From IMG/VR virus record IMGVR_UViG_3300027759_000104, positions 1 through 57,449 of that record: a DNA stretch of 57,449 nucleotides; one strand, 5' to 3'. This DNA comes from a virus. The notes beneath the pieces are model-generated. The model saw only the letters and a list, made by a program, of their open reading frames with translations, ran no database searches and was not told the origin of the DNA. Made by a program: the position numbers and the translations under genes. Positions 1 to 57,449 of this stretch are shown piece by piece. Positions within the stretch are counted from its first letter, which is position 1. Each line of letters opens with the position of its first letter.

Positions 1-429
1 ATTCTTCAGGTAGAAAGCATAAGAAGTTTTTGTCATATCTTCAAGCTCATTTACCTTTCTTGTTAATTCTTTTATTGTGTTATTTTTATCGCTTAATTGT
101 CTGTTTAGTTCAAAAAGGGTTTCCTGTAGTTTACCACATTCTACTTCCTTTTTATCTTCCAATTTACCTTTAAGAATGTAAATTTCATTTTGTAGTTCTT
201 CAATTTTTGAGTTATCTTCAACAATAACTTCCTTCTCAAATTCTCTGTCAATAACCTCAGGAAGATTACCCTGATTTAATAACCCATATTTTTCAATATA
301 ATAACCCTTTCTAAAACATAATTTAACAAAACCATTAGGGTCGGTTATTTCATTAATCGTACAGAATGAATTGAAGTCTTCAACGTCTTGTTTGGTTAAC
401 TCAATAGTTAACGAATTTTTCTGTTCCAT
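1..429 (-). CDS. Coiled-coil protein of unknown function, 3' end cut by window edge
   Basis: The reading frame is open from an ATG at 429 to the window edge (143 codons seen), so the C-terminus is missing. The product starts MEQKNSLTIELTKQDVEDF. The first 60 or so residues look globular. From about residue 75 it becomes a heptad-like, Lys/Glu/Leu-rich stretch (for example KIEELQNEIYILKGKLEDKK) that predicts a coiled coil. It overlaps the end of the SbcD-like gene by 29 nt, which implies co-translation in one operon. In T4 the gp47 gene sits beside gp46, a coiled-coil SMC-like ATPase. The part seen here has no Walker A motif, so identity with gp46 cannot be claimed. Function unknown. Confidence 0.75.
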   Translation of the reverse strand, partial: MEQKNSLTIELTKQDVEDFNSFCTINEITDPNGFVKLCFRKGYYIEKYGLLNQGNLPEVIDREFEKEVIVEDNSKIEELQNEIYILKGKLEDKKEVECGKLQETLFELNRQLSDKNNTIKELTRKVNELEDMTKTSYAFYLKN

Positions 430-1180
430 TTTCAATATCTTCATATGAGTTTATTCTAAATGATATGAAAGGTTTTGGGTTGAATAAATCTACTGTCGTA
501 TACTCATCTTTTTCCACATCATAAATTCCATATCCGTGTTTGGTTACCGTTTCACCATAGTTCTGTCCAACGGTTGAACCAATCATATAAGCCTTCTTAC
601 CATTTGGTATATCAAAGATTTGTCTCTTGTGAATATCACCACATAGTACCAAGTCACACCCATCAAACTTTGATGTTTCAAACCCATCTTCAAACTTAAA
701 TCCTAAGTTGGTGGTAAGTCCTTGAACTGGTCCGTGAAATAATCCAATCTTAACTCTATCAGACTTTTCAATCGTAGGTGGGATGTTATGGTCCATAAGT
801 GAATACACACACCAATCAATATTTTCATCCTGATACACACCTCTATTCTTGTAGTAAACCACCATTTCATTTTTAAGTGAATCAACCACAGGTGTTAGAG
901 CATCCAATCGTTCCATATTGTTTTCAAGGAAGTCGTGGTTACCAGGTATTAATACCGTCTTAGCAATCTTTGAACACTCCGTCAATACCCAAGCGATGAA
1001 CTCAACAAGTTCAGGTGTCATTTGGTTTTTAGAGTGAACTAAATCCCCTGTAAACACAATTCTATCAGGAGCAATATCTTTCCATTGTTTAAACGCTTCT
1101 TCTAAAATTGACTTATACAGTTGGTGGTCTTTAAACAACCTAACGTGTAAATCAGAAAAATGAACTAACTTTTTTATCAT
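401..1180 (-). CDS. SbcD/Mre11-like metallophosphoesterase (T4 gp47-like nuclease subunit)
   Basis: A 259-residue calcineurin-like phosphoesterase. All the metal-binding motifs are visible in order: SDLH (residues 9-12), GD at 45-46 in VFTGDLVH, GNHD (80-83), a His in FHG (149) and GDIH (181-184). This is the Mre11/SbcD arrangement, and in T4 gp47 pairs with the gp46 ATPase to resect DNA ends and degrade host DNA. It is shorter than T4 gp47 (about 340 residues), lacking much of the C-terminal capping and ATPase-binding region. A stand-alone phosphoesterase role is therefore possible. The gene ends in TGA, its ATG overlaps the TGA of the zinc-ribbon gene (ATGA), and its end overlaps the next gene by 29 nt. 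The family call is firm; the exact orthology is inferred. Confidence 0.85.
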   Translation of the reverse strand: MIKKLVHFSDLHVRLFKDHQLYKSILEEAFKQWKDIAPDRIVFTGDLVHSKNQMTPELVEFIAWVLTECSKIAKTVLIPGNHDFLENNMERLDALTPVVDSLKNEMVVYYKNRGVYQDENIDWCVYSLMDHNIPPTIEKSDRVKIGLFHGPVQGLTTNLGFKFEDGFETSKFDGCDLVLCGDIHKRQIFDIPNGKKAYMIGSTVGQNYGETVTKHGYGIYDVEKDEYTTVDLFNPKPFISFRINSYEDIENGTEKFVNY

Positions 1181-1410
1181 AGTTCTAATTTCGGAGATTC
1201 AGTGTGAAATGGGTTTAATTCTTCATTCACATTACCACAAGCCAAACAAGCGTATGTTGGGAAAGGTACGACTGTATCATCGGGTGAGCCAGTTAATAAC
1301 TTTGGTACTCGTTTTAGGTAAGTAATTTCTTTGAACTCGTTATGTTCACATTTGTCACAGACAATGAAGTCCATGTCTCTTAAATTAATTTTTGGTTTTT
1401 CTAAATTCAT
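1177..1410 (-). CDS. Small zinc-ribbon protein
   Basis: A 77-residue protein with two CxxC knuckles, C18-x2-C21 and C55-x2-C58, separated by 33 residues. This is the spacing of a zinc ribbon. The part between them is a predicted beta-rich loop containing a run of hydrophobic and proline residues. Such single zinc-ribbon proteins are common in phage DNA-metabolism operons, where they may bind nucleic acid or another protein; no specific partner can be named. It overlaps the following SbcD-like gene by 4 nt (ATGA), and its own start lies 1 nt after the stop of the upstream gene. It is very probably translated from the same message as both. Confidence 0.75.
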   Translation of the reverse strand: MNLEKPKINLRDMDFIVCDKCEHNEFKEITYLKRVPKLLTGSPDDTVVPFPTYACLACGNVNEELNPFHTESPKLEL

Positions 1411-1411
1411 A

Positions 1412-1609
1412 TTATTCTTGTATAAACATTATTGTATTACTAATCGGTACTCTAAGTACTGGTTTAGATTTCTCATCAGACTTAATCATTACTTCGTAGT
1501 AACCTTCTCTAATTTGTACTGTTGATACGTTTAAGTAATCCTCAAAATGAAGTTGACCTAAATCAACGCTTACTGTTTTGTCTGTTGTGTTAAATGTTAG
1601 TTTTATCAT
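1412..1609 (-). CDS. Small hypothetical protein (beta-rich)
   Basis: A 65-residue protein starting MIKLTFNTTDKTVSVDLG. It alternates hydrophobic and polar residues as expected for a small beta-sheet protein, with no Cys, no signal peptide and no membrane segment. Not recognised. Its ATG lies 4 nt after a good match to a Bacteroidota-type promoter (see 1614-1644). That would make it the first gene of a unit that runs on through the zinc-ribbon and SbcD-like genes. The very short distance means the transcript would be leaderless or nearly so. Confidence 0.65.
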   Translation of the reverse strand: MIKLTFNTTDKTVSVDLGQLHFEDYLNVSTVQIREGYYEVMIKSDEKSKPVLRVPISNTIMFIQE

Positions 1610-1613
1610 AGTT

Positions 1614-1644
1614 CAAATATAGTATTTTTTTTGTTTGTTGTCAA
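1614..1644 (-). promoter_or_regulatory. Candidate Bacteroidota-type promoter (TTG / TAnnTTTG)
   Basis: On the minus strand TTG (1644-1642) is followed after exactly 20 nt by TATATTTG (1621-1614), matching the -33 TTG and -7 TAnnTTTG consensus known for the primary sigma factor of Bacteroidota. The ATG of the 65-residue gene starts at 1609, only 4 nt on, so transcription would begin at or just before the start codon. The -33 element overlaps the stop codon of the upstream nuclease gene. The match is seen directly; activity is inferred. Confidence 0.5.
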
Positions 1645-2495
1645 TTCAGATAGTCCTTTACATTCATAGTCATCACAGTATCTATCACATCTTGTGGTAC
1701 TCTGAACTCTTTGAACTCTGAATCCTCTTGCAATAATACGACAATACATCCATATAATTTCATGTTTTCGTATTTTGTTCCTTCCAACATTTTTAGGATT
1801 AACTTACCATATAAAGGTAGTTGAACATAGTAGTGTCCAAGAGCGGTATTTGGTAGATTTTGGAATGGTTTAAACATAGGTTTTGTAAAGTTGTTACTTT
1901 CAAAGTTTTTAGGTTTGTTTGTTTTATAGTCAGTAACTAAAATACCAAACCCATCTTTCTTCTTATTTATCACCAACCACACCTTATCGGGTTGCCCCAC
2001 GTATTGTAATTCATTTGAACCCAAAACAATTTCGGTATCCAACAAAACTGTTTCTCTTCCTTCCATTAATTTAAGAAACTTTTTACCTGCAGTAACCATA
2101 CTATCACCTTTCAGTATTTGGGTGATATCACATTCAAATTCAGGTTTTCTAATCTCTTTATCTATTCCAAACATTTTATGTGAAGCTTGTTCTAAAATGT
2201 AATGGACTCTACTACCCATATTGGTTGAGTAATCACCGGCAGCTGCCCATTCTTCAATTAATTGTTGTTTGAGAACTGGGTCACCTTTAGATTTCTTTTG
2301 AGCCGCTTCATCAGTTGGGAACTCAGGATAAAACAATTTTAGTATTTTAGATACTGAGGGCCAATCACTTCGTAAGTTACCATCTTTATCAGCCATTGTA
2401 TACGTATGACTTTCTTCTTCAAAAGTTAATTGAAGTTCTTTTTGTTTTTGTGAAATTATTTCTATAATTTCTTCTCTTATTTTATATAAATCCAT
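1641..2495 (-). CDS. PD-(D/E)XK nuclease of the RecB/Cas4 type
   Basis: A 284-residue protein with the RecB-type nuclease motifs in order: a GSRVH segment with H98, GQPD (D170), DYK (D189, K191) and QLPLY (Q225, Y229). These match the H...D...DxK...QxxxY pattern of metal-dependent exonucleases in this superfamily. The first 90 residues are extra and charged. There are no four Cys residues for an Fe-S cluster, so it is not a typical Cas4 or AddB-type iron-sulphur nuclease. The gene starts 3 nt downstream of the primase stop, which places it in the same operon. It probably processes DNA ends during replication or recombination, together with the SbcD-like protein. Its substrate polarity cannot be read from sequence. 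Confidence 0.8.
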   Translation of the reverse strand: MDLYKIREEIIEIISQKQKELQLTFEEESHTYTMADKDGNLRSDWPSVSKILKLFYPEFPTDEAAQKKSKGDPVLKQQLIEEWAAAGDYSTNMGSRVHYILEQASHKMFGIDKEIRKPEFECDITQILKGDSMVTAGKKFLKLMEGRETVLLDTEIVLGSNELQYVGQPDKVWLVINKKKDGFGILVTDYKTNKPKNFESNNFTKPMFKPFQNLPNTALGHYYVQLPLYGKLILKMLEGTKYENMKLYGCIVVLLQEDSEFKEFRVPQDVIDTVMTMNVKDYLN

Positions 2496-2498
2496 ATT

Positions 2499-3395
2499 TT
2501 AATAACTCATTTCATAATAATAATCATCTATCATACCTTTCAAATCTGCAATATCAGAGTCTTTTGGTAGTTTTAGAATCTTTACTCTCCCTCTTAACTT
2601 CCCACCATTTAATTGGTTATAAAGTTTTTGAGCATCTTTCCAAGCATCGGCATCCAAACATATGATAATATCTGACTTAGCTTTGGTATATATTGTTTCA
2701 AATAATAAATCGTGTAATATTTTTCCTAGTAGAACAACTGGGTTGGGTGTAAAGAATCCGTCAATCGCACCTTCACACAGATAAATTGGTTTATTCCAAT
2801 CAATTAACTTCTCGTTAAATATAATTGTCTCCTTTGGGTATTCAGGATTTTTATACTTATTCTTCGTATTAAACCAAGCCCTTGATATGAAGTAGTTAAT
2901 CTCATTGTCCATACCATATGAAGGTATAATAATCCTCCCTCCGTAGTCACCATCGGTAGCAAAACCAATATTAAACTTTTCAATCATTTCATCAGTAATA
3001 CCACGAGTCTTAATGTACTTTAAAACTTCTCTGTGCGGAATGTGAAGGGGGTTAGCGTCCTTAATTGAAATAAATTCTTTGGGAAGTTTTAACTTTTTTA
3101 GTTCAACATGTTTTGACTTATGTTCTTCGGGTTTGAATATGTCGTAAGTTTTCTTTTGGTTTTTGGTTCCAAAAATATCAATTAACTTACCTAAAACTCC
3201 GTGTGTTCCATTTGAATCCGAACATGACCAACATTTATATACGTGTTCGTTGATGTTAATTTCAAGGTTTCCCTTGTTTCTACCCTCATCACAATACGGA
3301 CAATTTATTGAAATCTGACCTTTGGAAGCATAATAATGTTTCTCTTTACCAAATAAGTCCCTAATAATTTCAAGTAAAATTTCATCTTCATCCAT
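2499..3395 (-). CDS. DNA primase (DnaG/T4 gp61-like)
   Basis: The protein is 298 residues from the preferred ATG at 3395. A longer version from a TTG at 3431 would add 12 hydrophobic residues unlike a primase N-terminus. Near the N-terminus is a zinc-binding module with C32-x2-C35 and C55-x2-C58. The TOPRIM catalytic core shows EGAIDG (208-213) and DAD (248-250), the acidic metal sites of DnaG-family primases. The length is close to T4 gp61 (342) and shorter than bacterial DnaG, with no helicase-binding domain apparent at the C-terminus. It would synthesise RNA primers on the lagging strand. It heads the operon that runs leftward through the nuclease gene. Confidence 0.88.
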   Translation of the reverse strand: MDEDEILLEIIRDLFGKEKHYYASKGQISINCPYCDEGRNKGNLEININEHVYKCWSCSDSNGTHGVLGKLIDIFGTKNQKKTYDIFKPEEHKSKHVELKKLKLPKEFISIKDANPLHIPHREVLKYIKTRGITDEMIEKFNIGFATDGDYGGRIIIPSYGMDNEINYFISRAWFNTKNKYKNPEYPKETIIFNEKLIDWNKPIYLCEGAIDGFFTPNPVVLLGKILHDLLFETIYTKAKSDIIICLDADAWKDAQKLYNQLNGGKLRGRVKILKLPKDSDIADLKGMIDDYYYEMSY

Positions 3396-3457
3396 TACCT
3401 TAATAATAAGATAAAAACTTATTGTTGTCAAACTTCACAAAGTTTTAATCCCTTTTA

Positions 3458-3465
3458 TATTTATA
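3458..3465 (+). promoter_or_regulatory. TATTTAT start-proximal motif (plus-strand unit)
   Basis: TATTTATA lies 4 nt before the ATG at 3470, in the intergenic region between the divergent primase gene and the plus-strand structural pair. It is the only plus-strand copy of a motif that precedes several late genes on the other strand. Its orientation follows the gene, which favours a functional signal over strand-neutral AT richness. Confidence 0.4.
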
Positions 3466-3469
3466 TCAT

Positions 3470-3691
3470 ATGCCAACAACGATTACGGTTAGTAGTATTA
3501 CAGGTTCAACACCATTTGACATTTATTTATGTCTTTCAGGTGGTACACCTTGTTATTTTATATCTAGTATAGATAGTGGTGATTTACCGTATAGTTTTAG
3601 TGTCCCAACTCCTATCCAAGAATTGAATGGATATGATTTAAGGGTAACTGATTCAGTTGGTTGTATAATAACGGGAACAACAAGTATTTAA
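3470..3691 (+). CDS. Small SprB-repeat-like virion protein
   Basis: A 73-residue protein that is essentially one SprB-type module: [13 protein letters not shown] near the start and LRVTDSVGC near the end. These match the GG-TPPY ... Y-L-VTD--GC pattern of SprB repeats from Bacteroidota gliding adhesins. It has paralogues in this window: the 88-residue protein at 11208-11474 and the N-terminus of the 334-residue protein at 37917-38921. It is followed after 4 nt by the beta-propeller gene and probably co-translated with it. No signal peptide is visible. It is likely a small tail or fibre component; its precise location in the virion is unknown. Confidence 0.7.
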
Positions 3692-3695
3692 AAAA

Positions 3696-6146
3696 TTGGC
3701 ATTAAATTGGTATTCATTTTCAGGTTGTTGTAGTGGTACTACATTCCAAATTCAGTCGAATTATTCTGGGGGAACCTTCTCTGCTAACACATCTTATTAT
3801 TTAATAACAGATAAGTATACAGGTTGTTCACAGTATTTAACTTCAGGATTTGTTAGTGGTAGAACAGAATATAATTTAATTTCAGCAAATACAACAAGTT
3901 ATTTAACTTGTTCTGCATGTACCACGGTCTATCCTTGTGTACCAGGTCCTACACCTACTCCGACATCTACACCCGCTCCGAGTGCCACCCCTACAAAAAC
4001 GCCGACAAACACTCCAACAAAAACTGTCACACCAAGTGCAACTCCAACAAAAACTCCAACAAAAACACCAACAAATACTCCAACAAAAACTGTTACACCA
4101 ACAAAAACACCAACTAATACACCTACAGTAACAAAAACCCCGACTAATACACCTACAGTAACAAAAACCCCAACTAATACTCCAACACCAAGTATAACTC
4201 CAACACATACCCCAACAAGAACTGTTACACCAACTCCAAGTATCACGCCAACAAAGACTCCAACACCTACCGTAACAAGTTCTCCAACCCCAACACTATC
4301 AATTACACCGACAAAAACCCCAACACCTACTGTTACAAAAACACCTCTACCAACATTTTGTAATACACCAACACCAACTTTATCAACGACACCAACACCT
4401 ACTGTTACTCCAAGTCCAGTTTATACTGCATGTCCTCAGTCAAGTTATTGTGTGTTTACAAATTTAAGTGCTTATACAAATTACGACGGAACTTATTACA
4501 ACTATGGTGTTTTTGGTCAACGAAACGTATTCTACAAACCAGATAACACTAATCCGTATTACATATATTATAACACAGGAGAAACAAGATGGTGTTTATC
4601 AAGTTGTGTAAACGGTGAATGTCAATTATTTGGACCGACAGGTAGTAATACTGTTTGTCCTGATTTAGACGAAACATATTTTAACACATCATGTCCAACA
4701 CCAACACCAACATTAACAGATGCTTGTGATACATTTGATTTCACCGCAGTATTTGATTGTAATATTACATCAGGAGCAACTCCAACTCCAACACCGACAT
4801 TAACACCAACAACAACACCTACAACAACTCCAACACCTACACCTCTGTGTAATGGTAAATCACTTATTTTTAGTGGGGTAAGTTATTCATATCCTGGTCC
4901 AAGTCCAACTCCAAGTGTTACACCAACAAACGCAATTAAAGGTGTTATAGTTAGTGGTACAGTATCATATGATACTTTCTCATCTAAATTTACAAGTTTA
5001 TATTCCAAGTTTTTACAAGACTGTAATGGTAGAACAACTTATGTGGTTTCAGGAGATATACCATTTTCAACAGGTGCAACATTTAGTGTTATAATTGATG
5101 GTAAATCATCGTGTGTTACTTATGTCTCAGATATTTTAGGTTCTCCTACAAATATTTTAGAGTCTATTGAAAGTGGTAATTTATTTGATTGCAAGTTCTG
5201 TTCACCAGTTCCAACCTCAACACCAACACCAACATTCAGTCCAACACCAACACCAACACAATCATGTCCAAACATAATACAAACAATATCAGTGGGAACA
5301 GGCCCATTCTTTATAGTATTTGATAGTGTAAACGAATATATGTATGTAATTAACGAAACAAGTAATAATGTTTCAGTAATTGATATTAATGATTATTCTA
5401 TTGTATCAACAATCCCAGTTGGTATTCAACCTAGAGGTGGGGTATTAAGTAACGATAGTAAATTATTATACGTTAGTAATTTCTCAGCGAATACCATATC
5501 AGTTATAAATCCTCTTACCCTATCGGTAATTTCTACAATTCCAACAGGATTAAGACCTTTTGGATTAACGTATGATACTATAAACGAAGTATTATATGTT
5601 GCTGAATATGATGGAGGAACAGTAAGTTCAATACCGGTAAGTACTATTGTAAATACTTATACAACAGGAACTAGACCAATTCAACCAGCATTTAATGAAA
5701 ATAATTTACAAGTATATGTACCAAACTCAATAAGCAGTACTGTGGTAACAATAGATACTATAAAAGGAATAACCGCATCAACAATTAACATGCCTTCAGG
5801 TTCTTTACCTAGATACTGTTTATATGTACCAATAAATAATACTGTATACACACTTTTAAATGGTACTGATAAAGTCATAACAATTAACCCAATAACTAAC
5901 ACAACAGGAACAACAATAACTGTTGGTACAAATCCAATAGATATGGCATTTGACACTAACAGTAACACACTGTATGTAAGTAATGCTACAACAGATAATG
6001 TTAGTGTTATAGATGTATTAACTAATACCGTTATTAAAACAATTCCAGTTGGTAATTTACCAAGAGGTGTTGCTTACGATAGTAAATATGATAGAATCTA
6101 TGTTGAAAATAGTTTAGACAACAATATATCAGTATTGTGTACATAA
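3696..6146 (+). CDS. Tail adhesin with Thr-Pro linkers and a seven-bladed YVTN-type beta-propeller
   Basis: An 816-residue protein. The start is a TTG at 3696; its first residues, MAL, and its Cys pattern (CC at 11-12, then CSAC...PC at 72-81) match the protein at 9071-11155, which supports this start. Residues 85-241 are a long Thr-Pro-Thr linker. Then come Cys-containing beta domains separated by shorter Thr-Pro linkers. From about residue 523 to the end there are seven tandem blades of about 41 residues (pattern TIPVG..P.G...D.....LYVSN...N.VSVID), which should close a complete YVTN/NHL-type propeller. The linker composition suggests extended, possibly glycosylated stalks. It is probably a receptor-binding or virion surface protein. 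A bidirectional hairpin terminator follows the stop. Confidence 0.8.
3948..4419 (+). repeat. Thr-Pro-Thr linker-coding repeat
   Basis: Low-complexity tract of ACA/ACT/ACC and CCA/CCT/CCG codons encoding [11 protein letters not shown]-type repeats. Shorter relatives of the same linker occur at about 4690-4840 and 5210-5260 in the same gene, at the end of the 11208-11474 gene, and inside the genes at 29137-30345 and 37917-38921. Synonymous codons vary, so selection seems to act on the peptide. Confidence 0.85.
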
Positions 6147-6151
6147 CAAAA

Positions 6152-6171
6152 AAGGTGTCAAATGACACCTT
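6152..6171. terminator. Bidirectional hairpin terminator between convergent genes
   Basis: A perfect 8-bp inverted repeat (AAGGTGTC / GACACCTT) with a 4-nt loop sits between the stop of the beta-propeller gene (6146) and the stop of the resolvase gene (6193). It is preceded by an A-run on the plus strand, which gives a U-run for minus-strand transcripts. On the plus side it is followed by TAAATTTTAA. Position and structure fit a terminator serving both convergent units. Confidence 0.8.
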
Positions 6172-6192
6172 AAATTTTAAATAAAAATCTTA

Positions 6193-6795
6193 TTAATTTT
6201 TTGAATTTAGATAACTTAATACAACCGTATAAGCATCTGTCATATCAAAATTCTCTTTCTTTAATGTATTATTTCTTGTGTATAACCAATTAATTTGTGG
6301 TTCTCTTTTTGCGACAAGTTCCCATATAATCATCTTCTTATCACAATCTTTAGGATAACCACCAAATAAAACAAACTTACCTTTTTCGTTTTTCTTAACT
6401 AATTCAGGCCAAGCTTCTTTTCTTGAGTTATAAGTTGATACGTATTCAGGAACGATACCTAATACATCATAAACTTCTTTAGTAATTAATGTATTATATC
6501 TTAATAAGGTTCCGATGGTGTAAGCATTATTACTATTTAATAAAGGTTCTTCAATCACACATCTAACAACACCAACGCCTTTATATTCTTCCAACTTTTT
6601 TCTGAATGTTGCAGATTTTAATAACATCTCCTCAATCTTTGTTTCAGGTGTCGGTTTTGGTTGCGGTGAAACATGAGTTAACTCCAATAAATCTCTTGAA
6701 GATAAATCAAACAATGCCACACCAATAGTTTTAGTGGAAACATCCAATCCCAAAATTTTAGGAGAATTTTTAATACTTTTTGCCATATCTAACAT
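6193..6795 (-). CDS. RuvC-like Holliday junction resolvase (RNase H fold)
   Basis: A 200-residue protein with the RuvC/RNase H-like core. The first strand ILGLDVSTKTIGVAL carries D18, the IEEPL segment carries E82/E83, and the C-terminal helix has D184 and D187 before AYTVVLSYL. These are the expected catalytic acidic residues. A second ATG at codon 4 (MAKSIKN) is an equally good start. It would cleave branched DNA left by replication and recombination before packaging; in T4 the unrelated gp49 does this. It stands between the plus-strand adhesin pair and the tail field and ends at a hairpin terminator. No TATTTAT motif precedes it. Confidence 0.78.
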   Translation of the reverse strand: MLDMAKSIKNSPKILGLDVSTKTIGVALFDLSSRDLLELTHVSPQPKPTPETKIEEMLLKSATFRKKLEEYKGVGVVRCVIEEPLLNSNNAYTIGTLLRYNTLITKEVYDVLGIVPEYVSTYNSRKEAWPELVKKNEKGKFVLFGGYPKDCDKKMIIWELVAKREPQINWLYTRNNTLKKENFDMTDAYTVVLSYLNSKN

Positions 6796-6842
6796 TACTT
6801 ATTAGATTTAATATTAAAGTAATTAACTTAATAGTAAATAAT

Positions 6843-9044
6843 TTAGAAATCTAACTTAACTACTGCCTGTTGAATACCTTGTCTTAATTGTGGTGATTGG
6901 AATTTAGCTAACACTAATAAATTTTTATTTGTATCATATAATCCAATTTCAGACATGTAAGCTGGGGTTCCACTAGTCCATGTTGGATTTGTAGAACTAA
7001 CAAATTGATTATTAGGTAAATTAATCAAATATCTCATTTCATAGATTGTTGCCTGAATATCAGTATTAACATTACCATAGAATGAATACTCATCACCAAA
7101 TCCTAACAAACCTAAATCAGATTCAGAATTACTTGGGATGATAATTTGTTCGTTAAGTAAATAAGAGTCACCTCCCGTATATGCTGATGGTGTTATTGTG
7201 AATGTTAAAGCACTTAACCCTACAGGATTGATGTAAGAGTTAGGTAATATATAATTTGATAAATCAGATGTATAATCAATTTTTACCCATTCTTCAGGGT
7301 CAGGTCTTAATTGTGATGTTGTACCAGTTTGAGCTAAAATAAAAAATCCGTTAGCCCCAAACCCACTTGTAGTTCCTGTTGTCATACATTTAAACTCATT
7401 ACCAAAACTAACTGTTATGTTTTGTTCTGTTAAATTACAACCTGATGTTGGTCCAATAATTTTTTGATAATAGTTACAATGCATCCCCTGCCAATCACCT
7501 TCAAATCCGTAAGTTACCCAACAAACTTGTTGGTCATTATCTAATAATCCGTCAGTAGAAGTATCACCACAAGAACCTGGAACAATTAAACCTAATTTTG
7601 GTGCTGGCAATGTGAAATTTCTATTTGAGATATATGACATAGCCGCGATGATTTCATCATCATCAAAAATAATAACTTTATCATCAGGGAAAACTTTACC
7701 TACTCTATTTGGTTTACCTGTAACGGGATTAGCATGAGTATCATATAAATGATAATATCTAATACCTGGATTATTCATATCAACATTTTTAGTTGATTGT
7801 ATGTAATAAGGTGTTAATAAATCGTAATTATCGAATCCTGCTGGGTCAATGTAAAATGTTTCACCACTACAACATGATGTTGGGTTTTTATGCCACATCA
7901 ACCAAGGTAGATTTATTGAGAAGTTTCTCGCTTGTCCTGTTGCACCAGGGTCAGTATTGTCATACGCTTCACAAGCAAATTTTTCACCATAAAAATTAAT
8001 TATGGTGTTATTAGTATAGTGAACAATTGCAATAGCCTTTTGTTCTTCAGGTGTAACAATAATTTCTTCATAAAAAGAATTATAGTAAGAAGTTCCTGAA
8101 GTATCTGTTTGTCCACTTGATGACATATAACCGTAATATTCTTTTGTGCTAATATAATCAACTGAACCAAAATTTTCAAAACTCTTATCTTGTGTTGTTA
8201 ATAAACCTGCAGGATTCTCACTCCAAGGAATATTCATATTCCAAATCTTAACTAAACCATCTTCAGGAGTACAAACTGATTCATAATTAATAACACTATC
8301 ACTCCAATAGTTCATAGGAGTTGGTAAATCGTATCCAGTCATTCCTGAAGGATAAAAGAATAATCTAGCAGTTCCTGTATATCCTAACCCATTTAAATCT
8401 GGTAAAAGTCTATCGACTGTCAATTGTAATGTTCCTGAATTCCATGCCGTCACTTGATATGTCAATACCGGATAACATGACCTAATACAACCACATGATG
8501 AACCACCACTCATATAAATGGTAACAAGTGTTCCCGCAGATATTGTAGTTCCCGATGCTGAGTCAGAACATGGATTAGACGTTAAAGTCATAATCGATGA
8601 ATTACCATTAAATGATGATGAAGCTAAATTTACAGTATATTGTGAATTATAAGTATATGCTGATGTATGATATGGTGCGTAACATGTGGTTGCGGTACTA
8701 GCACTAAAAAATCCACTAGGTGCCGCAGTATTGTAAACAGAATCATCAGCAGATGCCATAAATGGAAGACCATAAGTGATTCCTGTAGTTCCTTGTAAAT
8801 AATATGGATATTTTACATCATTTTTATTTGATTGAGGAACTCCCACATTATTATGTGCGTTAAATGATGGTTCTAAAATTTGAAAATTTGAAATATTATA
8901 ATCAGGTATTGCACTATAATTAACTTCACTATCTCCGATTTGGAAATAACTTATATTAAAGTTTCCTTCTGATATTTTTCTTCTACCGACATCGGTTAGT
9001 CTTGTTATCAGTAACCCTTGATTTTCTTTTATTACGTATCCCAT
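6843..9044 (-). CDS. Large virion protein, tail-collar-like N-terminus
   Basis: A 733-residue protein starting MGYVIKENQGLLITRLTDVG, followed by RRKISEGNFNISYFQIGD. The LT-x-x-GR start resembles the N-terminal attachment segment of some phage tail-collar or tail-fibre proteins, which begin with a similar LTxxGR sequence. That is a resemblance only. The rest is beta-rich, with scattered Cys (for example a CGC...C cluster near residue 180) and many Tyr, Asn, Gly and Thr, as in adhesins. The C-terminus ends with a hydrophobic segment before VVKLDF. It is the last gene of the minus-strand structural field, 26 nt after the SprB-repeat protein. Role inferred: distal tail or baseplate-attached component. 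Confidence 0.6.
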   Translation of the reverse strand: MGYVIKENQGLLITRLTDVGRRKISEGNFNISYFQIGDSEVNYSAIPDYNISNFQILEPSFNAHNNVGVPQSNKNDVKYPYYLQGTTGITYGLPFMASADDSVYNTAAPSGFFSASTATTCYAPYHTSAYTYNSQYTVNLASSSFNGNSSIMTLTSNPCSDSASGTTISAGTLVTIYMSGGSSCGCIRSCYPVLTYQVTAWNSGTLQLTVDRLLPDLNGLGYTGTARLFFYPSGMTGYDLPTPMNYWSDSVINYESVCTPEDGLVKIWNMNIPWSENPAGLLTTQDKSFENFGSVDYISTKEYYGYMSSSGQTDTSGTSYYNSFYEEIIVTPEEQKAIAIVHYTNNTIINFYGEKFACEAYDNTDPGATGQARNFSINLPWLMWHKNPTSCCSGETFYIDPAGFDNYDLLTPYYIQSTKNVDMNNPGIRYYHLYDTHANPVTGKPNRVGKVFPDDKVIIFDDDEIIAAMSYISNRNFTLPAPKLGLIVPGSCGDTSTDGLLDNDQQVCWVTYGFEGDWQGMHCNYYQKIIGPTSGCNLTEQNITVSFGNEFKCMTTGTTSGFGANGFFILAQTGTTSQLRPDPEEWVKIDYTSDLSNYILPNSYINPVGLSALTFTITPSAYTGGDSYLLNEQIIIPSNSESDLGLLGFGDEYSFYGNVNTDIQATIYEMRYLINLPNNQFVSSTNPTWTSGTPAYMSEIGLYDTNKNLLVLAKFQSPQLRQGIQQAVVKLDF

Positions 9045-9070
9045 TTATTATAATTATCTTTTAATAGTTT

Positions 9071-11155
9071 TTATACTGTACAATTCATATTTGCTGGTAT
9101 ATTTGCCGGTGTATTTAATATAACATTACCAACTAACGTTGTATTTCTTCGATTCACATTAATTTGCGAAACACCAATTGTTACATCTTGTGGCGGTAAA
9201 ATACACTGACAATTTGGGGGAAACGATAGTGTAGCATTAAAAATTTGCACGGTTGAGGTTCCTGACACTGCGGGGAAGCATTGTGGGTAATCAAGAAGAG
9301 GTGTTGTAGTATTCCAAACCCAAGCAAATCCAACACCTTTCACCTCAACAAGTGAATTTAATGTTATAAAATTTACAAAATTTGTAGTTTCGTATACCTG
9401 AACAGTTTTTGTAAACGGTTGAAACGTATTTGTAGGTGAACAACTTGGAATTATAAAAGTAGTATTTTGTGAACTTATTAACTGAAAAGTTGCTGTTTGT
9501 TGTACAACATTATTTAGATATACAAGTAATTGTGTACCTGTATATGGACTGATATTTTGAGTTGTATTTTCATTATTGGGCGACCATTCCGCATATTCAT
9601 AAATAATTCTTAGTTTAGCTTTAATTGAACAATTTGAGGTTGTATTTAGAAATCTCGCTTTAAAATTATCCTTTTTTATCCCTCCATTTATTGTATTTGT
9701 AAATGTATTTACATATGAGCAATAATCCCAATAGGTTTGTGATAACGGAGAATTATTAATTGTAAATGATACAACATTACTCAAATTACCGTTAACATCT
9801 AAGACTTGAGCAGTATGTCCACCATTACCTAAATTACTAACTACAGGAGTGTTATACTCAATACCATCAACATAATATGTATATGGTTGACCTGACGATG
9901 GATTTGGTAATAATATAACACTACCAATATTATCTGTTAAACCACACCCTCCTTGAGCATTAGTAATAACTGTTGGTGTTATCTGCGAACATTGTCCTGA
10001 AGTAACAACTATTGGATTAGTATTTGCAAATGTACCACCACCAATCCAGTTAGAACCATTAGGTTGGTCTGAAAATGTATTTCCAATTTTAAACGATACC
10101 ACATTTGATTGTTCACAATCTGTTGGGATAGGTAATGGAGAGTTATGAGTTTCAATTGAACTTAACCAATATTCATCATAATATATTGTCATTCCTGTAA
10201 CACTTATTTCACTTGGTGTCGATAAGTTATATACAGGTCTTGAATTAAGTGTTGACGCACTTACAAAATCTAAATAGAAGTTAACCCCACAGTATTGGAA
10301 GTTCATACATAACTTATCAGGATAAACTAAATCCTCAGGATTTAATAAAGTACAAGTAATTGTTTCAGTTTGAAAATAATCTTCAACACCATTATCCTCA
10401 ATAACTAATGTATATGTTCCTGCCGTTAGATTAAATATAGGTAAACTAACAGGATTACCACTCAAATAAATCGAATATGGTTCAGTCCCTCCTGTTATTA
10501 ACAAATCTAAAGAACCACTTGATGGTAAACCAAACTCAGGTGAGTTAGGTTGACATTCAACATATAACGGGTCAGGAACAAGAGGTATATTACAAGTAAC
10601 AACCTGAACATTATCTCCCCAAAAGTCATGAACTAAAATTGAGTAATCACCTGCCGGGACATTTTCATATAACAAATACTCATTATTAGTCGGTAAAATA
10701 CCCACACCTATTTGAGTTTGTGTTCCCGCACTATAAAAATTATAAGGTGGAGTACCACCTGTAACAAATAAACTTACCGAACCGTTTACGTTACCTTCAC
10801 CAATTACAGGTACCACAGTTCTACATTCAACATCAAAAGGAAAGATAGTTTTAACATTACACTCATTAACAGGTGTGAAAATTCCAGTACTTTGAGTTCC
10901 GAAATCTATAGTAATTCCTGTTGGACAAGGATTTAATAAAATACAATTTGTACAACTTGTCTGTGCTGTCATACCTATTAAATCATAGGTAATTGGTTGA
11001 TAATCTAATGTAGGTAATTCAACATATGTACCACATAGTTTTTCACCTTCAACAGTTTGAATATAATATATTTCAAATTCAGAAACCGAACCAGGTATAC
11101 CAGTTACATAAAAATAATCTTCTACATCACAACAATTTTGAAATCCAAGTGCCAT
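9071..11155 (-). CDS. SprB-repeat virion adhesin
   Basis: A 694-residue protein. It starts MALGFQNCCDVEDYFYVTG and has a Cys-rich first domain (CC at 8-9; later CTNC and PCP near residues 69-78) homologous to the N-terminus of the beta-propeller protein on the plus strand. At about 118-190 and 195-270 there are two SprB-type modules: SVSLFVTGGTPPYNF...PAGDYSILVHD, then SLDLLITGGTEPYSI...TAGTYTLVIED. A more diverged third module lies near 390-470. The C-terminal 200 residues are beta-rich and unrecognised. SprB repeats are known from the cell-surface gliding adhesin of Bacteroidota. The gene directly follows an 88-residue SprB-like gene, the same pairing as at 3470/3696. Likely a tail-fibre or baseplate adhesin. 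Confidence 0.72.
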   Translation of the reverse strand: MALGFQNCCDVEDYFYVTGIPGSVSEFEIYYIQTVEGEKLCGTYVELPTLDYQPITYDLIGMTAQTSCTNCILLNPCPTGITIDFGTQSTGIFTPVNECNVKTIFPFDVECRTVVPVIGEGNVNGSVSLFVTGGTPPYNFYSAGTQTQIGVGILPTNNEYLLYENVPAGDYSILVHDFWGDNVQVVTCNIPLVPDPLYVECQPNSPEFGLPSSGSLDLLITGGTEPYSIYLSGNPVSLPIFNLTAGTYTLVIEDNGVEDYFQTETITCTLLNPEDLVYPDKLCMNFQYCGVNFYLDFVSASTLNSRPVYNLSTPSEISVTGMTIYYDEYWLSSIETHNSPLPIPTDCEQSNVVSFKIGNTFSDQPNGSNWIGGGTFANTNPIVVTSGQCSQITPTVITNAQGGCGLTDNIGSVILLPNPSSGQPYTYYVDGIEYNTPVVSNLGNGGHTAQVLDVNGNLSNVVSFTINNSPLSQTYWDYCSYVNTFTNTINGGIKKDNFKARFLNTTSNCSIKAKLRIIYEYAEWSPNNENTTQNISPYTGTQLLVYLNNVVQQTATFQLISSQNTTFIIPSCSPTNTFQPFTKTVQVYETTNFVNFITLNSLVEVKGVGFAWVWNTTTPLLDYPQCFPAVSGTSTVQIFNATLSFPPNCQCILPPQDVTIGVSQINVNRRNTTLVGNVILNTPANIPANMNCTV

Positions 11156-11159
11156 TACA

Positions 11160-11180
11160 TATAAATAACAAGAAATTTAT
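11160..11180 (-). promoter_or_regulatory. TATTTAT start-proximal motif with inverted repeat
   Basis: On the minus strand TATTTATA (11167-11160) ends 4 nt before the ATG of the SprB-repeat gene. The motif forms the 3' arm of a 6-bp inverted repeat (ATAAAT/ATTTAT, 11175-11180 with 11161-11166). This fits the pattern seen ahead of other late units. Confidence 0.4.
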
Positions 11181-11207
11181 TTTTATGAATATTAAAAATG
11201 AAATATA

Positions 11208-11474
11208 TTAAGGAGTGGGTGTTGGGGTAGGTGTCGGTGTTGGTGTAGGACTTGGACAAACTAAAATATTAAAAGTCTCACAAGAATTTCCATCAATAAC
11301 TTTACACATCACCTGACTTGACCCAATCAAAGACGATGGAAGATAAACAATAACTGGCCAATAAACGGGGTCGTATTCAGTTTGAACCAAAGAACAATTA
11401 TTACCCGCAAAATCACATAAGTAAATTTGAAAAGGTGGTGTTCCGTTTATATTTGATATTTCAACGTATGTCAT
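11208..11474 (-). CDS. Small SprB-like protein ending in a bare Thr-Pro tail
   Basis: An 88-residue protein: SNINGTPPFQIYLCDFAGNN near the start and CKVIDGNSCETFNILVC further on form one SprB-like module. Then the chain ends in a PTPTPTP tail immediately before the stop. Its closest relatives here are the 73-residue protein at 3470-3691 and the N-terminal module of the 334-residue protein at 37917-38921. In the latter the same module is followed by a Thr-Pro linker and then a C-terminal domain. The bare tail therefore looks like the product of a truncation in the linker. The gene follows the third Gly-rich gene by 9 nt and lies 52 nt before the large SprB-repeat gene. Confidence 0.65.
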   Translation of the reverse strand: MTYVEISNINGTPPFQIYLCDFAGNNCSLVQTEYDPVYWPVIVYLPSSLIGSSQVMCKVIDGNSCETFNILVCPSPTPTPTPTPTPTP

Positions 11475-11483
11475 ATTATATAA

Positions 11484-12362
11484 TTACCAACAAGTTATAA
11501 TTACTAAGCCATTACCACCACGTCCTCCTGTTCCTCCTGTTGTTCCAGCACCACCACCGCCTCCACCGCTACCAGGTCCTCCATTACCACCGTTACCACC
11601 CACACCTGTTGATGAACCACCACCTGTACCACCGAGTGATACAAAAGGTTTCCGCATAAACATACCATCAACACCTGTACCACCACCTGAAGTACCTCCT
11701 GGAACATCTTGTACAAATCCTCTACCTGAAATAGAACCACCAGCGGCTGGAACGTTACCTGCTGTACGACCCGCACCACCTCTACCAGCGGATAAAGGAA
11801 CAATACCTGACCCGTATATACCAGCCAATGGAGCTCCAGTCGCATTACCATCACCACCCGCAATACCAGCTCTTAATACAAACTCACCTAAAGCTGTCAT
11901 AGCCATATTGTTTACCGATGACGTAGCTCCAGCAGCACCTCCCGTACCACCAGCCCCCACAGTTCCGGGGTTTCCTCCTCCACCACCAGCAGTAATACTT
12001 AATAAAAATGATTGAGCACCTCCACCAGTTGTCACATTTAATCCTACAGATGTTGCCCCTCCGTTAGAACCAATAGTATTTGCAGCACCTCCGGCACCTC
12101 CGGCACCAACTACAACTGTTAAACTATCTGTCAAAAATATTTTTGGAATGATGATACGGTTGACTGCTCCTGTACCTCCACCACCTCCTCCTCCAGCGGC
12201 TCCACTGGCGGATGTAAATCCTCCACCACCACCTCCACCAGCACTTATTGTAATAACATATACCATAGACACACCTTTAGGTAATTGACATGTGTGAGTA
12301 CCATCACTGTTGTAAATGAAAACCTTATGAGAGTTGTTTGTTAAATTATATTGAAAATCCAT
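11484..12362 (-). CDS. Gly-rich adhesin-like protein, copy 3
   Basis: A 292-residue protein with a short N-terminal beta segment (MDFQYNLTNNSHKVFIYNSD). It then has runs of poly-Gly typical of Gly-rich phage adhesins, and closes with NGLVIITCW. Two tandem paralogues lie immediately upstream with the same length and the same closing (V)II-CW sequence. Poly-Gly-rich domains in phage receptor-binding proteins (for example Salmonella phage S16 gp38) form polyglycine-II helix bundles that display variable loops. The pattern here is compatible, but the fold is inferred. Transcribed from a compact run of genes starting at 14770; the gap to the previous stop is 9 nt. Confidence 0.65.
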   Translation of the reverse strand: MDFQYNLTNNSHKVFIYNSDGTHTCQLPKGVSMVYVITISAGGGGGGGFTSASGAAGGGGGGGTGAVNRIIIPKIFLTDSLTVVVGAGGAGGAANTIGSNGGATSVGLNVTTGGGAQSFLLSITAGGGGGNPGTVGAGGTGGAAGATSSVNNMAMTALGEFVLRAGIAGGDGNATGAPLAGIYGSGIVPLSAGRGGAGRTAGNVPAAGGSISGRGFVQDVPGGTSGGGTGVDGMFMRKPFVSLGGTGGGSSTGVGGNGGNGGPGSGGGGGGAGTTGGTGGRGGNGLVIITCW

Positions 12363-12371
12363 ATTATTATA

Positions 12372-13250
12372 TTACCAACATTGTATTATTACTAAACCGT
12401 CTCCACCTTTTCCTCCAATGCCACCAACACCTGTGGGTGAAGTACCACCTCCACCACCGCCACCACCACATCCAATATTTCCATCACCTCCTGCACCACC
12501 TGAAACTGGAGTTGTCCCTCCACCTCCACCTCCACTTCCTCCTGTAGAATAAAAAGGTGTTAATGAATAAACCCCTCTATTCCCTGTAGCTCCTGAAATA
12601 CCACCAGGGTTTGTAGACACAAACCCTGCGCCTGTAATTTCTCCACCATTTGTTGGTGTGGTACCTGCCGCGGCCATACCACCACCTCCCGCACCTGAGG
12701 TAATTGGTAGTCCAATAGTCGCTCCATATGTTACCGAAGTACCTGCGGCAGTTAATCCGTTACCACCTCCTTGTCCTCCAATAGCCATCCAAATACCTAA
12801 TGTCGAATATAATGCCGCGGCTACGTCAGTTGCACCTGCGGCCACTCCTCCTGTAGCACCAACTGCTCCTGACCCTCCAGTAGCAACTATTACTCTTGTA
12901 TATATGTCACCATTACCCGGAACAGGCATGTCAACAATTGTTGACCCTCCACTACCTCCATTTCCTAAACCAGCAGCACCTCCGTTACCACCCGTACCAA
13001 TATTTATAATTAATGAATCAGTTATAAACATTTCAGGAATAGTCAATCTTGTAATACTACCTGAACCACCTCCACCACCTCCTGACCTTGCGTTAGCAGA
13101 TGTATTAGTAGCCCCTCCACTACCTCCACCACCAGCACCAATAGCCGTGATAGATATCATGGTTATACCTTGTGGTTTTATCCAACTACCTGACTGATAA
13201 AACACTGCGGTCTTATAACTTGTGTCCGCTAAATCATATACAAAACTCAT
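12372..13250 (-). CDS. Gly-rich adhesin-like protein, copy 2
   Basis: 292 residues, identical in layout to its neighbours: MSFVYDLADTSYKTAVF, a WIKPQGITMISITAIGAGGGG segment leading into glycine-rich sequence, LTIPEMFITDSLIINIGTGG, many GG-rich turns and a final GLVIIQCW. The WIKP-G-T-M--ITAIGAGGGG entry is shared almost word for word with copy 1. The middle, where the Gly runs are interrupted by different residues, varies most between copies; that is what would be expected if loops there contact the host. It is probably part of a virion surface structure. No enzymatic motif seen. Confidence 0.65.
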   Translation of the reverse strand: MSFVYDLADTSYKTAVFYQSGSWIKPQGITMISITAIGAGGGGSGGATNTSANARSGGGGGGSGSITRLTIPEMFITDSLIINIGTGGNGGAAGLGNGGSGGSTIVDMPVPGNGDIYTRVIVATGGSGAVGATGGVAAGATDVAAALYSTLGIWMAIGGQGGGNGLTAAGTSVTYGATIGLPITSGAGGGGMAAAGTTPTNGGEITGAGFVSTNPGGISGATGNRGVYSLTPFYSTGGSGGGGGGTTPVSGGAGGDGNIGCGGGGGGGGTSPTGVGGIGGKGGDGLVIIQCW

Positions 13251-13262
13251 ATTTTATACTTA

Positions 13263-14159
13263 TTACCAACATGTTATTATTACCATACCGGGTCCACCAT
13301 TACCTCCATTACCTCCAGTTACTCCTGAACCACCACCACCTCCACCGCTGCCAGGTCCACCATCACCTCCTCTGCCCGCAGTACCTGTTGCAAAAGCACC
13401 TCCACCAGCACCTCCTGCACTATAAAATCCATTAAACGTATAAGTTCCTGTATCACCATTATTAGTTCCACCCGCGCTTCCTCCATTACCTGTAGGTATT
13501 TGCCCAATAGGATTGATATTACCACCACCAAATGAGGTATTAGCTGCACTTTTCCCACCTCCAGCGGCACCTCCTGATACTGTTGTAGCATTACCGTTAA
13601 TTGTTATTGTACCCCCTACGGCACCATTTGCACCTGCAGCACCCGCTTGACCTGCAATAACTGAAAACGTACCTAAAGCCTGATATACTGCATTAGTTTG
13701 AACACCTATAGCTCCGGCTCCACCACCCGCAGAAGCTGCTCCCGCAGCACCTACGTTACCTCCACCACCACCGTTAGCTTGTAACACATAGGTAGCCGCA
13801 ACCGCAGAACCTCTAGCAACTTCAACAAAAGTATTAGCTGCAGTATTACCTCCACCTGTAGTTCCTCCAGAACCACCAGCGGCAACAATTATTCTAAGTT
13901 GGTCGGGTAAAAAAATAGCGGGGATTGTTAATCTTGTAATAGCTCCTGAACCACCACCAGAACCACCTGAAGCCGCAGTACTCGCAGAAGAATTACCACC
14001 ACCTCCACCACCTCCAGCACCAATAGCAGTAATATGTACCATAGTAACACCTCTTGGTTTAATCCAATAATAAACCATGAAAGTAGTATTAGTACCTATA
14101 GACCCGGTATATACTTGATTTTTATATTGATTGTCAGCTAAATTGTAATAGTCAATCAT
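13263..14159 (-). CDS. Gly-rich adhesin-like protein, copy 1
   Basis: 298 residues, the most upstream of three tandem paralogues. It starts MIDYYNLADNQYKNQVYTGS and has YYWIKPRGVTMVHITAIGAG leading into a run of seven Gly. The LTIPAIFLPDQLRIIVAAGG segment matches LTIPEMFITDSLIINIGTGG of copy 2, and it ends GPGMVIITCW. Ala, Ser, Thr and Gly dominate the middle. The three copies presumably arose by tandem duplication and then diverged. They could form a hetero-complex or be alternative tip proteins; sequence alone does not decide. Confidence 0.65.
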   Translation of the reverse strand: MIDYYNLADNQYKNQVYTGSIGTNTTFMVYYWIKPRGVTMVHITAIGAGGGGGGGNSSASTAASGGSGGGSGAITRLTIPAIFLPDQLRIIVAAGGSGGTTGGGNTAANTFVEVARGSAVAATYVLQANGGGGGNVGAAGAASAGGGAGAIGVQTNAVYQALGTFSVIAGQAGAAGANGAVGGTITINGNATTVSGGAAGGGKSAANTSFGGGNINPIGQIPTGNGGSAGGTNNGDTGTYTFNGFYSAGGAGGGAFATGTAGRGGDGGPGSGGGGGGSGVTGGNGGNGGPGMVIITCW

Positions 14160-14165
14160 AATTTT

Positions 14166-14351
14166 TTAAGCCCATGATGGTCTTGGAGGGTTTGAATCAA
14201 CAACTCGGTATCCGAAATTTATTGTCAAATCTAAAGTATTACCGTCTAAATCGGTTAATCTTAAACATTGTCCTGCCATCCAATCTATTTCCATATATCC
14301 CATAGATACTGGCGAACCATAGTCAAATTGTATTAATTGGTATATTAACAT
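14166..14351 (-). CDS. Small hypothetical structural-operon protein
   Basis: 61 residues (MLIYQLIQFDYGSPVSMGYM...), beta-rich, with one Cys and no recognised motif. Its start overlaps the stop of the 139-residue gene by 1 nt, and the next gene starts 6 nt after its stop. The tight packing supports it as a real gene. Function unknown; its place among adhesin genes suggests a small virion or assembly protein. Confidence 0.6.
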   Translation of the reverse strand: MLIYQLIQFDYGSPVSMGYMEIDWMAGQCLRLTDLDGNTLDLTINFGYRVVDSNPPRPSWA

Positions 14352-14770
14352 TAGTAGTCTCCTCCTATAACCGTTGCATCAATACCACCTGCAGCAGCCG
14401 CACCGATTGTTACATAAAGTCTATAATTAGGAGGTAAACCAAACATAAGTGGTAATTCATAGTTGGTTGAGGCGGCATTCGTTGTAAATGTGGCGTTTGC
14501 AGCAATTGTTATTTCATCAAATAAAGTGTTATTAATTGCACTAGTAGTCGCAGAACCATTATTAATCCAAACACGAGCAACAGTTGCCGCCGAATTGGCA
14601 CCTGTATGTCTAAATCTTATTTTTTGCACATAACTACCATTGGTACCTGCGGTAAATACAGGATAAACTGTACCTGAAGTTAAATCACCAGTATTATTAG
14701 CAGTTGTGATAGTATTATCCCACATAATCTCAGGTAATAGTGTAAAGATTGGAGCTGTATTCGCTGGCAT
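14351..14770 (-). CDS. Hypothetical virion protein (jelly-roll-like composition)
   Basis: 139 residues starting MPANTAPIFTLLPEIMW. Alternating beta-strand patterns rich in Ala, Thr and Asn (for example YVQKIRFRHTGANSAATVAR) resemble small phage decoration or fibre proteins with a jelly-roll fold, but the family is not recognised. It follows the giant collagen-like gene after 36 nt and starts a run of seven tightly spaced genes going left to 11208. A TATTTATA motif lies 28 nt ahead of its ATG. Confidence 0.6.
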   Translation of the reverse strand: MPANTAPIFTLLPEIMWDNTITTANNTGDLTSGTVYPVFTAGTNGSYVQKIRFRHTGANSAATVARVWINNGSATTSAINNTLFDEITIAANATFTTNAASTNYELPLMFGLPPNYRLYVTIGAAAAGGIDATVIGGDY

Positions 14771-14798
14771 ATTATTATATTAGTTTAATTTAGTTTAT

Positions 14799-14806
14799 TA
14801 TAAATA
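14799..14806 (-). promoter_or_regulatory. TATTTAT motif upstream of the Gly-rich gene group
   Basis: On the minus strand TATTTATA (14806-14799) lies just after the stop of the giant gene and 28 nt before the ATG at 14770. Its context, ATATTTATAATA, is shared with the site upstream of the LamG-like gene (36900-36914). Confidence 0.35.
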
Positions 14807-17800
14807 TTATATAAAGTTAAAATTGTTTGCGGTTGTGTAAACAATTCCTAATGTGAATGTTCCGCCCGCAGCTCCACTAGTTCCTGATGAACCTGAACCT
14901 GATGTTCCTGAAGAGCCAGTAATTCCAGAACTTCCTGATGAACCGCTAGTCCCTGATGAACCTGAACTACCCGATGAACCTGAACTACCACTTGTACCAG
15001 ATGAACCATTTGAACCTGAAGTACCCGAAGAACCCGATGAACCTGAAGTACCACTAGTTCCTGAGCTTCCAGATGTTCCTCTTGAACCTGTACTTCCACT
15101 TGAACCTGAAGTTCCTGAAGAACCACTTGAACCAGAACTTCCACTAGAACCTGAACTTCCACTAGAACCTGAAGTTCCTGATGAACCGCTAGTCCCTGAT
15201 GAACCAGAACTTCCGCTTGAACCTGAAGAACCCGATGTTCCTCTTGAACCAGTACTTCCACTACTACCACTTGAACCTGAAGTTCCTGAACTACCATTAG
15301 CACCTGATGCTCCATTAACAATTATGGTAATTGCACATAAATCACTAGTTGTAAGTGTTGTATCTCCAGCATTTGTATCTAAAGCTCCTGTAAAAAGATA
15401 ATCACTACCACTTACCGAAACGTTATTAAAGCTATAAATATCAATTTTGTTTGAACCATTTAAATTGAAAATCAAATATACAATCCCACTTTTTCCAACT
15501 AAATTGAAAAAATAATCACTAATATTTGCAGAATCCGCGGTTGTTACATTAAATTTCAAATCATAAACTGAAGAACCTGCACCATTATAACTAAATTGAC
15601 CTGAAGAAGGTGCTGTACCGGCTCCATTACCATAGATATACTGAAGACCTCCTTTGTTACCTTGACTTCCAGAAGTTCCTCTTGAACCAGTACTCCCACT
15701 TGAACCAGAACTACCACTAGAACCTGAACTTCCTGATGTTCCTGACGAACCTGATGTTCCTGACGAACCCGTACTTCCACTAGACCCTGAACTTCCTGAT
15801 GAGCCAGAACCTGAAGTACCTGATGAACCAGTAATACCACTTGAGCCAGATGTTCCACTTATACCATCTAATCCACTTGTTCCTGATGACCCACTTCCGC
15901 TAGAACCTGATGAACCAGCAGAACCTGAACCAGAAGTACCTGAGGAACCAGTAATCCCAGAACTTCCTGAAGAACCTGTTGACCCCGATGTTCCAGAACT
16001 ACCACTTGTACCCGAAGAACCTGTATTACCCGAACTTCCGCTTGAACCAGCACTACCTGATGAACCGCTAGTTCCAGAAGAACCTGTATTACCCGAACTT
16101 CCGCTTGAACCAGCACTACCTGATGAACCGCTAGTTCCAGAAGAACCTGTATTACCCGAACTTCCGCTACTTCCTGAAGAACCACTTGACCCTGAAGTAC
16201 CCGAAGAACCCGATGTTCCTGAACTTCCGCTTGAGCCAGAAGAACCACTTGTTCCACTACTTCCAGTAATACCCGATGAACCTGAACTACCACTTGAGCC
16301 AGCACTTCCGCTAGACCCAGAACTACCTGAAGAGCCAGAAGAACCTGATGTTCCACTTGACCCAGAAGTTCCCGATGAACCGCTATTACCCGAAGAACCT
16401 GAGCTTCCACTTGAACCAGAAGAACCTGATGTTCCTGAAGAACCTCCAGTACCACTTGAGCCAGTGCTTCCACTACTACCTGATGAACCCGAACTTCCTG
16501 ATGTACCTGAACTACCACTAGTTCCTGAAGAACCTGTAATACCAGATGAACCCGATGAACCTGTACTACCTGAACTTCCACTTGAGCCTGAAGACCCTGA
16601 TGTTCCACTACTACCCGATGTACCTGAGCTTCCACCAGACCCTGACGAGCCACTTGAGCCAGAAGAACCTGATGTTCCTGATGAACCGCTAGTACCCGAA
16701 GAGCCTGTATTTCCACTTGACCCTGAACTACCCGCACTTCCTGAAGAGCCACTTGTCCCTACTGAACCTGAAGTACCAGCACTACCGCTAGAACCACTAC
16801 TACCACTTGAACCAGAACTACCTGATGTACCAGAGCTACCATTAGAACCTGATGTTCCACTTGAACCTGATGAACCTGAACTACCACTTGAACCAGCACT
16901 TCCTGATGTTCCTGAACTTCCGTTAGAACCTGAAGTACCTGATGAACCACTTGAACCTGAGCTTCCCGATGTTCCTGAAGAACCGCTTGTTCCTCTTGAA
17001 CCAGTACTTCCTGAAGACCCTGAACTACCACTACTTCCACTAGAACCTGATGTTCCAACTGAACCAGAACTACCACTACTTCCACTTGAGCCAGATGAAC
17101 CGCTTGAGCCAGATGTTCCTGAACTACCATTAGCACCTGATGTACCAGAACTTCCAGCACTACCACTAGAACCTGAAGAACCACTAGACCCTGAACTTCC
17201 TGATGTTCCACTTGAACCTGAAGAACCTGTACTTCCTGAACTACCACTGGACCCTGATGTTCCTGAAGAACCTGAACTTCCAGTATTACCTGACGAACCT
17301 GAACTACCACTTGAACCCGATGTTCCTGAACTTCCACTCGTACCAGCACTTCCTGATGAACCTGAACTTCCACTAGTACCCGATGTTCCACTCGTTCCAG
17401 ATGTACCTACACTACCTGAAGACCCTGAACTACCACTTGTACCCGAAGAACCTGTATTACCTGAACTTCCACTTGAGCCAGCACTACCTGATGAACCGCT
17501 AGTTCCTGATGAACCTGATGTTCCTGAACTTCCAGTATTACCTGACGAACCTGAACTGCCCGAACTTCCGCTTGAACCTGATGTTCCAGAACTTCCGCTC
17601 GTACCAGATGAACCATTAAGACCATTAAATACCCATGATATTGTATATTCTGTACTGGATAAAGTTCCATTTGCAACAATATTACCTTTGAATATCCATC
17701 TATAAACACTACCGGTTACTGTAATTCCTGCAACATCCCATATACCAATAATATTGTTAGAACCTACTTGTGTGATTTGTAAATAAACAGTATTACCAAG

Positions 17801-20800
17801 AGCCTGTATGGTATCTATTCCAGAAAACCACGAAGCATAAGATGTGGAATTTATATCATCAATGTTTATATAGACATTAGTAATTGAAGATATTGTTGTA
17901 CTATCTGTCTGAAAGAATGTTGCTGCAGGTGTAGTACCTGTTCCATTATATCTCCATCTACCTGAGTTAGAAGAGTCGTTTCCTGATAATCCACTTGAGC
18001 CAGCAGTTCCTGAAGAACCACTAGACCCTGAACTTCCTGATGTTCCGCTGCTTCCATTAGCACCCGATGTACCACTACTTCCTGAGCTTCCAGTACTACC
18101 GCTAGAACCTGACGAACCACTTGTACCTGAAGAACCGTTAGCCCCTGATGTTCCTGAAGAACCTGCACTACCACTACTTCCTGATGAACCGCTAGAACCT
18201 GACGAACCAGAAGTACCTGATGTTCCACTTGAACCTGTACTTCCTGAAGAACCAGAACTTCCTGATGAACCGCTAGAACCTGATGTTCCAACAGAACCAG
18301 AACTACCACTACTTCCTGAAGAACCAGATGAGCCACTTGAACCAGACGTTCCTGAACTACCATTAGCACCACTTGTTCCTGACGAACCAGAACTACCACT
18401 TGAGCCAGTACTTCCTGAACTTCCAGCGCTTCCGCTAGAACCTGATGAGCCACTTGTACCTACAGAACCAGAACTTCCAGCACTACCGCTAGACCCTGAA
18501 CTTCCACTAGTACCTGAAGTACCATAACTTCCATTAGCACCTGATGTACCTGATGAACCAGATGACCCCGCACTTCCACTACTACCCGATGAACCAGAAC
18601 TTCCTGAAGAGCCACTTGTACCAGAACTTCCTGAAGAGCCACTTGTACCAGTAGAACCTGAACTTCCAGCACTACCGCTAGACCCTGAACTTCCACTACT
18701 TCCTGAAGTACCACTTGTACCTGAACTTCCGTTAGCTCCCGATGTACCTGATGAACCAGCACTTCCGCTAGAACCTGATGAACCAGAAGTACCTGATGTT
18801 CCACTTGTACCACTACTACCTGATGTTCCTGATGTTCCTCTTGAACCAGTAGAACCTGAACTTCCACTACTACCGCTTGAACCCGAACTTCCTGATGAAC
18901 CAGACGTTCCGGCAGAACCTGAACTTCCACTTGTACCAACACTTCCTGAACTACCTGATGAACCAGAACTTCCACTTGTACCAGTACTTCCTGAGCTTCC
19001 AGTACTACCACTAGAACCTGACGAACCACTTGAACCTGAAGTTCCTGATGAACCACTAGTACCTGACGTACCAGAGCTTCCAGCACTACCACTAGAACCT
19101 GACGAACCACTTGAACCTGAAGTTCCAGAACTTCCACTTGTTCCAACACTTCCTGAACTACCTGATGAACCGCTTGAACCTGATGTTCCAGAACTTCCAC
19201 TACTTCCTGAAGTACCAGAAGAACCAGATGAACCAGTACTTCCTGAGCTTCCGCTAGAACCTGATGTTCCAGAAGAACCAGCTGAACCTGAACTACCACT
19301 ACTACCACTTGAACCTGAAGAACCAGATGTTCCACTACTTCCATTAGCTCCTGATGTACCAGATGAACCGCTACTTCCTGAGCTTCCAGCACTTCCGCTA
19401 GAACCTGCTGAGCCACTTGAACCAGATGTTCCTGATGTACCAGATGTACCAGATGAACCAGATGTACCCACACTTCCTGATGAACCACTACTTCCACTTG
19501 AACCTGAAGAACCAGATGTTCCTGAAGTACCAGAACTTCCATTAGCACCTGATGTACCTGCTGAACCAGATGACCCTGAACTACCACTACTTCCCGATGA
19601 ACCTGATGTTCCTGATGTACCAGCACTTCCCGCAGAACCTGATGAACCAGAACTTCCTGAGCTTCCAGAACTACCACTTGTACCTACAGAACCTGAACTA
19701 CCTGATGTACCCGCACTTCCTGAGCTTCCAGTGCTACCACTAGAACCTGACGAACCGCTCGTACCTGATGTTCCAACACTTCCACTAGAACCTGAAGACC
19801 CACTTGAACCAGAAGTACCTGATGTACCTGAACTTCCGCTAGACCCTGACGAACCACTAGTCCCTGAACTACCAGTACTTCCACTAGACCCTGAACTTCC
19901 AGTACTTCCTGATGTTCCCGAAGAACCTGTGGAACCCGAACTTCCTGATGAACCAGAACTTCCTGAACTACCACTAGAACCTGATGTTCCAGATGAACCA
20001 CTTGTACCAACACTTCCACTAGTTCCAGAAGAACCTGAACTACCACTTGAACCAGAAGTTCCACTTGTTCCTACTGAACCTGAAGAACCTGAACTACCAC
20101 TTGAACCAGAAGTTCCACTTGTTCCTACTGAACCTGAAGAACCAGATGTACCAGTCGAACCTGAACTTCCAGCACTTCCACTAGAACCTGAAGAACCACT
20201 AGTACCTGATGAACCTACAGAACCTGATGTTCCACTACTTCCCGAAGAACCTGTGGAACCAGAACTTCCTGATGAACCACTACTACCGCTAGTACCTGAA
20301 CTACCCGTACTTCCACTAGAACCAGAACTACCACTAGAACCAGATGTTCCACTAGTCCCTACACTTCCTGAAGAACCCGCACTTCCGCTAGACCCACTAC
20401 TACCTGTAGAACCTGAACTTCCGCTTGTACCAGCTGAGCCAGAACTTCCTGACGAACCACTAGTCCCTGTACTACCACTAGAACCGCTACTACCTGACGT
20501 ACCACTTGTTCCTGATGAACCTGTTGAACCAGAACTTCCTGATGAACCTGTTGAACCAGAACTTCCTGATGAACCAGAACTTCCACTTGAGCCGGATGAA
20601 CCACTTGTACCTGATGAACCGCTAGTTCCAACACTTCCACTAGAACCTGAACTACCAGAACTTCCTGAAGACCCGCTAGTACCTGAAGAACCAGTTACTC
20701 CACTTGACCCTGAACTACCAGCAGACCCTGAACTACCAGATGAACCACTAGTTCCAGCACTTCCACTTGAACCTGAAGTACCCGCAGAACCAGAACTTCC

Positions 20801-23800
20801 TGAACTACCACTTGAGCCACTACTACCTGAAGAACCGCTTGAACCTGAAGTACCTGACGAACCTGATGTCCCAACAGAACCAGAACTTCCTGAGCTTCCA
20901 GCACTTCCGCTAGAACCTGACGAACCACTTGTCCCTGAACTACCACTTGAACCTGAACTACCAGAGCTTCCATTAGCACCTGATGTACCCGACGAACCAC
21001 TTGAACCAGATGACCCAGCACTTCCACTACTTCCTGAAGAACCAGAAGTTCCGCTTGTTCCTACACTACCACTAGACCCTGAAGAACCACTTGAACCACT
21101 TGAACCAGATGTTCCACTAGTCCCTGAACTACCACTAGTACCGTTTGTACCATCAACCCCACTTAATCCTGATGAACCTGAAGTACCACCAGAACCTGAA
21201 CTCCCACTACTACCCGATGAACCAGAACTTCCTGATGTACCGTTTGAACCAGATGTTCCTGAACTACCACTTGTTCCAGATGTTCCGCTAGTCCCTCTTG
21301 AACCTGTACTACCAGATGACCCTGAACTTCCACTAGAACCCGATGAACCGCTAGACCCTGAAGAACCACTTGTTCCGCTTGAGCCTGAGCTTCCTGAAGT
21401 ACCTGTACTACCCGATGAACCAGAACTTCCTGAACTACCGCTAGTACCAGATGTTCCTGAAGAACCACTAGTTCCACTTGAACCTGTACTACCTGAAGAA
21501 CCAGATGTTCCTGATGACCCTGAACTTCCAGATGAACCACTTGAACCTGAAGTTCCGCTAGTACCTGACGAACCACTTGAACCAGTACTACCGCTAGAAC
21601 CTGATGTTCCGCTCGTACCTACAGAACCTGACGTTCCTGAGCTTCCAGCGCTACCGCTAGAACCTGATGAACCACTTGTTCCAGATGTTCCGCTAGTTCC
21701 TGAAGAACCAGAATTACCAGAAGACCCACTAGTTCCTGAACTACCACTCGTTCCAGAACTTCCTGAAGAACCTGTACTACCACTTGAACCTGAGGAACCT
21801 GATGTTCCAGTACTTCCACTTGAACCTGAACTACCACTTGAGCCAGAAGAACCAGCACTACCTGATGTTCCTGTACTACCTGAAGAACCACTTGTTCCTG
21901 ATGAACCAGAAGTTCCTGTAGAACCTGATGAACCACTACTTCCACTTGACCCACTAGTTCCTGAAGAACCGCTTGTACCAACACTTCCAGATGACCCCGA
22001 AGTTCCAGATGTACCAACACTACCACTTGAGCCAGATGTACCACTTGTACCAACTGAACCAGAACTACCACTAGTTCCTGATGTACCTACACTACCGCTT
22101 GAACCTGACGTACCAGATGTTCCTGTACTACCTGAAGAACCTGAAGTTCCACTAGTTCCTGTAGAACCACTTGAGCCAGAGCTTCCTGTAGAACCACTTG
22201 AACCTGACGTACCAGTACTTCCCGAAGAACCTGATGTACCAACACTTCCACTAGACCCTGATGACCCAGAACTTCCTGAAGAACCGCTAGAACCTGATGT
22301 TCCAACACTTCCGCTAGAGCCTGAAGACCCACTTGAACCAGATGTTCCTACACTACCTGAACTTCCACTAGTCCCCGAAGTACCTACCGAACCACTTGAC
22401 CCTGATGTTCCTGATGAACCTGTACTACCACTAGAACCAGCACTTCCTGAAGAACCACTTGAACCTGTTGAGCCAGAAGAACCTGAGGTTCCTGAACTAC
22501 CACTTGAGCCACTAGTTCCAGTACTTCCTGAAGAACCTGATGTACCAACACTTCCTGACGAGCCAGATGTTCCTGAACTTCCAGTACTACCACTAGAACC
22601 CGAAGTACCACTTGTACCTGAAGAACCTGATGTCCCTGAGCTTCCAGCGCTTCCGCTAGAACCTGACGAACCACTAGTTCCTGAAGTACCCACACTACCT
22701 GATGAACCACTACTACCACTAGAACCTGTACTTCCTGATGTACCCGCAGTCCCTGATGTACCTACAGAACCCGAAGAACCTGAACTTCCTGATGTACCAC
22801 TACTACCACTTGAACCAGTACTACCGCTAGTGCCTGATGTTCCTGTACTTCCAGAACTACCAGATGAGCCAGCACTACCACTTGAACCTGATGAACCAGA
22901 AGTTCCACTACTACCTGACGAGCCTGTTGAGCCAGAGCTACCCGATGAACCCGATGTTCCTGATGTACCACTAGTACCTGAAGTTCCTACTGAACCAGAA
23001 CTACCTGAAGAACCAGAAGTTCCTACACTACCTGAAGAACCTGATGTTCCACTTGTACCTGTGCTTCCTGAACTACCACTTGAACCAGATATCCCTGATG
23101 AACCAGAACTTCCTGAAGAACCGCTCGTACCTGATGTACCAACGCTTCCAGAACTTCCTGATGTTCCACTACTTCCCGAAGAACCAGAACTTCCACTCGT
23201 ACCGCTGGTACCTGATGTACCCACAGAACCTGAACTACCACTTGTTCCTGATGTACCTGTACTTCCTGATGTTCCTGAACTACCTGATGAACCAGTACTT
23301 CCCGAAGAACCACTTGTTCCAGAAGTACCAACACTTCCACTAGAACCTGATGAGCCAGAACTTCCCGATGAACCTGATGTACCTACACTACCCGATGTAC
23401 CACTTGTACCTGTTGAACCGCTAGACCCTGATGTTCCCGTACTTCCAGATGAACCAGATGAACCAGATGAACCAGTACTTCCGCTTGAGCCAGACGTTCC
23501 TGATGAACCGCTAGAACCTGAAGACCCAGATGAACCACTACTTCCTGATGTTCCAGAACTTCCGTTAACCCCTGAAGTACCAGCACTTCCTGATGAGCCA
23601 GAACTACCACTACTTCCGCTATACCCTGATGTTCCACTTGAACCACTACTTCCTGAAGTACCAACACTACCCGAAGAACCTGAACTACCACTACTCCCCG
23701 AACTACCTGTCGTACCTGAAGAACCAGATGTTCCACTTGTACCTGTGCTTCCTGAACTACCACTTGAACCATAACTTCCTGAAGAACCGCTCGTACCTGA

Positions 23801-26800
23801 TGTACCAACGCTTCCACTAGAACCTGATGTACCGCTAGTTCCTGAAGTACCTACACTACCCGAACTACCGCTAGTTCCCACACTTCCTGATGAACCAGAA
23901 GTTCCTGATGTACCGCTAGTCCCACTTGTTCCCACACTTCCTGAAGACCCTGATGTACCACTAGTACCTACAGAGCCAGAACTACCTGATGTTCCACTTG
24001 TTCCTGATGAACCTGAAGAACCAGATGTTCCAACACTACCTGATGAACCCGATGTTCCACTCGTACCAACACTTCCTGAAGAACCAGACGTTCCTGATGT
24101 TCCAACACTTCCTGATGTTCCTGAGGTTCCGGTGCTTCCACTTGAACCTGACGAACCTCCAGTTCCACTTGACCCTGAACTACCTGATGTACCACTTGTG
24201 CCTGTACTTCCTGAAGAACCACTAGTTCCAGATGTACCAACGCTTCCAGAACTTCCTGAAGAACCTGAACTACCACTTGAGCCAGAAGAACCAGCACTAC
24301 CTGATGTACCCGTACTTCCAGATGAACCACTTGTTCCTGAAGTACCTACACTACCCGATGAACCAGATGTACCAGTACTTCCCGAAGAACCAGAAGTTCC
24401 ACTTGAACCAGAACTTCCGCTCGTACCGCTAGTACCTGATGTACCCACAGAACCTGAACTACCACTTGTTCCTGATGTTCCAGTACTTCCTGAAGAACCA
24501 CTTGTACCAACACTTCCTGAACTACCTGATGTACCAGTACTTCCGCTAGAACCACTTGTTCCAACACTTCCTGAAGAACCACTACTTCCACTTGAACCTG
24601 TAGACCCACTAGTTCCTGAACTTCCAGCACTACCGCTAGAACCTGAAGAACCACTGCTTCCCGATGAACCAGAACTACCTGATGTACCCGATGTTCCTAC
24701 GCTACCACTAGTACCTGAAGTTCCTACTGAACCAGAACTACCTGAAGTTCCACTAGTTCCACTAGTTCCTGATGTACCAACACTTCCTGAAGAGCCAGAT
24801 GTTCCTGTACTTCCCGAACTACCTGACGTACCAGTACTACCACTTGAACCAGAAGAACCTGAACTGCCACTTGTTCCAGATGTTCCACTATTTCCTGAGC
24901 TTCCAGCACTTCCGCTAGAACCTGACGTACCAGTAGAGCCACTTGAACCAGATGTTCCTACACTTCCTGAACTACCACTAGTACCTGAAGTACCTACACT
25001 TCCTGAACTACCACTTGAACCAGAACTACCTGACGTACCACTTGTTCCTGATGTTCCTACACTACCCGATGAGCCACTAGTTCCTGATGTTCCACTATTT
25101 CCTGAACTACCACTTGAACCAGATGTTCCGCTAGTCCCTACACTACCTGACGAACCGCTAGTACCAGATGTTCCAACACTACCTGAAGAACCTGATGTCC
25201 CACTATTTCCTGAGCTTCCAGCACTTCCGCTAGAACCTGACGTACCAGTAGAACCACTTGAACCTGAAGTTCCACTAGTACCTGAAGTACCTGAACTTCC
25301 ACTAATACCACTAGAACCCGATGAACCTGATACTCCGCTAGAACCACTTGAACCTGAACTACCTGATGTTCCACTAGTTCCAACACTTCCTGAAGAACCG
25401 CTAGTACCAACTGAACCAGACGAACCAGAACTACCACTAGTTCCCGATGTTCCTACTGAACCAGAACTACCACTAGTACCCGATGTTCCTACTGAACCAG
25501 AACTTCCTGATGTACCTGAAGTACCTACACTTCCTGAACTTCCACTAGTTCCCGATGTTCCGCTAGTACCTGAAGAACCTGAAGTTCCACTTGAACCCGA
25601 TGTACCTGTACTTCCTGAGCTTCCAGTACTACCACTAGAACCTGAAGAACCACTACTTCCTGATGTACCAACACTTCCCGAACTACCACTTGAGCCTGAA
25701 GACCCAGTTGAACCCGATGTTCCACTTGTACCTGAACTTCCACTATTTCCTGACGAACCGCTAGAACCTGATGTTCCGCTAGTACCCGAAGTTCCTGATG
25801 TACCAACACTACCAGATGAACCTGAACTACCTGATGTTCCTGAGGTACCAGTAGTACCACTTGAACCAGATGTTCCTACACTTCCTGAGCTTCCACTAGT
25901 ACCTGAAGTACCTACACTTCCTGAGGAACCAGATGTTCCGCTTGTACCTACAGAACCACTTGTTCCTGAAGAACCTGACGTGCCAGTAGAACCACTTGAA
26001 CCTGTGCTACCGCTAGAACCTGACGTTCCTGAGCTTCCAGCGCTACCGCTAGAACCTGATGAACCACTTGTTCCAGATGTTCCGCTAGTACCTGAACTAC
26101 CTGTTGAACCTGAACTTCCACTTGAGCCAGATGAACCTGAAGTACCACTTGTTCCTACACTTCCACTTGTACCGGCAGAACCAGAACTTCCCGATGAACC
26201 ACTTGTTCCTGATGTGCCAGAAGTTCCAACACTTCCACTAGAACCAGATGTTCCGCTACTTCCTGAACTACCTGAAGACCCACTTGAACCTGAAGTTCCT
26301 GTTGACCCTGAACTTCCCGATGAACCACTTGTTCCTACTGAACCTGATGTTCCGCTTGTACCTGAACTTCCTGATGAACCCGAACTACCTGAAGACCCAC
26401 TTGAACCTGATGTTCCTGAAGTACCTGTTGAGCCAGATGTCCCTGAAGAACCACTTGTTCCTACACTACCACTACTTCCTGAACTTCCACTTGAACCAGT
26501 ACTACCTGATGAACCCGATGTTCCTGAAGTACCAACAGAACCTGATGAACCAGATGTTCCAACACTACCTGATGAACCGCTTGTACCAACTGAACCAGAT
26601 GACCCAGAACTACCGCTAGTACCAGATGTTCCTGAGCTCCCACTTGTACCAGAAGACCCTGTACTTCCGCTACTACCACTTGAACCAGTGCTACCTGATG
26701 AACCACTAGTACCTACACTACCTGATGAACCACTAGTACCTACACTACCTGATGAACCTGAAGTACCACTTGAGCCAGTACTACCTGAAGAACCAGATGA

Positions 26801-29107
26801 ACCAGAACTACCGCTAGTTCCTACACTACCCGATGTACCTGCACTTCCTGAAGAACCAGTACTTCCACTTGAACCAGAAGACCCGCTTGAGCCAGATGTT
26901 CCTGAACTACCACTAGAACCTGATGAACCCGAACTTCCTGAAGAACCAGATGTTCCCGAACTACCACTAGTCCCTGAAGAACCATTAACACCTGAACTAC
27001 CTGAAGAACCTGAACTACCACTTGTACCTGATGTTCCTACACTTCCTGAAGAACCTGAACTTCCACTTGAACCACTTGAGCCAGACGAACCTGAACTACC
27101 ACTTGAGCCAGATGTACCTGATGAACCACTCGTTCCACTTGAACCTGTATTTCCACTTGAGCCAGACGAACCTGAACTACCACTTGTACCTGATGTTCCT
27201 ACACTTCCTGAAGAACCTGAACTTCCACTTGAACCACTTGTTCCCGAAGTTCCAACACTACCGCTAGAACCTGATGAACCTGAACTTCCTGATGAACCTG
27301 ATGTACCAGAACTACCACTTGTGCCCGAAGACCCTGTACTTCCGCTACTACCACTTGAACCAGAACTACCTGATGAACCCGATGTCCCTGATGAACCCGA
27401 TGTTCCTGATGAACCTGTCAATCCTGAACTTCCACTTGAGCCACTACTACCTGATGAACCCGATGTTCCTGTAGAACCCGATGTTCCTGTAGAACCCGAT
27501 GTTCCTGTAGAACCTGAACTACCACTTGTACCTGATGTTCCTGATGTTCCGCTAGTTCCTGATGAACCAGTACTACCTGAAGAACCTGAACTACCAGATG
27601 AACCTGAAGAACCTGAACTACCAGATGAACCTGATGTGCCAGAACTACCACTCGTACCTGAAGACCCAGTTATACCACTACTACCTGACGAACCTGTTGA
27701 ACCAGAGCTACCACTTGAGCCAGATGTACCTGATGAACCAGAACTACCTGAACTACCACTTGAACCAGATGTTCCAACACTACCTGATGAACCACTACTT
27801 CCCGCAGAACCTGATGAACCCGACGTTCCGCTTGTTCCACTACTACCACTAGTACCAGTACTACCTGATGTACCCGATGAACCACTTGAACCTGAACTTC
27901 CCGATGAACCACTTGAACCTGAACTACCTGATGTACCTGAAGAACCACTTGTTCCTGATGTACCACTAGTCCCAACACTACCACTTGAACCTGAAGTTCC
28001 TCCAGTTCCTGATGTTCCGCTTGTACCTGAACTTCCTGATGACCCTGAAGTTCCTGATGTACCTGCACTTCCAGATGAACCAGACGTACCAACACTTCCT
28101 GAAGAACCACTTGAACCTGATGTACCACTAGTCCCAACACTACCACTTGAACCTGAAGTTCCAGTACTTCCTGATGTACCTGAAGTTCCTGATGTTCCAC
28201 CTGTACCTGAACTTCCTGATGACCCTGAAGTTCCTGATGTACCTACACTTCCAGATGAACCACTAGTACCATTTGTACCGTCAACACCACTTAATCCCGA
28301 ACTACCACTTGTACCTACACTTCCTGATGAACCACTAGTTCCTGTACTACCCGATGTTCCACTTGTTCCGCTTGTTCCACTACTACCTGACGAACCATTA
28401 CTACCTGAAGTTCCCGAAGACCCACTTGAACCTGAACTACCTGATGAACCACTTGAACCTGATGTTCCAGAACTACCATTAGAACCAGATGCCGTAATAC
28501 CTGTTACAGAAATAACAGTTCCATCACTATTATATAATTCTAATGTACTTGTACCTGAAAAATAAGTACCACCCGTTAATTCAGTACCTTGTGCAAAAAC
28601 TCTCCAACGAGCATTTGCTCTTGTTACGCCACTAACACCTTCAATAGTTGAACCTGTCCAAGCATTAATAAATGCCTGACCTTCAGGTGTATTGTTCTTT
28701 ACAATAGTTTCGTAAGATAATTGAGTTACAGAATTAGCACTTACCGCCGCATCCCATAAATCATTGTAATTGTCTATTTGATATTGATATGCTGTTTCAG
28801 TTTCATTAACCCAAACAATCATACCCAATCTTCTTCTACCCGAAGAGAAATTGTCAGAATTTAAAGTTAAATATGTTGGAGAAAATGTACCGTTACCAAT
28901 GTTAATATTAATAGGTATATTATTAACACTTAATTGTTGTTGTCCTTGCCCACTAAATATTAAACCTAAATTAGTAAGGTATGCCGCCTCTTGCCATCCA
29001 CCAACATTTAAAACATTAAAATTGGTTCCGTATGGGCTTGTTCTCGCTACACTGAAAGGTCCTGTAATTTGGGACGCACTTATTGGATTTTGATACGGTA
29101 TTGCCAT
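14807..29107 (-). CDS. Giant collagen-like (Gly-X-Y) fibre protein
   Basis: A 4766-residue protein. Residues 1 to about 205 form an N-terminal globular domain (MAIPYQNPISASQITGPFS...; SSGRRRLGM near residue 90) homologous to the N-terminus of the fibre at 36918-37907. It is probably the virion anchor. About 4300 residues follow as uninterrupted Gly-X-Y triplets, almost all GSS, GTS, GSV, GST or GSA, in three blocks (about 205-3707, 3831-4484, 4600-4745). Two homologous globular inserts of about 120 residues separate the blocks, and the chain closes with a short tail, TFTLGIVYTTANNFNFI. The triplet blocks contain essentially no Pro, Cys or aromatics. Gly at every third position is the collagen signature, and phages use collagen-like stalks in tail fibres. 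The length is exceptional. Exact repeat number depends on correct assembly of low-complexity DNA. Confidence 0.85.
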   Translation of the reverse strand: MAIPYQNPISASQITGPFSVARTSPYGTNFNVLNVGGWQEAAYLTNLGLIFSGQGQQQLSVNNIPININIGNGTFSPTYLTLNSDNFSSGRRRLGMIVWVNETETAYQYQIDNYNDLWDAAVSANSVTQLSYETIVKNNTPEGQAFINAWTGSTIEGVSGVTRANARWRVFAQGTELTGGTYFSGTSTLELYNSDGTVISVTGITASGSNGSSGTSGSSGSSGSSGSSGSSGTSGSNGSSGSSGTSGTSGTSGSTGTSGSSGSVGTSGSSGLSGVDGTNGTSGSSGSVGTSGTSGSSGSSGTGGTSGTSGTSGSTGTSGSSGSVGTSGTSGSSGSSGSVGTSGSSGSAGTSGTSGSSGSSGTSGTSGTGGTSGSSGSVGTSGTSGTSGSSGTSGSSGSSGSSGSSGSSGSSGTSGSTGTSGSSGTSGTSGSSGSAGSSGSSGSVGTSGSSGSSGSSGSSGTSGSSGSSGSTGSSGSSGITGSSGTSGSSGTSGSSGSSGSSGSSGSSGSSGSTGSSGTSGTSGTSGTSGSSGSTGTSGSTGTSGSTGTSGSSGSSGSSGSSGLTGSSGTSGSSGTSGSSGSSGSSGSSGSTGSSGTSGSSGTSGSSGSSGSSGSSGSVGTSGTSGSSGSSGSSGSVGTSGTSGSSGSSGSSGNTGSSGTSGSSGTSGSSGSSGSSGSSGSSGSSGSSGSVGTSGTSGSSGSSGSSGVNGSSGTSGSSGTSGSSGSSGSSGSSGSSGTSGSSGSSGSSGSTGSSGSAGTSGSVGTSGSSGSSGSSGSTGSSGTSGSSGSVGTSGSSGSVGTSGSSGSTGSSGSSGSTGSSGTSGSSGTSGTSGSSGSSGSVGTSGSSGSVGTSGSSGSVGTSGTSGSSGSTGSSGSSGSSGSVGTSGSSGTSGSTGTSGTSGSSGSSGSSGSSGSSGTSGTSGSVGTSGSSGSSGSTGTSGSSGSSGSSGSSGTSGSSGSVGTSGTSGTSGSSGSSGSAGTSGSVGTSGTSGSSGSSGSSGSTGSSGTSGTSGTSGSSGSSGSAGSSGTSGSSGSTGSSGSTGTSGSSGTSGSVGTSGTSGSSGSVGTSGTSGSSGSVGTSGSSGTTGTSGTSGSSGSSGSVGTSGTSGTSGTSGSSGSSGNSGSSGTSGTSGSTGSSGSSGSSGSVGTSGSSGSSGSSGSTGSSGSTGTSGSSGTSGSSGTSGTSGTSGSSGSVGTSGTSGSSGSVGTSGTSGSSGSVGTSGTSGSSGSSGSVGTSGSSGSVGTSGTSGSSGSSGSSGVSGSSGSSGISGSSGTSGTSGTSGSSGSTGTSGSSGSAGSSGNSGTSGSSGSVGTSGTSGSSGSVGTSGTSGSSGSSGNSGTSGTSGSSGSVGTSGTSGTSGSSGSSGSSGSVGTSGTSGSSGSVGTSGSSGSTGTSGSSGSAGSSGNSGTSGTSGSSGSSGSSGSTGTSGSSGSTGTSGSSGSVGTSGTSGTSGTSGSSGSVGTSGTSGSVGTSGTSGSSGSSGSSGSSGSSGSAGSSGTSGSTGSSGSSGSSGSVGTSGSSGSTGTSGSSGSVGTSGSSGSTGTSGTSGSSGSVGTSGTSGTSGSSGSSGTSGSSGSTGTSGSSGSVGTSGTSGSSGSTGTSGSAGSSGSSGSSGSSGSSGSVGTSGTSGSSGSTGTSGTSGSSGSSGTGGSSGSSGSTGTSGTSGSVGTSGTSGSSGSVGTSGTSGSSGSVGTSGSSGSSGTSGTSGSSGSVGTSGTSGSSGSVGTSGTSGTSGTSGSSGSVGTSGSSGSVGTSGTSGTSGSSGSVGTSGTSGSSGSYGSSGSSGSTGTSGTSGSSGTTGSSGSSGSSGSSGSVGTSGSSGSSGTSGYSGSSGSSGSSGSAGTSGVNGSSGTSGSSGSSGSSGSSGSSGTSGSSGSTGSSGSSGSSGSTGTSGSSGSTGTSGTSGSVGTSGSSGSSGSSGSSGSVGTSGTSGSSGSTGSSGSSGTSGSTGTSGTSGSSGSVGTSGTSGTSGSSGSSGSSGTSGSSGSVGTSGTSGSSGSSGSSGISGSSGSSGSTGTSGTSGSSGSVGTSGSSGSSGSVGTSGTSGTSGTSGSSGSSGSTGSSGSSGTSGSSGSSGSAGSSGSSGSTGTSGTSGSTGSSGSSGTSGSSGSSGSVGTSGTAGTSGSTGSSGSSGSSGSVGTSGTSGSSGSSGSAGSSGTSGSSGTSGTSGSSGSTGSSGTSGSSGSVGTSGSSGSTGTSGSSGSSGTSGSSGSTGSSGSSGSAGSSGSTGSSGTSGSSGSVGTSGTSGSSGSVGTSGSSGSSGSSGSVGTSGSSGSSGSSGSSGSSGSVGTSGSSGSTGTSGSSGSTGSSGSSGSTGTSGTSGSSGSTGTSGTSGSSGSVGTSGTSGSSGSVGTSGTSGSSGSVGTSGTSGSSGSVGTSGSSGTSGSSGSSGSSGSTGTSGSSGTSGSSGSTGTSGSAGSSGSSGSSGSSGSTGTSGSSGSSGSTGSSGSSGTSGSSGTSGSSGNSGSSGTSGTSGTSGSSGSSGSAGSSGTSGSVGTSGTSGSSGSTGSSGSSGTSGTSGSSGSSGSSGSSGTSGSSGSTGSSGTSGSSGTSGTSGSSGSSGSSGSTGTSGSSGSSGTSGSSGSSGSSGSSGSSGSSGSTGSRGTSGTSGTSGSSGTSGSNGTSGSSGSSGSSGSSGSGGTSGSSGLSGVDGTNGTSGSSGTSGTSGSSGSSGSSGSSGSVGTSGTSGSSGSSGSAGSSGSSGSSGTSGANGSSGSSGSSGSSGTSGSSGSSGSAGSSGSSGSVGTSGSSGTSGSSGSSGSSGSSGSSGSSGSAGTSGSSGSAGTSGSSGSSGSAGSSGSSGVTGSSGTSGSSGSSGSSGSSGSVGTSGSSGTSGSSGSSGSSGSSGSSGSTGSSGSSGSTGSSGTSGTSGSSGSSGSTGTSGSSGSSGSAGTSGSSGSTGSSGSSGSAGSSGSVGTSGTSGSSGSSGSSGSTGSSGTSGSSGSSGSSGSTGSSGSSGTSGSVGSSGTSGSSGSSGSAGSSGSTGTSGSSGSVGTSGTSGSSGSSGSSGSVGTSGTSGSSGSSGSSGTSGSVGTSGSSGTSGSSGSSGSSGSSGSSGSTGSSGTSGSTGSSGSSGSTGSSGTSGSSGSSGSSGTSGTSGSSGSSGSSGSVGTSGTSGSSGSSGSTGSSGSAGTSGSSGSVGTSGSSGSSGSSGSSGSAGSAGTSGTSGSSGSSGSSGSSGSAGTSGANGSSGTSGTSGSSGSSGSSGSSGSVGTSGSSGTSGTSGTSGSSGSAGSSGSAGSSGSSGSSGTSGANGSSGTSGSSGSSGSSGSSGSAGSSGTSGSSGSSGSTGSSGSSGTSGSSGSSGTSGSSGSSGSSGSVGTSGSSGTSGSSGSSGSSGSAGSSGTSGTSGSSGTSGSSGSSGSSGSTGSSGSTGTSGSSGSSGSSGSVGTSGSSGSAGTSGSSGSSGSSGSSGSSGSTGSRGTSGTSGSSGTSGTSGTSGSSGSSGSAGSSGTSGANGSSGTSGTSGSSGSSGSSGSAGSSGSTGTSGSSGSSGTSGSSGSSGSSGSSGSAGSSGSSGTSGANGSYGTSGTSGSSGSSGSAGSSGSVGTSGSSGSSGSAGSSGSTGSSGSSGSSGTSGANGSSGTSGSSGSSGSSGSSGSSGSVGTSGSSGSSGSSGSSGSTGSSGTSGTSGSSGSSGSSGSSGSAGSSGTSGANGSSGTSGSSGSSGSTGSSGSSGTSGANGSSGTSGSSGSSGSSGTAGSSGLSGNDSSNSGRWRYNGTGTTPAATFFQTDSTTISSITNVYINIDDINSTSYASWFSGIDTIQALGNTVYLQITQVGSNNIIGIWDVAGITVTGSVYRWIFKGNIVANGTLSSTEYTISWVFNGLNGSSGTSGSSGTSGSSGSSGSSGSSGNTGSSGTSGSSGTSGSSGSAGSSGSSGNTGSSGTSGSSGSSGSVGTSGTSGTSGTSGSSGSSGSAGTSGSSGTSGSSGSSGSSGNTGSSGSSGTSGSSGSSGSTGSSGSSGTSGSSGSSGSSGSSGSAGSSGTSGANGSSGTSGSSGSSGSSGSSGSSGSVGTSGSSGSSGSSGSSGSTGSRGTSGSSGTSGSSGSSGSSGTSGSNGSSGTSGSAGSSGSSGSSGSSGTSGSNGSSGTSGSSGSSGSSGSSGSAGTSGSVGTSGSSGSAGSSGSSGNTGSSGTSGSSGTSGSSGSSGSSGSGGSSGTSGSSGTSGSSGSSGSSGSTGSSGSSGITGSSGTSGSSGTSGSSGSSGSSGSTGSSGTGGSSGTSGSSGSSGSSGSSGNSGSSGTSGSSGTSGSSGSSGSSGSSGSAGSSGSSGSSGITGSSGTSGSSGSSGSSGTSGSSGTSGSSGSSGSSGSSGNTGSSGTSGSSGSAGSSGSSGNTGSSGTSGSSGSAGSSGSSGNTGSSGTSGSSGTSGSTGSSGSSGITGSSGTSGSGSAGSSGSSGSGSSGTSGLDGISGTSGSSGITGSSGTSGSGSSGSSGSSGSTGSSGTSGSSGTSGSSGSSGSSGSSGSTGSRGTSGSQGNKGGLQYIYGNGAGTAPSSGQFSYNGAGSSVYDLKFNVTTADSANISDYFFNLVGKSGIVYLIFNLNGSNKIDIYSFNNVSVSGSDYLFTGALDTNAGDTTLTTSDLCAITIIVNGASGANGSSGTSGSSGSSGSTGSRGTSGSSGSSGSSGSSGTSGSSGTSGSSGSSGSSGSSGSSGSSGTSGSSGSTGSRGTSGSSGTSGTSGSSGSSGTSGSNGSSGTSGSSGSSGSSGSSGTSGSSGSSGITGSSGTSGSGSSGTSGAAGGTFTLGIVYTTANNFNFI
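14870..15310 (-). repeat. Gly-X-Y triplet block 3
   Basis: About 146 codons of Gly-Ser/Thr-Ser triplets near the C-terminus, including GSTGSRGTSG motifs with rare Arg. Approximate borders. Ends just before the C-terminal tail. Confidence 0.8.
15655..17615 (-). repeat. Gly-X-Y triplet block 2
   Basis: About 650 codons of Gly-X-Y triplets between the two globular inserts. Around 15840-15930 the triplet phase is broken several times (GSGSAG, GSGSSG, GLDGISG), suggesting kinks or flexible points in the stalk. Borders approximate. Confidence 0.8.
17985..28492 (-). repeat. Gly-X-Y triplet block 1 (about 10.5 kb)
   Basis: About 3500 codons of Gly-X-Y triplets. At DNA level it is a 9-bp-like quasi-repeat, but Gly and Ser codons are freely interchanged (GGT/GGA, TCA/TCT/AGT), so neighbouring units are rarely identical. 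Two rare LSGVDGTNGTSG segments, at about 28270-28300 and 21140-21170, are nearly identical in DNA and may mark an internal duplication. The opposite strand stays open over kilobases as a by-product. Confidence 0.85.
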
Positions 29108-29136
29108 TTTTTTACTTACTAATAATTATCTTTTTT

Positions 29137-30345
29137 TTAGGTTTTATACACCCCTTTGAAATAATAATTATTTTTATCAGGAAGTTTTGGAGGTAACAAT
29201 CCATCGTTAGACAAGTATAATACTCTATAAGTCCCCGCAGGTATCGCTCCACCTGAAGTTATTGTAATATTCCCAACCGAAATTTTAGGGTCAGGAGTTG
29301 CTAAAATATCAAAGTCACAAGGTTGTGATTGATAACCAACATTTACTGTCATGTTATTTAAACTTCCCCCCACACCAGCAAGTGGTATCCAAATCGTATA
29401 CATGTACTGTAAGCTAGTGTTAATATCACTATTATTAACCTCAATTGTCTCAAATGTGTATTGGTTAATTAAACATCCGAAACTATCGTTAATAGTATTT
29501 GAGAATTGGTTTAACACACCTTTTAAGTCTGTAGGTTTAACAAAGTTTCCTGTTCCACCCGTAAATCCTGAGTATGATGAGTATTTGTTCATCATATAAC
29601 TGTAGTTTGGACTTGTCGGTAATGGAAGAGCTCCCGAATTACCCCATCCGTACCAATTAACATTAGTATCAACTGTAACACCATCCGCCAAGTAATACAT
29701 ATAACTTCCTAATCCATACAACGAACCACTTGCCGAAGAATCTTGTGGTTCTGCGAATACATAAGCGTAGTACAAAGGTTTTGTTATAGATGGTGTCGGA
29801 GTAAATGTTGGGGTTGTTGTCGTTGTTGGGGTGAGAGTTGGGGTTCTCGTAGGTGTTAAAGACATTGTTGGTGTAACACTTGGAGTAATACTTGGAGTCG
29901 GAGTAGGTGTTGCAGGTAGAGCAGGTGCGTTACAACAAGGTCTATCAATAATGTAAGGATTATTAGTTGGATAAGAGTAAGAGTTTAAACTAAAACTACT
30001 AAGAACACTTACATAAATTTTTTGAGGTAATGGTATAATAACAATACCCTGAGATGATTGTTTTAAAAACTGAACTAAAAACTTACCTTCATTTTTTGTT
30101 TCTCTACTTGTGAATTGATAGTTTACATAATAAGTAATATCTAAAGGATTAACAGTAGACGCACTTGTTGTAATATAACATTCTTTAGACGCTACAACAT
30201 ATTTCTTATTAATTTCGTCATATACCGAAATTAAAATTGTATTACCCGAAATATTTTCATCTAAACCAAAATCACTTCTTCCGTCTTTTGATATCTCAAC
30301 TTGGAAAACTGGTAACGTTGAATTTTTCTTAATAAACCATTCCAT
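29137..30345 (-). CDS. Modular tail protein: MEWFI domain, Thr-Pro linker, EP/GS C-terminal domain
   Basis: 402 residues from the ATG at 30345 (MEWFIKKNSTLPVFQVEISK). This start is preferred over one 27 nt upstream because it aligns with the first residue of the paralogue MEFFINKGATLPVLKMQVVK, whose stop lies directly before it. Residues 1 to about 130 are homologous to that 122-residue neighbour. A Thr-Pro linker follows ([13 protein letters not shown]... to about 185). The C-terminal 210 residues (YAYVFAEPQDSSASGSLYG...) are homologous to the C-terminus of the protein at 37917-38921 ([19 protein letters not shown]). It is probably a surface-exposed virion protein. It directly precedes the giant fibre gene. 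Confidence 0.7.
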   Translation of the reverse strand: MEWFIKKNSTLPVFQVEISKDGRSDFGLDENISGNTILISVYDEINKKYVVASKECYITTSASTVNPLDITYYVNYQFTSRETKNEGKFLVQFLKQSSQGIVIIPLPQKIYVSVLSSFSLNSYSYPTNNPYIIDRPCCNAPALPATPTPTPSITPSVTPTMSLTPTRTPTLTPTTTTTPTFTPTPSITKPLYYAYVFAEPQDSSASGSLYGLGSYMYYLADGVTVDTNVNWYGWGNSGALPLPTSPNYSYMMNKYSSYSGFTGGTGNFVKPTDLKGVLNQFSNTINDSFGCLINQYTFETIEVNNSDINTSLQYMYTIWIPLAGVGGSLNNMTVNVGYQSQPCDFDILATPDPKISVGNITITSGGAIPAGTYRVLYLSNDGLLPPKLPDKNNYYFKGVYKT

Positions 30346-30346
30346 A

Positions 30347-30715
30347 TTAAATAGATACGTAACTATTACCAATTTTTATCGTAAGTTTTTCTCTGATTGG
30401 TAAAATATAAGTTCCTGTATCAGTGATAAAAACAAACTCTCCTTCATAAAGTCCCTCTCTACTTGTATCGCTTGAAGTGAATTTATAATAAACATAGTAT
30501 TCTGTCTCAGCGTTTGGGTCAATAAATGTCTTTTCAACAAACCCTCCTTTCTTATTCAGAATCTTGTAACCTCCCGTTTTAACATCTATCATGGAAAAAT
30601 AAATCAACGAGGTTTCTATCAGTGACATAAACTCTGTTATGTCAGCAATACCATCTTTAACCACTTGCATTTTAAGAACAGGCAGTGTTGCACCTTTGTT
30701 AATAAAAAATTCCAT
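30347..30715 (-). CDS. Small tail protein, MEFFI domain
   Basis: 122 residues, a free-standing version of the N-terminal domain of the next gene. Both share ME-FI-K--TLPV, a central beta-rich region and a YYVYYKFTS / YYVNYQFTS segment. It has no linker and no C-terminal domain. Its stop and the next ATG are separated by 1 nt, so the two paralogues are translationally coupled. One may cap or cross-link the other; no function is known. A TATTTATT motif lies 13 nt before its ATG. Confidence 0.65.
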   Translation of the reverse strand: MEFFINKGATLPVLKMQVVKDGIADITEFMSLIETSLIYFSMIDVKTGGYKILNKKGGFVEKTFIDPNAETEYYVYYKFTSSDTSREGLYEGEFVFITDTGTYILPIREKLTIKIGNSYVSI

Positions 30716-30721
30716 TAATAG

Positions 30722-30744
30722 TTTTTTAAATAAATATCAAAAAA
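30722..30744 (-). promoter_or_regulatory. TATTTAT motif in the loop of a T6/A6 inverted repeat
   Basis: On the minus strand TATTTATT (30736-30729) lies in the loop between T6 (30744-30739) and A6 (30727-30722), 13 nt before the ATG at 30715. It precedes the MEFFI pair and the giant fibre gene, so it is a candidate start of that transcript. The A/T-only stem is weak. Confidence 0.35.
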
Positions 30745-32415
30745 TCAACATTCTTTTCTTAAATTACTATCATAATGTTCAAATCTATCATGTTCGGTAG
30801 GAGTGAGTAATAAAATACCTGGTTTTAACTTACCTTTAATTGTGTTTTGGAAGTTGTGAGACATTAAAGTTTGCTCATATGGGTGTTGATATTTTGTCTC
30901 CAAATAACATTTATAACTCCCACTTTTTGAAAGGATTATAGGCCAGTTACACAAATAAATTTCACCTGAAGCATATGGTAAACCCTTATGTGTTTTTATC
31001 TCGTTAAATTTTGTTTTTGGAGCGTTCGGGTCTAAACCATGTTGAGGTAATCTTGGGTTTTTTGGCCAATGTTGTTCTCTGAAATTTTGTGGAACATTAT
31101 ACCAACTCCACTGAGTACTATTATCACCATAAAACTCTGAAAAATTTAATTTTAAAAAATCAAAGTTTTCTTTGTTAACTATCTCTAAACTTTTTTGATA
31201 TAGATTACTCACATATCTGTTGAACCCATTTCTACATACTTCATTTTTTTTTGAATAAAAAAACATATCATCTTCAAAGAATAACATATAGTCCAACCCT
31301 GTTTCATCAAAGTGTTCAGCAGTCCATTGTCTTCCACCTGTAATGCCTATGTTATCTTTTTTAATATGTTCAAAGTCATATTCTTTACAAAGTCTTAAGT
31401 ATTCTTCAGTTGTTGATAAATCTGTAGAGTTATCCAATAAAAATTTCTTTGGTTTGTCCAAGAAATCCCTATCATATTCAATCATAGATTTAATTAATGT
31501 TTCAAATTGTTTTGGTGAATTGAATGTTATTACATACAACGCAACTTTATCTATATCTAAATCATTTTGAATTTTAACAAACTCTGTCTTTTTAACTAAA
31601 ACATCATCTTTTAAATCCTCAAAGAATTTCCCAAATAAACCATTATATTCAATTTCAAAATAATTTATGTATTCACTTAACTTATAAACCATTATTGAAA
31701 ATATTGACTCTTCCGTTCCCATGTACCCACTTGATAGTGTATCATTCAATAGGTTATAGTATTCACCATTCATCTGTGATATGGTTTCTTTCGGCCCACC
31801 AAAGAACCCACCACGAGCAACTTTCTTTACATCATCTTCAGCCCACTGATTAATCTTTGGGTATGAAAATCCATGTATCTCATTACTTGCATCGTATGGA
31901 AAACAAACAAATGTAAACTTATCAATATACTTACTTAAATTATTTAAAACCTTATCATGTGTAAAATATCCAGGATGAACAGTATTTGTAAGTCCAGCGT
32001 CAATCCAAAATAAAAACTCTGAATTAAACTTATCAAAAATCCTTGCATCATTTAATATAAACATTTTTGACATAACAAGTGGATTGTATATTTCCAATCT
32101 ACCTTGTGTTGATTCTTTTAACCACCCTGATTGATTATACCATTCAGGATTATTTCTAATTTCTTGTATTTTATTGTAAAAGTCATTTTCAACAAACCAA
32201 CTCTTATCTCTTAAAATAAATTGGGTATTACTTTGGTCTCTTCTTTCCCAAACAAATTCCTCCAATTCCTTTTCACCAAAAATTATTAAGTTTTCTTCAA
32301 CTTTTAATAGTTGTTCAAATTTTTCTAAATAATGTGAAAAAGAACGAGACCAACCTTCTTCAAGATTTTCCCTTCCAATATTCCACAATCCTGTAACTAA
32401 TGTAATATTACTCAT
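30745..32415 (-). CDS. Bifunctional glycosyltransferase: HtrL/YibB-like domain fused to a GT-A domain
   Basis: 556 residues. The N-terminal half starts ITLVTGLWNIGRENLEEGW and has NLIIFGE, FLFWIDAG (134-141) and GGFFGG. These match the HtrL/YibB (WlaTC) family, putative glycosyltransferases of surface-polysaccharide clusters. From about residue 288 a second domain begins (VALYVITFNSPKQFETLIKS) with EDD at 381-383 (FFEDDMFF), a likely metal/nucleotide-sugar site of a GT-A-fold transferase. It is the last gene of a five-gene glycosyltransferase operon and overlaps its upstream neighbour by 4 nt. Donor and acceptor cannot be read from sequence. The adjacent giant Ser/Thr-rich fibre is a plausible acceptor, which is inference. 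Confidence 0.7.
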   Translation of the reverse strand: MSNITLVTGLWNIGRENLEEGWSRSFSHYLEKFEQLLKVEENLIIFGEKELEEFVWERRDQSNTQFILRDKSWFVENDFYNKIQEIRNNPEWYNQSGWLKESTQGRLEIYNPLVMSKMFILNDARIFDKFNSEFLFWIDAGLTNTVHPGYFTHDKVLNNLSKYIDKFTFVCFPYDASNEIHGFSYPKINQWAEDDVKKVARGGFFGGPKETISQMNGEYYNLLNDTLSSGYMGTEESIFSIMVYKLSEYINYFEIEYNGLFGKFFEDLKDDVLVKKTEFVKIQNDLDIDKVALYVITFNSPKQFETLIKSMIEYDRDFLDKPKKFLLDNSTDLSTTEEYLRLCKEYDFEHIKKDNIGITGGRQWTAEHFDETGLDYMLFFEDDMFFYSKKNEVCRNGFNRYVSNLYQKSLEIVNKENFDFLKLNFSEFYGDNSTQWSWYNVPQNFREQHWPKNPRLPQHGLDPNAPKTKFNEIKTHKGLPYASGEIYLCNWPIILSKSGSYKCYLETKYQHPYEQTLMSHNFQNTIKGKLKPGILLLTPTEHDRFEHYDSNLRKEC

Positions 32416-32975
32416 TCCGTATGTCTAACTTTATAGATTATGTAATCAACAAATTCACTTTCAAACACTTTACCTATCTCTTCATAAAAAATAACATCTC
32501 CAAAAACATCTTCTTGGAACATCGGTAAATTATGTGTATTTGGAATCACTCCCATACATTTACCTACATTACCTCTTGTAAAATCTTTTAATCTCCAATT
32601 AATATCACCTAACCAATTGTGTTTGAATATGTATAATTTGTTTTTATCTTTAATAGTTTCTTTGATTACTTTAAATGCTTCTTCAGTGTATCTATCATCA
32701 TCATCGGCAAACATTATAAAATCACCTTCTAATGAATTAATGTTTTCATTAATTAATGGATGTCCGTATTTCCACTTTTGTTCGCCTTGATTTAATATGT
32801 GATTAACTTTGAATTTAAACTCATATCTTGATAATACTTCTGAAACAAATTCGTGATTAATATCAGATATTATTGTAAAAATATCAGTTGTATCTAATTG
32901 GTCTTTGAATGACTCAATCAATCTTGGTAGGGTTTCCCTTCCAATAGAAGTACAAACAATATTAAGACTAAACAT
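32412..32975 (-). CDS. Glycosyltransferase, GT2-like (GT-A fold)
   Basis: 187 residues. It starts MFSLNIVCTSIGRETLPRLI, the nucleotide-binding first strand and helix of family 2 transferases. It carries an unusually acidic metal site, DDDD at 91-94 in FIMFADDDDRYTEEA. At this length it is little more than the GT-A core, with a short C-terminal acceptor region. It overlaps the neighbouring genes on both sides (4 and 8 nt), so it is translated with them. Likely one sugar-transfer step of a short glycan. Confidence 0.72.
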   Translation of the reverse strand: MFSLNIVCTSIGRETLPRLIESFKDQLDTTDIFTIISDINHEFVSEVLSRYEFKFKVNHILNQGEQKWKYGHPLINENINSLEGDFIMFADDDDRYTEEAFKVIKETIKDKNKLYIFKHNWLGDINWRLKDFTRGNVGKCMGVIPNTHNLPMFQEDVFGDVIFYEEIGKVFESEFVDYIIYKVRHTE

Positions 32976-33822
32976 AACATTTCTCCCTTACATATTTTGT
33001 TTCATCATAAATGTCTAAAATGTCTAAAAATGCTCTTTGTAAGTCTAACCAATCTCCAAACTCAAAAGCATAACATTTATCAGAATGTTTACCTGTAATA
33101 GCAGTAAGAACCTCTTGTTCACTAATAAGTTGGTTATGTGTAGTTAAGTATTGATTAAAAATGTCTAAATATTCGTCTAAAATATGTCTAACTTTTTCTG
33201 ATGTTCCACCAAATAGACATCCAGGAACAACCTTTAATTCAACACCAAATAGGTCATTAAACTTAGCAACTGTTTCATAATTCATAACAATTGAATTACC
33301 TTTTAAATGAATAAACCCATGTTGGTTTATCTTATCAACCACCTTATCCAAAAAGTTTTTTGAATTAATTAACGGAGCCATGTAATCTCTCCACCCATCG
33401 TGACAAGATGTTCCAATCAATCCGGCATCAATCCAAAAGATATTATCACAATCATGTGACTCATCAATTAAGAATTTAAGTTTATTTAAAACAACTTCCA
33501 AATAATTGTTTACACAATAAATTCTATCATAGTTAATTCCACCTGATAATTCTTGAGTTCTAATTCTATCAATTAATTCACAAGTTTCAGATGTATTTAA
33601 TTCTTTAAACTTGAATTCAACATTTGGAAAATTAAATTCATACTTTAAATTAAATTTATCATATGAATTTTGGTCAGTATAAATTACGTAACGATATTCA
33701 GGATAAATTATATTTTTAATCGTCGCGACCAATAATGGAAAATTTTTATATCTCTCACTATTAATCCCTTCAACATATTTTAATTCATAAATTGCCGAAA
33801 TTATTTTAGTACCATTTGTCAT
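32968..33822 (-). CDS. HtrL/YibB-like putative glycosyltransferase
   Basis: 284 residues with the same markers as the N-terminal half of the 556-residue protein: FWIDAG (129-134), GCLFGGTSEKV, and a first strand TKIISAIYELKYVEG. This is the HtrL/YibB family pattern. The conserved WIDAG Asp may be the metal ligand of a GT-A-like site. It overlaps the upstream gene by 17 nt and the downstream gene by 8 nt. With its relative in the same operon, two HtrL-type domains would act in the same pathway. Confidence 0.65.
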   Translation of the reverse strand: MTNGTKIISAIYELKYVEGINSERYKNFPLLVATIKNIIYPEYRYVIYTDQNSYDKFNLKYEFNFPNVEFKFKELNTSETCELIDRIRTQELSGGINYDRIYCVNNYLEVVLNKLKFLIDESHDCDNIFWIDAGLIGTSCHDGWRDYMAPLINSKNFLDKVVDKINQHGFIHLKGNSIVMNYETVAKFNDLFGVELKVVPGCLFGGTSEKVRHILDEYLDIFNQYLTTHNQLISEQEVLTAITGKHSDKCYAFEFGDWLDLQRAFLDILDIYDETKYVREKCYV

Positions 33823-34516
33823 GTTCTGCGTATATTATATTTGATGCTTTATAAGCGTTATTTTTTATTTCAATTCCATTAAATAATGCTGAAAAACACA
33901 TCTCATCTATGTTACCAGCGGGTATGTTTCTCAAACCTTTTTCTTTTTTATATTCAATACACTTGTCCCAAGTATCTAAAAAACCATTAAACTTATCTTC
34001 ATCAATACTCAAGTATTGAATACAATCTTCAGGCATAACCTCCAACTTATCTTTATCAACCTCATGATTAAAGTATTTCTCATACTCAAGTAATCGTCTA
34101 CCTAATTCACTATTAGTATGAACTTGTTCGTGAAAATTATAGGTAACTGGCCCTGATAAACAATTCTCATCAAACGCCCCCAAAATCTTTTCTTCATTAA
34201 AGAAAGATGGGTTAACTCTCATATCACAATCAACTAATATGATTTTAGTAAAACCAATACTTAAAGCTGCTCTTAACGAATATCTTTTAACTGAAAAATC
34301 AAAGTCATAGTAGTTTTTAGCATACTCCAAATAATTTGGATTAAAATCATTAATGTTGAAGGCGTGAACAAATTCTTGATTATTAATCTTACTTGGGTCA
34401 TCGGTAATGACAACCAAATTTGTTTTATAATCTGATTCTACGATATCACCAATAAATCTATTAACTTGGTTATAATATCTTTCACCAAAACAAAAAGTAG
34501 TAAATGTAAATTTCAT
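33806..34516 (-). CDS. Putative glycosyltransferase with DxD motif
   Basis: 236 residues starting MKFTFTTFCFGERYYNQVNR. ILVDCDMR carries a DxD motif (D96, D98), the metal/nucleotide-sugar site of GT-A retaining or inverting transferases of the GT8-like type. An NIDEMCFSALFNG segment follows later, similar to the acceptor-side region of such enzymes. There is no signal peptide, so it acts in the cytoplasm of the infected cell. Gap to the previous gene is 3 nt, and it overlaps the next gene by 17 nt. Exact CAZy family uncertain. Confidence 0.65.
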   Translation of the reverse strand: MKFTFTTFCFGERYYNQVNRFIGDIVESDYKTNLVVITDDPSKINNQEFVHAFNINDFNPNYLEYAKNYYDFDFSVKRYSLRAALSIGFTKIILVDCDMRVNPSFFNEEKILGAFDENCLSGPVTYNFHEQVHTNSELGRRLLEYEKYFNHEVDKDKLEVMPEDCIQYLSIDEDKFNGFLDTWDKCIEYKKEKGLRNIPAGNIDEMCFSALFNGIEIKNNAYKASNIIYAEHDKWY

Positions 34517-34519
34517 ATC

Positions 34520-35764
34520 TTATAAATTTCCTGTTATTCTATCACACCATCCTTTAGATTCCGAGTGAGGCCAAACCACCCAATATTTAGGTTTTGAATC
34601 AGTTAAGAACTCTCTCCAAACTTTACAATAACCATCAGGGTCTCTTAACATTCTATCAACTTCACCTTTATCAGCATCTTGTCTGTAAATGGTTTCATCT
34701 AATTCATTATGGAATGCAACAACCCAAAAGTCATAATCTTTTTCAGGTACTTGAGTAAACCCAATATCAATACAATGTTTGAATACTGATGTAAATGATT
34801 TTAACCATTCTTCTTCTGAATTGAAGTTATTTGGATTTGGTGGATAACCCTTATCTAATGTGTATTGTTGAACAGCTCTCTTTGAAAATAAAAGTCCTGA
34901 ATATTTTTCATAGTCTCTTAAACTTCTAACTTTACCAAAACCATACTTTCCGTGTTTCATATCTTCCTCATCATCCATACCGAATAGAGAACGATTTTTT
35001 TTGTGAGCAAAATTATTCTTATCAACCCATTCTTTATCGTCATCCCATTGTTTGGTTCTTCCCTTTCTTGTATATTCATGCCAAATCAAAACTTTATGTG
35101 GGTGAAATAAATCATATCCATGAGTGTAAGCTCTTGCAGCAATTGAAATCTCTTCACCATGAAAATAGAACTCAGGGTCGTGTTGAACTTCTTTAGCAAA
35201 TTTACCAAGAGTAAAACAAAAGTGAGCCGAGTAGAACCTTGCGGTAACAGGTTCAGTTAAATTTTGCCAACCAGGAATTGTCTCAGGTAAAAAGAAAACC
35301 GCACCTTCAGGAATAAATCTATCAAACGCCATTCTCCAAGGTTCGTTCACACGTAGGTTAGGGTCATTGTCAGGGTCAAAGGATGAAACATAACCTGTTA
35401 ATAATGGTTTCTTATATCCTTTCTTTTGAAGTTGTTTAATCATCTTAATCATCTCGTCATCCCAATTTTGAGCAAACCTCATATGTGAGTCAATTTGAAG
35501 AGTATATGACTCCTTTTGATATACTTGTTGTATCTTATTTCTTGCCCAACAAGCTCCTTTGGATTCTGTATAAGGAATATCAATTATTCTAAACCTTTCA
35601 TCGTTTCGGTATTCGTCCAAATTATCAAAACTATCATCAGGATGATACTGACGAGCAATACCGAAAACTAAGTTTTCAGGTCGTTTAGCATTTTCTAATG
35701 CTGACTGTATAGTTGGGATTAGTTGGGGGTCTCTGTAAGAAGCAACTTGTATAAAAATTTTCAT
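34520..35764 (-). CDS. GlcNAc-transferase family protein (Skp1/Gnt1-like, GT60 type)
   Basis: 414 residues. The N-terminal part IFIQVASYRDPQLIPTIQSA, the DSH metal motif at 92-94 in LQIDSHMRF with WDD following, and the later FYFHGEEISIAARAYTHGYD...HEY region match the family of cytoplasmic Skp1 GlcNAc-transferases. The founding member in Dictyostelium adds GlcNAc to a hydroxyproline of Skp1; bacterial and viral members are mostly uncharacterised. It is the first gene of the glycosyltransferase operon. A protein-modifying transferase encoded between fibre genes suggests virion glycosylation, but modification of host surface glycans cannot be excluded. Confidence 0.75.
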   Translation of the reverse strand: MKIFIQVASYRDPQLIPTIQSALENAKRPENLVFGIARQYHPDDSFDNLDEYRNDERFRIIDIPYTESKGACWARNKIQQVYQKESYTLQIDSHMRFAQNWDDEMIKMIKQLQKKGYKKPLLTGYVSSFDPDNDPNLRVNEPWRMAFDRFIPEGAVFFLPETIPGWQNLTEPVTARFYSAHFCFTLGKFAKEVQHDPEFYFHGEEISIAARAYTHGYDLFHPHKVLIWHEYTRKGRTKQWDDDKEWVDKNNFAHKKNRSLFGMDDEEDMKHGKYGFGKVRSLRDYEKYSGLLFSKRAVQQYTLDKGYPPNPNNFNSEEEWLKSFTSVFKHCIDIGFTQVPEKDYDFWVVAFHNELDETIYRQDADKGEVDRMLRDPDGYCKVWREFLTDSKPKYWVVWPHSESKGWCDRITGNL

Positions 35765-35850
35765 GTAAATGTTTTACACAAAAAGTATTAATTTTAAATA
35801 AAAATTAAAGAAATAAATTAATAAGTTTAAATAATAATACGTTTTGTATT

Positions 35851-36897
35851 TTATAATCCAAATCTTGATTTTTGAGCATTATAATTTGTTAATACATTTT
35901 CATTAGACAATGCTGTGTTATAAATTTGCATTCCACCAAATCTCATATTAGAAAAAGTTCCGTCACCTAAATTTGTTGCGTCATCATGTGCAATCGCATA
36001 ATATAAATTAGCGCCTGGTGTGGCTCTTGATATGGTCCCACTAGTTACTGCAGAAACTCCATTAACATAACCAATTAAATTTGTTCCGTTATATGTAAAT
36101 CCAACATAATACCAATTGTTTAAAGGTGTAGATATAGTTGACGCAAAACCAGGTTGGTTCTGCCATACAGAAAACCTAAGTGTTCCCCCAACCATTTCTA
36201 TCTGTGAATCATGCCATCCTGTATTTGGTGTTGTTTGTCCAATTTCCTGTACAATAACACCATTATCCATAGGATAAACCCATACAAAGATTGAGATAAC
36301 GGTAGATGAGTTAGCCGGGTTTAATTTTGAACCTAATGCGGTATTAGTTCCTATATATTGATTACTACCATTGAAGGTTAGATAACCTCCACCTGATGAT
36401 GTGTATGTCGGAGAGTTGTATAGTGTCGCATTACTACTACCTGTTAAATCCGTAATTGTGGTTCCTGTTCCAGGATAACTTGATGTATTACTAATATCAT
36501 AGTTTAATATGAGTCCTGAGGTAACGATAGAAGATGAGTAAGATGTCCAATATCCAGCTGAGTTTAACCATGTTTTAGCCGCTGAAGTACTTGCAAATGT
36601 TTGCGCTGTCCCTGTAAAACTTGAAACATACTGTGATAAACTAATAAAGTTATTATCTGTCTTACTTGGTGTTCTCCAAAAACCGATGTAAGCCGGAACT
36701 CCTACAGGATTTGGTTGTGTTCCTGAAGGTACTGTATGGGCAATAACATAACCTAAATCTTCGTCAGGTCCACTCCACCATCTTAAACCTGTGGATGTGA
36801 AACCACTTGTTGGCGTACCAATAGCAATACTTCCAAGTTGTTCTGTTCCTGTAATTGTTGAACCTGTGTTATATGCGAAGGGTCTTGATGTTGCCAT
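35851..36897 (-). CDS. Tail fibre with LamG/concanavalin-like lectin domain
   Basis: 348 residues. The N-terminal 120 (MATSRPFAYNTGSTITGTEQ...) look like a virion-attachment region. From about residue 127 the sequence SGLILNYDISNTSSYPG...DLTGSSNATLYN...LTFNGSNQYI begins a LamG (concanavalin A-like) jelly-roll. It continues through NWYYVGFTYNGTNLIGYVNG and ends at the C-terminus. LamG domains bind carbohydrates and occur in phage receptor-binding proteins. It follows the C1q-like fibre gene and precedes the glycosyltransferase operon. The next gene starts 86 nt on, with no clear terminator or TATTTAT motif in that gap. Confidence 0.72.
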   Translation of the reverse strand: MATSRPFAYNTGSTITGTEQLGSIAIGTPTSGFTSTGLRWWSGPDEDLGYVIAHTVPSGTQPNPVGVPAYIGFWRTPSKTDNNFISLSQYVSSFTGTAQTFASTSAAKTWLNSAGYWTSYSSSIVTSGLILNYDISNTSSYPGTGTTITDLTGSSNATLYNSPTYTSSGGGYLTFNGSNQYIGTNTALGSKLNPANSSTVISIFVWVYPMDNGVIVQEIGQTTPNTGWHDSQIEMVGGTLRFSVWQNQPGFASTISTPLNNWYYVGFTYNGTNLIGYVNGVSAVTSGTISRATPGANLYYAIAHDDATNLGDGTFSNMRFGGMQIYNTALSNENVLTNYNAQKSRFGL

Positions 36898-36899
36898 GT

Positions 36900-36914
36900 T
36901 ATATTATAAATATA
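36900..36914 (-). promoter_or_regulatory. TATTTAT start-proximal motif with inverted repeat
   Basis: On the minus strand TATTTATA (36912-36905) sits inside a 6-bp inverted repeat (TATATT/AATATA, 3-nt loop) whose inner arm ends 2 nt before the ATG at 36897. It could start a transcript covering the LamG-like fibre and the glycosyltransferase operon. Confidence 0.4.
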
Positions 36915-36917
36915 TCT

Positions 36918-37907
36918 TTACACTTGTGTTACCGTTACTATTACTGATGGAATTGCCGGTCTGGTCGGAGTAGATTGTGCTACATCATATGCAAATCCTA
37001 ATCTGATATCACTAACCCAAAACTTTAATTCCATGTAATCACCAGCGTTTAATGGTTCTACAAAATTCCATGCCGCAACACTTCTTCCATTATTAGAATT
37101 TCCAACAATAGCTGTGTTTGAATTATCAACATTAAAACCATTTATTGCCAACCATATGTTCATAGTTTGAGCAGCGCCTCCACCTGTTGACTCTAATTGA
37201 GAAGAAAATTGTAAATTGTATGTCCCCGCACTTGCAACAATAAATCTTGTATTTGCGGAAACGCTAACACCATTTCCTGATGTTTGTGTTGCGGCACTCA
37301 TTGAATATGCGGTCGTTGTACTTGTTACGTATTGACTAACGGTAGAAATAAATGAACCCCAAGCTCTAACAGTACGTGCTGGAAACTTTCTCCATACCGC
37401 AGTGCTATATGTCGTACCACTTACATCTTCAATAGTATTTGCAGTCCAAGAATTAATAAACGACTGACCCGCAGCAGTTTTATTATTTATCGTTGTTCCA
37501 AAATCAGATACCTGAGCACATCCTGTACTAGCCGTAGCAGCATTAAATAACGTCTCGTAATTATTAATATGATATTGATAAACTTGGTCAACCTCATAAA
37601 CATAAGCCAACATACCAAGTCGTCTTCTACCTGATGAAATATTATCTGAAGCTAATGTAATTACATCAGGAGACCAAGCGGCACCCGTTCCCTTTGTAAA
37701 CTCAATAGGAATGGTATTACCCGAATATTCAATACTTCCCGTTGTTCCTGTTGGTATTGTATAATAAAGGTCAGATAAACTAAAAACCTCCATGTAACCA
37801 CCCGTATTGTTAACACTGAAAGTAGTGCCATACGTATTGTTTCTTGGTACACTTTGTGTCCCATTTAGTTGGATAGACGATATTGGATTTTTATATGGGA
37901 AACTCAT
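36918..37907 (-). CDS. Tail fibre: shared N-terminal anchor plus C1q-like C-terminal domain
   Basis: 329 residues. Residues 1 to about 175 (MSFPYKNPISSIQLNGTQSV..., SSGRRRLGMLAYVYE, YQYHINNYETLF, GQSFINSWTANTIEDVSG) align with the N-terminus of the giant collagen-like protein, so both probably attach at the same kind of site. The C-terminal half (VSANTRFIVASAGTYNLQFS..., TMNIWLAINGFNVDNSN, GDYMELKFWVSDIRL) has the pattern of C1q/TNF-like jelly-roll trimers common at fibre tips. Together they make a short fibre without a stalk. It starts 9 nt after its upstream neighbour's stop. Confidence 0.7.
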   Translation of the reverse strand: MSFPYKNPISSIQLNGTQSVPRNNTYGTTFSVNNTGGYMEVFSLSDLYYTIPTGTTGSIEYSGNTIPIEFTKGTGAAWSPDVITLASDNISSGRRRLGMLAYVYEVDQVYQYHINNYETLFNAATASTGCAQVSDFGTTINNKTAAGQSFINSWTANTIEDVSGTTYSTAVWRKFPARTVRAWGSFISTVSQYVTSTTTAYSMSAATQTSGNGVSVSANTRFIVASAGTYNLQFSSQLESTGGGAAQTMNIWLAINGFNVDNSNTAIVGNSNNGRSVAAWNFVEPLNAGDYMELKFWVSDIRLGFAYDVAQSTPTRPAIPSVIVTVTQV

Positions 37908-37916
37908 TTACTATAA

Positions 37917-38921
37917 TTATATATCAACCTTACTTCCTCTAAAATAAAGGTCGTAAGTATTATCTATCTCAAACGAAGTTGATGGGTATGTTGTATAAAC
38001 CCTATATGTTGTATTTGCAATGGTTGGACCAACATATGTAAACGTATTTTGATAAATGGTTGGTTCCATTTTATAACTCGTAAACACATTCGGATTAACA
38101 ATCCCCAAATCAATTTCCATTTGGTATTTGTTATTTGTAAGATTAGTTGGTATTATCCAAGTATACCAAGCCTTACTTTGGGTATAATTTTCAGGAACAA
38201 GTGTTGTTAAGAAATTGTATGCAATTCTTGGATTACCATAACTATCAAGTCCTCCCGTTGTTTGAGGTATCGTTTGTCTTATTACTTGTGGGAATAAACC
38301 TGTTGACCATCCCGAGAAATTAACATAGTTTTGCATATCCGTTTGGAACGTAGATGCCGAAGTACTTGGTCTTGTAGCATTTGTAAATCCATAGAATGAT
38401 GAACCTATAGAATTCATATAACTTCCAATAGATGACGAACCAGAATAAGGTTCAATAAATAAATAAGCATATCTTCCAACTTCAGGAGTTTGAGTTAAAG
38501 TAGGTGTCACAGTAGGTGTTGGTGTTAAAGTATTAGTAGGTGTAATCGACGGAGTAATACTTGGTGTCGGAGTAATTGTCGGAGTAATCGATAATGTTGG
38601 AGTAACTGATGGAGTAATACTTGGTGTCGGAGTATTAGAAGGTGTAAGTGAAATCGTAGGTGTAATTGACGGAGTAATACTCGGTGTTGGAGTTGGTGTT
38701 AAACATTCATACTCACTTGTAAAAATACACCCCGTAGAATCGACAATCTTAATTAATACTTTCGGAGCATTATTAAAACCACTTGGTAAATAAAAAGAAT
38801 ATGCCGGAGGAATATAATCGTAAATTGTTGTTACCGTAACACAAGAAAACTGAAAGATATCACAGACAGAAACTTGGTAAGGAGGAATACCCGATAAATT
38901 GCTAATTGTTACTAAACTCAT
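37917..38921 (-). CDS. Modular tail protein: SprB-like module, Thr-Pro linker, EP/GS C-terminal domain
   Basis: 334 residues. Residues 1-75 are a SprB-like module ([16 protein letters not shown]...VDSTGC) related to the small proteins at 3470 and 11208. Residues about 76-145 are a Thr-Pro-Ser linker ([13 protein letters not shown]). The remaining 190 residues ([19 protein letters not shown]...KAWYTWIIP...YRVYTTYP) are homologous to the C-terminus of the 402-residue protein at 29137-30345. The same C-terminal domain is thus attached to two different N-terminal domains through the same kind of linker. Likely a virion surface protein; function of the C-terminal domain unknown. Confidence 0.72.
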
Positions 38922-38955
38922 CTAACATAAATAGTTTTTGTTAGATTATGTTAGA
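38921..38955 (-). promoter_or_regulatory. TATTTAT motif within a perfect 10-bp inverted repeat abutting the ATG
   Basis: TCTAACATAA (38921-38930) and TTATGTTAGA (38946-38955) form a perfect 10-bp inverted repeat with a 15-nt loop. It spans from the stop of the SprB-repeat gene to the A of the next ATG. TATTTATG (38933-38926) lies partly in the start-side arm. It could be a terminator/attenuator, a promoter-operator or a translational hairpin. Confidence 0.5.
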
Positions 38956-41108
38956 CATGAAATTTTATAAACTATTCTTACAGTAATTGTTAATACTTCA
39001 TCCTTATAAACTTCAACACCACCAACAACATCTGATTCAACATTTATTGTGTTAGTATCAAGGTTAATCTCATATGATTTTAAATCAGGAATTGTGTCAA
39101 ATAAATAACCTATACCATTTGTAAACGCACTTAATGTGGGAACACTTGTAAGTGTTTTAGAAGTGTAAAATGAACCAGAATAAGTTATGTTGTTTAATTC
39201 AACATCACAGAAAAATCTAGCATAATTTAGTTTACAACTTGTATGTCCGTCGATTAAACTCAAATAACCTTTCGATAACATATTTGAGAAATTCAAGAAT
39301 GAAGATGGTATGTAAGATTTAGTTCCCATTGAATAGGAGTAAGTTGAACTAGCCGTTCTCGGAGGATTACAACTAATTGTAAAGTATTTTGTTGTCTCAC
39401 AATTATTCACTCCACTAACCGCCAAAGAATAAGTCCCGGCAGTTAAACCTGTAATATAAACCCCTGTCTGACCATTAACATTATCACTCCATGTCAAATC
39501 AAATGGACCATCCGTTTCATTAATCATCGCGCTTATTGTTCCCCCACTACCTGTCCCACAATCAGTACCGTAAAGAACCAAATTATAAGGAGCAAGATAA
39601 TCAACCACCACTGAACTATTTTGAGTACATCCTGTAGAATCTGAAATTGTTATATCATATGTATCAGGTGGTAAATTGTTAAATACATATGTTGTTGCCG
39701 TTGTCGGAGCGGAACTAAACCCACTTGAAATAGAATAAGTATAGAATGTATCTGCAGTAGTATTTGGTGTAACATCAACCTGAATTGCCCCACTATTGTA
39801 AGTGCAATAATTACTTCGAGCACTTAATGAAAAATTAAACGAGGTTTCATTAAGAACATTATAATTTTGTGAGTAAGTACACGCACTACTTGAGTCAGAT
39901 ATTGTAAGAGTATAGGTTCCTGATGATAAATCTGAAAAAGTATTTGTTGTAATTAAACTTGAGACATTATTAGTTGTTCCACTATTATTATCTAAAGTGT
40001 AATAATATGGTGGAGTTCCACCTAAAAGAGTAATATCAATTGAACCACCGTTATATTGACATTGTGAATTAATAACATCCGCAGAAATAAATGTGAAAAC
40101 TTTAGGTGTTGATAACGTAAAGAATGATGTAAAAGTACAAAGAGCAACATCGGTAACACTCAGACTATATAAACCAGCACTTAACCCTGAGAAAGAAACT
40201 GAAGAACTATACGTGGTAACAGAATCACCATTACTTAATAAATAAAAATAAGGTCCTGTCCCACCTGACAAATAAATGTCTAAAACACCATCAGAAGTAA
40301 AACAAGTTGGTTGTGTAACTTCATAACTAATCAACCCAATAAATGGTGCTGAACCAACTGCTGCAGTTTTTGACAATTCACAACCTGCCCCGTCAATTAT
40401 TGTTAAAGTATACGTTCCTTGAGTTACACCTGTAACTAATGTAGTTGCTCCGGTATATCCAATATTTTGAGACCAAATGTATGTATATGGAGGTGTACCA
40501 GTTATACCTGTTACATATATCTTACCATCAACACCTGAACAAGCAGGGTTATTAACAACATAAAAATTAAAGTCTAAAGACTCCGTATTTGGATGTATAA
40601 CAACTGATTCAGTCTCACAATTACAAAAACCATTTCCTGAAATAGATGCGTAATACATACCTTCACCTAAATTAAAGAAAGACGTTAGACTACCACTACC
40701 AATTATGGTCTCGTAAAATTGATAATCTTTATATAAATTAATATTAACAGATGTCGGATATAATTCAGTATCAAAAATATCCAAGTTAACATCAACAGTT
40801 AAATAACCATTACTTGGAGAACAACTTGATTGATACCCTGTGGTAATATTAGCGGTAGTTGATGAAAGAACTATAAAACTTATTGGTCCGTAAATATTAT
40901 TTACTGGAACAGTAGAAGATGTAAATGAAAAAGAATATGTGTCAGCACTTAATCCACTATACGTAATACTATTACCCGTAAATGTCTGAGTAGGTAATTT
41001 ATTATCAGTCCAACTAATAATAGTTGGTGGTGGGGTAAAAAATTGTATATTTACCGCTCCATTATTGTTATTTGAACAATCTCCTGTAAGTGTAATACTA
41101 TAACTCAT
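38946..41108 (-). CDS. Large SprB-repeat virion protein
   Basis: 720 residues with about seven tandem beta modules of 75-80 residues. The clearest are VDGKIYVTGITGTPPYTYIW...TQGTYTLTIIDGAGC, DGVLDIYLSGGTGPYFYLLS...SAGLYSLSVTDVALC, GGSIDITLLGGTPPYYYTLD...SSGTYTLTISDSSSAC and later PPDTYDITISDSTGC. This is the SprB repeat consensus. The last 150 residues, after an NPPRTASS junction, are a different domain. It overlaps the upstream 988-residue gene by 1 nt, which ties it to the baseplate module. In hosts, SprB-type repeats form long cell-surface adhesin stalks; here they probably form a stalk or spacer on the virion. Host-derived origin is inference. Confidence 0.75.
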   Translation of the reverse strand: MSYSITLTGDCSNNNNGAVNIQFFTPPPTIISWTDNKLPTQTFTGNSITYSGLSADTYSFSFTSSTVPVNNIYGPISFIVLSSTTANITTGYQSSCSPSNGYLTVDVNLDIFDTELYPTSVNINLYKDYQFYETIIGSGSLTSFFNLGEGMYYASISGNGFCNCETESVVIHPNTESLDFNFYVVNNPACSGVDGKIYVTGITGTPPYTYIWSQNIGYTGATTLVTGVTQGTYTLTIIDGAGCELSKTAAVGSAPFIGLISYEVTQPTCFTSDGVLDIYLSGGTGPYFYLLSNGDSVTTYSSSVSFSGLSAGLYSLSVTDVALCTFTSFFTLSTPKVFTFISADVINSQCQYNGGSIDITLLGGTPPYYYTLDNNSGTTNNVSSLITTNTFSDLSSGTYTLTISDSSSACTYSQNYNVLNETSFNFSLSARSNYCTYNSGAIQVDVTPNTTADTFYTYSISSGFSSAPTTATTYVFNNLPPDTYDITISDSTGCTQNSSVVVDYLAPYNLVLYGTDCGTGSGGTISAMINETDGPFDLTWSDNVNGQTGVYITGLTAGTYSLAVSGVNNCETTKYFTISCNPPRTASSTYSYSMGTKSYIPSSFLNFSNMLSKGYLSLIDGHTSCKLNYARFFCDVELNNITYSGSFYTSKTLTSVPTLSAFTNGIGYLFDTIPDLKSYEINLDTNTINVESDVVGGVEVYKDEVLTITVRIVYKISCLT

Positions 41109-44074
41109 TATGGTCCTTGAATTGATACTTGTGTTAATATCGAGAAATCAGATATTTCCCAATCACTGAATTCACACGATAGTGTTACTATGTTAATAAC
41201 ATTATCATTTGAATCAAGAATAATTTGAATTCCTGCGTCATTTAGTTGTCCTGAACTTGCAAAATACAATATACCTTGATTTATAATATTAGTCCATTGT
41301 GCGTTAGTAGGTAATAAATTAGGGGTGTAATAATAAGCGGAATCGTTGTAAGTAAACGTATATGAGTTTGTCCCATTAAAATTACTTATTGTAAATTCAA
41401 AACCATACAAAGCAGATACCGTTGTATAACCATCCTGAAACCCTTCTTGAATTGCTAAATCTTCGGAAGCGTTACTAAGTGCCGAACCTAAATCATTTAT
41501 TGTCGGTATTGGAAGTGGGAATGTTACACTATTACAATTGTTAGTGCTAATAGTTCCTGTTGATACTGGTCCAACAATTTCCTGTAAAACAATTTGACAT
41601 CCTTTTTGCATCCTATAAATAAACTTTTGTCTATGGAAAATAGAATTTTCAAATTTTGTTCCTGTGTTCCATATTGTAGTAGCCGGGACAAATTGTTCTA
41701 TCAAATTAATCCAAAATGAACCTAAACCATTAATATAGTTTATCATATTTTGGTATGTGAAATTATTGTTTTGAATTCCAACATCTTGATACATCGTTAA
41801 GTATTTCCAAAATAAAGATTGTAAAGTTGGATATCCACTTGTTTTACCGTCAGATGAAATTTGTCTATTTCTAACATTAATCATGTTCATCCAAAACGTC
41901 TTGTAAAACTCAAAGAAGTTTTCTATTTGTGGTTGAGGATTAATAAACGTCCAGTCCGTACCACCTATTTGTGGATATGGTGAAGATAACCCTGTAAATG
42001 GTATTGGGTAATTTTGTGTGTTAGACATATACCAAACATCATAAGCCAACGCTTGTGCAGGATTTAAAAATATATCAGTATTCTTAACATTTAAAACATA
42101 TCTATCATCACTAACAGTATAATAAGCGTCAAATAAGTTATCCGTGTTTTTTCGTAAATCACTTGTTTGGTCATACCAACTTTTTTTGTTATCACTTTCT
42201 TTCTTAATTGAAAACCCAAGTTCCATAAATGGAAAATCTCTAAATCTTTCCAAATATTTTTCACCATAAGTAAAAGGTTCTAAACTTGTTTGTATACTAA
42301 GATTTTGCCCAGTAAATGTATTTGTATTTATAGAAACAATTTGTGGGCTTCTATGTTGTGGTGTTGATTGTATCCAACCTTCCCCTTTTTGAAAAAAGTA
42401 ATCATTACTATATGTTGGTTTGGCTGGATATCCTTCATTATCCACAGGGTAGTCGTTTCTAGATGTAGTTACTTCTTCAACAACTTGTTGTGTAGTATAA
42501 CCAGTGTATGTATTACCTAAGAACCCATAAACATTCGTTGAGTCTAAAGCCGGAAATTGTGGAGCGTAAGTTCCACCTGAAATACTTCGATATAATTGAT
42601 TAAATCTATCCATGTTTATTTTGGAATCAACCAAATAAACATTTTCATTAAATTCAAGTAACGCTTGTGGTGTTCCGATAAAATTTAAAAGAAATTCTAT
42701 CGCCTTTCTAGTTCCTTTGGATTTAAACAAATATGCCGAATTTAATATTAAATTTCTATAATATTGGTAATTTAAATCTAATTTAGTTTCACTTGTCGAA
42801 TAAGCCGGAAACGCATTTTCAGTAGTTCCATAAACCGATTCCAAAAAAGCCGAATCAGCTATTGGTGATATGTTTGTTTTCCACCCTAAAGTTTCCGCAA
42901 ATTTTGTAAGAAGTCCTGAATGAATATCATTACCAACATTGTAATTTACAGATGTAACATGTTGAATAGCGTCAGCATATTTTTTTGTTTCATCAAAACT
43001 TCTTCCAAATATTTTTAATACCTTGTCAACCTTTTGGTCTGATGTATCAAAATCTTTAAACGCATTTGTTGTATAAAATCTAGATATGATATTTGTCCTG
43101 TAGTTATCAAAATCTAAACCTAATGATTGTAAACTTTCAATATAAGTAATAAATGCATTTGTTCTAATATCTAAATTCCAAGGACCGTCTAATGGAAAAG
43201 TAACTGTTTGTGTTGCGTTATAAATTAATCCAGAATCAGAAATTGATGGGACTGTCGCTACATAAGTATAGATAGGTGTAACCATTCTATTCAATAAAAT
43301 TTCTTCAACTTCACCTAATTCTAAATTAAAAACTTCATTGACAATTGTATCGTTTGGTCTAATTAAAAAGAATTCACTATACGTCGACAATCCCGAAAAA
43401 GGATTACCCTGAACATAAATTGTTAATGTACCAGCACTTATAGAAGTACTTGGGTCCATAAATGTAAGAGGATAATAATTTGAATTTAAAACTAAAACAT
43501 AACTTAAAAATGTTTTAGACATATCTCTATACTTTGAAACACTAAATTCTAAACTATTAATTGTTTGTGTTGAAGTTGTTGTATAATTTACTGAAAAAGG
43601 ATTTCTAACTGTTTCTAACGGAATAATGAGTTTTGTTTCATTTTCATTAACGTTGTATGTTATACCTGTTGCCGTAGCACCTGTTGTAAAATTTGGTCGA
43701 TATTTTGACACATCAATAGACGCCGGAAAATAATTTATAATATTTGTAACCGCAGACTCAAACCTTTTTGATAATGAACCATAACCAACAAAATTTGTAA
43801 CATCTGTTTCGTCAAAGTTTGGATATAATTTAAAATTATTATCAAATATTGACCTTGCTTGTACCGTATCTTCAAACCCAAGAGTTTCTAATGAAATTGG
43901 TTCTGAAAATACCCCAACCGAAAAGTTCCTATTAGTTTTTTCAGTTATAACACTTGTAAATGTAAAATTACCTTGCGTTAGTCCACCACCATCGGTTATT
44001 TGTAAACCGACTAAGTTATTCGAAAATGTTCCCGAACCTGATGGTCTTTGCGGTGGACAAGTGTAATTAGCCAT
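41108..44074 (-). CDS. Large baseplate/tail structural protein
   Basis: 988 residues starting MANYTCPPQRPSGSGTFSNN. Around residues 340-500 there are helical segments (KVDKVLKIFGRSFDETKKYA; later YLFKSKGTRKAIEFLLNFIG). The latter resembles the region of tail-protein-I-type baseplate components in which a KGT--AI--LL motif recurs; this is only a weak similarity. The rest is beta-rich. It overlaps both neighbours by 1 nt (TAATG type). Position downstream of the gp25/gp6 genes and immediately before fibre genes suggests a baseplate part to which fibres attach. Function inferred from context. Confidence 0.6.
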   Translation of the reverse strand: MANYTCPPQRPSGSGTFSNNLVGLQITDGGGLTQGNFTFTSVITEKTNRNFSVGVFSEPISLETLGFEDTVQARSIFDNNFKLYPNFDETDVTNFVGYGSLSKRFESAVTNIINYFPASIDVSKYRPNFTTGATATGITYNVNENETKLIIPLETVRNPFSVNYTTTSTQTINSLEFSVSKYRDMSKTFLSYVLVLNSNYYPLTFMDPSTSISAGTLTIYVQGNPFSGLSTYSEFFLIRPNDTIVNEVFNLELGEVEEILLNRMVTPIYTYVATVPSISDSGLIYNATQTVTFPLDGPWNLDIRTNAFITYIESLQSLGLDFDNYRTNIISRFYTTNAFKDFDTSDQKVDKVLKIFGRSFDETKKYADAIQHVTSVNYNVGNDIHSGLLTKFAETLGWKTNISPIADSAFLESVYGTTENAFPAYSTSETKLDLNYQYYRNLILNSAYLFKSKGTRKAIEFLLNFIGTPQALLEFNENVYLVDSKINMDRFNQLYRSISGGTYAPQFPALDSTNVYGFLGNTYTGYTTQQVVEEVTTSRNDYPVDNEGYPAKPTYSNDYFFQKGEGWIQSTPQHRSPQIVSINTNTFTGQNLSIQTSLEPFTYGEKYLERFRDFPFMELGFSIKKESDNKKSWYDQTSDLRKNTDNLFDAYYTVSDDRYVLNVKNTDIFLNPAQALAYDVWYMSNTQNYPIPFTGLSSPYPQIGGTDWTFINPQPQIENFFEFYKTFWMNMINVRNRQISSDGKTSGYPTLQSLFWKYLTMYQDVGIQNNNFTYQNMINYINGLGSFWINLIEQFVPATTIWNTGTKFENSIFHRQKFIYRMQKGCQIVLQEIVGPVSTGTISTNNCNSVTFPLPIPTINDLGSALSNASEDLAIQEGFQDGYTTVSALYGFEFTISNFNGTNSYTFTYNDSAYYYTPNLLPTNAQWTNIINQGILYFASSGQLNDAGIQIILDSNDNVINIVTLSCEFSDWEISDFSILTQVSIQGP

Positions 44075-44979
44075 TAAGCAATGATATTGTCAAAGTTTTT
44101 AGTGAAATCAATATTATTATTTCTATCTTGTCTAACTTCATATAGAAGTTCATTAAATTGGTCTCTAATTTCGTACAAGTTATATTGCTTATAAATGTTA
44201 TTATCACTATCATAGATTGTGTATATACCATCTTCAATAGATTTAGTTTGATTACCATAAAGAGCAATCGCTAAACTTGATGTGTCATATTCTACAATCT
44301 CAACCTCAATTACTGTAGGGTCAAAAAATGTATTAGTAATAATAACATTTTGTCCTGGTGAACCAATGAATGGTGTAACGTTTGGTTTATTTGATGGTGA
44401 TGAACTTGGTGATACTGTGCAGAACATTAGATTAGTTTCACTATCTGTGTATCTATATCTTACCGCCTTATCACTTGTATTATTAGTGTTTGCTAAAATT
44501 GCCTCACAATAAAAAGATGAAGTTATTATTCTAAAAAAATTAGTAACTTTAGAACCGTCATTATTAAGGTATTCAATCCTATATCCAACTAATCCTTGAT
44601 TAACAAACTTGTTTAGATACTCTGATGGAACATTATTTAAGTCAATAATAATACCTCTCACATTTGGTAACGCAGATAAAACTCCACAATCAGTAATTGA
44701 TGTTCTGATTTGAGATGGACGTAACATCAAAGTGTAAATCCCCAAATTGTTAAACTCAGTTGATGGTAATGTAAGATTATACAATCCTCCTAATATCTCC
44801 GTAGTAGTCCCACCAACACTTGAATTACTAAAGTAAGGACGCAATAACTCAAGTGAGTTTAATTTTTTCAAAACAAACCCTTGGGTGTCATCTCTTGATG
44901 GTGTATAATTTAATATTATTTCAACATCAGCAGGACTAACGTCTGCCAATCTTATAGTTCCGTAATTACCAGTTGCCAA
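44074..44979 (-). CDS. Baseplate-region structural protein, TTG start
   Basis: 301 residues. The start is a TTG at 44979 (giving MATGNYGTIRLADVSPADVE). The upstream frame is closed by a TAA 12 nt before and offers no ATG or GTG, so TTG is the only early start. Beta-rich, no recognised domain; the last 40 residues are charged (YEIRDQFNELLYEVRQDRNN). It starts a new group of overlapping genes and has a TATTTATA motif 27 nt upstream. Probable small baseplate component. Confidence 0.6.
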   Translation of the reverse strand: MATGNYGTIRLADVSPADVEIILNYTPSRDDTQGFVLKKLNSLELLRPYFSNSSVGGTTTEILGGLYNLTLPSTEFNNLGIYTLMLRPSQIRTSITDCGVLSALPNVRGIIIDLNNVPSEYLNKFVNQGLVGYRIEYLNNDGSKVTNFFRIITSSFYCEAILANTNNTSDKAVRYRYTDSETNLMFCTVSPSSSPSNKPNVTPFIGSPGQNVIITNTFFDPTVIEVEIVEYDTSSLAIALYGNQTKSIEDGIYTIYDSDNNIYKQYNLYEIRDQFNELLYEVRQDRNNNIDFTKNFDNIIA

Positions 44980-45006
44980 GTTCTTATTGCTTTAGTAGTT
45001 TATTTT

Positions 45007-45014
45007 TATAAATA
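45007..45014 (-). promoter_or_regulatory. TATTTAT motif upstream of the TTG-started gene
   Basis: On the minus strand TATTTATA (45014-45007) lies in a 51-nt gap, 27 nt before the TTG start at 44979. It is followed by AAATAAAC, giving a short TTTAT/ATAAA inverted repeat. Confidence 0.35.
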
Positions 45015-45030
45015 GTTAAATTTAAATTTC

Positions 45031-46113
45031 TTATCCCTGTTTTATAATGAAATAGTTATATCCATAATTTAACAAATCGCTTAAATTAGAAACTTCACCT
45101 AATCTCAAAAAGTTTTCAACCCCTGAATTTTTACCACGTTCAACAAAAATTGAATTATATAACTGAGGTTGGTCAATAACATTCATTAACGCTTCATTTT
45201 TAGTAATTGCACTAACTGAAAACATATCTGAAGTCATACCTGAAGATGGTAATACAAAAATTGTTGTTCCGTCAGGATAATCTTGGTAGGTTGTTCCGTT
45301 TATAGTATACGCAGTATAAGCACTACTCATGGATTCAACCATACCATATTCTCTTTGTGGTAATGGAACTGTTTGTCCAACAACAAATTGACTTGGTCCA
45401 TAAGTTCCCAAATCATTTAATCTTGATGTAGTATATCCTGTTACGAAAAATGGAACCTCAGTATAGAAAGAACTTACTTGATATGCTAACTGATTATAAG
45501 CATCTCCTGTAAAAATAAAATTATATGATGACGGAGTTGCACTCCAACTTCCATTAGTGTTAGCAAATGTTACGGTTCCATATTGGTCAGTATTTTGAGC
45601 GACTGAGTATGGAACAACAATATTCTTTTTGACTTGAATTACACCCCATAAGTTTGTTTGTGTTAATGTAATTGTATAACCTGTCGGTTCAGGTAAAGGT
45701 CCTGAATAGTTATGTGTAATTTCCTCAGGATAAAATGTGGTAATTGTTTGTGTTGTTCCGTCCCCCCAATCAACTTGGTAGGTCGAGTTAAACAAATAAA
45801 CATTTTCATTATCTGAAGTATTAAGTATTTTAAAAGTATATGGATTTTCTATTGTAGAATAAAACAAAAAATTTGCAGACATATTTTCTTGTTTTATCTT
45901 ACCATCAAAACCATCATAGTATCCAATATCTTGATATTTTTGTTTTAATAAAATTGGTATGGTAAGACCTGTCAATAAAGAAGAACCATCAGGACCTCCT
46001 TTAAGAATATTTGTTAATCCACTGTAAACACCAAATGTATAACCACTATATGTTTCATAAACAATATCGTCTTTTAAAACTTCAGGTGATATTTTAACTT
46101 TAAAAATTTCCAT
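45031..46113 (-). CDS. Baseplate-region protein with PKD-like domain
   Basis: 360 residues starting MEIFKVKISPEVLKDDIVYE. Around residues 113-150, YQVDWGDGTTQTITTFYPEE followed by ITHNYSGP and YTITLTQTN has the WGDGT ... H-Y ... YTV-LT pattern of PKD (Ig-like) domains, which serve as spacers or adhesive modules in extracellular proteins. The C-terminus (LRLGEVSNLSDLLNYGYNYF) is not recognised. Its ATG overlaps the previous stop by 1 nt. Probably a baseplate or tail structural protein with a displayed Ig-like domain. Confidence 0.6.
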   Translation of the reverse strand: MEIFKVKISPEVLKDDIVYETYSGYTFGVYSGLTNILKGGPDGSSLLTGLTIPILLKQKYQDIGYYDGFDGKIKQENMSANFLFYSTIENPYTFKILNTSDNENVYLFNSTYQVDWGDGTTQTITTFYPEEITHNYSGPLPEPTGYTITLTQTNLWGVIQVKKNIVVPYSVAQNTDQYGTVTFANTNGSWSATPSSYNFIFTGDAYNQLAYQVSSFYTEVPFFVTGYTTSRLNDLGTYGPSQFVVGQTVPLPQREYGMVESMSSAYTAYTINGTTYQDYPDGTTIFVLPSSGMTSDMFSVSAITKNEALMNVIDQPQLYNSIFVERGKNSGVENFLRLGEVSNLSDLLNYGYNYFIIKQG

Positions 46114-46886
46114 TATATTGATGGGTTTATATACTCATACCATTCGATAACATTTTCTTGTGTTGCCGGTTGGTCCATAAGTGTTATTTTATATGTGCTA
46201 TCAACATAATTAAAACTAACTCTTCTATTAAAAAAATCAGTTCCTAAACGATATGGTGTTGTTGATGTTGTTTGTTTTTTTGTTGTAAAAGAAGTAAATT
46301 GTCCGTTTGACGCATCGAAGAACTTTGCTGTCATATACAAAGTACTAATGTTTAAGATTGATGGGTCATCAAACCAATAAATAAAAAATCCCTCTTGATT
46401 TTTATTGTAATTTAAAGTAAATGATGGTAAATCAATTTCAACAGGAGTGATTTGATTTGGAAAAGTATATGTTGTTTTATTTGGTCTTTTATTAAGAATT
46501 ATTGTTAAATAATTTTTTTTTGTTTGAGGATTTGTTGTATCGTAAAAATCTAATTTAAAAAAAGATTTGTCGTATATTTTTGTGTTATTATAAAGTTCTC
46601 TCTGAGTAAATCGACCTGAATCAGAATAATTTAAAACCCAATCATCATTAGTTGTTGATTTAAAATTAAAATTATATGTTAATGATGAGGTTATATCATT
46701 ATTAGGATTTTGAAACATTTCAAATCTTCTAACCTCGTAATCATTTGGAAATCCCAAAATTTTATTTAGAACTTCTTCTTCATACTTAATTAAAGTATCT
46801 TCTCTATCCAAGAAATCCCAATTCATATTAATTGGGATATTAATATTTCTATTAATATCTTTATTTGTTAATTTAATTTTATTCAC
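46113..46886 (-). CDS. Hypothetical baseplate-operon protein
   Basis: 257 residues starting MNKIKLTNKDINRNINIPIN; Asn- and Thr-rich and beta-rich, with no Cys, no membrane segment and no recognised motif. It overlaps both neighbours (8 nt and 1 nt), so it is part of the baseplate transcription unit. Role inferred only from position. Confidence 0.6.
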   Translation of the reverse strand: MNKIKLTNKDINRNINIPINMNWDFLDREDTLIKYEEEVLNKILGFPNDYEVRRFEMFQNPNNDITSSLTYNFNFKSTTNDDWVLNYSDSGRFTQRELYNNTKIYDKSFFKLDFYDTTNPQTKKNYLTIILNKRPNKTTYTFPNQITPVEIDLPSFTLNYNKNQEGFFIYWFDDPSILNISTLYMTAKFFDASNGQFTSFTTKKQTTSTTPYRLGTDFFNRRVSFNYVDSTYKITLMDQPATQENVIEWYEYINPSI

Positions 46887-48663
46887 AATCGTCGATTAAT
46901 GGGTCATTAACTAATGTTGAATTTTCATTGATACTACTTCCTTCAGGTATCAATCTGAAAATAAAATCTTCAAACAAATAGTGTTTATTATTTAAAAATG
47001 GATTGTCTACACCTACACCATCAACATCAATATATCCATACGTGTAAATATCTCTCCAAAAAAACTTTTGGTTATAGGCCGAGTAATAACTATAACTTGG
47101 TAGATTATATACCAAAACATCTCTATCAACATTTTCGATATAAGATGAAAATGTTCTTAACTGAAACTTGTAATGTGTATTATAATAATAGCCCAAAGAA
47201 CTATTTGGTTTTACATCAAAAACTTTAGGATTAAATGTTATTTTATGATAATGTAAACTTAAAACTTGCTCTTCTTGTGTGGTATCATTCCATTCACATA
47301 AATCCCCATCAATTAAATCATCAACTTCTAATGGATTATTATAATAAAATGTTATTAATGTTCCAGCAGGATTTCCGAATGAATCTGTAATAAATGGTCC
47401 AGGTCTATTAAAACTCGTTTGAGTTATATTTGTTTCATTGTTTGGATTACCCCACCATGTATTTAATTCAGGACCAAGATTAAACCCCCATCCTTTTTTT
47501 AATGGATTAAAAAATCCAAATCTTCCTCGATTAACAGATGTAACATATAATTCAGTTAGAGGTCTATTTAAATTATCTTTTAATCCATCTATTGAGAATG
47601 TATTTTTAAACGATAAACTATAACTTTGTGTTCCTTCTTTTAGTGATGTTCGAGCGCTTAAATTTGGTGTTAATGACTTTGTCTCAAATTTGGTGGTTTT
47701 TCTAAATGCGTTATTTTCAAAAGCGGTGTTAGTTAAGATAGCGTCAGTATAATTTGTAATAATTTTATGTCTTCTAACATAATATTCTGATTTACTTTCA
47801 TTTAAATTTTCTTTATTTGTAATTCTTTTTAAAGTTCCTTTTTGTCCATCAAAAAAGATATCACATAAGAAACCAATATTAAAAATCATAAAAACATTTG
47901 TTTCAGAATTAGTATATCCATCGCCTAACCTATAAACATCAAAAATATTAACACCATCACAATTTAAAGAAAGTTCAACACTTTCTCCAACACTTAATCC
48001 GTGGTCCATTGCACATTTAAAGATAATAACAGGCTGACCATTAAATTTATCATTTGAAATGACAAAAGGAATTCCCTGAGAAACAGTCCATGTAAATATT
48101 TCACCATCTTCAAACTGATATTCCATCGATTGATTAAAATATTTTTCAGACGGATAGCTTAAATGAAAAAACCAATTATAGTATGATTGTTCTTTAGCGT
48201 CAAATAAGATATGATACTGAGGAGTTTGACCTACAAGTGGTTGGGTATATCCAACCACATTAGAATCTGTTCTTATAAAATCAAACTCATAATATTGTGG
48301 AAATCCTCCCCACGCAATCTCATTACTTGGGTCTTGTTGGTCATTTTGTAAAAGACGATAGTATAAAGGATTAACATAATAAAGATTTCTGTTAATCGGG
48401 TCGTAAGGGCCAGTTTTAGGCCCTGTAAGTCCACTATATGAATTTTCAAATATAAATGTAAACTTACATGTCGGGACAAAAGTATCACACTCTTGTCTTT
48501 CTCTATCAAATAAATTTTCTAAATCAACAAGTAGATTTCTGTCATATTCAGTCATCTCCTTTAATGTTGAGTTTAATTCAACTGATATTTTAGAATCAAT
48601 ATCGGGTGCTCCCGCATATCTTGCAGAACCTTTTACTATAGTTATTTCGTTAGATTTATTCAA
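46879..48663 (-). CDS. Hypothetical baseplate-operon protein, 594 residues
   Basis: 594 residues starting MNKSNEITIVKGSARYAGAP. A short helical segment (ISVELNSTLKEMTEYDRNLL, then VDLENLFDRERQECD) precedes a long beta-rich part with many aromatic residues (YYVNPLYYRLL, PSYSYYSAYNQKFFW). The first four residues, MNKS, overlap the end of the 1863-residue gene by 8 nt. Size and position suggest a wedge or peripheral baseplate component, but the family is not recognised. Confidence 0.6.
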   Translation of the reverse strand: MNKSNEITIVKGSARYAGAPDIDSKISVELNSTLKEMTEYDRNLLVDLENLFDRERQECDTFVPTCKFTFIFENSYSGLTGPKTGPYDPINRNLYYVNPLYYRLLQNDQQDPSNEIAWGGFPQYYEFDFIRTDSNVVGYTQPLVGQTPQYHILFDAKEQSYYNWFFHLSYPSEKYFNQSMEYQFEDGEIFTWTVSQGIPFVISNDKFNGQPVIIFKCAMDHGLSVGESVELSLNCDGVNIFDVYRLGDGYTNSETNVFMIFNIGFLCDIFFDGQKGTLKRITNKENLNESKSEYYVRRHKIITNYTDAILTNTAFENNAFRKTTKFETKSLTPNLSARTSLKEGTQSYSLSFKNTFSIDGLKDNLNRPLTELYVTSVNRGRFGFFNPLKKGWGFNLGPELNTWWGNPNNETNITQTSFNRPGPFITDSFGNPAGTLITFYYNNPLEVDDLIDGDLCEWNDTTQEEQVLSLHYHKITFNPKVFDVKPNSSLGYYYNTHYKFQLRTFSSYIENVDRDVLVYNLPSYSYYSAYNQKFFWRDIYTYGYIDVDGVGVDNPFLNNKHYLFEDFIFRLIPEGSSINENSTLVNDPLIDDCE

Positions 48664-51600
48664 TTATTAATTCTGTATTAACGTATTTTATTCTAAACTT
48701 ATCAATAGCACTTCCTCCTTTTACCAAACCAAAATAAAAGTGTTGTGGAGCTCCAACAACAAAACTTGTATTATTACTAAATGTCTGTGGAAGAGCAATT
48801 GTCGGTATACCACTTGAGAAATTAATTAATGTTGCTCTAAAATAATTAGAGTTATTACCGTCAGGTTGAAAATAATTTGAAGCTGGATTAAGTCTATCCA
48901 TATTCTGATATCCATAAGAAAAGAAATTAGGTGGTGTTACTTGTGAATCCGTAACCCAATTGTTATTTTGATTACCAAAAATTGTATACTGTCCAATACT
49001 AGAGTAGTTTTGGTTATCTAATTTCCACTGATAAAATGGCACTGTTTGAGTTTTCACTGGTATTTGACTAAAGTTATAATCAGGGTTTTGGTTAATAGAG
49101 GCGTTTGGATTCCATATAGTTCTTCTCGGTGTGATAAAATCTCTATCTTGTGTGTTACCAGTTAAGAATATTCCAAATAAAGGATACGCTCCCGACCCTC
49201 CAAAATAAACCGACTGAAATCCTGAGTCTAATGGTTGAGCGTAATTTGAAACGTTAAATTCACTTATTCCAAATTCAGAGTTAATTGATAACATCTGTGA
49301 ATAATCTCCATCAACATATGCCGGTAGAGCATTAAACGCTCCCCATCTTTTATTTGTAAAGAACGTCGCCATTACAATTTCAGGTAAAAGAGAAATTAAT
49401 AAATTTTCAATAAAACTATTATTTACCAATCTACTTAAAACAAATAAATTAAATATTTCACTAATATCTTTATAGGATGTTGATGGTACTTTTGATACAA
49501 TATACCCATCATATTCATCAGTATTAACTAATTCCTGTATAAAGGTATCTTTAGGCCCTAAATCCATAATAGTTGTCGGACTTCCTAAATACCTTTCGTT
49601 ACCGACTTGTTTCTCATTATAAACTACCGATGGTTTACCTAAAAATCTATCCCCGTCCCATGCAGAACTTCTATAATAAAAATTCTGAGATGTTTCATGT
49701 AAATAAATTAAACTTTTACAAAAAATACTATAAGGTTGATTTTGAGAATCAAAAAATCTTTTATTTTCAAATGGATAGGCAAATAAAGTTCCGTTAATCC
49801 AATTGTTGGAAAAACTATGTGAGAATACCCCCAAACAAACTGCATTTGAAATTTTATTTCTACTTGACCATTCATTTATCAATTCCAAATCTTTTGGTAA
49901 ACTACCAAAAGCTCTCGAAATTAAATTATAACATCCTGTTCCATAGTTAAAGAATTTTTTAGGTCCGTCAGGGTCCATAAGTTGCGGACAGTCGTCTTTA
50001 ATAATAGGACTACCATTTTCATCAGTACCATAACAATTTAGCATAACCGCTTTTTCACAATTATTTACAGATTCTAAAACATTCGTAAATGGAACAAATG
50101 CGGAAGCCGATTCATTATCCGAATTTGTTGGGTATTGTGTTATGTTTTCTAATTCCTGTACACCACCAGTATCTGATAATCTGTAGACAGCAAATCTTGA
50201 ATTCTGATGTAATTGGAAACTATTTGGTCCTGAAATTTGTTCGTTTGTTGAGGTTGGCATTCTATTTGACCTAACAACAATTCTTTGTCTATTATTAAAG
50301 TTTACAGTTGGATATGTTGTACCAGGTGATGTTATTGTTCGGTATGAAGGTGAAAGGTATTTCATGGTCGGTATGTTCGACGGAATCTTCATATCTTGGT
50401 CGTCAGTATCACCTTGACATGGACTGTCATAGAAATTTCTCCCGTTCTTATACGCATACATAGAACCTCCCTCAACAACTTGTCCTATTCTATAATTCGC
50501 CAAAAAATCTCCAAATATGGAATTATCAAATTGCTCGTAAAAATTCCATGTTTTTTGGAGTGTTTGTGGAAAATTAGGTGCTAAATCATCATCACAATCG
50601 TTATTATTACCACCAGCAGCACTTTGACCACAATTTTTTAAGATAGAAAGAGAACCTGTAAAAAAATTGCTAAAATCAACTCTAAGAAACCCCGAATCTG
50701 TTGTTGTTTGAGTACCAGTAGTAAGGTAGAGTTCATCATATTCAGGAACAACATTTAAAATATTTCCTGGGAAATTTCTAGCGTCGTAAGCAGAGTAATA
50801 TAAATGTAGGTCACTTTGAAATGGTATATACGAAGTGTCGTAATACTGAAACATATAACTCGGGTAGAAAATACGTCCACCGAATTGGTCAACACTATTA
50901 TTAGTTTGAAGCTGATTGTGTCGACATTGAACTTGTTGTTGTTCTTCGTTTAAAATAGTTGAAGTATTTGGTTGGTATGGGATATTCAGTTTGAAATAAC
51001 CTTCAACATAAACATCCGATTCATTAACATCGTTGGGAATATTTGATTCATCGACTTGATTAGAAAATAAACTACCTAACCATATTTTTTGTTTAACTCT
51101 TGGCGAATGGACATCAACACCTCTCATTAAAATCGCGTATTTATAACTATCAGGATTTGATATAACTCCAACACTACCAAATGTCGGATTATAATAATTA
51201 AACCTCAGATAAAAACAATTGACTTCACCATCATCATCACTTCCTTGACTACGGTAATATTGATTTTGATTTAATACACCATTTATACCATTTAGACCTG
51301 CAATTAGATTTAAATCGTTTAAATTTCCAATTTTCAACACCTGAAAATATTCGATGTCAGCAGCAAATGATGTAACAGTATTGTTTTCAGTTATTGCTGA
51401 AACATTATAAGTTGTTTGTTCCGCAACTCCTCCGCCTGCTGCTCCATTAATTGGTCCTGCCGGATTTTGATAACCATTAGCTAAAGTCGTAAAATTATAC
51501 GTTCGGGTCCAATTAACAGTAATTTGACCACCAACAATACTTTCACCATTAAAAACTGGAGGTGATTGGGTAAGACCTGAAGACGCAGGATAAGATTCGT

Positions 51601-54247
51601 TTCTTTTATAGTTTGGGTCATTCGAAAGATTTGGGTTTTGAAAACTCAAGATTTCACCAACAGTTAAATCAATTCCAGGGTCCAAAGCGATTATCATCGC
51701 GTTATCCCAATGAAACTTTGATGTACCAACAACGATTTGTTGTTGAACGGTTTGGGTTGTACTGTCGAATATTGGAAATGAACCAATACTAGTATTTAAT
51801 TCTGGTTCTATGTAAACTTTTATACCCAAAGGGTCTAGTTTATCTCCAACCTTAAAATACCTACCAGGAAAAGATAACATATTTAACCTTTCAGAAAAAG
51901 TTAAAGATTGTGAATAATATCCAATGTCAATTGTTCTAGTTACAGCATCAGGGTCAGTGACTAATGTTAATTTGTCTTTAATTATGGGAGTTCTTCTTTT
52001 TAAACCATCTTCACCAGCATTTCCAGCAATCAAATTGGACACATAAATTACATCGTTTGAATTGTTGGTATAAGTTTGGAATCCCGTAGTATCCATTAAA
52101 ATAGAAACTTGCTCTTCTTGAACCTGAGTAAATTGACCAATTAAATCAGTATCAGCAGTTATTTCACCAGATTTACAATTACATCTTTCACAACCATCTT
52201 CGGTATAAAGTAAAAGAGATAATGTTATATTTTTAAATGGATTATTAAGAAGTAAACTTCTGAAATCTGAAGGAGGTGAACAATCTAAATTAGAATTACC
52301 AAAAATATTTTGTATACCTCTGACTATATTACAAATGATAAAAATTATTAACTGAACAACTAATAGAATAACCGCAATAATTGGTGCTAAAACTAACCAT
52401 AAAAAACTTAACACATGTAGTGCCGGCACTAAAGAAATTAAAATATATTTAAGTAAATCAAGTAAAAAATTATTAAAAATATAATTAAAATTAATTCTTA
52501 AAAAAACATCATTAATTGGAAATTTATTTATACTACCGTCACAACTTGGGTCTTGAATATTTTTAATTTGAACAGTTTTACTAGGTCTTAATCCTGTTGA
52601 GTACCTGTCAATAATCTGACTAATTGTATAAACCTTATTAAAATACAACTCCATAAAAGTATCCTCACAACTCAAAGCATCATCGACATTAGCGTAATCA
52701 TTCCAATCTAAACTAAAAGCGTAAGACGCTTCTAACTGAAATCTTGTATAATTTATTTTGTAAAAAATAAATGTTGCTACCGTTTCGGAATCAGGTGATT
52801 CCCAAAATAAATTAAAGTTTGGAAAACCACCTATAAAATTGTTACTAAAATTTTGACTATTATAGACCGTTCCGTCAGGATAAGTTATTTTTAAATTATT
52901 AACGTTAACCGTTTCATTAAGTCTAAAAACATATGCGGTGGCTTCATTTTCATTTATCAAATTATAAATAAATGATTCTGTTGTCCCCGCAGGAATTTCA
53001 ATGGTGAAAATACTATCAACTAAGTCTTGTAAATTCGGGTCATTTGTAGGGTTAATCCAACCATATTCTTTAATGTTTGGAACTAAAAAATATCCTCGTT
53101 TAGTTGATTCTGATAATTGTGGTGATTGGTCCCATTTAATTTTAAATCGATATTTTGATTTGGTAGGAATACCGATATTAGGATTATCACTTATTCTTCT
53201 ATTACCTTCCTCATCAGTATAAACATAATCTAAATTCATCGGTACCTCAGTTACCCAAGTACCGTCTTGGTCTATAATTTTACCATCATTCTCTAATGTA
53301 AATTGTTCGATAATTGGGAGACCTAAATTATCTAAGCGAATTGTCTGTCTTAATGCTAATATTTGACCTGAACCAGGAATTAAATCACACATCTCACCAA
53401 GGTTCCTCTTAACATTACAAGCATTATTATTTGTATTAGTAACTTTAGTTCCTTCATTCGCTGAAAATATTGAACCAATAAAAACCGCAGTAGGTGATAT
53501 CGTTACATTTTTTTCAGAGGTTAAATCAAAATCAACCTGTTGGATTGAATAATCACATATCTCAGGTTCACCGTAAAATGGTGAGACTTGTATTGTTTTT
53601 GAAATACTAATAATTTGAGGTAACTCATTATAATTTTCTGAAAATTTAAATCTTGTTCCGTCAACTTGTGATTCAGTAGCAAGACCCATTCTTATCAGGT
53701 CTTGTGGTGTCATTGAGAACTCACCAATATCAGAAAGGTCGACTTGCATAAACAACGTCTGTTGACCTGTCGGGACTCCAAGTATCATAAAGTCACCAGA
53801 GTCGTTTGTACTCACTGTGAATCGATAATACTTATCATAAACCTCAATTACTGTCTTGTTAATTAGAGCGTCAATCCTATCAGGGAAAGTACCAACAGGA
53901 ACGTGTCCACTATGAGATTGTGTATAAGGTAATAAATTATATCTATAACCATCCTCATTAATATCATTAATACTCTGATAAGGATATAAAACTGAAATAT
54001 CTTGATTTGTAATATCTAATTCATCAATAGGTATGAAAATAGATAATCTTGCGTTTGGTAATCCAAAACCATTATTACAAAAAACTCTACCACAAACAAC
54101 ACCATAATTCGCACAAGCACGAGTATATAAATTATTTGGCGAAATTGTTAAAGACAATAACTCTAAAGTGTCGTAATTTTGTTCTAACTTAACCTGAATG
54201 GTCTTGTTTACCCCTAACTCTGTTCTAATTCTATATGTTGACGGCAT
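48656..54247 (-). CDS. Very large baseplate protein with carboxypeptidase-regulatory-like domain and a hydrophobic segment
   Basis: 1863 residues. Near the N-terminus, VCGRVFCNNGFGLPNARLSI...TNDSGDFMILGVPTGQQTLFMQVD has the pattern of a carboxypeptidase regulatory-like (Ig-type) domain. At about residues 593-643 there is a striking hydrophobic stretch (LLKYILISLVPALHVLSFLW continuing through IIAVILLVVQLIIFIICNIV), long enough for two membrane passes. A CERCNC cluster follows near residue 687, and the remainder is beta-rich. It lies directly after the gp6-like gene, where T4 has gp7, which is also a large wedge protein; no sequence homology to gp7 is claimed. The hydrophobic segment is unusual for a baseplate protein. 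Confidence 0.62.
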   Translation of the reverse strand: MPSTYRIRTELGVNKTIQVKLEQNYDTLELLSLTISPNNLYTRACANYGVVCGRVFCNNGFGLPNARLSIFIPIDELDITNQDISVLYPYQSINDINEDGYRYNLLPYTQSHSGHVPVGTFPDRIDALINKTVIEVYDKYYRFTVSTNDSGDFMILGVPTGQQTLFMQVDLSDIGEFSMTPQDLIRMGLATESQVDGTRFKFSENYNELPQIISISKTIQVSPFYGEPEICDYSIQQVDFDLTSEKNVTISPTAVFIGSIFSANEGTKVTNTNNNACNVKRNLGEMCDLIPGSGQILALRQTIRLDNLGLPIIEQFTLENDGKIIDQDGTWVTEVPMNLDYVYTDEEGNRRISDNPNIGIPTKSKYRFKIKWDQSPQLSESTKRGYFLVPNIKEYGWINPTNDPNLQDLVDSIFTIEIPAGTTESFIYNLINENEATAYVFRLNETVNVNNLKITYPDGTVYNSQNFSNNFIGGFPNFNLFWESPDSETVATFIFYKINYTRFQLEASYAFSLDWNDYANVDDALSCEDTFMELYFNKVYTISQIIDRYSTGLRPSKTVQIKNIQDPSCDGSINKFPINDVFLRINFNYIFNNFLLDLLKYILISLVPALHVLSFLWLVLAPIIAVILLVVQLIIFIICNIVRGIQNIFGNSNLDCSPPSDFRSLLLNNPFKNITLSLLLYTEDGCERCNCKSGEITADTDLIGQFTQVQEEQVSILMDTTGFQTYTNNSNDVIYVSNLIAGNAGEDGLKRRTPIIKDKLTLVTDPDAVTRTIDIGYYSQSLTFSERLNMLSFPGRYFKVGDKLDPLGIKVYIEPELNTSIGSFPIFDSTTQTVQQQIVVGTSKFHWDNAMIIALDPGIDLTVGEILSFQNPNLSNDPNYKRNESYPASSGLTQSPPVFNGESIVGGQITVNWTRTYNFTTLANGYQNPAGPINGAAGGGVAEQTTYNVSAITENNTVTSFAADIEYFQVLKIGNLNDLNLIAGLNGINGVLNQNQYYRSQGSDDDGEVNCFYLRFNYYNPTFGSVGVISNPDSYKYAILMRGVDVHSPRVKQKIWLGSLFSNQVDESNIPNDVNESDVYVEGYFKLNIPYQPNTSTILNEEQQQVQCRHNQLQTNNSVDQFGGRIFYPSYMFQYYDTSYIPFQSDLHLYYSAYDARNFPGNILNVVPEYDELYLTTGTQTTTDSGFLRVDFSNFFTGSLSILKNCGQSAAGGNNNDCDDDLAPNFPQTLQKTWNFYEQFDNSIFGDFLANYRIGQVVEGGSMYAYKNGRNFYDSPCQGDTDDQDMKIPSNIPTMKYLSPSYRTITSPGTTYPTVNFNNRQRIVVRSNRMPTSTNEQISGPNSFQLHQNSRFAVYRLSDTGGVQELENITQYPTNSDNESASAFVPFTNVLESVNNCEKAVMLNCYGTDENGSPIIKDDCPQLMDPDGPKKFFNYGTGCYNLISRAFGSLPKDLELINEWSSRNKISNAVCLGVFSHSFSNNWINGTLFAYPFENKRFFDSQNQPYSIFCKSLIYLHETSQNFYYRSSAWDGDRFLGKPSVVYNEKQVGNERYLGSPTTIMDLGPKDTFIQELVNTDEYDGYIVSKVPSTSYKDISEIFNLFVLSRLVNNSFIENLLISLLPEIVMATFFTNKRWGAFNALPAYVDGDYSQMLSINSEFGISEFNVSNYAQPLDSGFQSVYFGGSGAYPLFGIFLTGNTQDRDFITPRRTIWNPNASINQNPDYNFSQIPVKTQTVPFYQWKLDNQNYSSIGQYTIFGNQNNNWVTDSQVTPPNFFSYGYQNMDRLNPASNYFQPDGNNSNYFRATLINFSSGIPTIALPQTFSNNTSFVVGAPQHFYFGLVKGGSAIDKFRIKYVNTELIIE

Positions 54248-54278
54248 GTGTGTTTTTAAATAAATATTTTAAACACAC
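54248..54278 (-). promoter_or_regulatory. TATTTAT motif in the loop of an 8-bp inverted repeat abutting the ATG
   Basis: GTGTGTTT (54248-54255) and AAACACAC (54271-54278) form a perfect 8-bp inverted repeat with a 15-nt loop. On the minus strand the loop contains TATTTATT (54266-54259), and the second arm ends at the base before the ATG of the 1863-residue gene. Candidate promoter/operator or translational hairpin. Confidence 0.45.
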
Positions 54279-54298
54279 TTTTATAAAAATAAAGGATG

Positions 54299-56134
54299 TT
54301 AGCTAAAGTTAACAGCAGTTAAGTTCTTTACTATGATTCGAATATCTTTATTAGGATATCTTACATCATAAATTTGTGTCGGTTCTGCAAATATTGTATC
54401 ATCAATAAGTTCAATTTGTTTAGTATCACTATTTGAATATCTTTGTGAAGTTTGAGATGATGAATATTGCCCCCCTACTTTATTATAAACTTTAATATCT
54501 GTCACAGTTATCACACCAACTTCTTCTTGTACTAATCTTCTTATTTCTGATATGTAGACATTTGAACCCATTTCTCTTGTTAATGGACTCATATAGTTTT
54601 GAACCTTTTCAACCAAGTTTGTAATAACTGTTCCCTGATTTTGACTAGCATCTAATACTACTGAGACATCAAACGCCAAATCAATTACATTAGCAGAATT
54701 TACAAAAATGTAATCATTTATCATTCTGTAATTTGATAGGTAATTAGCAATATTACTTTGTAATGTATTTGACACATTACTTGATAAATTACCTTCGGTG
54801 TCGTAAGATAAGATATTAATTTTGATTTTGTTGTCTTCTTCAGTTATCGCAACTTTTGCCGGAGCTCCGAACATCGAAGGCATTTTTCTTAAAATTGCTT
54901 CGTAATCATTAATAGTTACCGCTCTGTTTTGTGAAGCAAAGTTAAATCCAACTAAGTTTCTAATTTCTTCGATTGTTGGAGCATTCGCCCCTCCCACTGC
55001 CGCAGTAACATTATTCACCTGAAGAGAGTTAATGGTATTTAAATTCTGTTGAGAGTTAGGTCCATTTACAGAAAAATTAATTGTTCCAATTTGATTCATA
55101 ACTCCTACGCCTATATTACTTTGTAATCCACCACCAACACGATATTGAATAAACAATGTTGTAGTTGGTTTTAAAGTAGAACCTAAAGAGAAATTATTTT
55201 GATATTTTGAGATATCTAAAGTAATTCCATTTAAAGCATATTGTCGTAATAATTCATCGGTAGATTGATTACCACCACCAAAAGTTAATTTAAGAAACCC
55301 CTGTGGTGTATATTCACTAATAAATCTTTGATTTGTTTGTAAATATTTTCCAACTTTAATACCAGGATTATCTGATGTTTTAGTCACGTCAGGTATAAAA
55401 ATTCTATCCTCAGCTAAAGCTTGAACTTCATACCATCTATCAACTGTTGATAAAAATTCTTGAGCAGATGGAATATTTGTAAAATTGTTTCCGTTCTTTA
55501 AAAGAACACTTGTAACACCTAAGACATTTTGTTCAGGTAAAAATACTTCTAAAAATGGTCTTGAGTCTGTTTGTGATATAACTTTTTTAAATACTCTAGT
55601 TACACCGTTTACCACAGGTTCTCTTTTTAAAATAGTATAATTCACTAAACTTCCGTTAGCATTAAAATTTGGAATTTTTAATCTATTTGGAAAACCTTCT
55701 GAATTATATTCTGAAGAAAAATCAATGTCATATAAACTTTCAAAAGTTTGACCCGCTCCCAATACTTGACTACCTCTACGTAAAACCCCACAATATTGTA
55801 AATTTTCAGAGTCACCATCAACAGGAACTATTATAGAAAAATCACAAAGAGCAATCGAAGGTCTTAATCCCGGTATCTTCAAACCGTATGTTCTTGCAAT
55901 GTTATAAACAGATATATCTTTTTGAGCGTATTGTAGAACAGTTTCTTGTAACGCTCTATCAATATTAAAATTTAAGTTATCAGTAACCGCAGCGTTTAAA
56001 TCCAAGAATACTGAAAATACCGAAGCATCATTAACATTTTGAATTAAATCAGGATAATAAGTCTGAACATAATTTATTAGTTCTAATCTTATTGCTTGGA
56101 AATCCCTTGTGGTATATGATATTTGTTGAGCCAT
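54299..56134 (-). CDS. gp6: Baseplate wedge protein, gp6 / baseplate J-like
   Basis: 611 residues starting MAQQISYTTRDFQAIRLELI, then NYVQTYYPDLIQNVNDASVF and LDLNAAVTDNLNFNIDRALQ. This is the typical N-terminus of T4 gp6/baseplate J proteins. The central NDYEAILRKMPSMFGAPAKV and the C-terminal VVLDASQNQGTVITNLVEKV...NVYISEIRRLVQEEVGVITV are also family hallmarks. Length is close to T4 gp6 (660). gp6 forms the iris ring that holds the baseplate wedges together and rearranges on contraction. It follows gp25 by 1 nt between stop and start, as in T4-like gene orders. Confidence 0.88.
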   Translation of the reverse strand: MAQQISYTTRDFQAIRLELINYVQTYYPDLIQNVNDASVFSVFLDLNAAVTDNLNFNIDRALQETVLQYAQKDISVYNIARTYGLKIPGLRPSIALCDFSIIVPVDGDSENLQYCGVLRRGSQVLGAGQTFESLYDIDFSSEYNSEGFPNRLKIPNFNANGSLVNYTILKREPVVNGVTRVFKKVISQTDSRPFLEVFLPEQNVLGVTSVLLKNGNNFTNIPSAQEFLSTVDRWYEVQALAEDRIFIPDVTKTSDNPGIKVGKYLQTNQRFISEYTPQGFLKLTFGGGNQSTDELLRQYALNGITLDISKYQNNFSLGSTLKPTTTLFIQYRVGGGLQSNIGVGVMNQIGTINFSVNGPNSQQNLNTINSLQVNNVTAAVGGANAPTIEEIRNLVGFNFASQNRAVTINDYEAILRKMPSMFGAPAKVAITEEDNKIKINILSYDTEGNLSSNVSNTLQSNIANYLSNYRMINDYIFVNSANVIDLAFDVSVVLDASQNQGTVITNLVEKVQNYMSPLTREMGSNVYISEIRRLVQEEVGVITVTDIKVYNKVGGQYSSSQTSQRYSNSDTKQIELIDDTIFAEPTQIYDVRYPNKDIRIIVKNLTAVNFS

Positions 56135-56135
56135 G

Positions 56136-56594
56136 TTATATATTAATAATTATAAAGTCAGAAGTATTAAATACTCCACTCGTAATATTATAATTTATTG
56201 TCACTTTTGCAGTGTGTTCATTAATTGCTAAATCAGGTAAAGTTATTTCACCTGTTCCAGGAAAAGTTGTCGATAAATCCGATTGTCCATCAGGTGATAT
56301 AATTGGTTCAACTTTAACTGATGTAATTTGAAGATTAGGAATATACGCTGTCACAGAATCTTTTATTTCAGTTTCAATCTCATTAAATGTTGGACCATCA
56401 AGTGGTTCAAAAATATATTCATATAATCTTGTCCCAAAATTTGGTAAAAAATATCTGCTTCCCTTTCTTGTTAATAGTAAATGAACTAAATCTGTTTTAA
56501 CCTCATCTTCATCAAAGTCAGTTAAATCTAAATATTTACCGTCAAAAGAATCTCTAAATGGAAATGTTATACCGTATGTTTTACCTTGAGCCAT
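56136..56594 (-). CDS. gp25: Baseplate wedge protein, gp25-like (GPW/gp25 family)
   Basis: 152 residues starting MAQGKTYGITFPFRDSFDGK. The family core LLTRKGSRYFLPNFGTRLYE, with YIFEP directly after, and later TEIKDSVTAYIPNLQITSVK are diagnostic of the gp25/W family, whose T4 member sits in the baseplate wedge next to gp6 and the sheath. About 20 residues longer than T4 gp25 (132) because of an insertion before the last strands. It is the first gene of the late unit: a terminator of the upstream nrdA-like gene and a TATTTATG motif lie just ahead of it. Confidence 0.9.
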   Translation of the reverse strand: MAQGKTYGITFPFRDSFDGKYLDLTDFDEDEVKTDLVHLLLTRKGSRYFLPNFGTRLYEYIFEPLDGPTFNEIETEIKDSVTAYIPNLQITSVKVEPIISPDGQSDLSTTFPGTGEITLPDLAINEHTAKVTINYNITSGVFNTSDFIIINI

Positions 56595-56615
56595 ATTTCA
56601 TAAATACTATGAAAT
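56595..56615 (-). promoter_or_regulatory. TATTTAT motif within a perfect 8-bp inverted repeat abutting the ATG of gp25
   Basis: ATTTCATA (56595-56602) and TATGAAAT (56608-56615) pair perfectly around a 5-nt loop. On the minus strand TATTTATG (56606-56599) covers loop and start-side arm, and the arm ends at the base before the ATG. It follows the terminator of the previous unit, where a promoter is expected. Confidence 0.5.
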
Positions 56616-56620
56616 TAAAA

Positions 56621-56640
56621 ATCCCGACCTAGCTCGGGAT
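56621..56640 (-). terminator. Rho-independent terminator of the nrdA-like gene
   Basis: ATCCCGA and TCGGGAT form a perfect 7-bp G/C-rich stem with a 6-nt loop. On the minus strand it is followed directly by TTTTAATTT. It lies 16 nt after the stop of the nrdA-like gene and before the gp25 gene, so it separates the nucleotide-metabolism unit from the late structural unit. Confidence 0.85.
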
Positions 56641-56656
56641 AACACATCGGATTTTT

Positions 56657-57449
56657 TTAAGAAGAACACCCAAAACAATCAAATTCACTATTTTCAGGTT
56701 TGTCAGGTAGATTCATATAACTGTAATCAACCTTTGGTGGTTCAGGTGTTGGTTTTGGTTTGTTAATTTTTGATACGTCCATAGCCAAGTGTTTAGCTCC
56801 CGTTGAGATTGCTCTTGTTCTAACGTAATAACAAAGTGTTTTCAATCCTTTTTCCCATCCGTAGAAATGTGAAGATGAAATTTTTGACAATGTTGGGTTT
56901 GACATGTAGATATTCATTGATTGTGATTGGTCAATAAATGGTGCTCTGTCAGCGGCCATCTCAATCAATTCTCTTTGTGAAATCTCCCAAATTGTTTTGT
57001 ATTTCTTAATTAAGTGTTCAGTTCTTTTAACTTTGAAGTTATATCTCTTATCTTCTTGGTCAAGGTAGTTATTGAAATTAATGTTTTGAATTGACCCTTC
57101 GTTCATGATAATTTCATTCTTTAAGTCCTCAGACCAAATCCCAATCTTTTCAAAATCACTAATCAAATACTTGTTAACAATCATAATCTCCCCACCAACT
57201 ACACGTCTATTAAAGATTGCTGAGTGAGCGGGTTCTGTCATTTCATATGAACCTGTAATCTTAGCTGAAGATGCCACAGGCATTTGAGCTGTGAATAATG
57301 AGTTACAAATTCCGTACTTACTAACATTCTGTTTAAGAATCCCCCAAGGCCATCTTTTTGATAACTCATCTTCGTTTAATCCCCACATATCAAATTGAAA
57401 TACTCCTTGTGACATTGGAGACCCTTTAAAGTAAGCATACGGTTCATAC
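56657..57449 (-). CDS. nrdA: Ribonucleotide reductase large subunit (class I, NrdA-like), C-terminal part
   Basis: The frame is open to the right window edge (264 codons seen), so the N-terminal part is outside. There is an internal ATG at 57415, but the frame continues upstream as YEPYAYFKGSP, so it is not the start. Hallmarks seen: CNSLFTAQMPVASSAKITGS, then AIFNRRVVGG, QSQSMNIYM, and YGWEKGLKTLCYYVRTRA, whose adjacent Tyr pair matches the radical-transfer tyrosines of class I enzymes. The C-terminal C-x2-C (CFGCSS) fits the cysteine pair reduced by glutaredoxin or thioredoxin. It makes deoxyribonucleotides for phage replication. The stop is followed by a strong hairpin terminator. Confidence 0.92.
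   Translation of the reverse strand, partial: YEPYAYFKGSPMSQGVFQFDMWGLNEDELSKRWPWGILKQNVSKYGICNSLFTAQMPVASSAKITGSYEMTEPAHSAIFNRRVVGGEIMIVNKYLISDFEKIGIWSEDLKNEIIMNEGSIQNINFNNYLDQEDKRYNFKVKRTEHLIKKYKTIWEISQRELIEMAADRAPFIDQSQSMNIYMSNPTLSKISSSHFYGWEKGLKTLCYYVRTRAISTGAKHLAMDVSKINKPKPTPEPPKVDYSYMNLPDKPENSEFDCFGCSS

Follow-up and report, generated by a model that had tools for sequence, protein, structure and literature searches.

A 4,766-residue, proline-free Gly-X-Y protein as a candidate fibre stalk in a phage tail-gene field

The window analysed here is a stretch of viral DNA of 57,449 nucleotides (positions 1 to 57,449 of IMG/VR record IMGVR_UViG_3300027759_000104); the genes and protein parts discussed below are collected in Table 1. 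Translation of its open reading frames showed a single ATG-to-stop frame of 4,766 aa at 14807-29107, which with its 14.3 kb makes up 5.9% of the near-identical 240.8-kb record G001. The initial annotation had described one frame at this position, built of Pro-free triplets and lying among tail genes, and these points were confirmed; to them we add the minus strand, two globular inserts and short register breaks of the G-X-G type, which are confined to the C-terminal arrays. The Gly-X-Y runs cover residues 208-3711, the longest unbroken one, and 3829-4395, 4406-4435, 4435-4488 and 4599-4739. Insert 1 was matched by tblastn in 14 loci, with 33-43% identity in the six rows given; it has no PHROG match, and its best Pfam match has E 0.2. 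No trimerisation or chaperone module was recognised in the protein with Pfam or PHROG.

Table 1. Genes and protein parts of the window
Feature	Position	Strand	Remarks
Three Gly-rich tail-type genes (PF21722)	11484-14159	minus	Profile matches; downstream of the array gene
C-terminal tail, residues 4740-4766, and stop codon	14807-14890	minus	Translation
Third Gly-X-Y array, residues 4599-4739	14891-15313	minus	Triplet register
Globular insert 2, residues 4489-4598	15314-15643	minus	Weak similarity to insert 1 (26%, E 0.002)
Second Gly-X-Y array block, residues 3829-4488	15644-17623	minus	Short G-X-G register breaks
Globular insert 1, residues 3712-3828	17624-17974	minus	Recurs in relatives
Main Gly-X-Y array, residues 208-3711	17975-28486	minus	1,168 consecutive triplets
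N-terminal anchor domain, residues 1-207	28487-29107	minus	Aligned in 38 sequences
Partner gene, 411 aa	29137-30372	minus	Thr/Pro/Ser linker and conserved C-terminal domain of ~210 aa; immediately upstream of the array gene
HtrL_YibB domain gene	30745-32415	minus	Also a weak glucosyltransferase match; profile search
Weak GT2 match	32412-32975	minus	E 4.4e-4, below cut-off
Two short cassette genes	32968-33822 and 33806-34516	minus	No Pfam/PHROG family; glycosyltransferase-like by eye only; in 12-13 of 82 loci
Glycosyltransferase, PF11397 / phrog_24687	34520-35764	minus	E 1.1e-68 / E 1.9e-168
Paralogous short fibre	36918-37907	minus	Same anchor (46% identity) and a C-terminal domain with weak BclA_C similarity (E 1.2e-4, below Pfam cut-off); array absent
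Partner paralogue preceding the short fibre	37917-38921	minus	Homology to partner
Baseplate J-like and gp25-like baseplate wedge genes	54299-56594	minus	Profile matches

The arrays hold 1,432 triplets in total, of which GSS (712) and GTS (418) make up 79%, followed by GST (88), GSV (87) and GSA (47). Pro is absent from every one of them, charged residues number 11 (6 Arg, 1 Lys and 4 Asp), and Ser and Thr together account for 59% of residues 208-4739. The PF01391 profile gave 102 matches to the frame, 101 of them over the cut-off, so the Gly-X-Y pattern is not due to chance; as Gly recurs at every third residue without interruption over a long region and the profile is matched over its cut-off, the protein carries a collagen repeat in the sense of PF01391. 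These matches, like those to collagens in a PDB sequence search with part of the array, rest on the Gly periodicity. At the collagen rise of ~0.286 nm per residue, the ~4,300 array residues would span ~1.2 micrometres fully extended, and the earlier estimate of this length is arithmetically sound. Mutual information between X and Y positions showed neighbouring positions to be strongly coupled; since block duplication would yield the same coupling, it was left aside as structural evidence. In the main array (17975-28486), GTS comes next after GSV in 83 of 84 cases, a coupling of Y with the following X. On the plus strand, the array is overlapped by antisense open reading frames at 19731-23774 (1,347 aa) and 24132-28565 (1,477 aa), which are by-products of the repeat and a trap for gene callers.

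The gp25-like, baseplate-J-like (both at 54-57 kb) and PF21722 tail-type genes place the array gene in a tail and baseplate region, and the two baseplate genes suggest that the phage is tailed and probably contractile. The terminase of a relative, G009, has as its nearest isolates Flavobacterium phage immuto and Microcystis phage Mel-JY01, at 28-29%; that of G001 gave a weak profile match only (E 2.3e-6). SprB repeats, over the cut-off at 38946-41108 and below it at 9071-11155, are a hint of Bacteroidota. Two further genes of the window may be mentioned: an 816-aa gene at 3696-6146, which runs on the plus strand against its neighbours and matches lactonase/YncE-type beta-propellers, and a 1,863-aa gene at 48656-54247, between the baseplate and fibre genes, which belongs to no Pfam/PHROG family.

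The anchor had initially been called 'fibre-type', which proved to be a guess, as Pfam gave no match to the domain, the best PHROG match (E 0.0018) lies outside the limit of E 0.001, and no PDB entry matches convincingly in sequence or in fold (best Z 3.4). Its AF2 model was mediocre (pLDDT 69.7), and a BFVD search returned one clear homologue, an uncultured phage protein. Neither the window anchor nor a distant anchor (L231) nor the partner domain had a match in 50,697 phage records. In IMG/VR the anchor has 324 relatives, and the best 80 of these contributed 57 new loci which, together with 25 from a first search, gave 82 distinct anchor loci. In 76 of the 82 the anchor leads into an array of 10 triplets or more, and the six array-less loci (L215-L220) are copies of one 556-aa protein. 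The gene directly upstream of the anchor gene is in all 82 loci a partner gene, a homologue of that of the window in 81 and a paralogous partner in L033. The AF2 model of the partner has a pLDDT of 93.4 and no convincing PDB fold (best Z 4.6); a simple pattern found Thr/Pro/Ser linkers in 23 of 37 partner frames. Among GTDB genomes the anchor has one match (L268, JABJFP010000316.1), on a 3.2-kb contig labelled as a Euryarchaeota MAG, which is probably phage DNA in the wrong bin; the anchor homologue there is followed by GGTYxxGT-type repeats in place of a Gly-X-Y array.

A scan for the array pattern alone found at least 120 stretches; among the matches listed, 80 loci were examined and all contained an array, in 63 without Pro. 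None of the examined array frames over 1,500 aa is longer than the protein of the window, which is thus the longest found in this analysis of a family of probable fibre stalks; pieces of the window itself were left out of this comparison, many of the frames are cut, and the longest rows are near-copies. One record (G050, locus L409) carries two long arrays in neighbouring genes, of 2,042 codons and of at least 2,495 codons in the stretch examined.

For the residue pattern we used 40 representatives, picked by a crude ungapped identity cut (95%), 39 of which have an array (9,324 triplets, or 18,648 X/Y positions). At these positions Pro occurs twice, Ala 164 times and Lys plus Arg 14 times. Thr occupies X in 4,932 cases and Y in 351, with X preferred in 39 of 39 representatives, while Asp is found in Y (977 vs 28 in X), Ile in X (335 vs 0) and Glu in X (82 vs 1). 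The Thr, Asp and Ile biases indicate a registered structure in which X and Y are unlike. The 6,995 TCN and 5,283 ACN codons of these representatives lie one first-position change from CCN and equally one from GCN; with both equally near by mutation, 2 Pro against 164 Ala indicates that Pro is selected against. Outside the anchor family Pro is rare, though present, at 134 of 36,570 X/Y positions in 76 pattern-selected, GSS/GTS-dominated loci, 88 of them in two loci (L296 and L302).

Comparison with close relatives showed how the array evolves. Against L012, whose anchor is 98% identical, the alignment is confident for 277 of the 1,168 triplets (the array of the 1,998-aa relative L016 could not be paired); in these triplets the Gly codons differ by 12 synonymous changes and no replacement, the X codons by 13 synonymous changes and 3 replacements, and the Y codons by 6 and 4. 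Over 203 triplets paired with L013 the corresponding numbers are 5 and 0 for Gly, 4 and 2 for X, and 2 and 2 for Y. Unconstrained Gly codons are expected to show about two replacements per synonymous change, so that under equal rates the L012 result would have a probability of (1/3)^12, or ~2e-6. Looser blastn blocks against L012, covering 1,894 codons with paralogous pairings included, hold 131 synonymous changes and 38 replacements, none of them to or from Gly. These results show that Gly at every third residue is under strict purifying selection, and they bear out the earlier suggestion of selection on the product.

The length of the array changes faster than its sequence, through gain and loss of blocks. 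Between the arrays of the window and L012 we inferred 50 block indels (end gaps counted, the alignment being uncertain in places), and between L012 and L013, the latter ended by its contig, 276 unit pairs without substitution are accompanied by 25 indels. The frame of the window holds 1,635 repeated 20-mers, against 479-551 in three codon-shuffled nulls, an excess that fits traces of past block duplication.

Proline is regarded as central to collagen stability. In studied phage collagens, according to PMC3368898, Pro fills about half of the X positions, Lys/Arg are found in Y and Thr prefers Y; in bacterial collagens, according to PMC8968730, Pro takes up 19-31% of X and Thr 32-48% of Y. The family under study has neither the Pro-rich X and charged-residue stabilisation of the EPclP and Scl type (0 Pro in the 1,432 triplets of the window, 2 in 18,648 X/Y positions of the representatives) nor the Thr preference for Y. 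The array is thus collagen-like by register, without the composition of characterised collagens, and since its Pro, Thr and Lys/Arg pattern is opposite to that of bacterial and studied phage collagens, the stability of a triple helix is doubtful; a collagen triple helix is plausible for the array.

The EPclP side-tail fibres of E. coli prophages (PMC3368898) resemble the protein of the window in having a Gly-X-Y domain between globular domains, and the EPclP fibre is trimeric; however, their longest Col domain measures 322 aa, and they have Pro in X, Lys/Arg in Y and Thr mostly in Y, whereas the array protein of the window has ~4,300 aa of triplets with no Pro, Thr in X and Lys/Arg nearly absent. 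The statement of the initial annotation that phage collagens usually span tens to a few hundred residues therefore holds for the studied ones but not for this class, in which hundreds of triplets are common. Scl and BclA also have long Gly-X-Y regions, and BclA is glycosylated, but they are bacterial surface or spore proteins with the Pro and Thr usage given above (PMC8968730). In the open-licence literature, preprints excluded, no description of a Pro-free Gly-X-Y class was found. What is new here is a Pro-free, Thr-in-X variant of the phage collagen-like fibre, which is of wider interest than one long gene.

Peptidase_S74, YadA-head-like repeats and collagen triplets are modules of trimeric fibres. 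Among 52 array frames with a closed 3' end, 6 have an S74-like motif, none of them one of the six closed anchor-type proteins in this set; Peptidase_S74 itself was recognised in 6 of 10 array-protein C-termini tested, those six having been picked for the motif or by eye. The array of G028 (L407) passes into collagen triplets that contain Pro and into Peptidase_S74, and an array of G050 into YadA-head-like NIAxG repeats recognised by eye, as also, by motif, in L298, L336 and L344. The fibre context proposed at the outset thus stands for part of the class, a minority whose arrays end in Peptidase_S74. A trimeric reading is the favoured one, given that elsewhere in the class some arrays run on into Pro-containing collagen, Peptidase_S74 or YadA-like repeats.

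Taking these observations together, we read the 4,766-aa protein, with a probability of about 0.5, as the stalk of a trimeric tail fibre on a large-genome tailed phage, probably folded as a Pro-free, collagen-like three-chain helix; from the sequence we infer the location on the virion, the trimer, the helix type and the reason for the exclusion of Pro. The gene product would be the stalk in a tail or baseplate fibre of great length, and its N-terminal anchor, common to the second, shorter fibre of the phage, would attach it to the virion, aided by the partner protein. The 1,432 triplets of three parallel chains may wind into a Ser/Thr-rich helix without Pro, reaching at most ~1.2 micrometres if fully extended; that 1,168 triplets are unbroken argues against a chain folding back on itself. 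Pro would be avoided perhaps so that a very long chain can zip up without slow proline cis-trans isomerisation, and the length of the array could be tuned fast by in-frame gain and loss of triplet blocks.

Alternatively, the array could be intrinsically disordered and serve as a Ser/Thr brush or tether that the neighbouring glycosyltransferases load heavily with O-glycans. The high Ser and Thr content, the Thr/Pro/Ser linkers of many partner frames and the position of the glycosyltransferase cassette (30745-35764) between the two fibre modules are all in keeping with such a tether. However, a disordered chain needs no Gly register, yet the Gly codons are strictly conserved, and Pro, which is common in mucin-like linkers, is nearly absent from the family.

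The distribution of the PF11397 gene, a family that we take to include polypeptide GlcNAc-transferases, also speaks against the brush. This gene was found in 13 of the 82 anchor loci (flanks up to 10 kb) and in 3 of 14 whole records searched, of 25 available. Among the 13 nearest anchor loci, 12 carry the cassette genes at 95-100% identity; the 13th, L020, is without two of them and matches a third at 28%. In the flanks (up to 10 kb) of the other 69 loci the cassette was not found. Conversely, arrays of at least 10 triplets lie in the flanks of 12 of 80 PF11397 loci, and in 11 of these 12 the glycosyltransferase is at least 95% identical to that of the window. Among contigs of at least 100 kb, and without those of the window's clade (three in the first set, two in the second), arrays were found in 6 of 16 selected for PF11397 and exceeded the cut-off in 2 of 8 selected for ribonucleotide reductase, where one more contig had a single match below it; PF11397 occurs in 5 of these 8, both array-bearing ones included, and PF11397-negative contigs are too few for an association test. 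One record, G035, is in both contig sets.

Glycosyltransferase genes thus do not generally travel with the repeat, and a general O-glycosylation link through an adjacent PF11397 gene is not supported by these co-occurrences (12 of 80, 13 of 82 and 3 of 14). The neighbouring glycosyltransferases are clade-local. Of the glycan stabilisation suggested in the initial annotation, what stands is that glycosyltransferase and glycosyltransferase-like genes adjoin the array in this clade, where such stabilisation is possible; as a general feature it is not supported. We consider the brush rather unlikely. In PMC7029224, glycosyltransferases in host-recognition regions of other aquatic phages are read as acting in host surface modification.

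Another reading is that the array packs into bundles of short polyglycine-II/PPII helices, as in the snow flea antifreeze protein or the S16 gp38 adhesin. Such bundles, Gly-rich and Pro-poor like the array, exist also at a T-even phage fibre tip, as reported in PMC8409303, and the exclusion of Pro would fit helices with hydrogen-bond-donating X/Y amides. According to that paper, the bundles stack between six and 13 short helices in layers, with ten in the phage tip domain. A bundle of this kind would need a turn every few triplets, whereas the triplet register of residues 208-3711 is unbroken. Some arrays of the class, moreover, lie in chaperone-tipped fibres, and we regard the bundle as improbable.

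The array frames often leave their contigs. The anchor-array frame runs off the sequence in 62 of the 82 loci, two of which (L009 and L010) are cut by the 10-kb flank; the other 60 end with the contig, 58 of them mid-array, and 14 array frames are closed. Downstream of the anchor the sequence stops before 3 kb in 56 of 82 loci, and upstream of it in 0 of 82, while in control searches the corresponding numbers were 1 and 16 of 80 for the glycosyltransferase gene, and 19 and 34 of 80 for the ribonucleotide reductase gene, which is often on short contigs. In G028 (294,914 b) the array is found at both contig ends on the same strand; the two ends look like two parts of one anchor-array gene, which suggests a circular genome open only at the array. 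Arrays at contig ends offer a reason why the genomes of such phages do not close.

To judge the length of the frame itself, we compared it with other assemblies. Direct k-mers repeated within the frame number 3 at k=90 and 0 at k=100; with the codons scrambled and repeats gone at 100 bases, ordinary short reads are able to resolve the array. Two IMG/VR records with different metagenome identifiers, G001 (240,759 b) and G002 (62,214 b), have an identical frame length of 4,772 codons. In the overlap compared, 3 and 5 of their bases deviate from the window, without an indel; 1 and 4 of these differences fall within the gene, where four are synonymous and one replaces T by N. Similarly, three assemblies (L012, L014 and L015) share an identical 2,435-aa version, and four (L016, L017, L019 and L021) have identical copies of the 1,998-aa version in the 10.6 kb compared. 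The fifth assembly of the latter, L018, has a one-base frame break near 13854, ~480 bp from its contig end, which is absent from the four other assemblies of the same phage and is best read as an end-of-contig error. Although array frames so often end mid-array and that of L018 is shifted, an artefact of short-read assembly is highly improbable, chimeras included, and assembly expansion very unlikely as the origin of the frame, this reading being already largely refuted by the lack of any exact direct repeat of 100 bp and by the equal lengths across assemblies, whose samples may not be independent sites.

Returning to the fibre stalk, we tentatively suggest, as an idea that is less likely than not, that these phages follow a second 'collagen code'. 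It would be embodied in a widespread Ser/Thr class of triple helix, with Thr in X, Asp in Y and Pro excluded, which would build micrometre fibres by omitting slow proline isomerisation and whose abundance and length would be hidden because the array ends most of the sampled contigs of this family. As the family keeps Gly strictly and excludes Pro over thousands of residues, what a collagen-like helix needs becomes testable. If the stalk is extended, large-genome phages would carry fibres far longer than the virion, with consequences for host finding.

Among six phage records checked, the isolate Microcystis phage Mel-JY01 (PP395634.1) was the sole array carrier. Like the window it has an array of the GSS/GTS/GTD class, in a 1,016-codon frame (L287, bases 2-3049); unlike the window, it shows no anchor in the stretch read, contains some GPP and many GTR triplets and is much shorter. 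The frame is annotated only in its C-terminal part (2519-3052), and hypothetical proteins are annotated on the opposite strand over the array.
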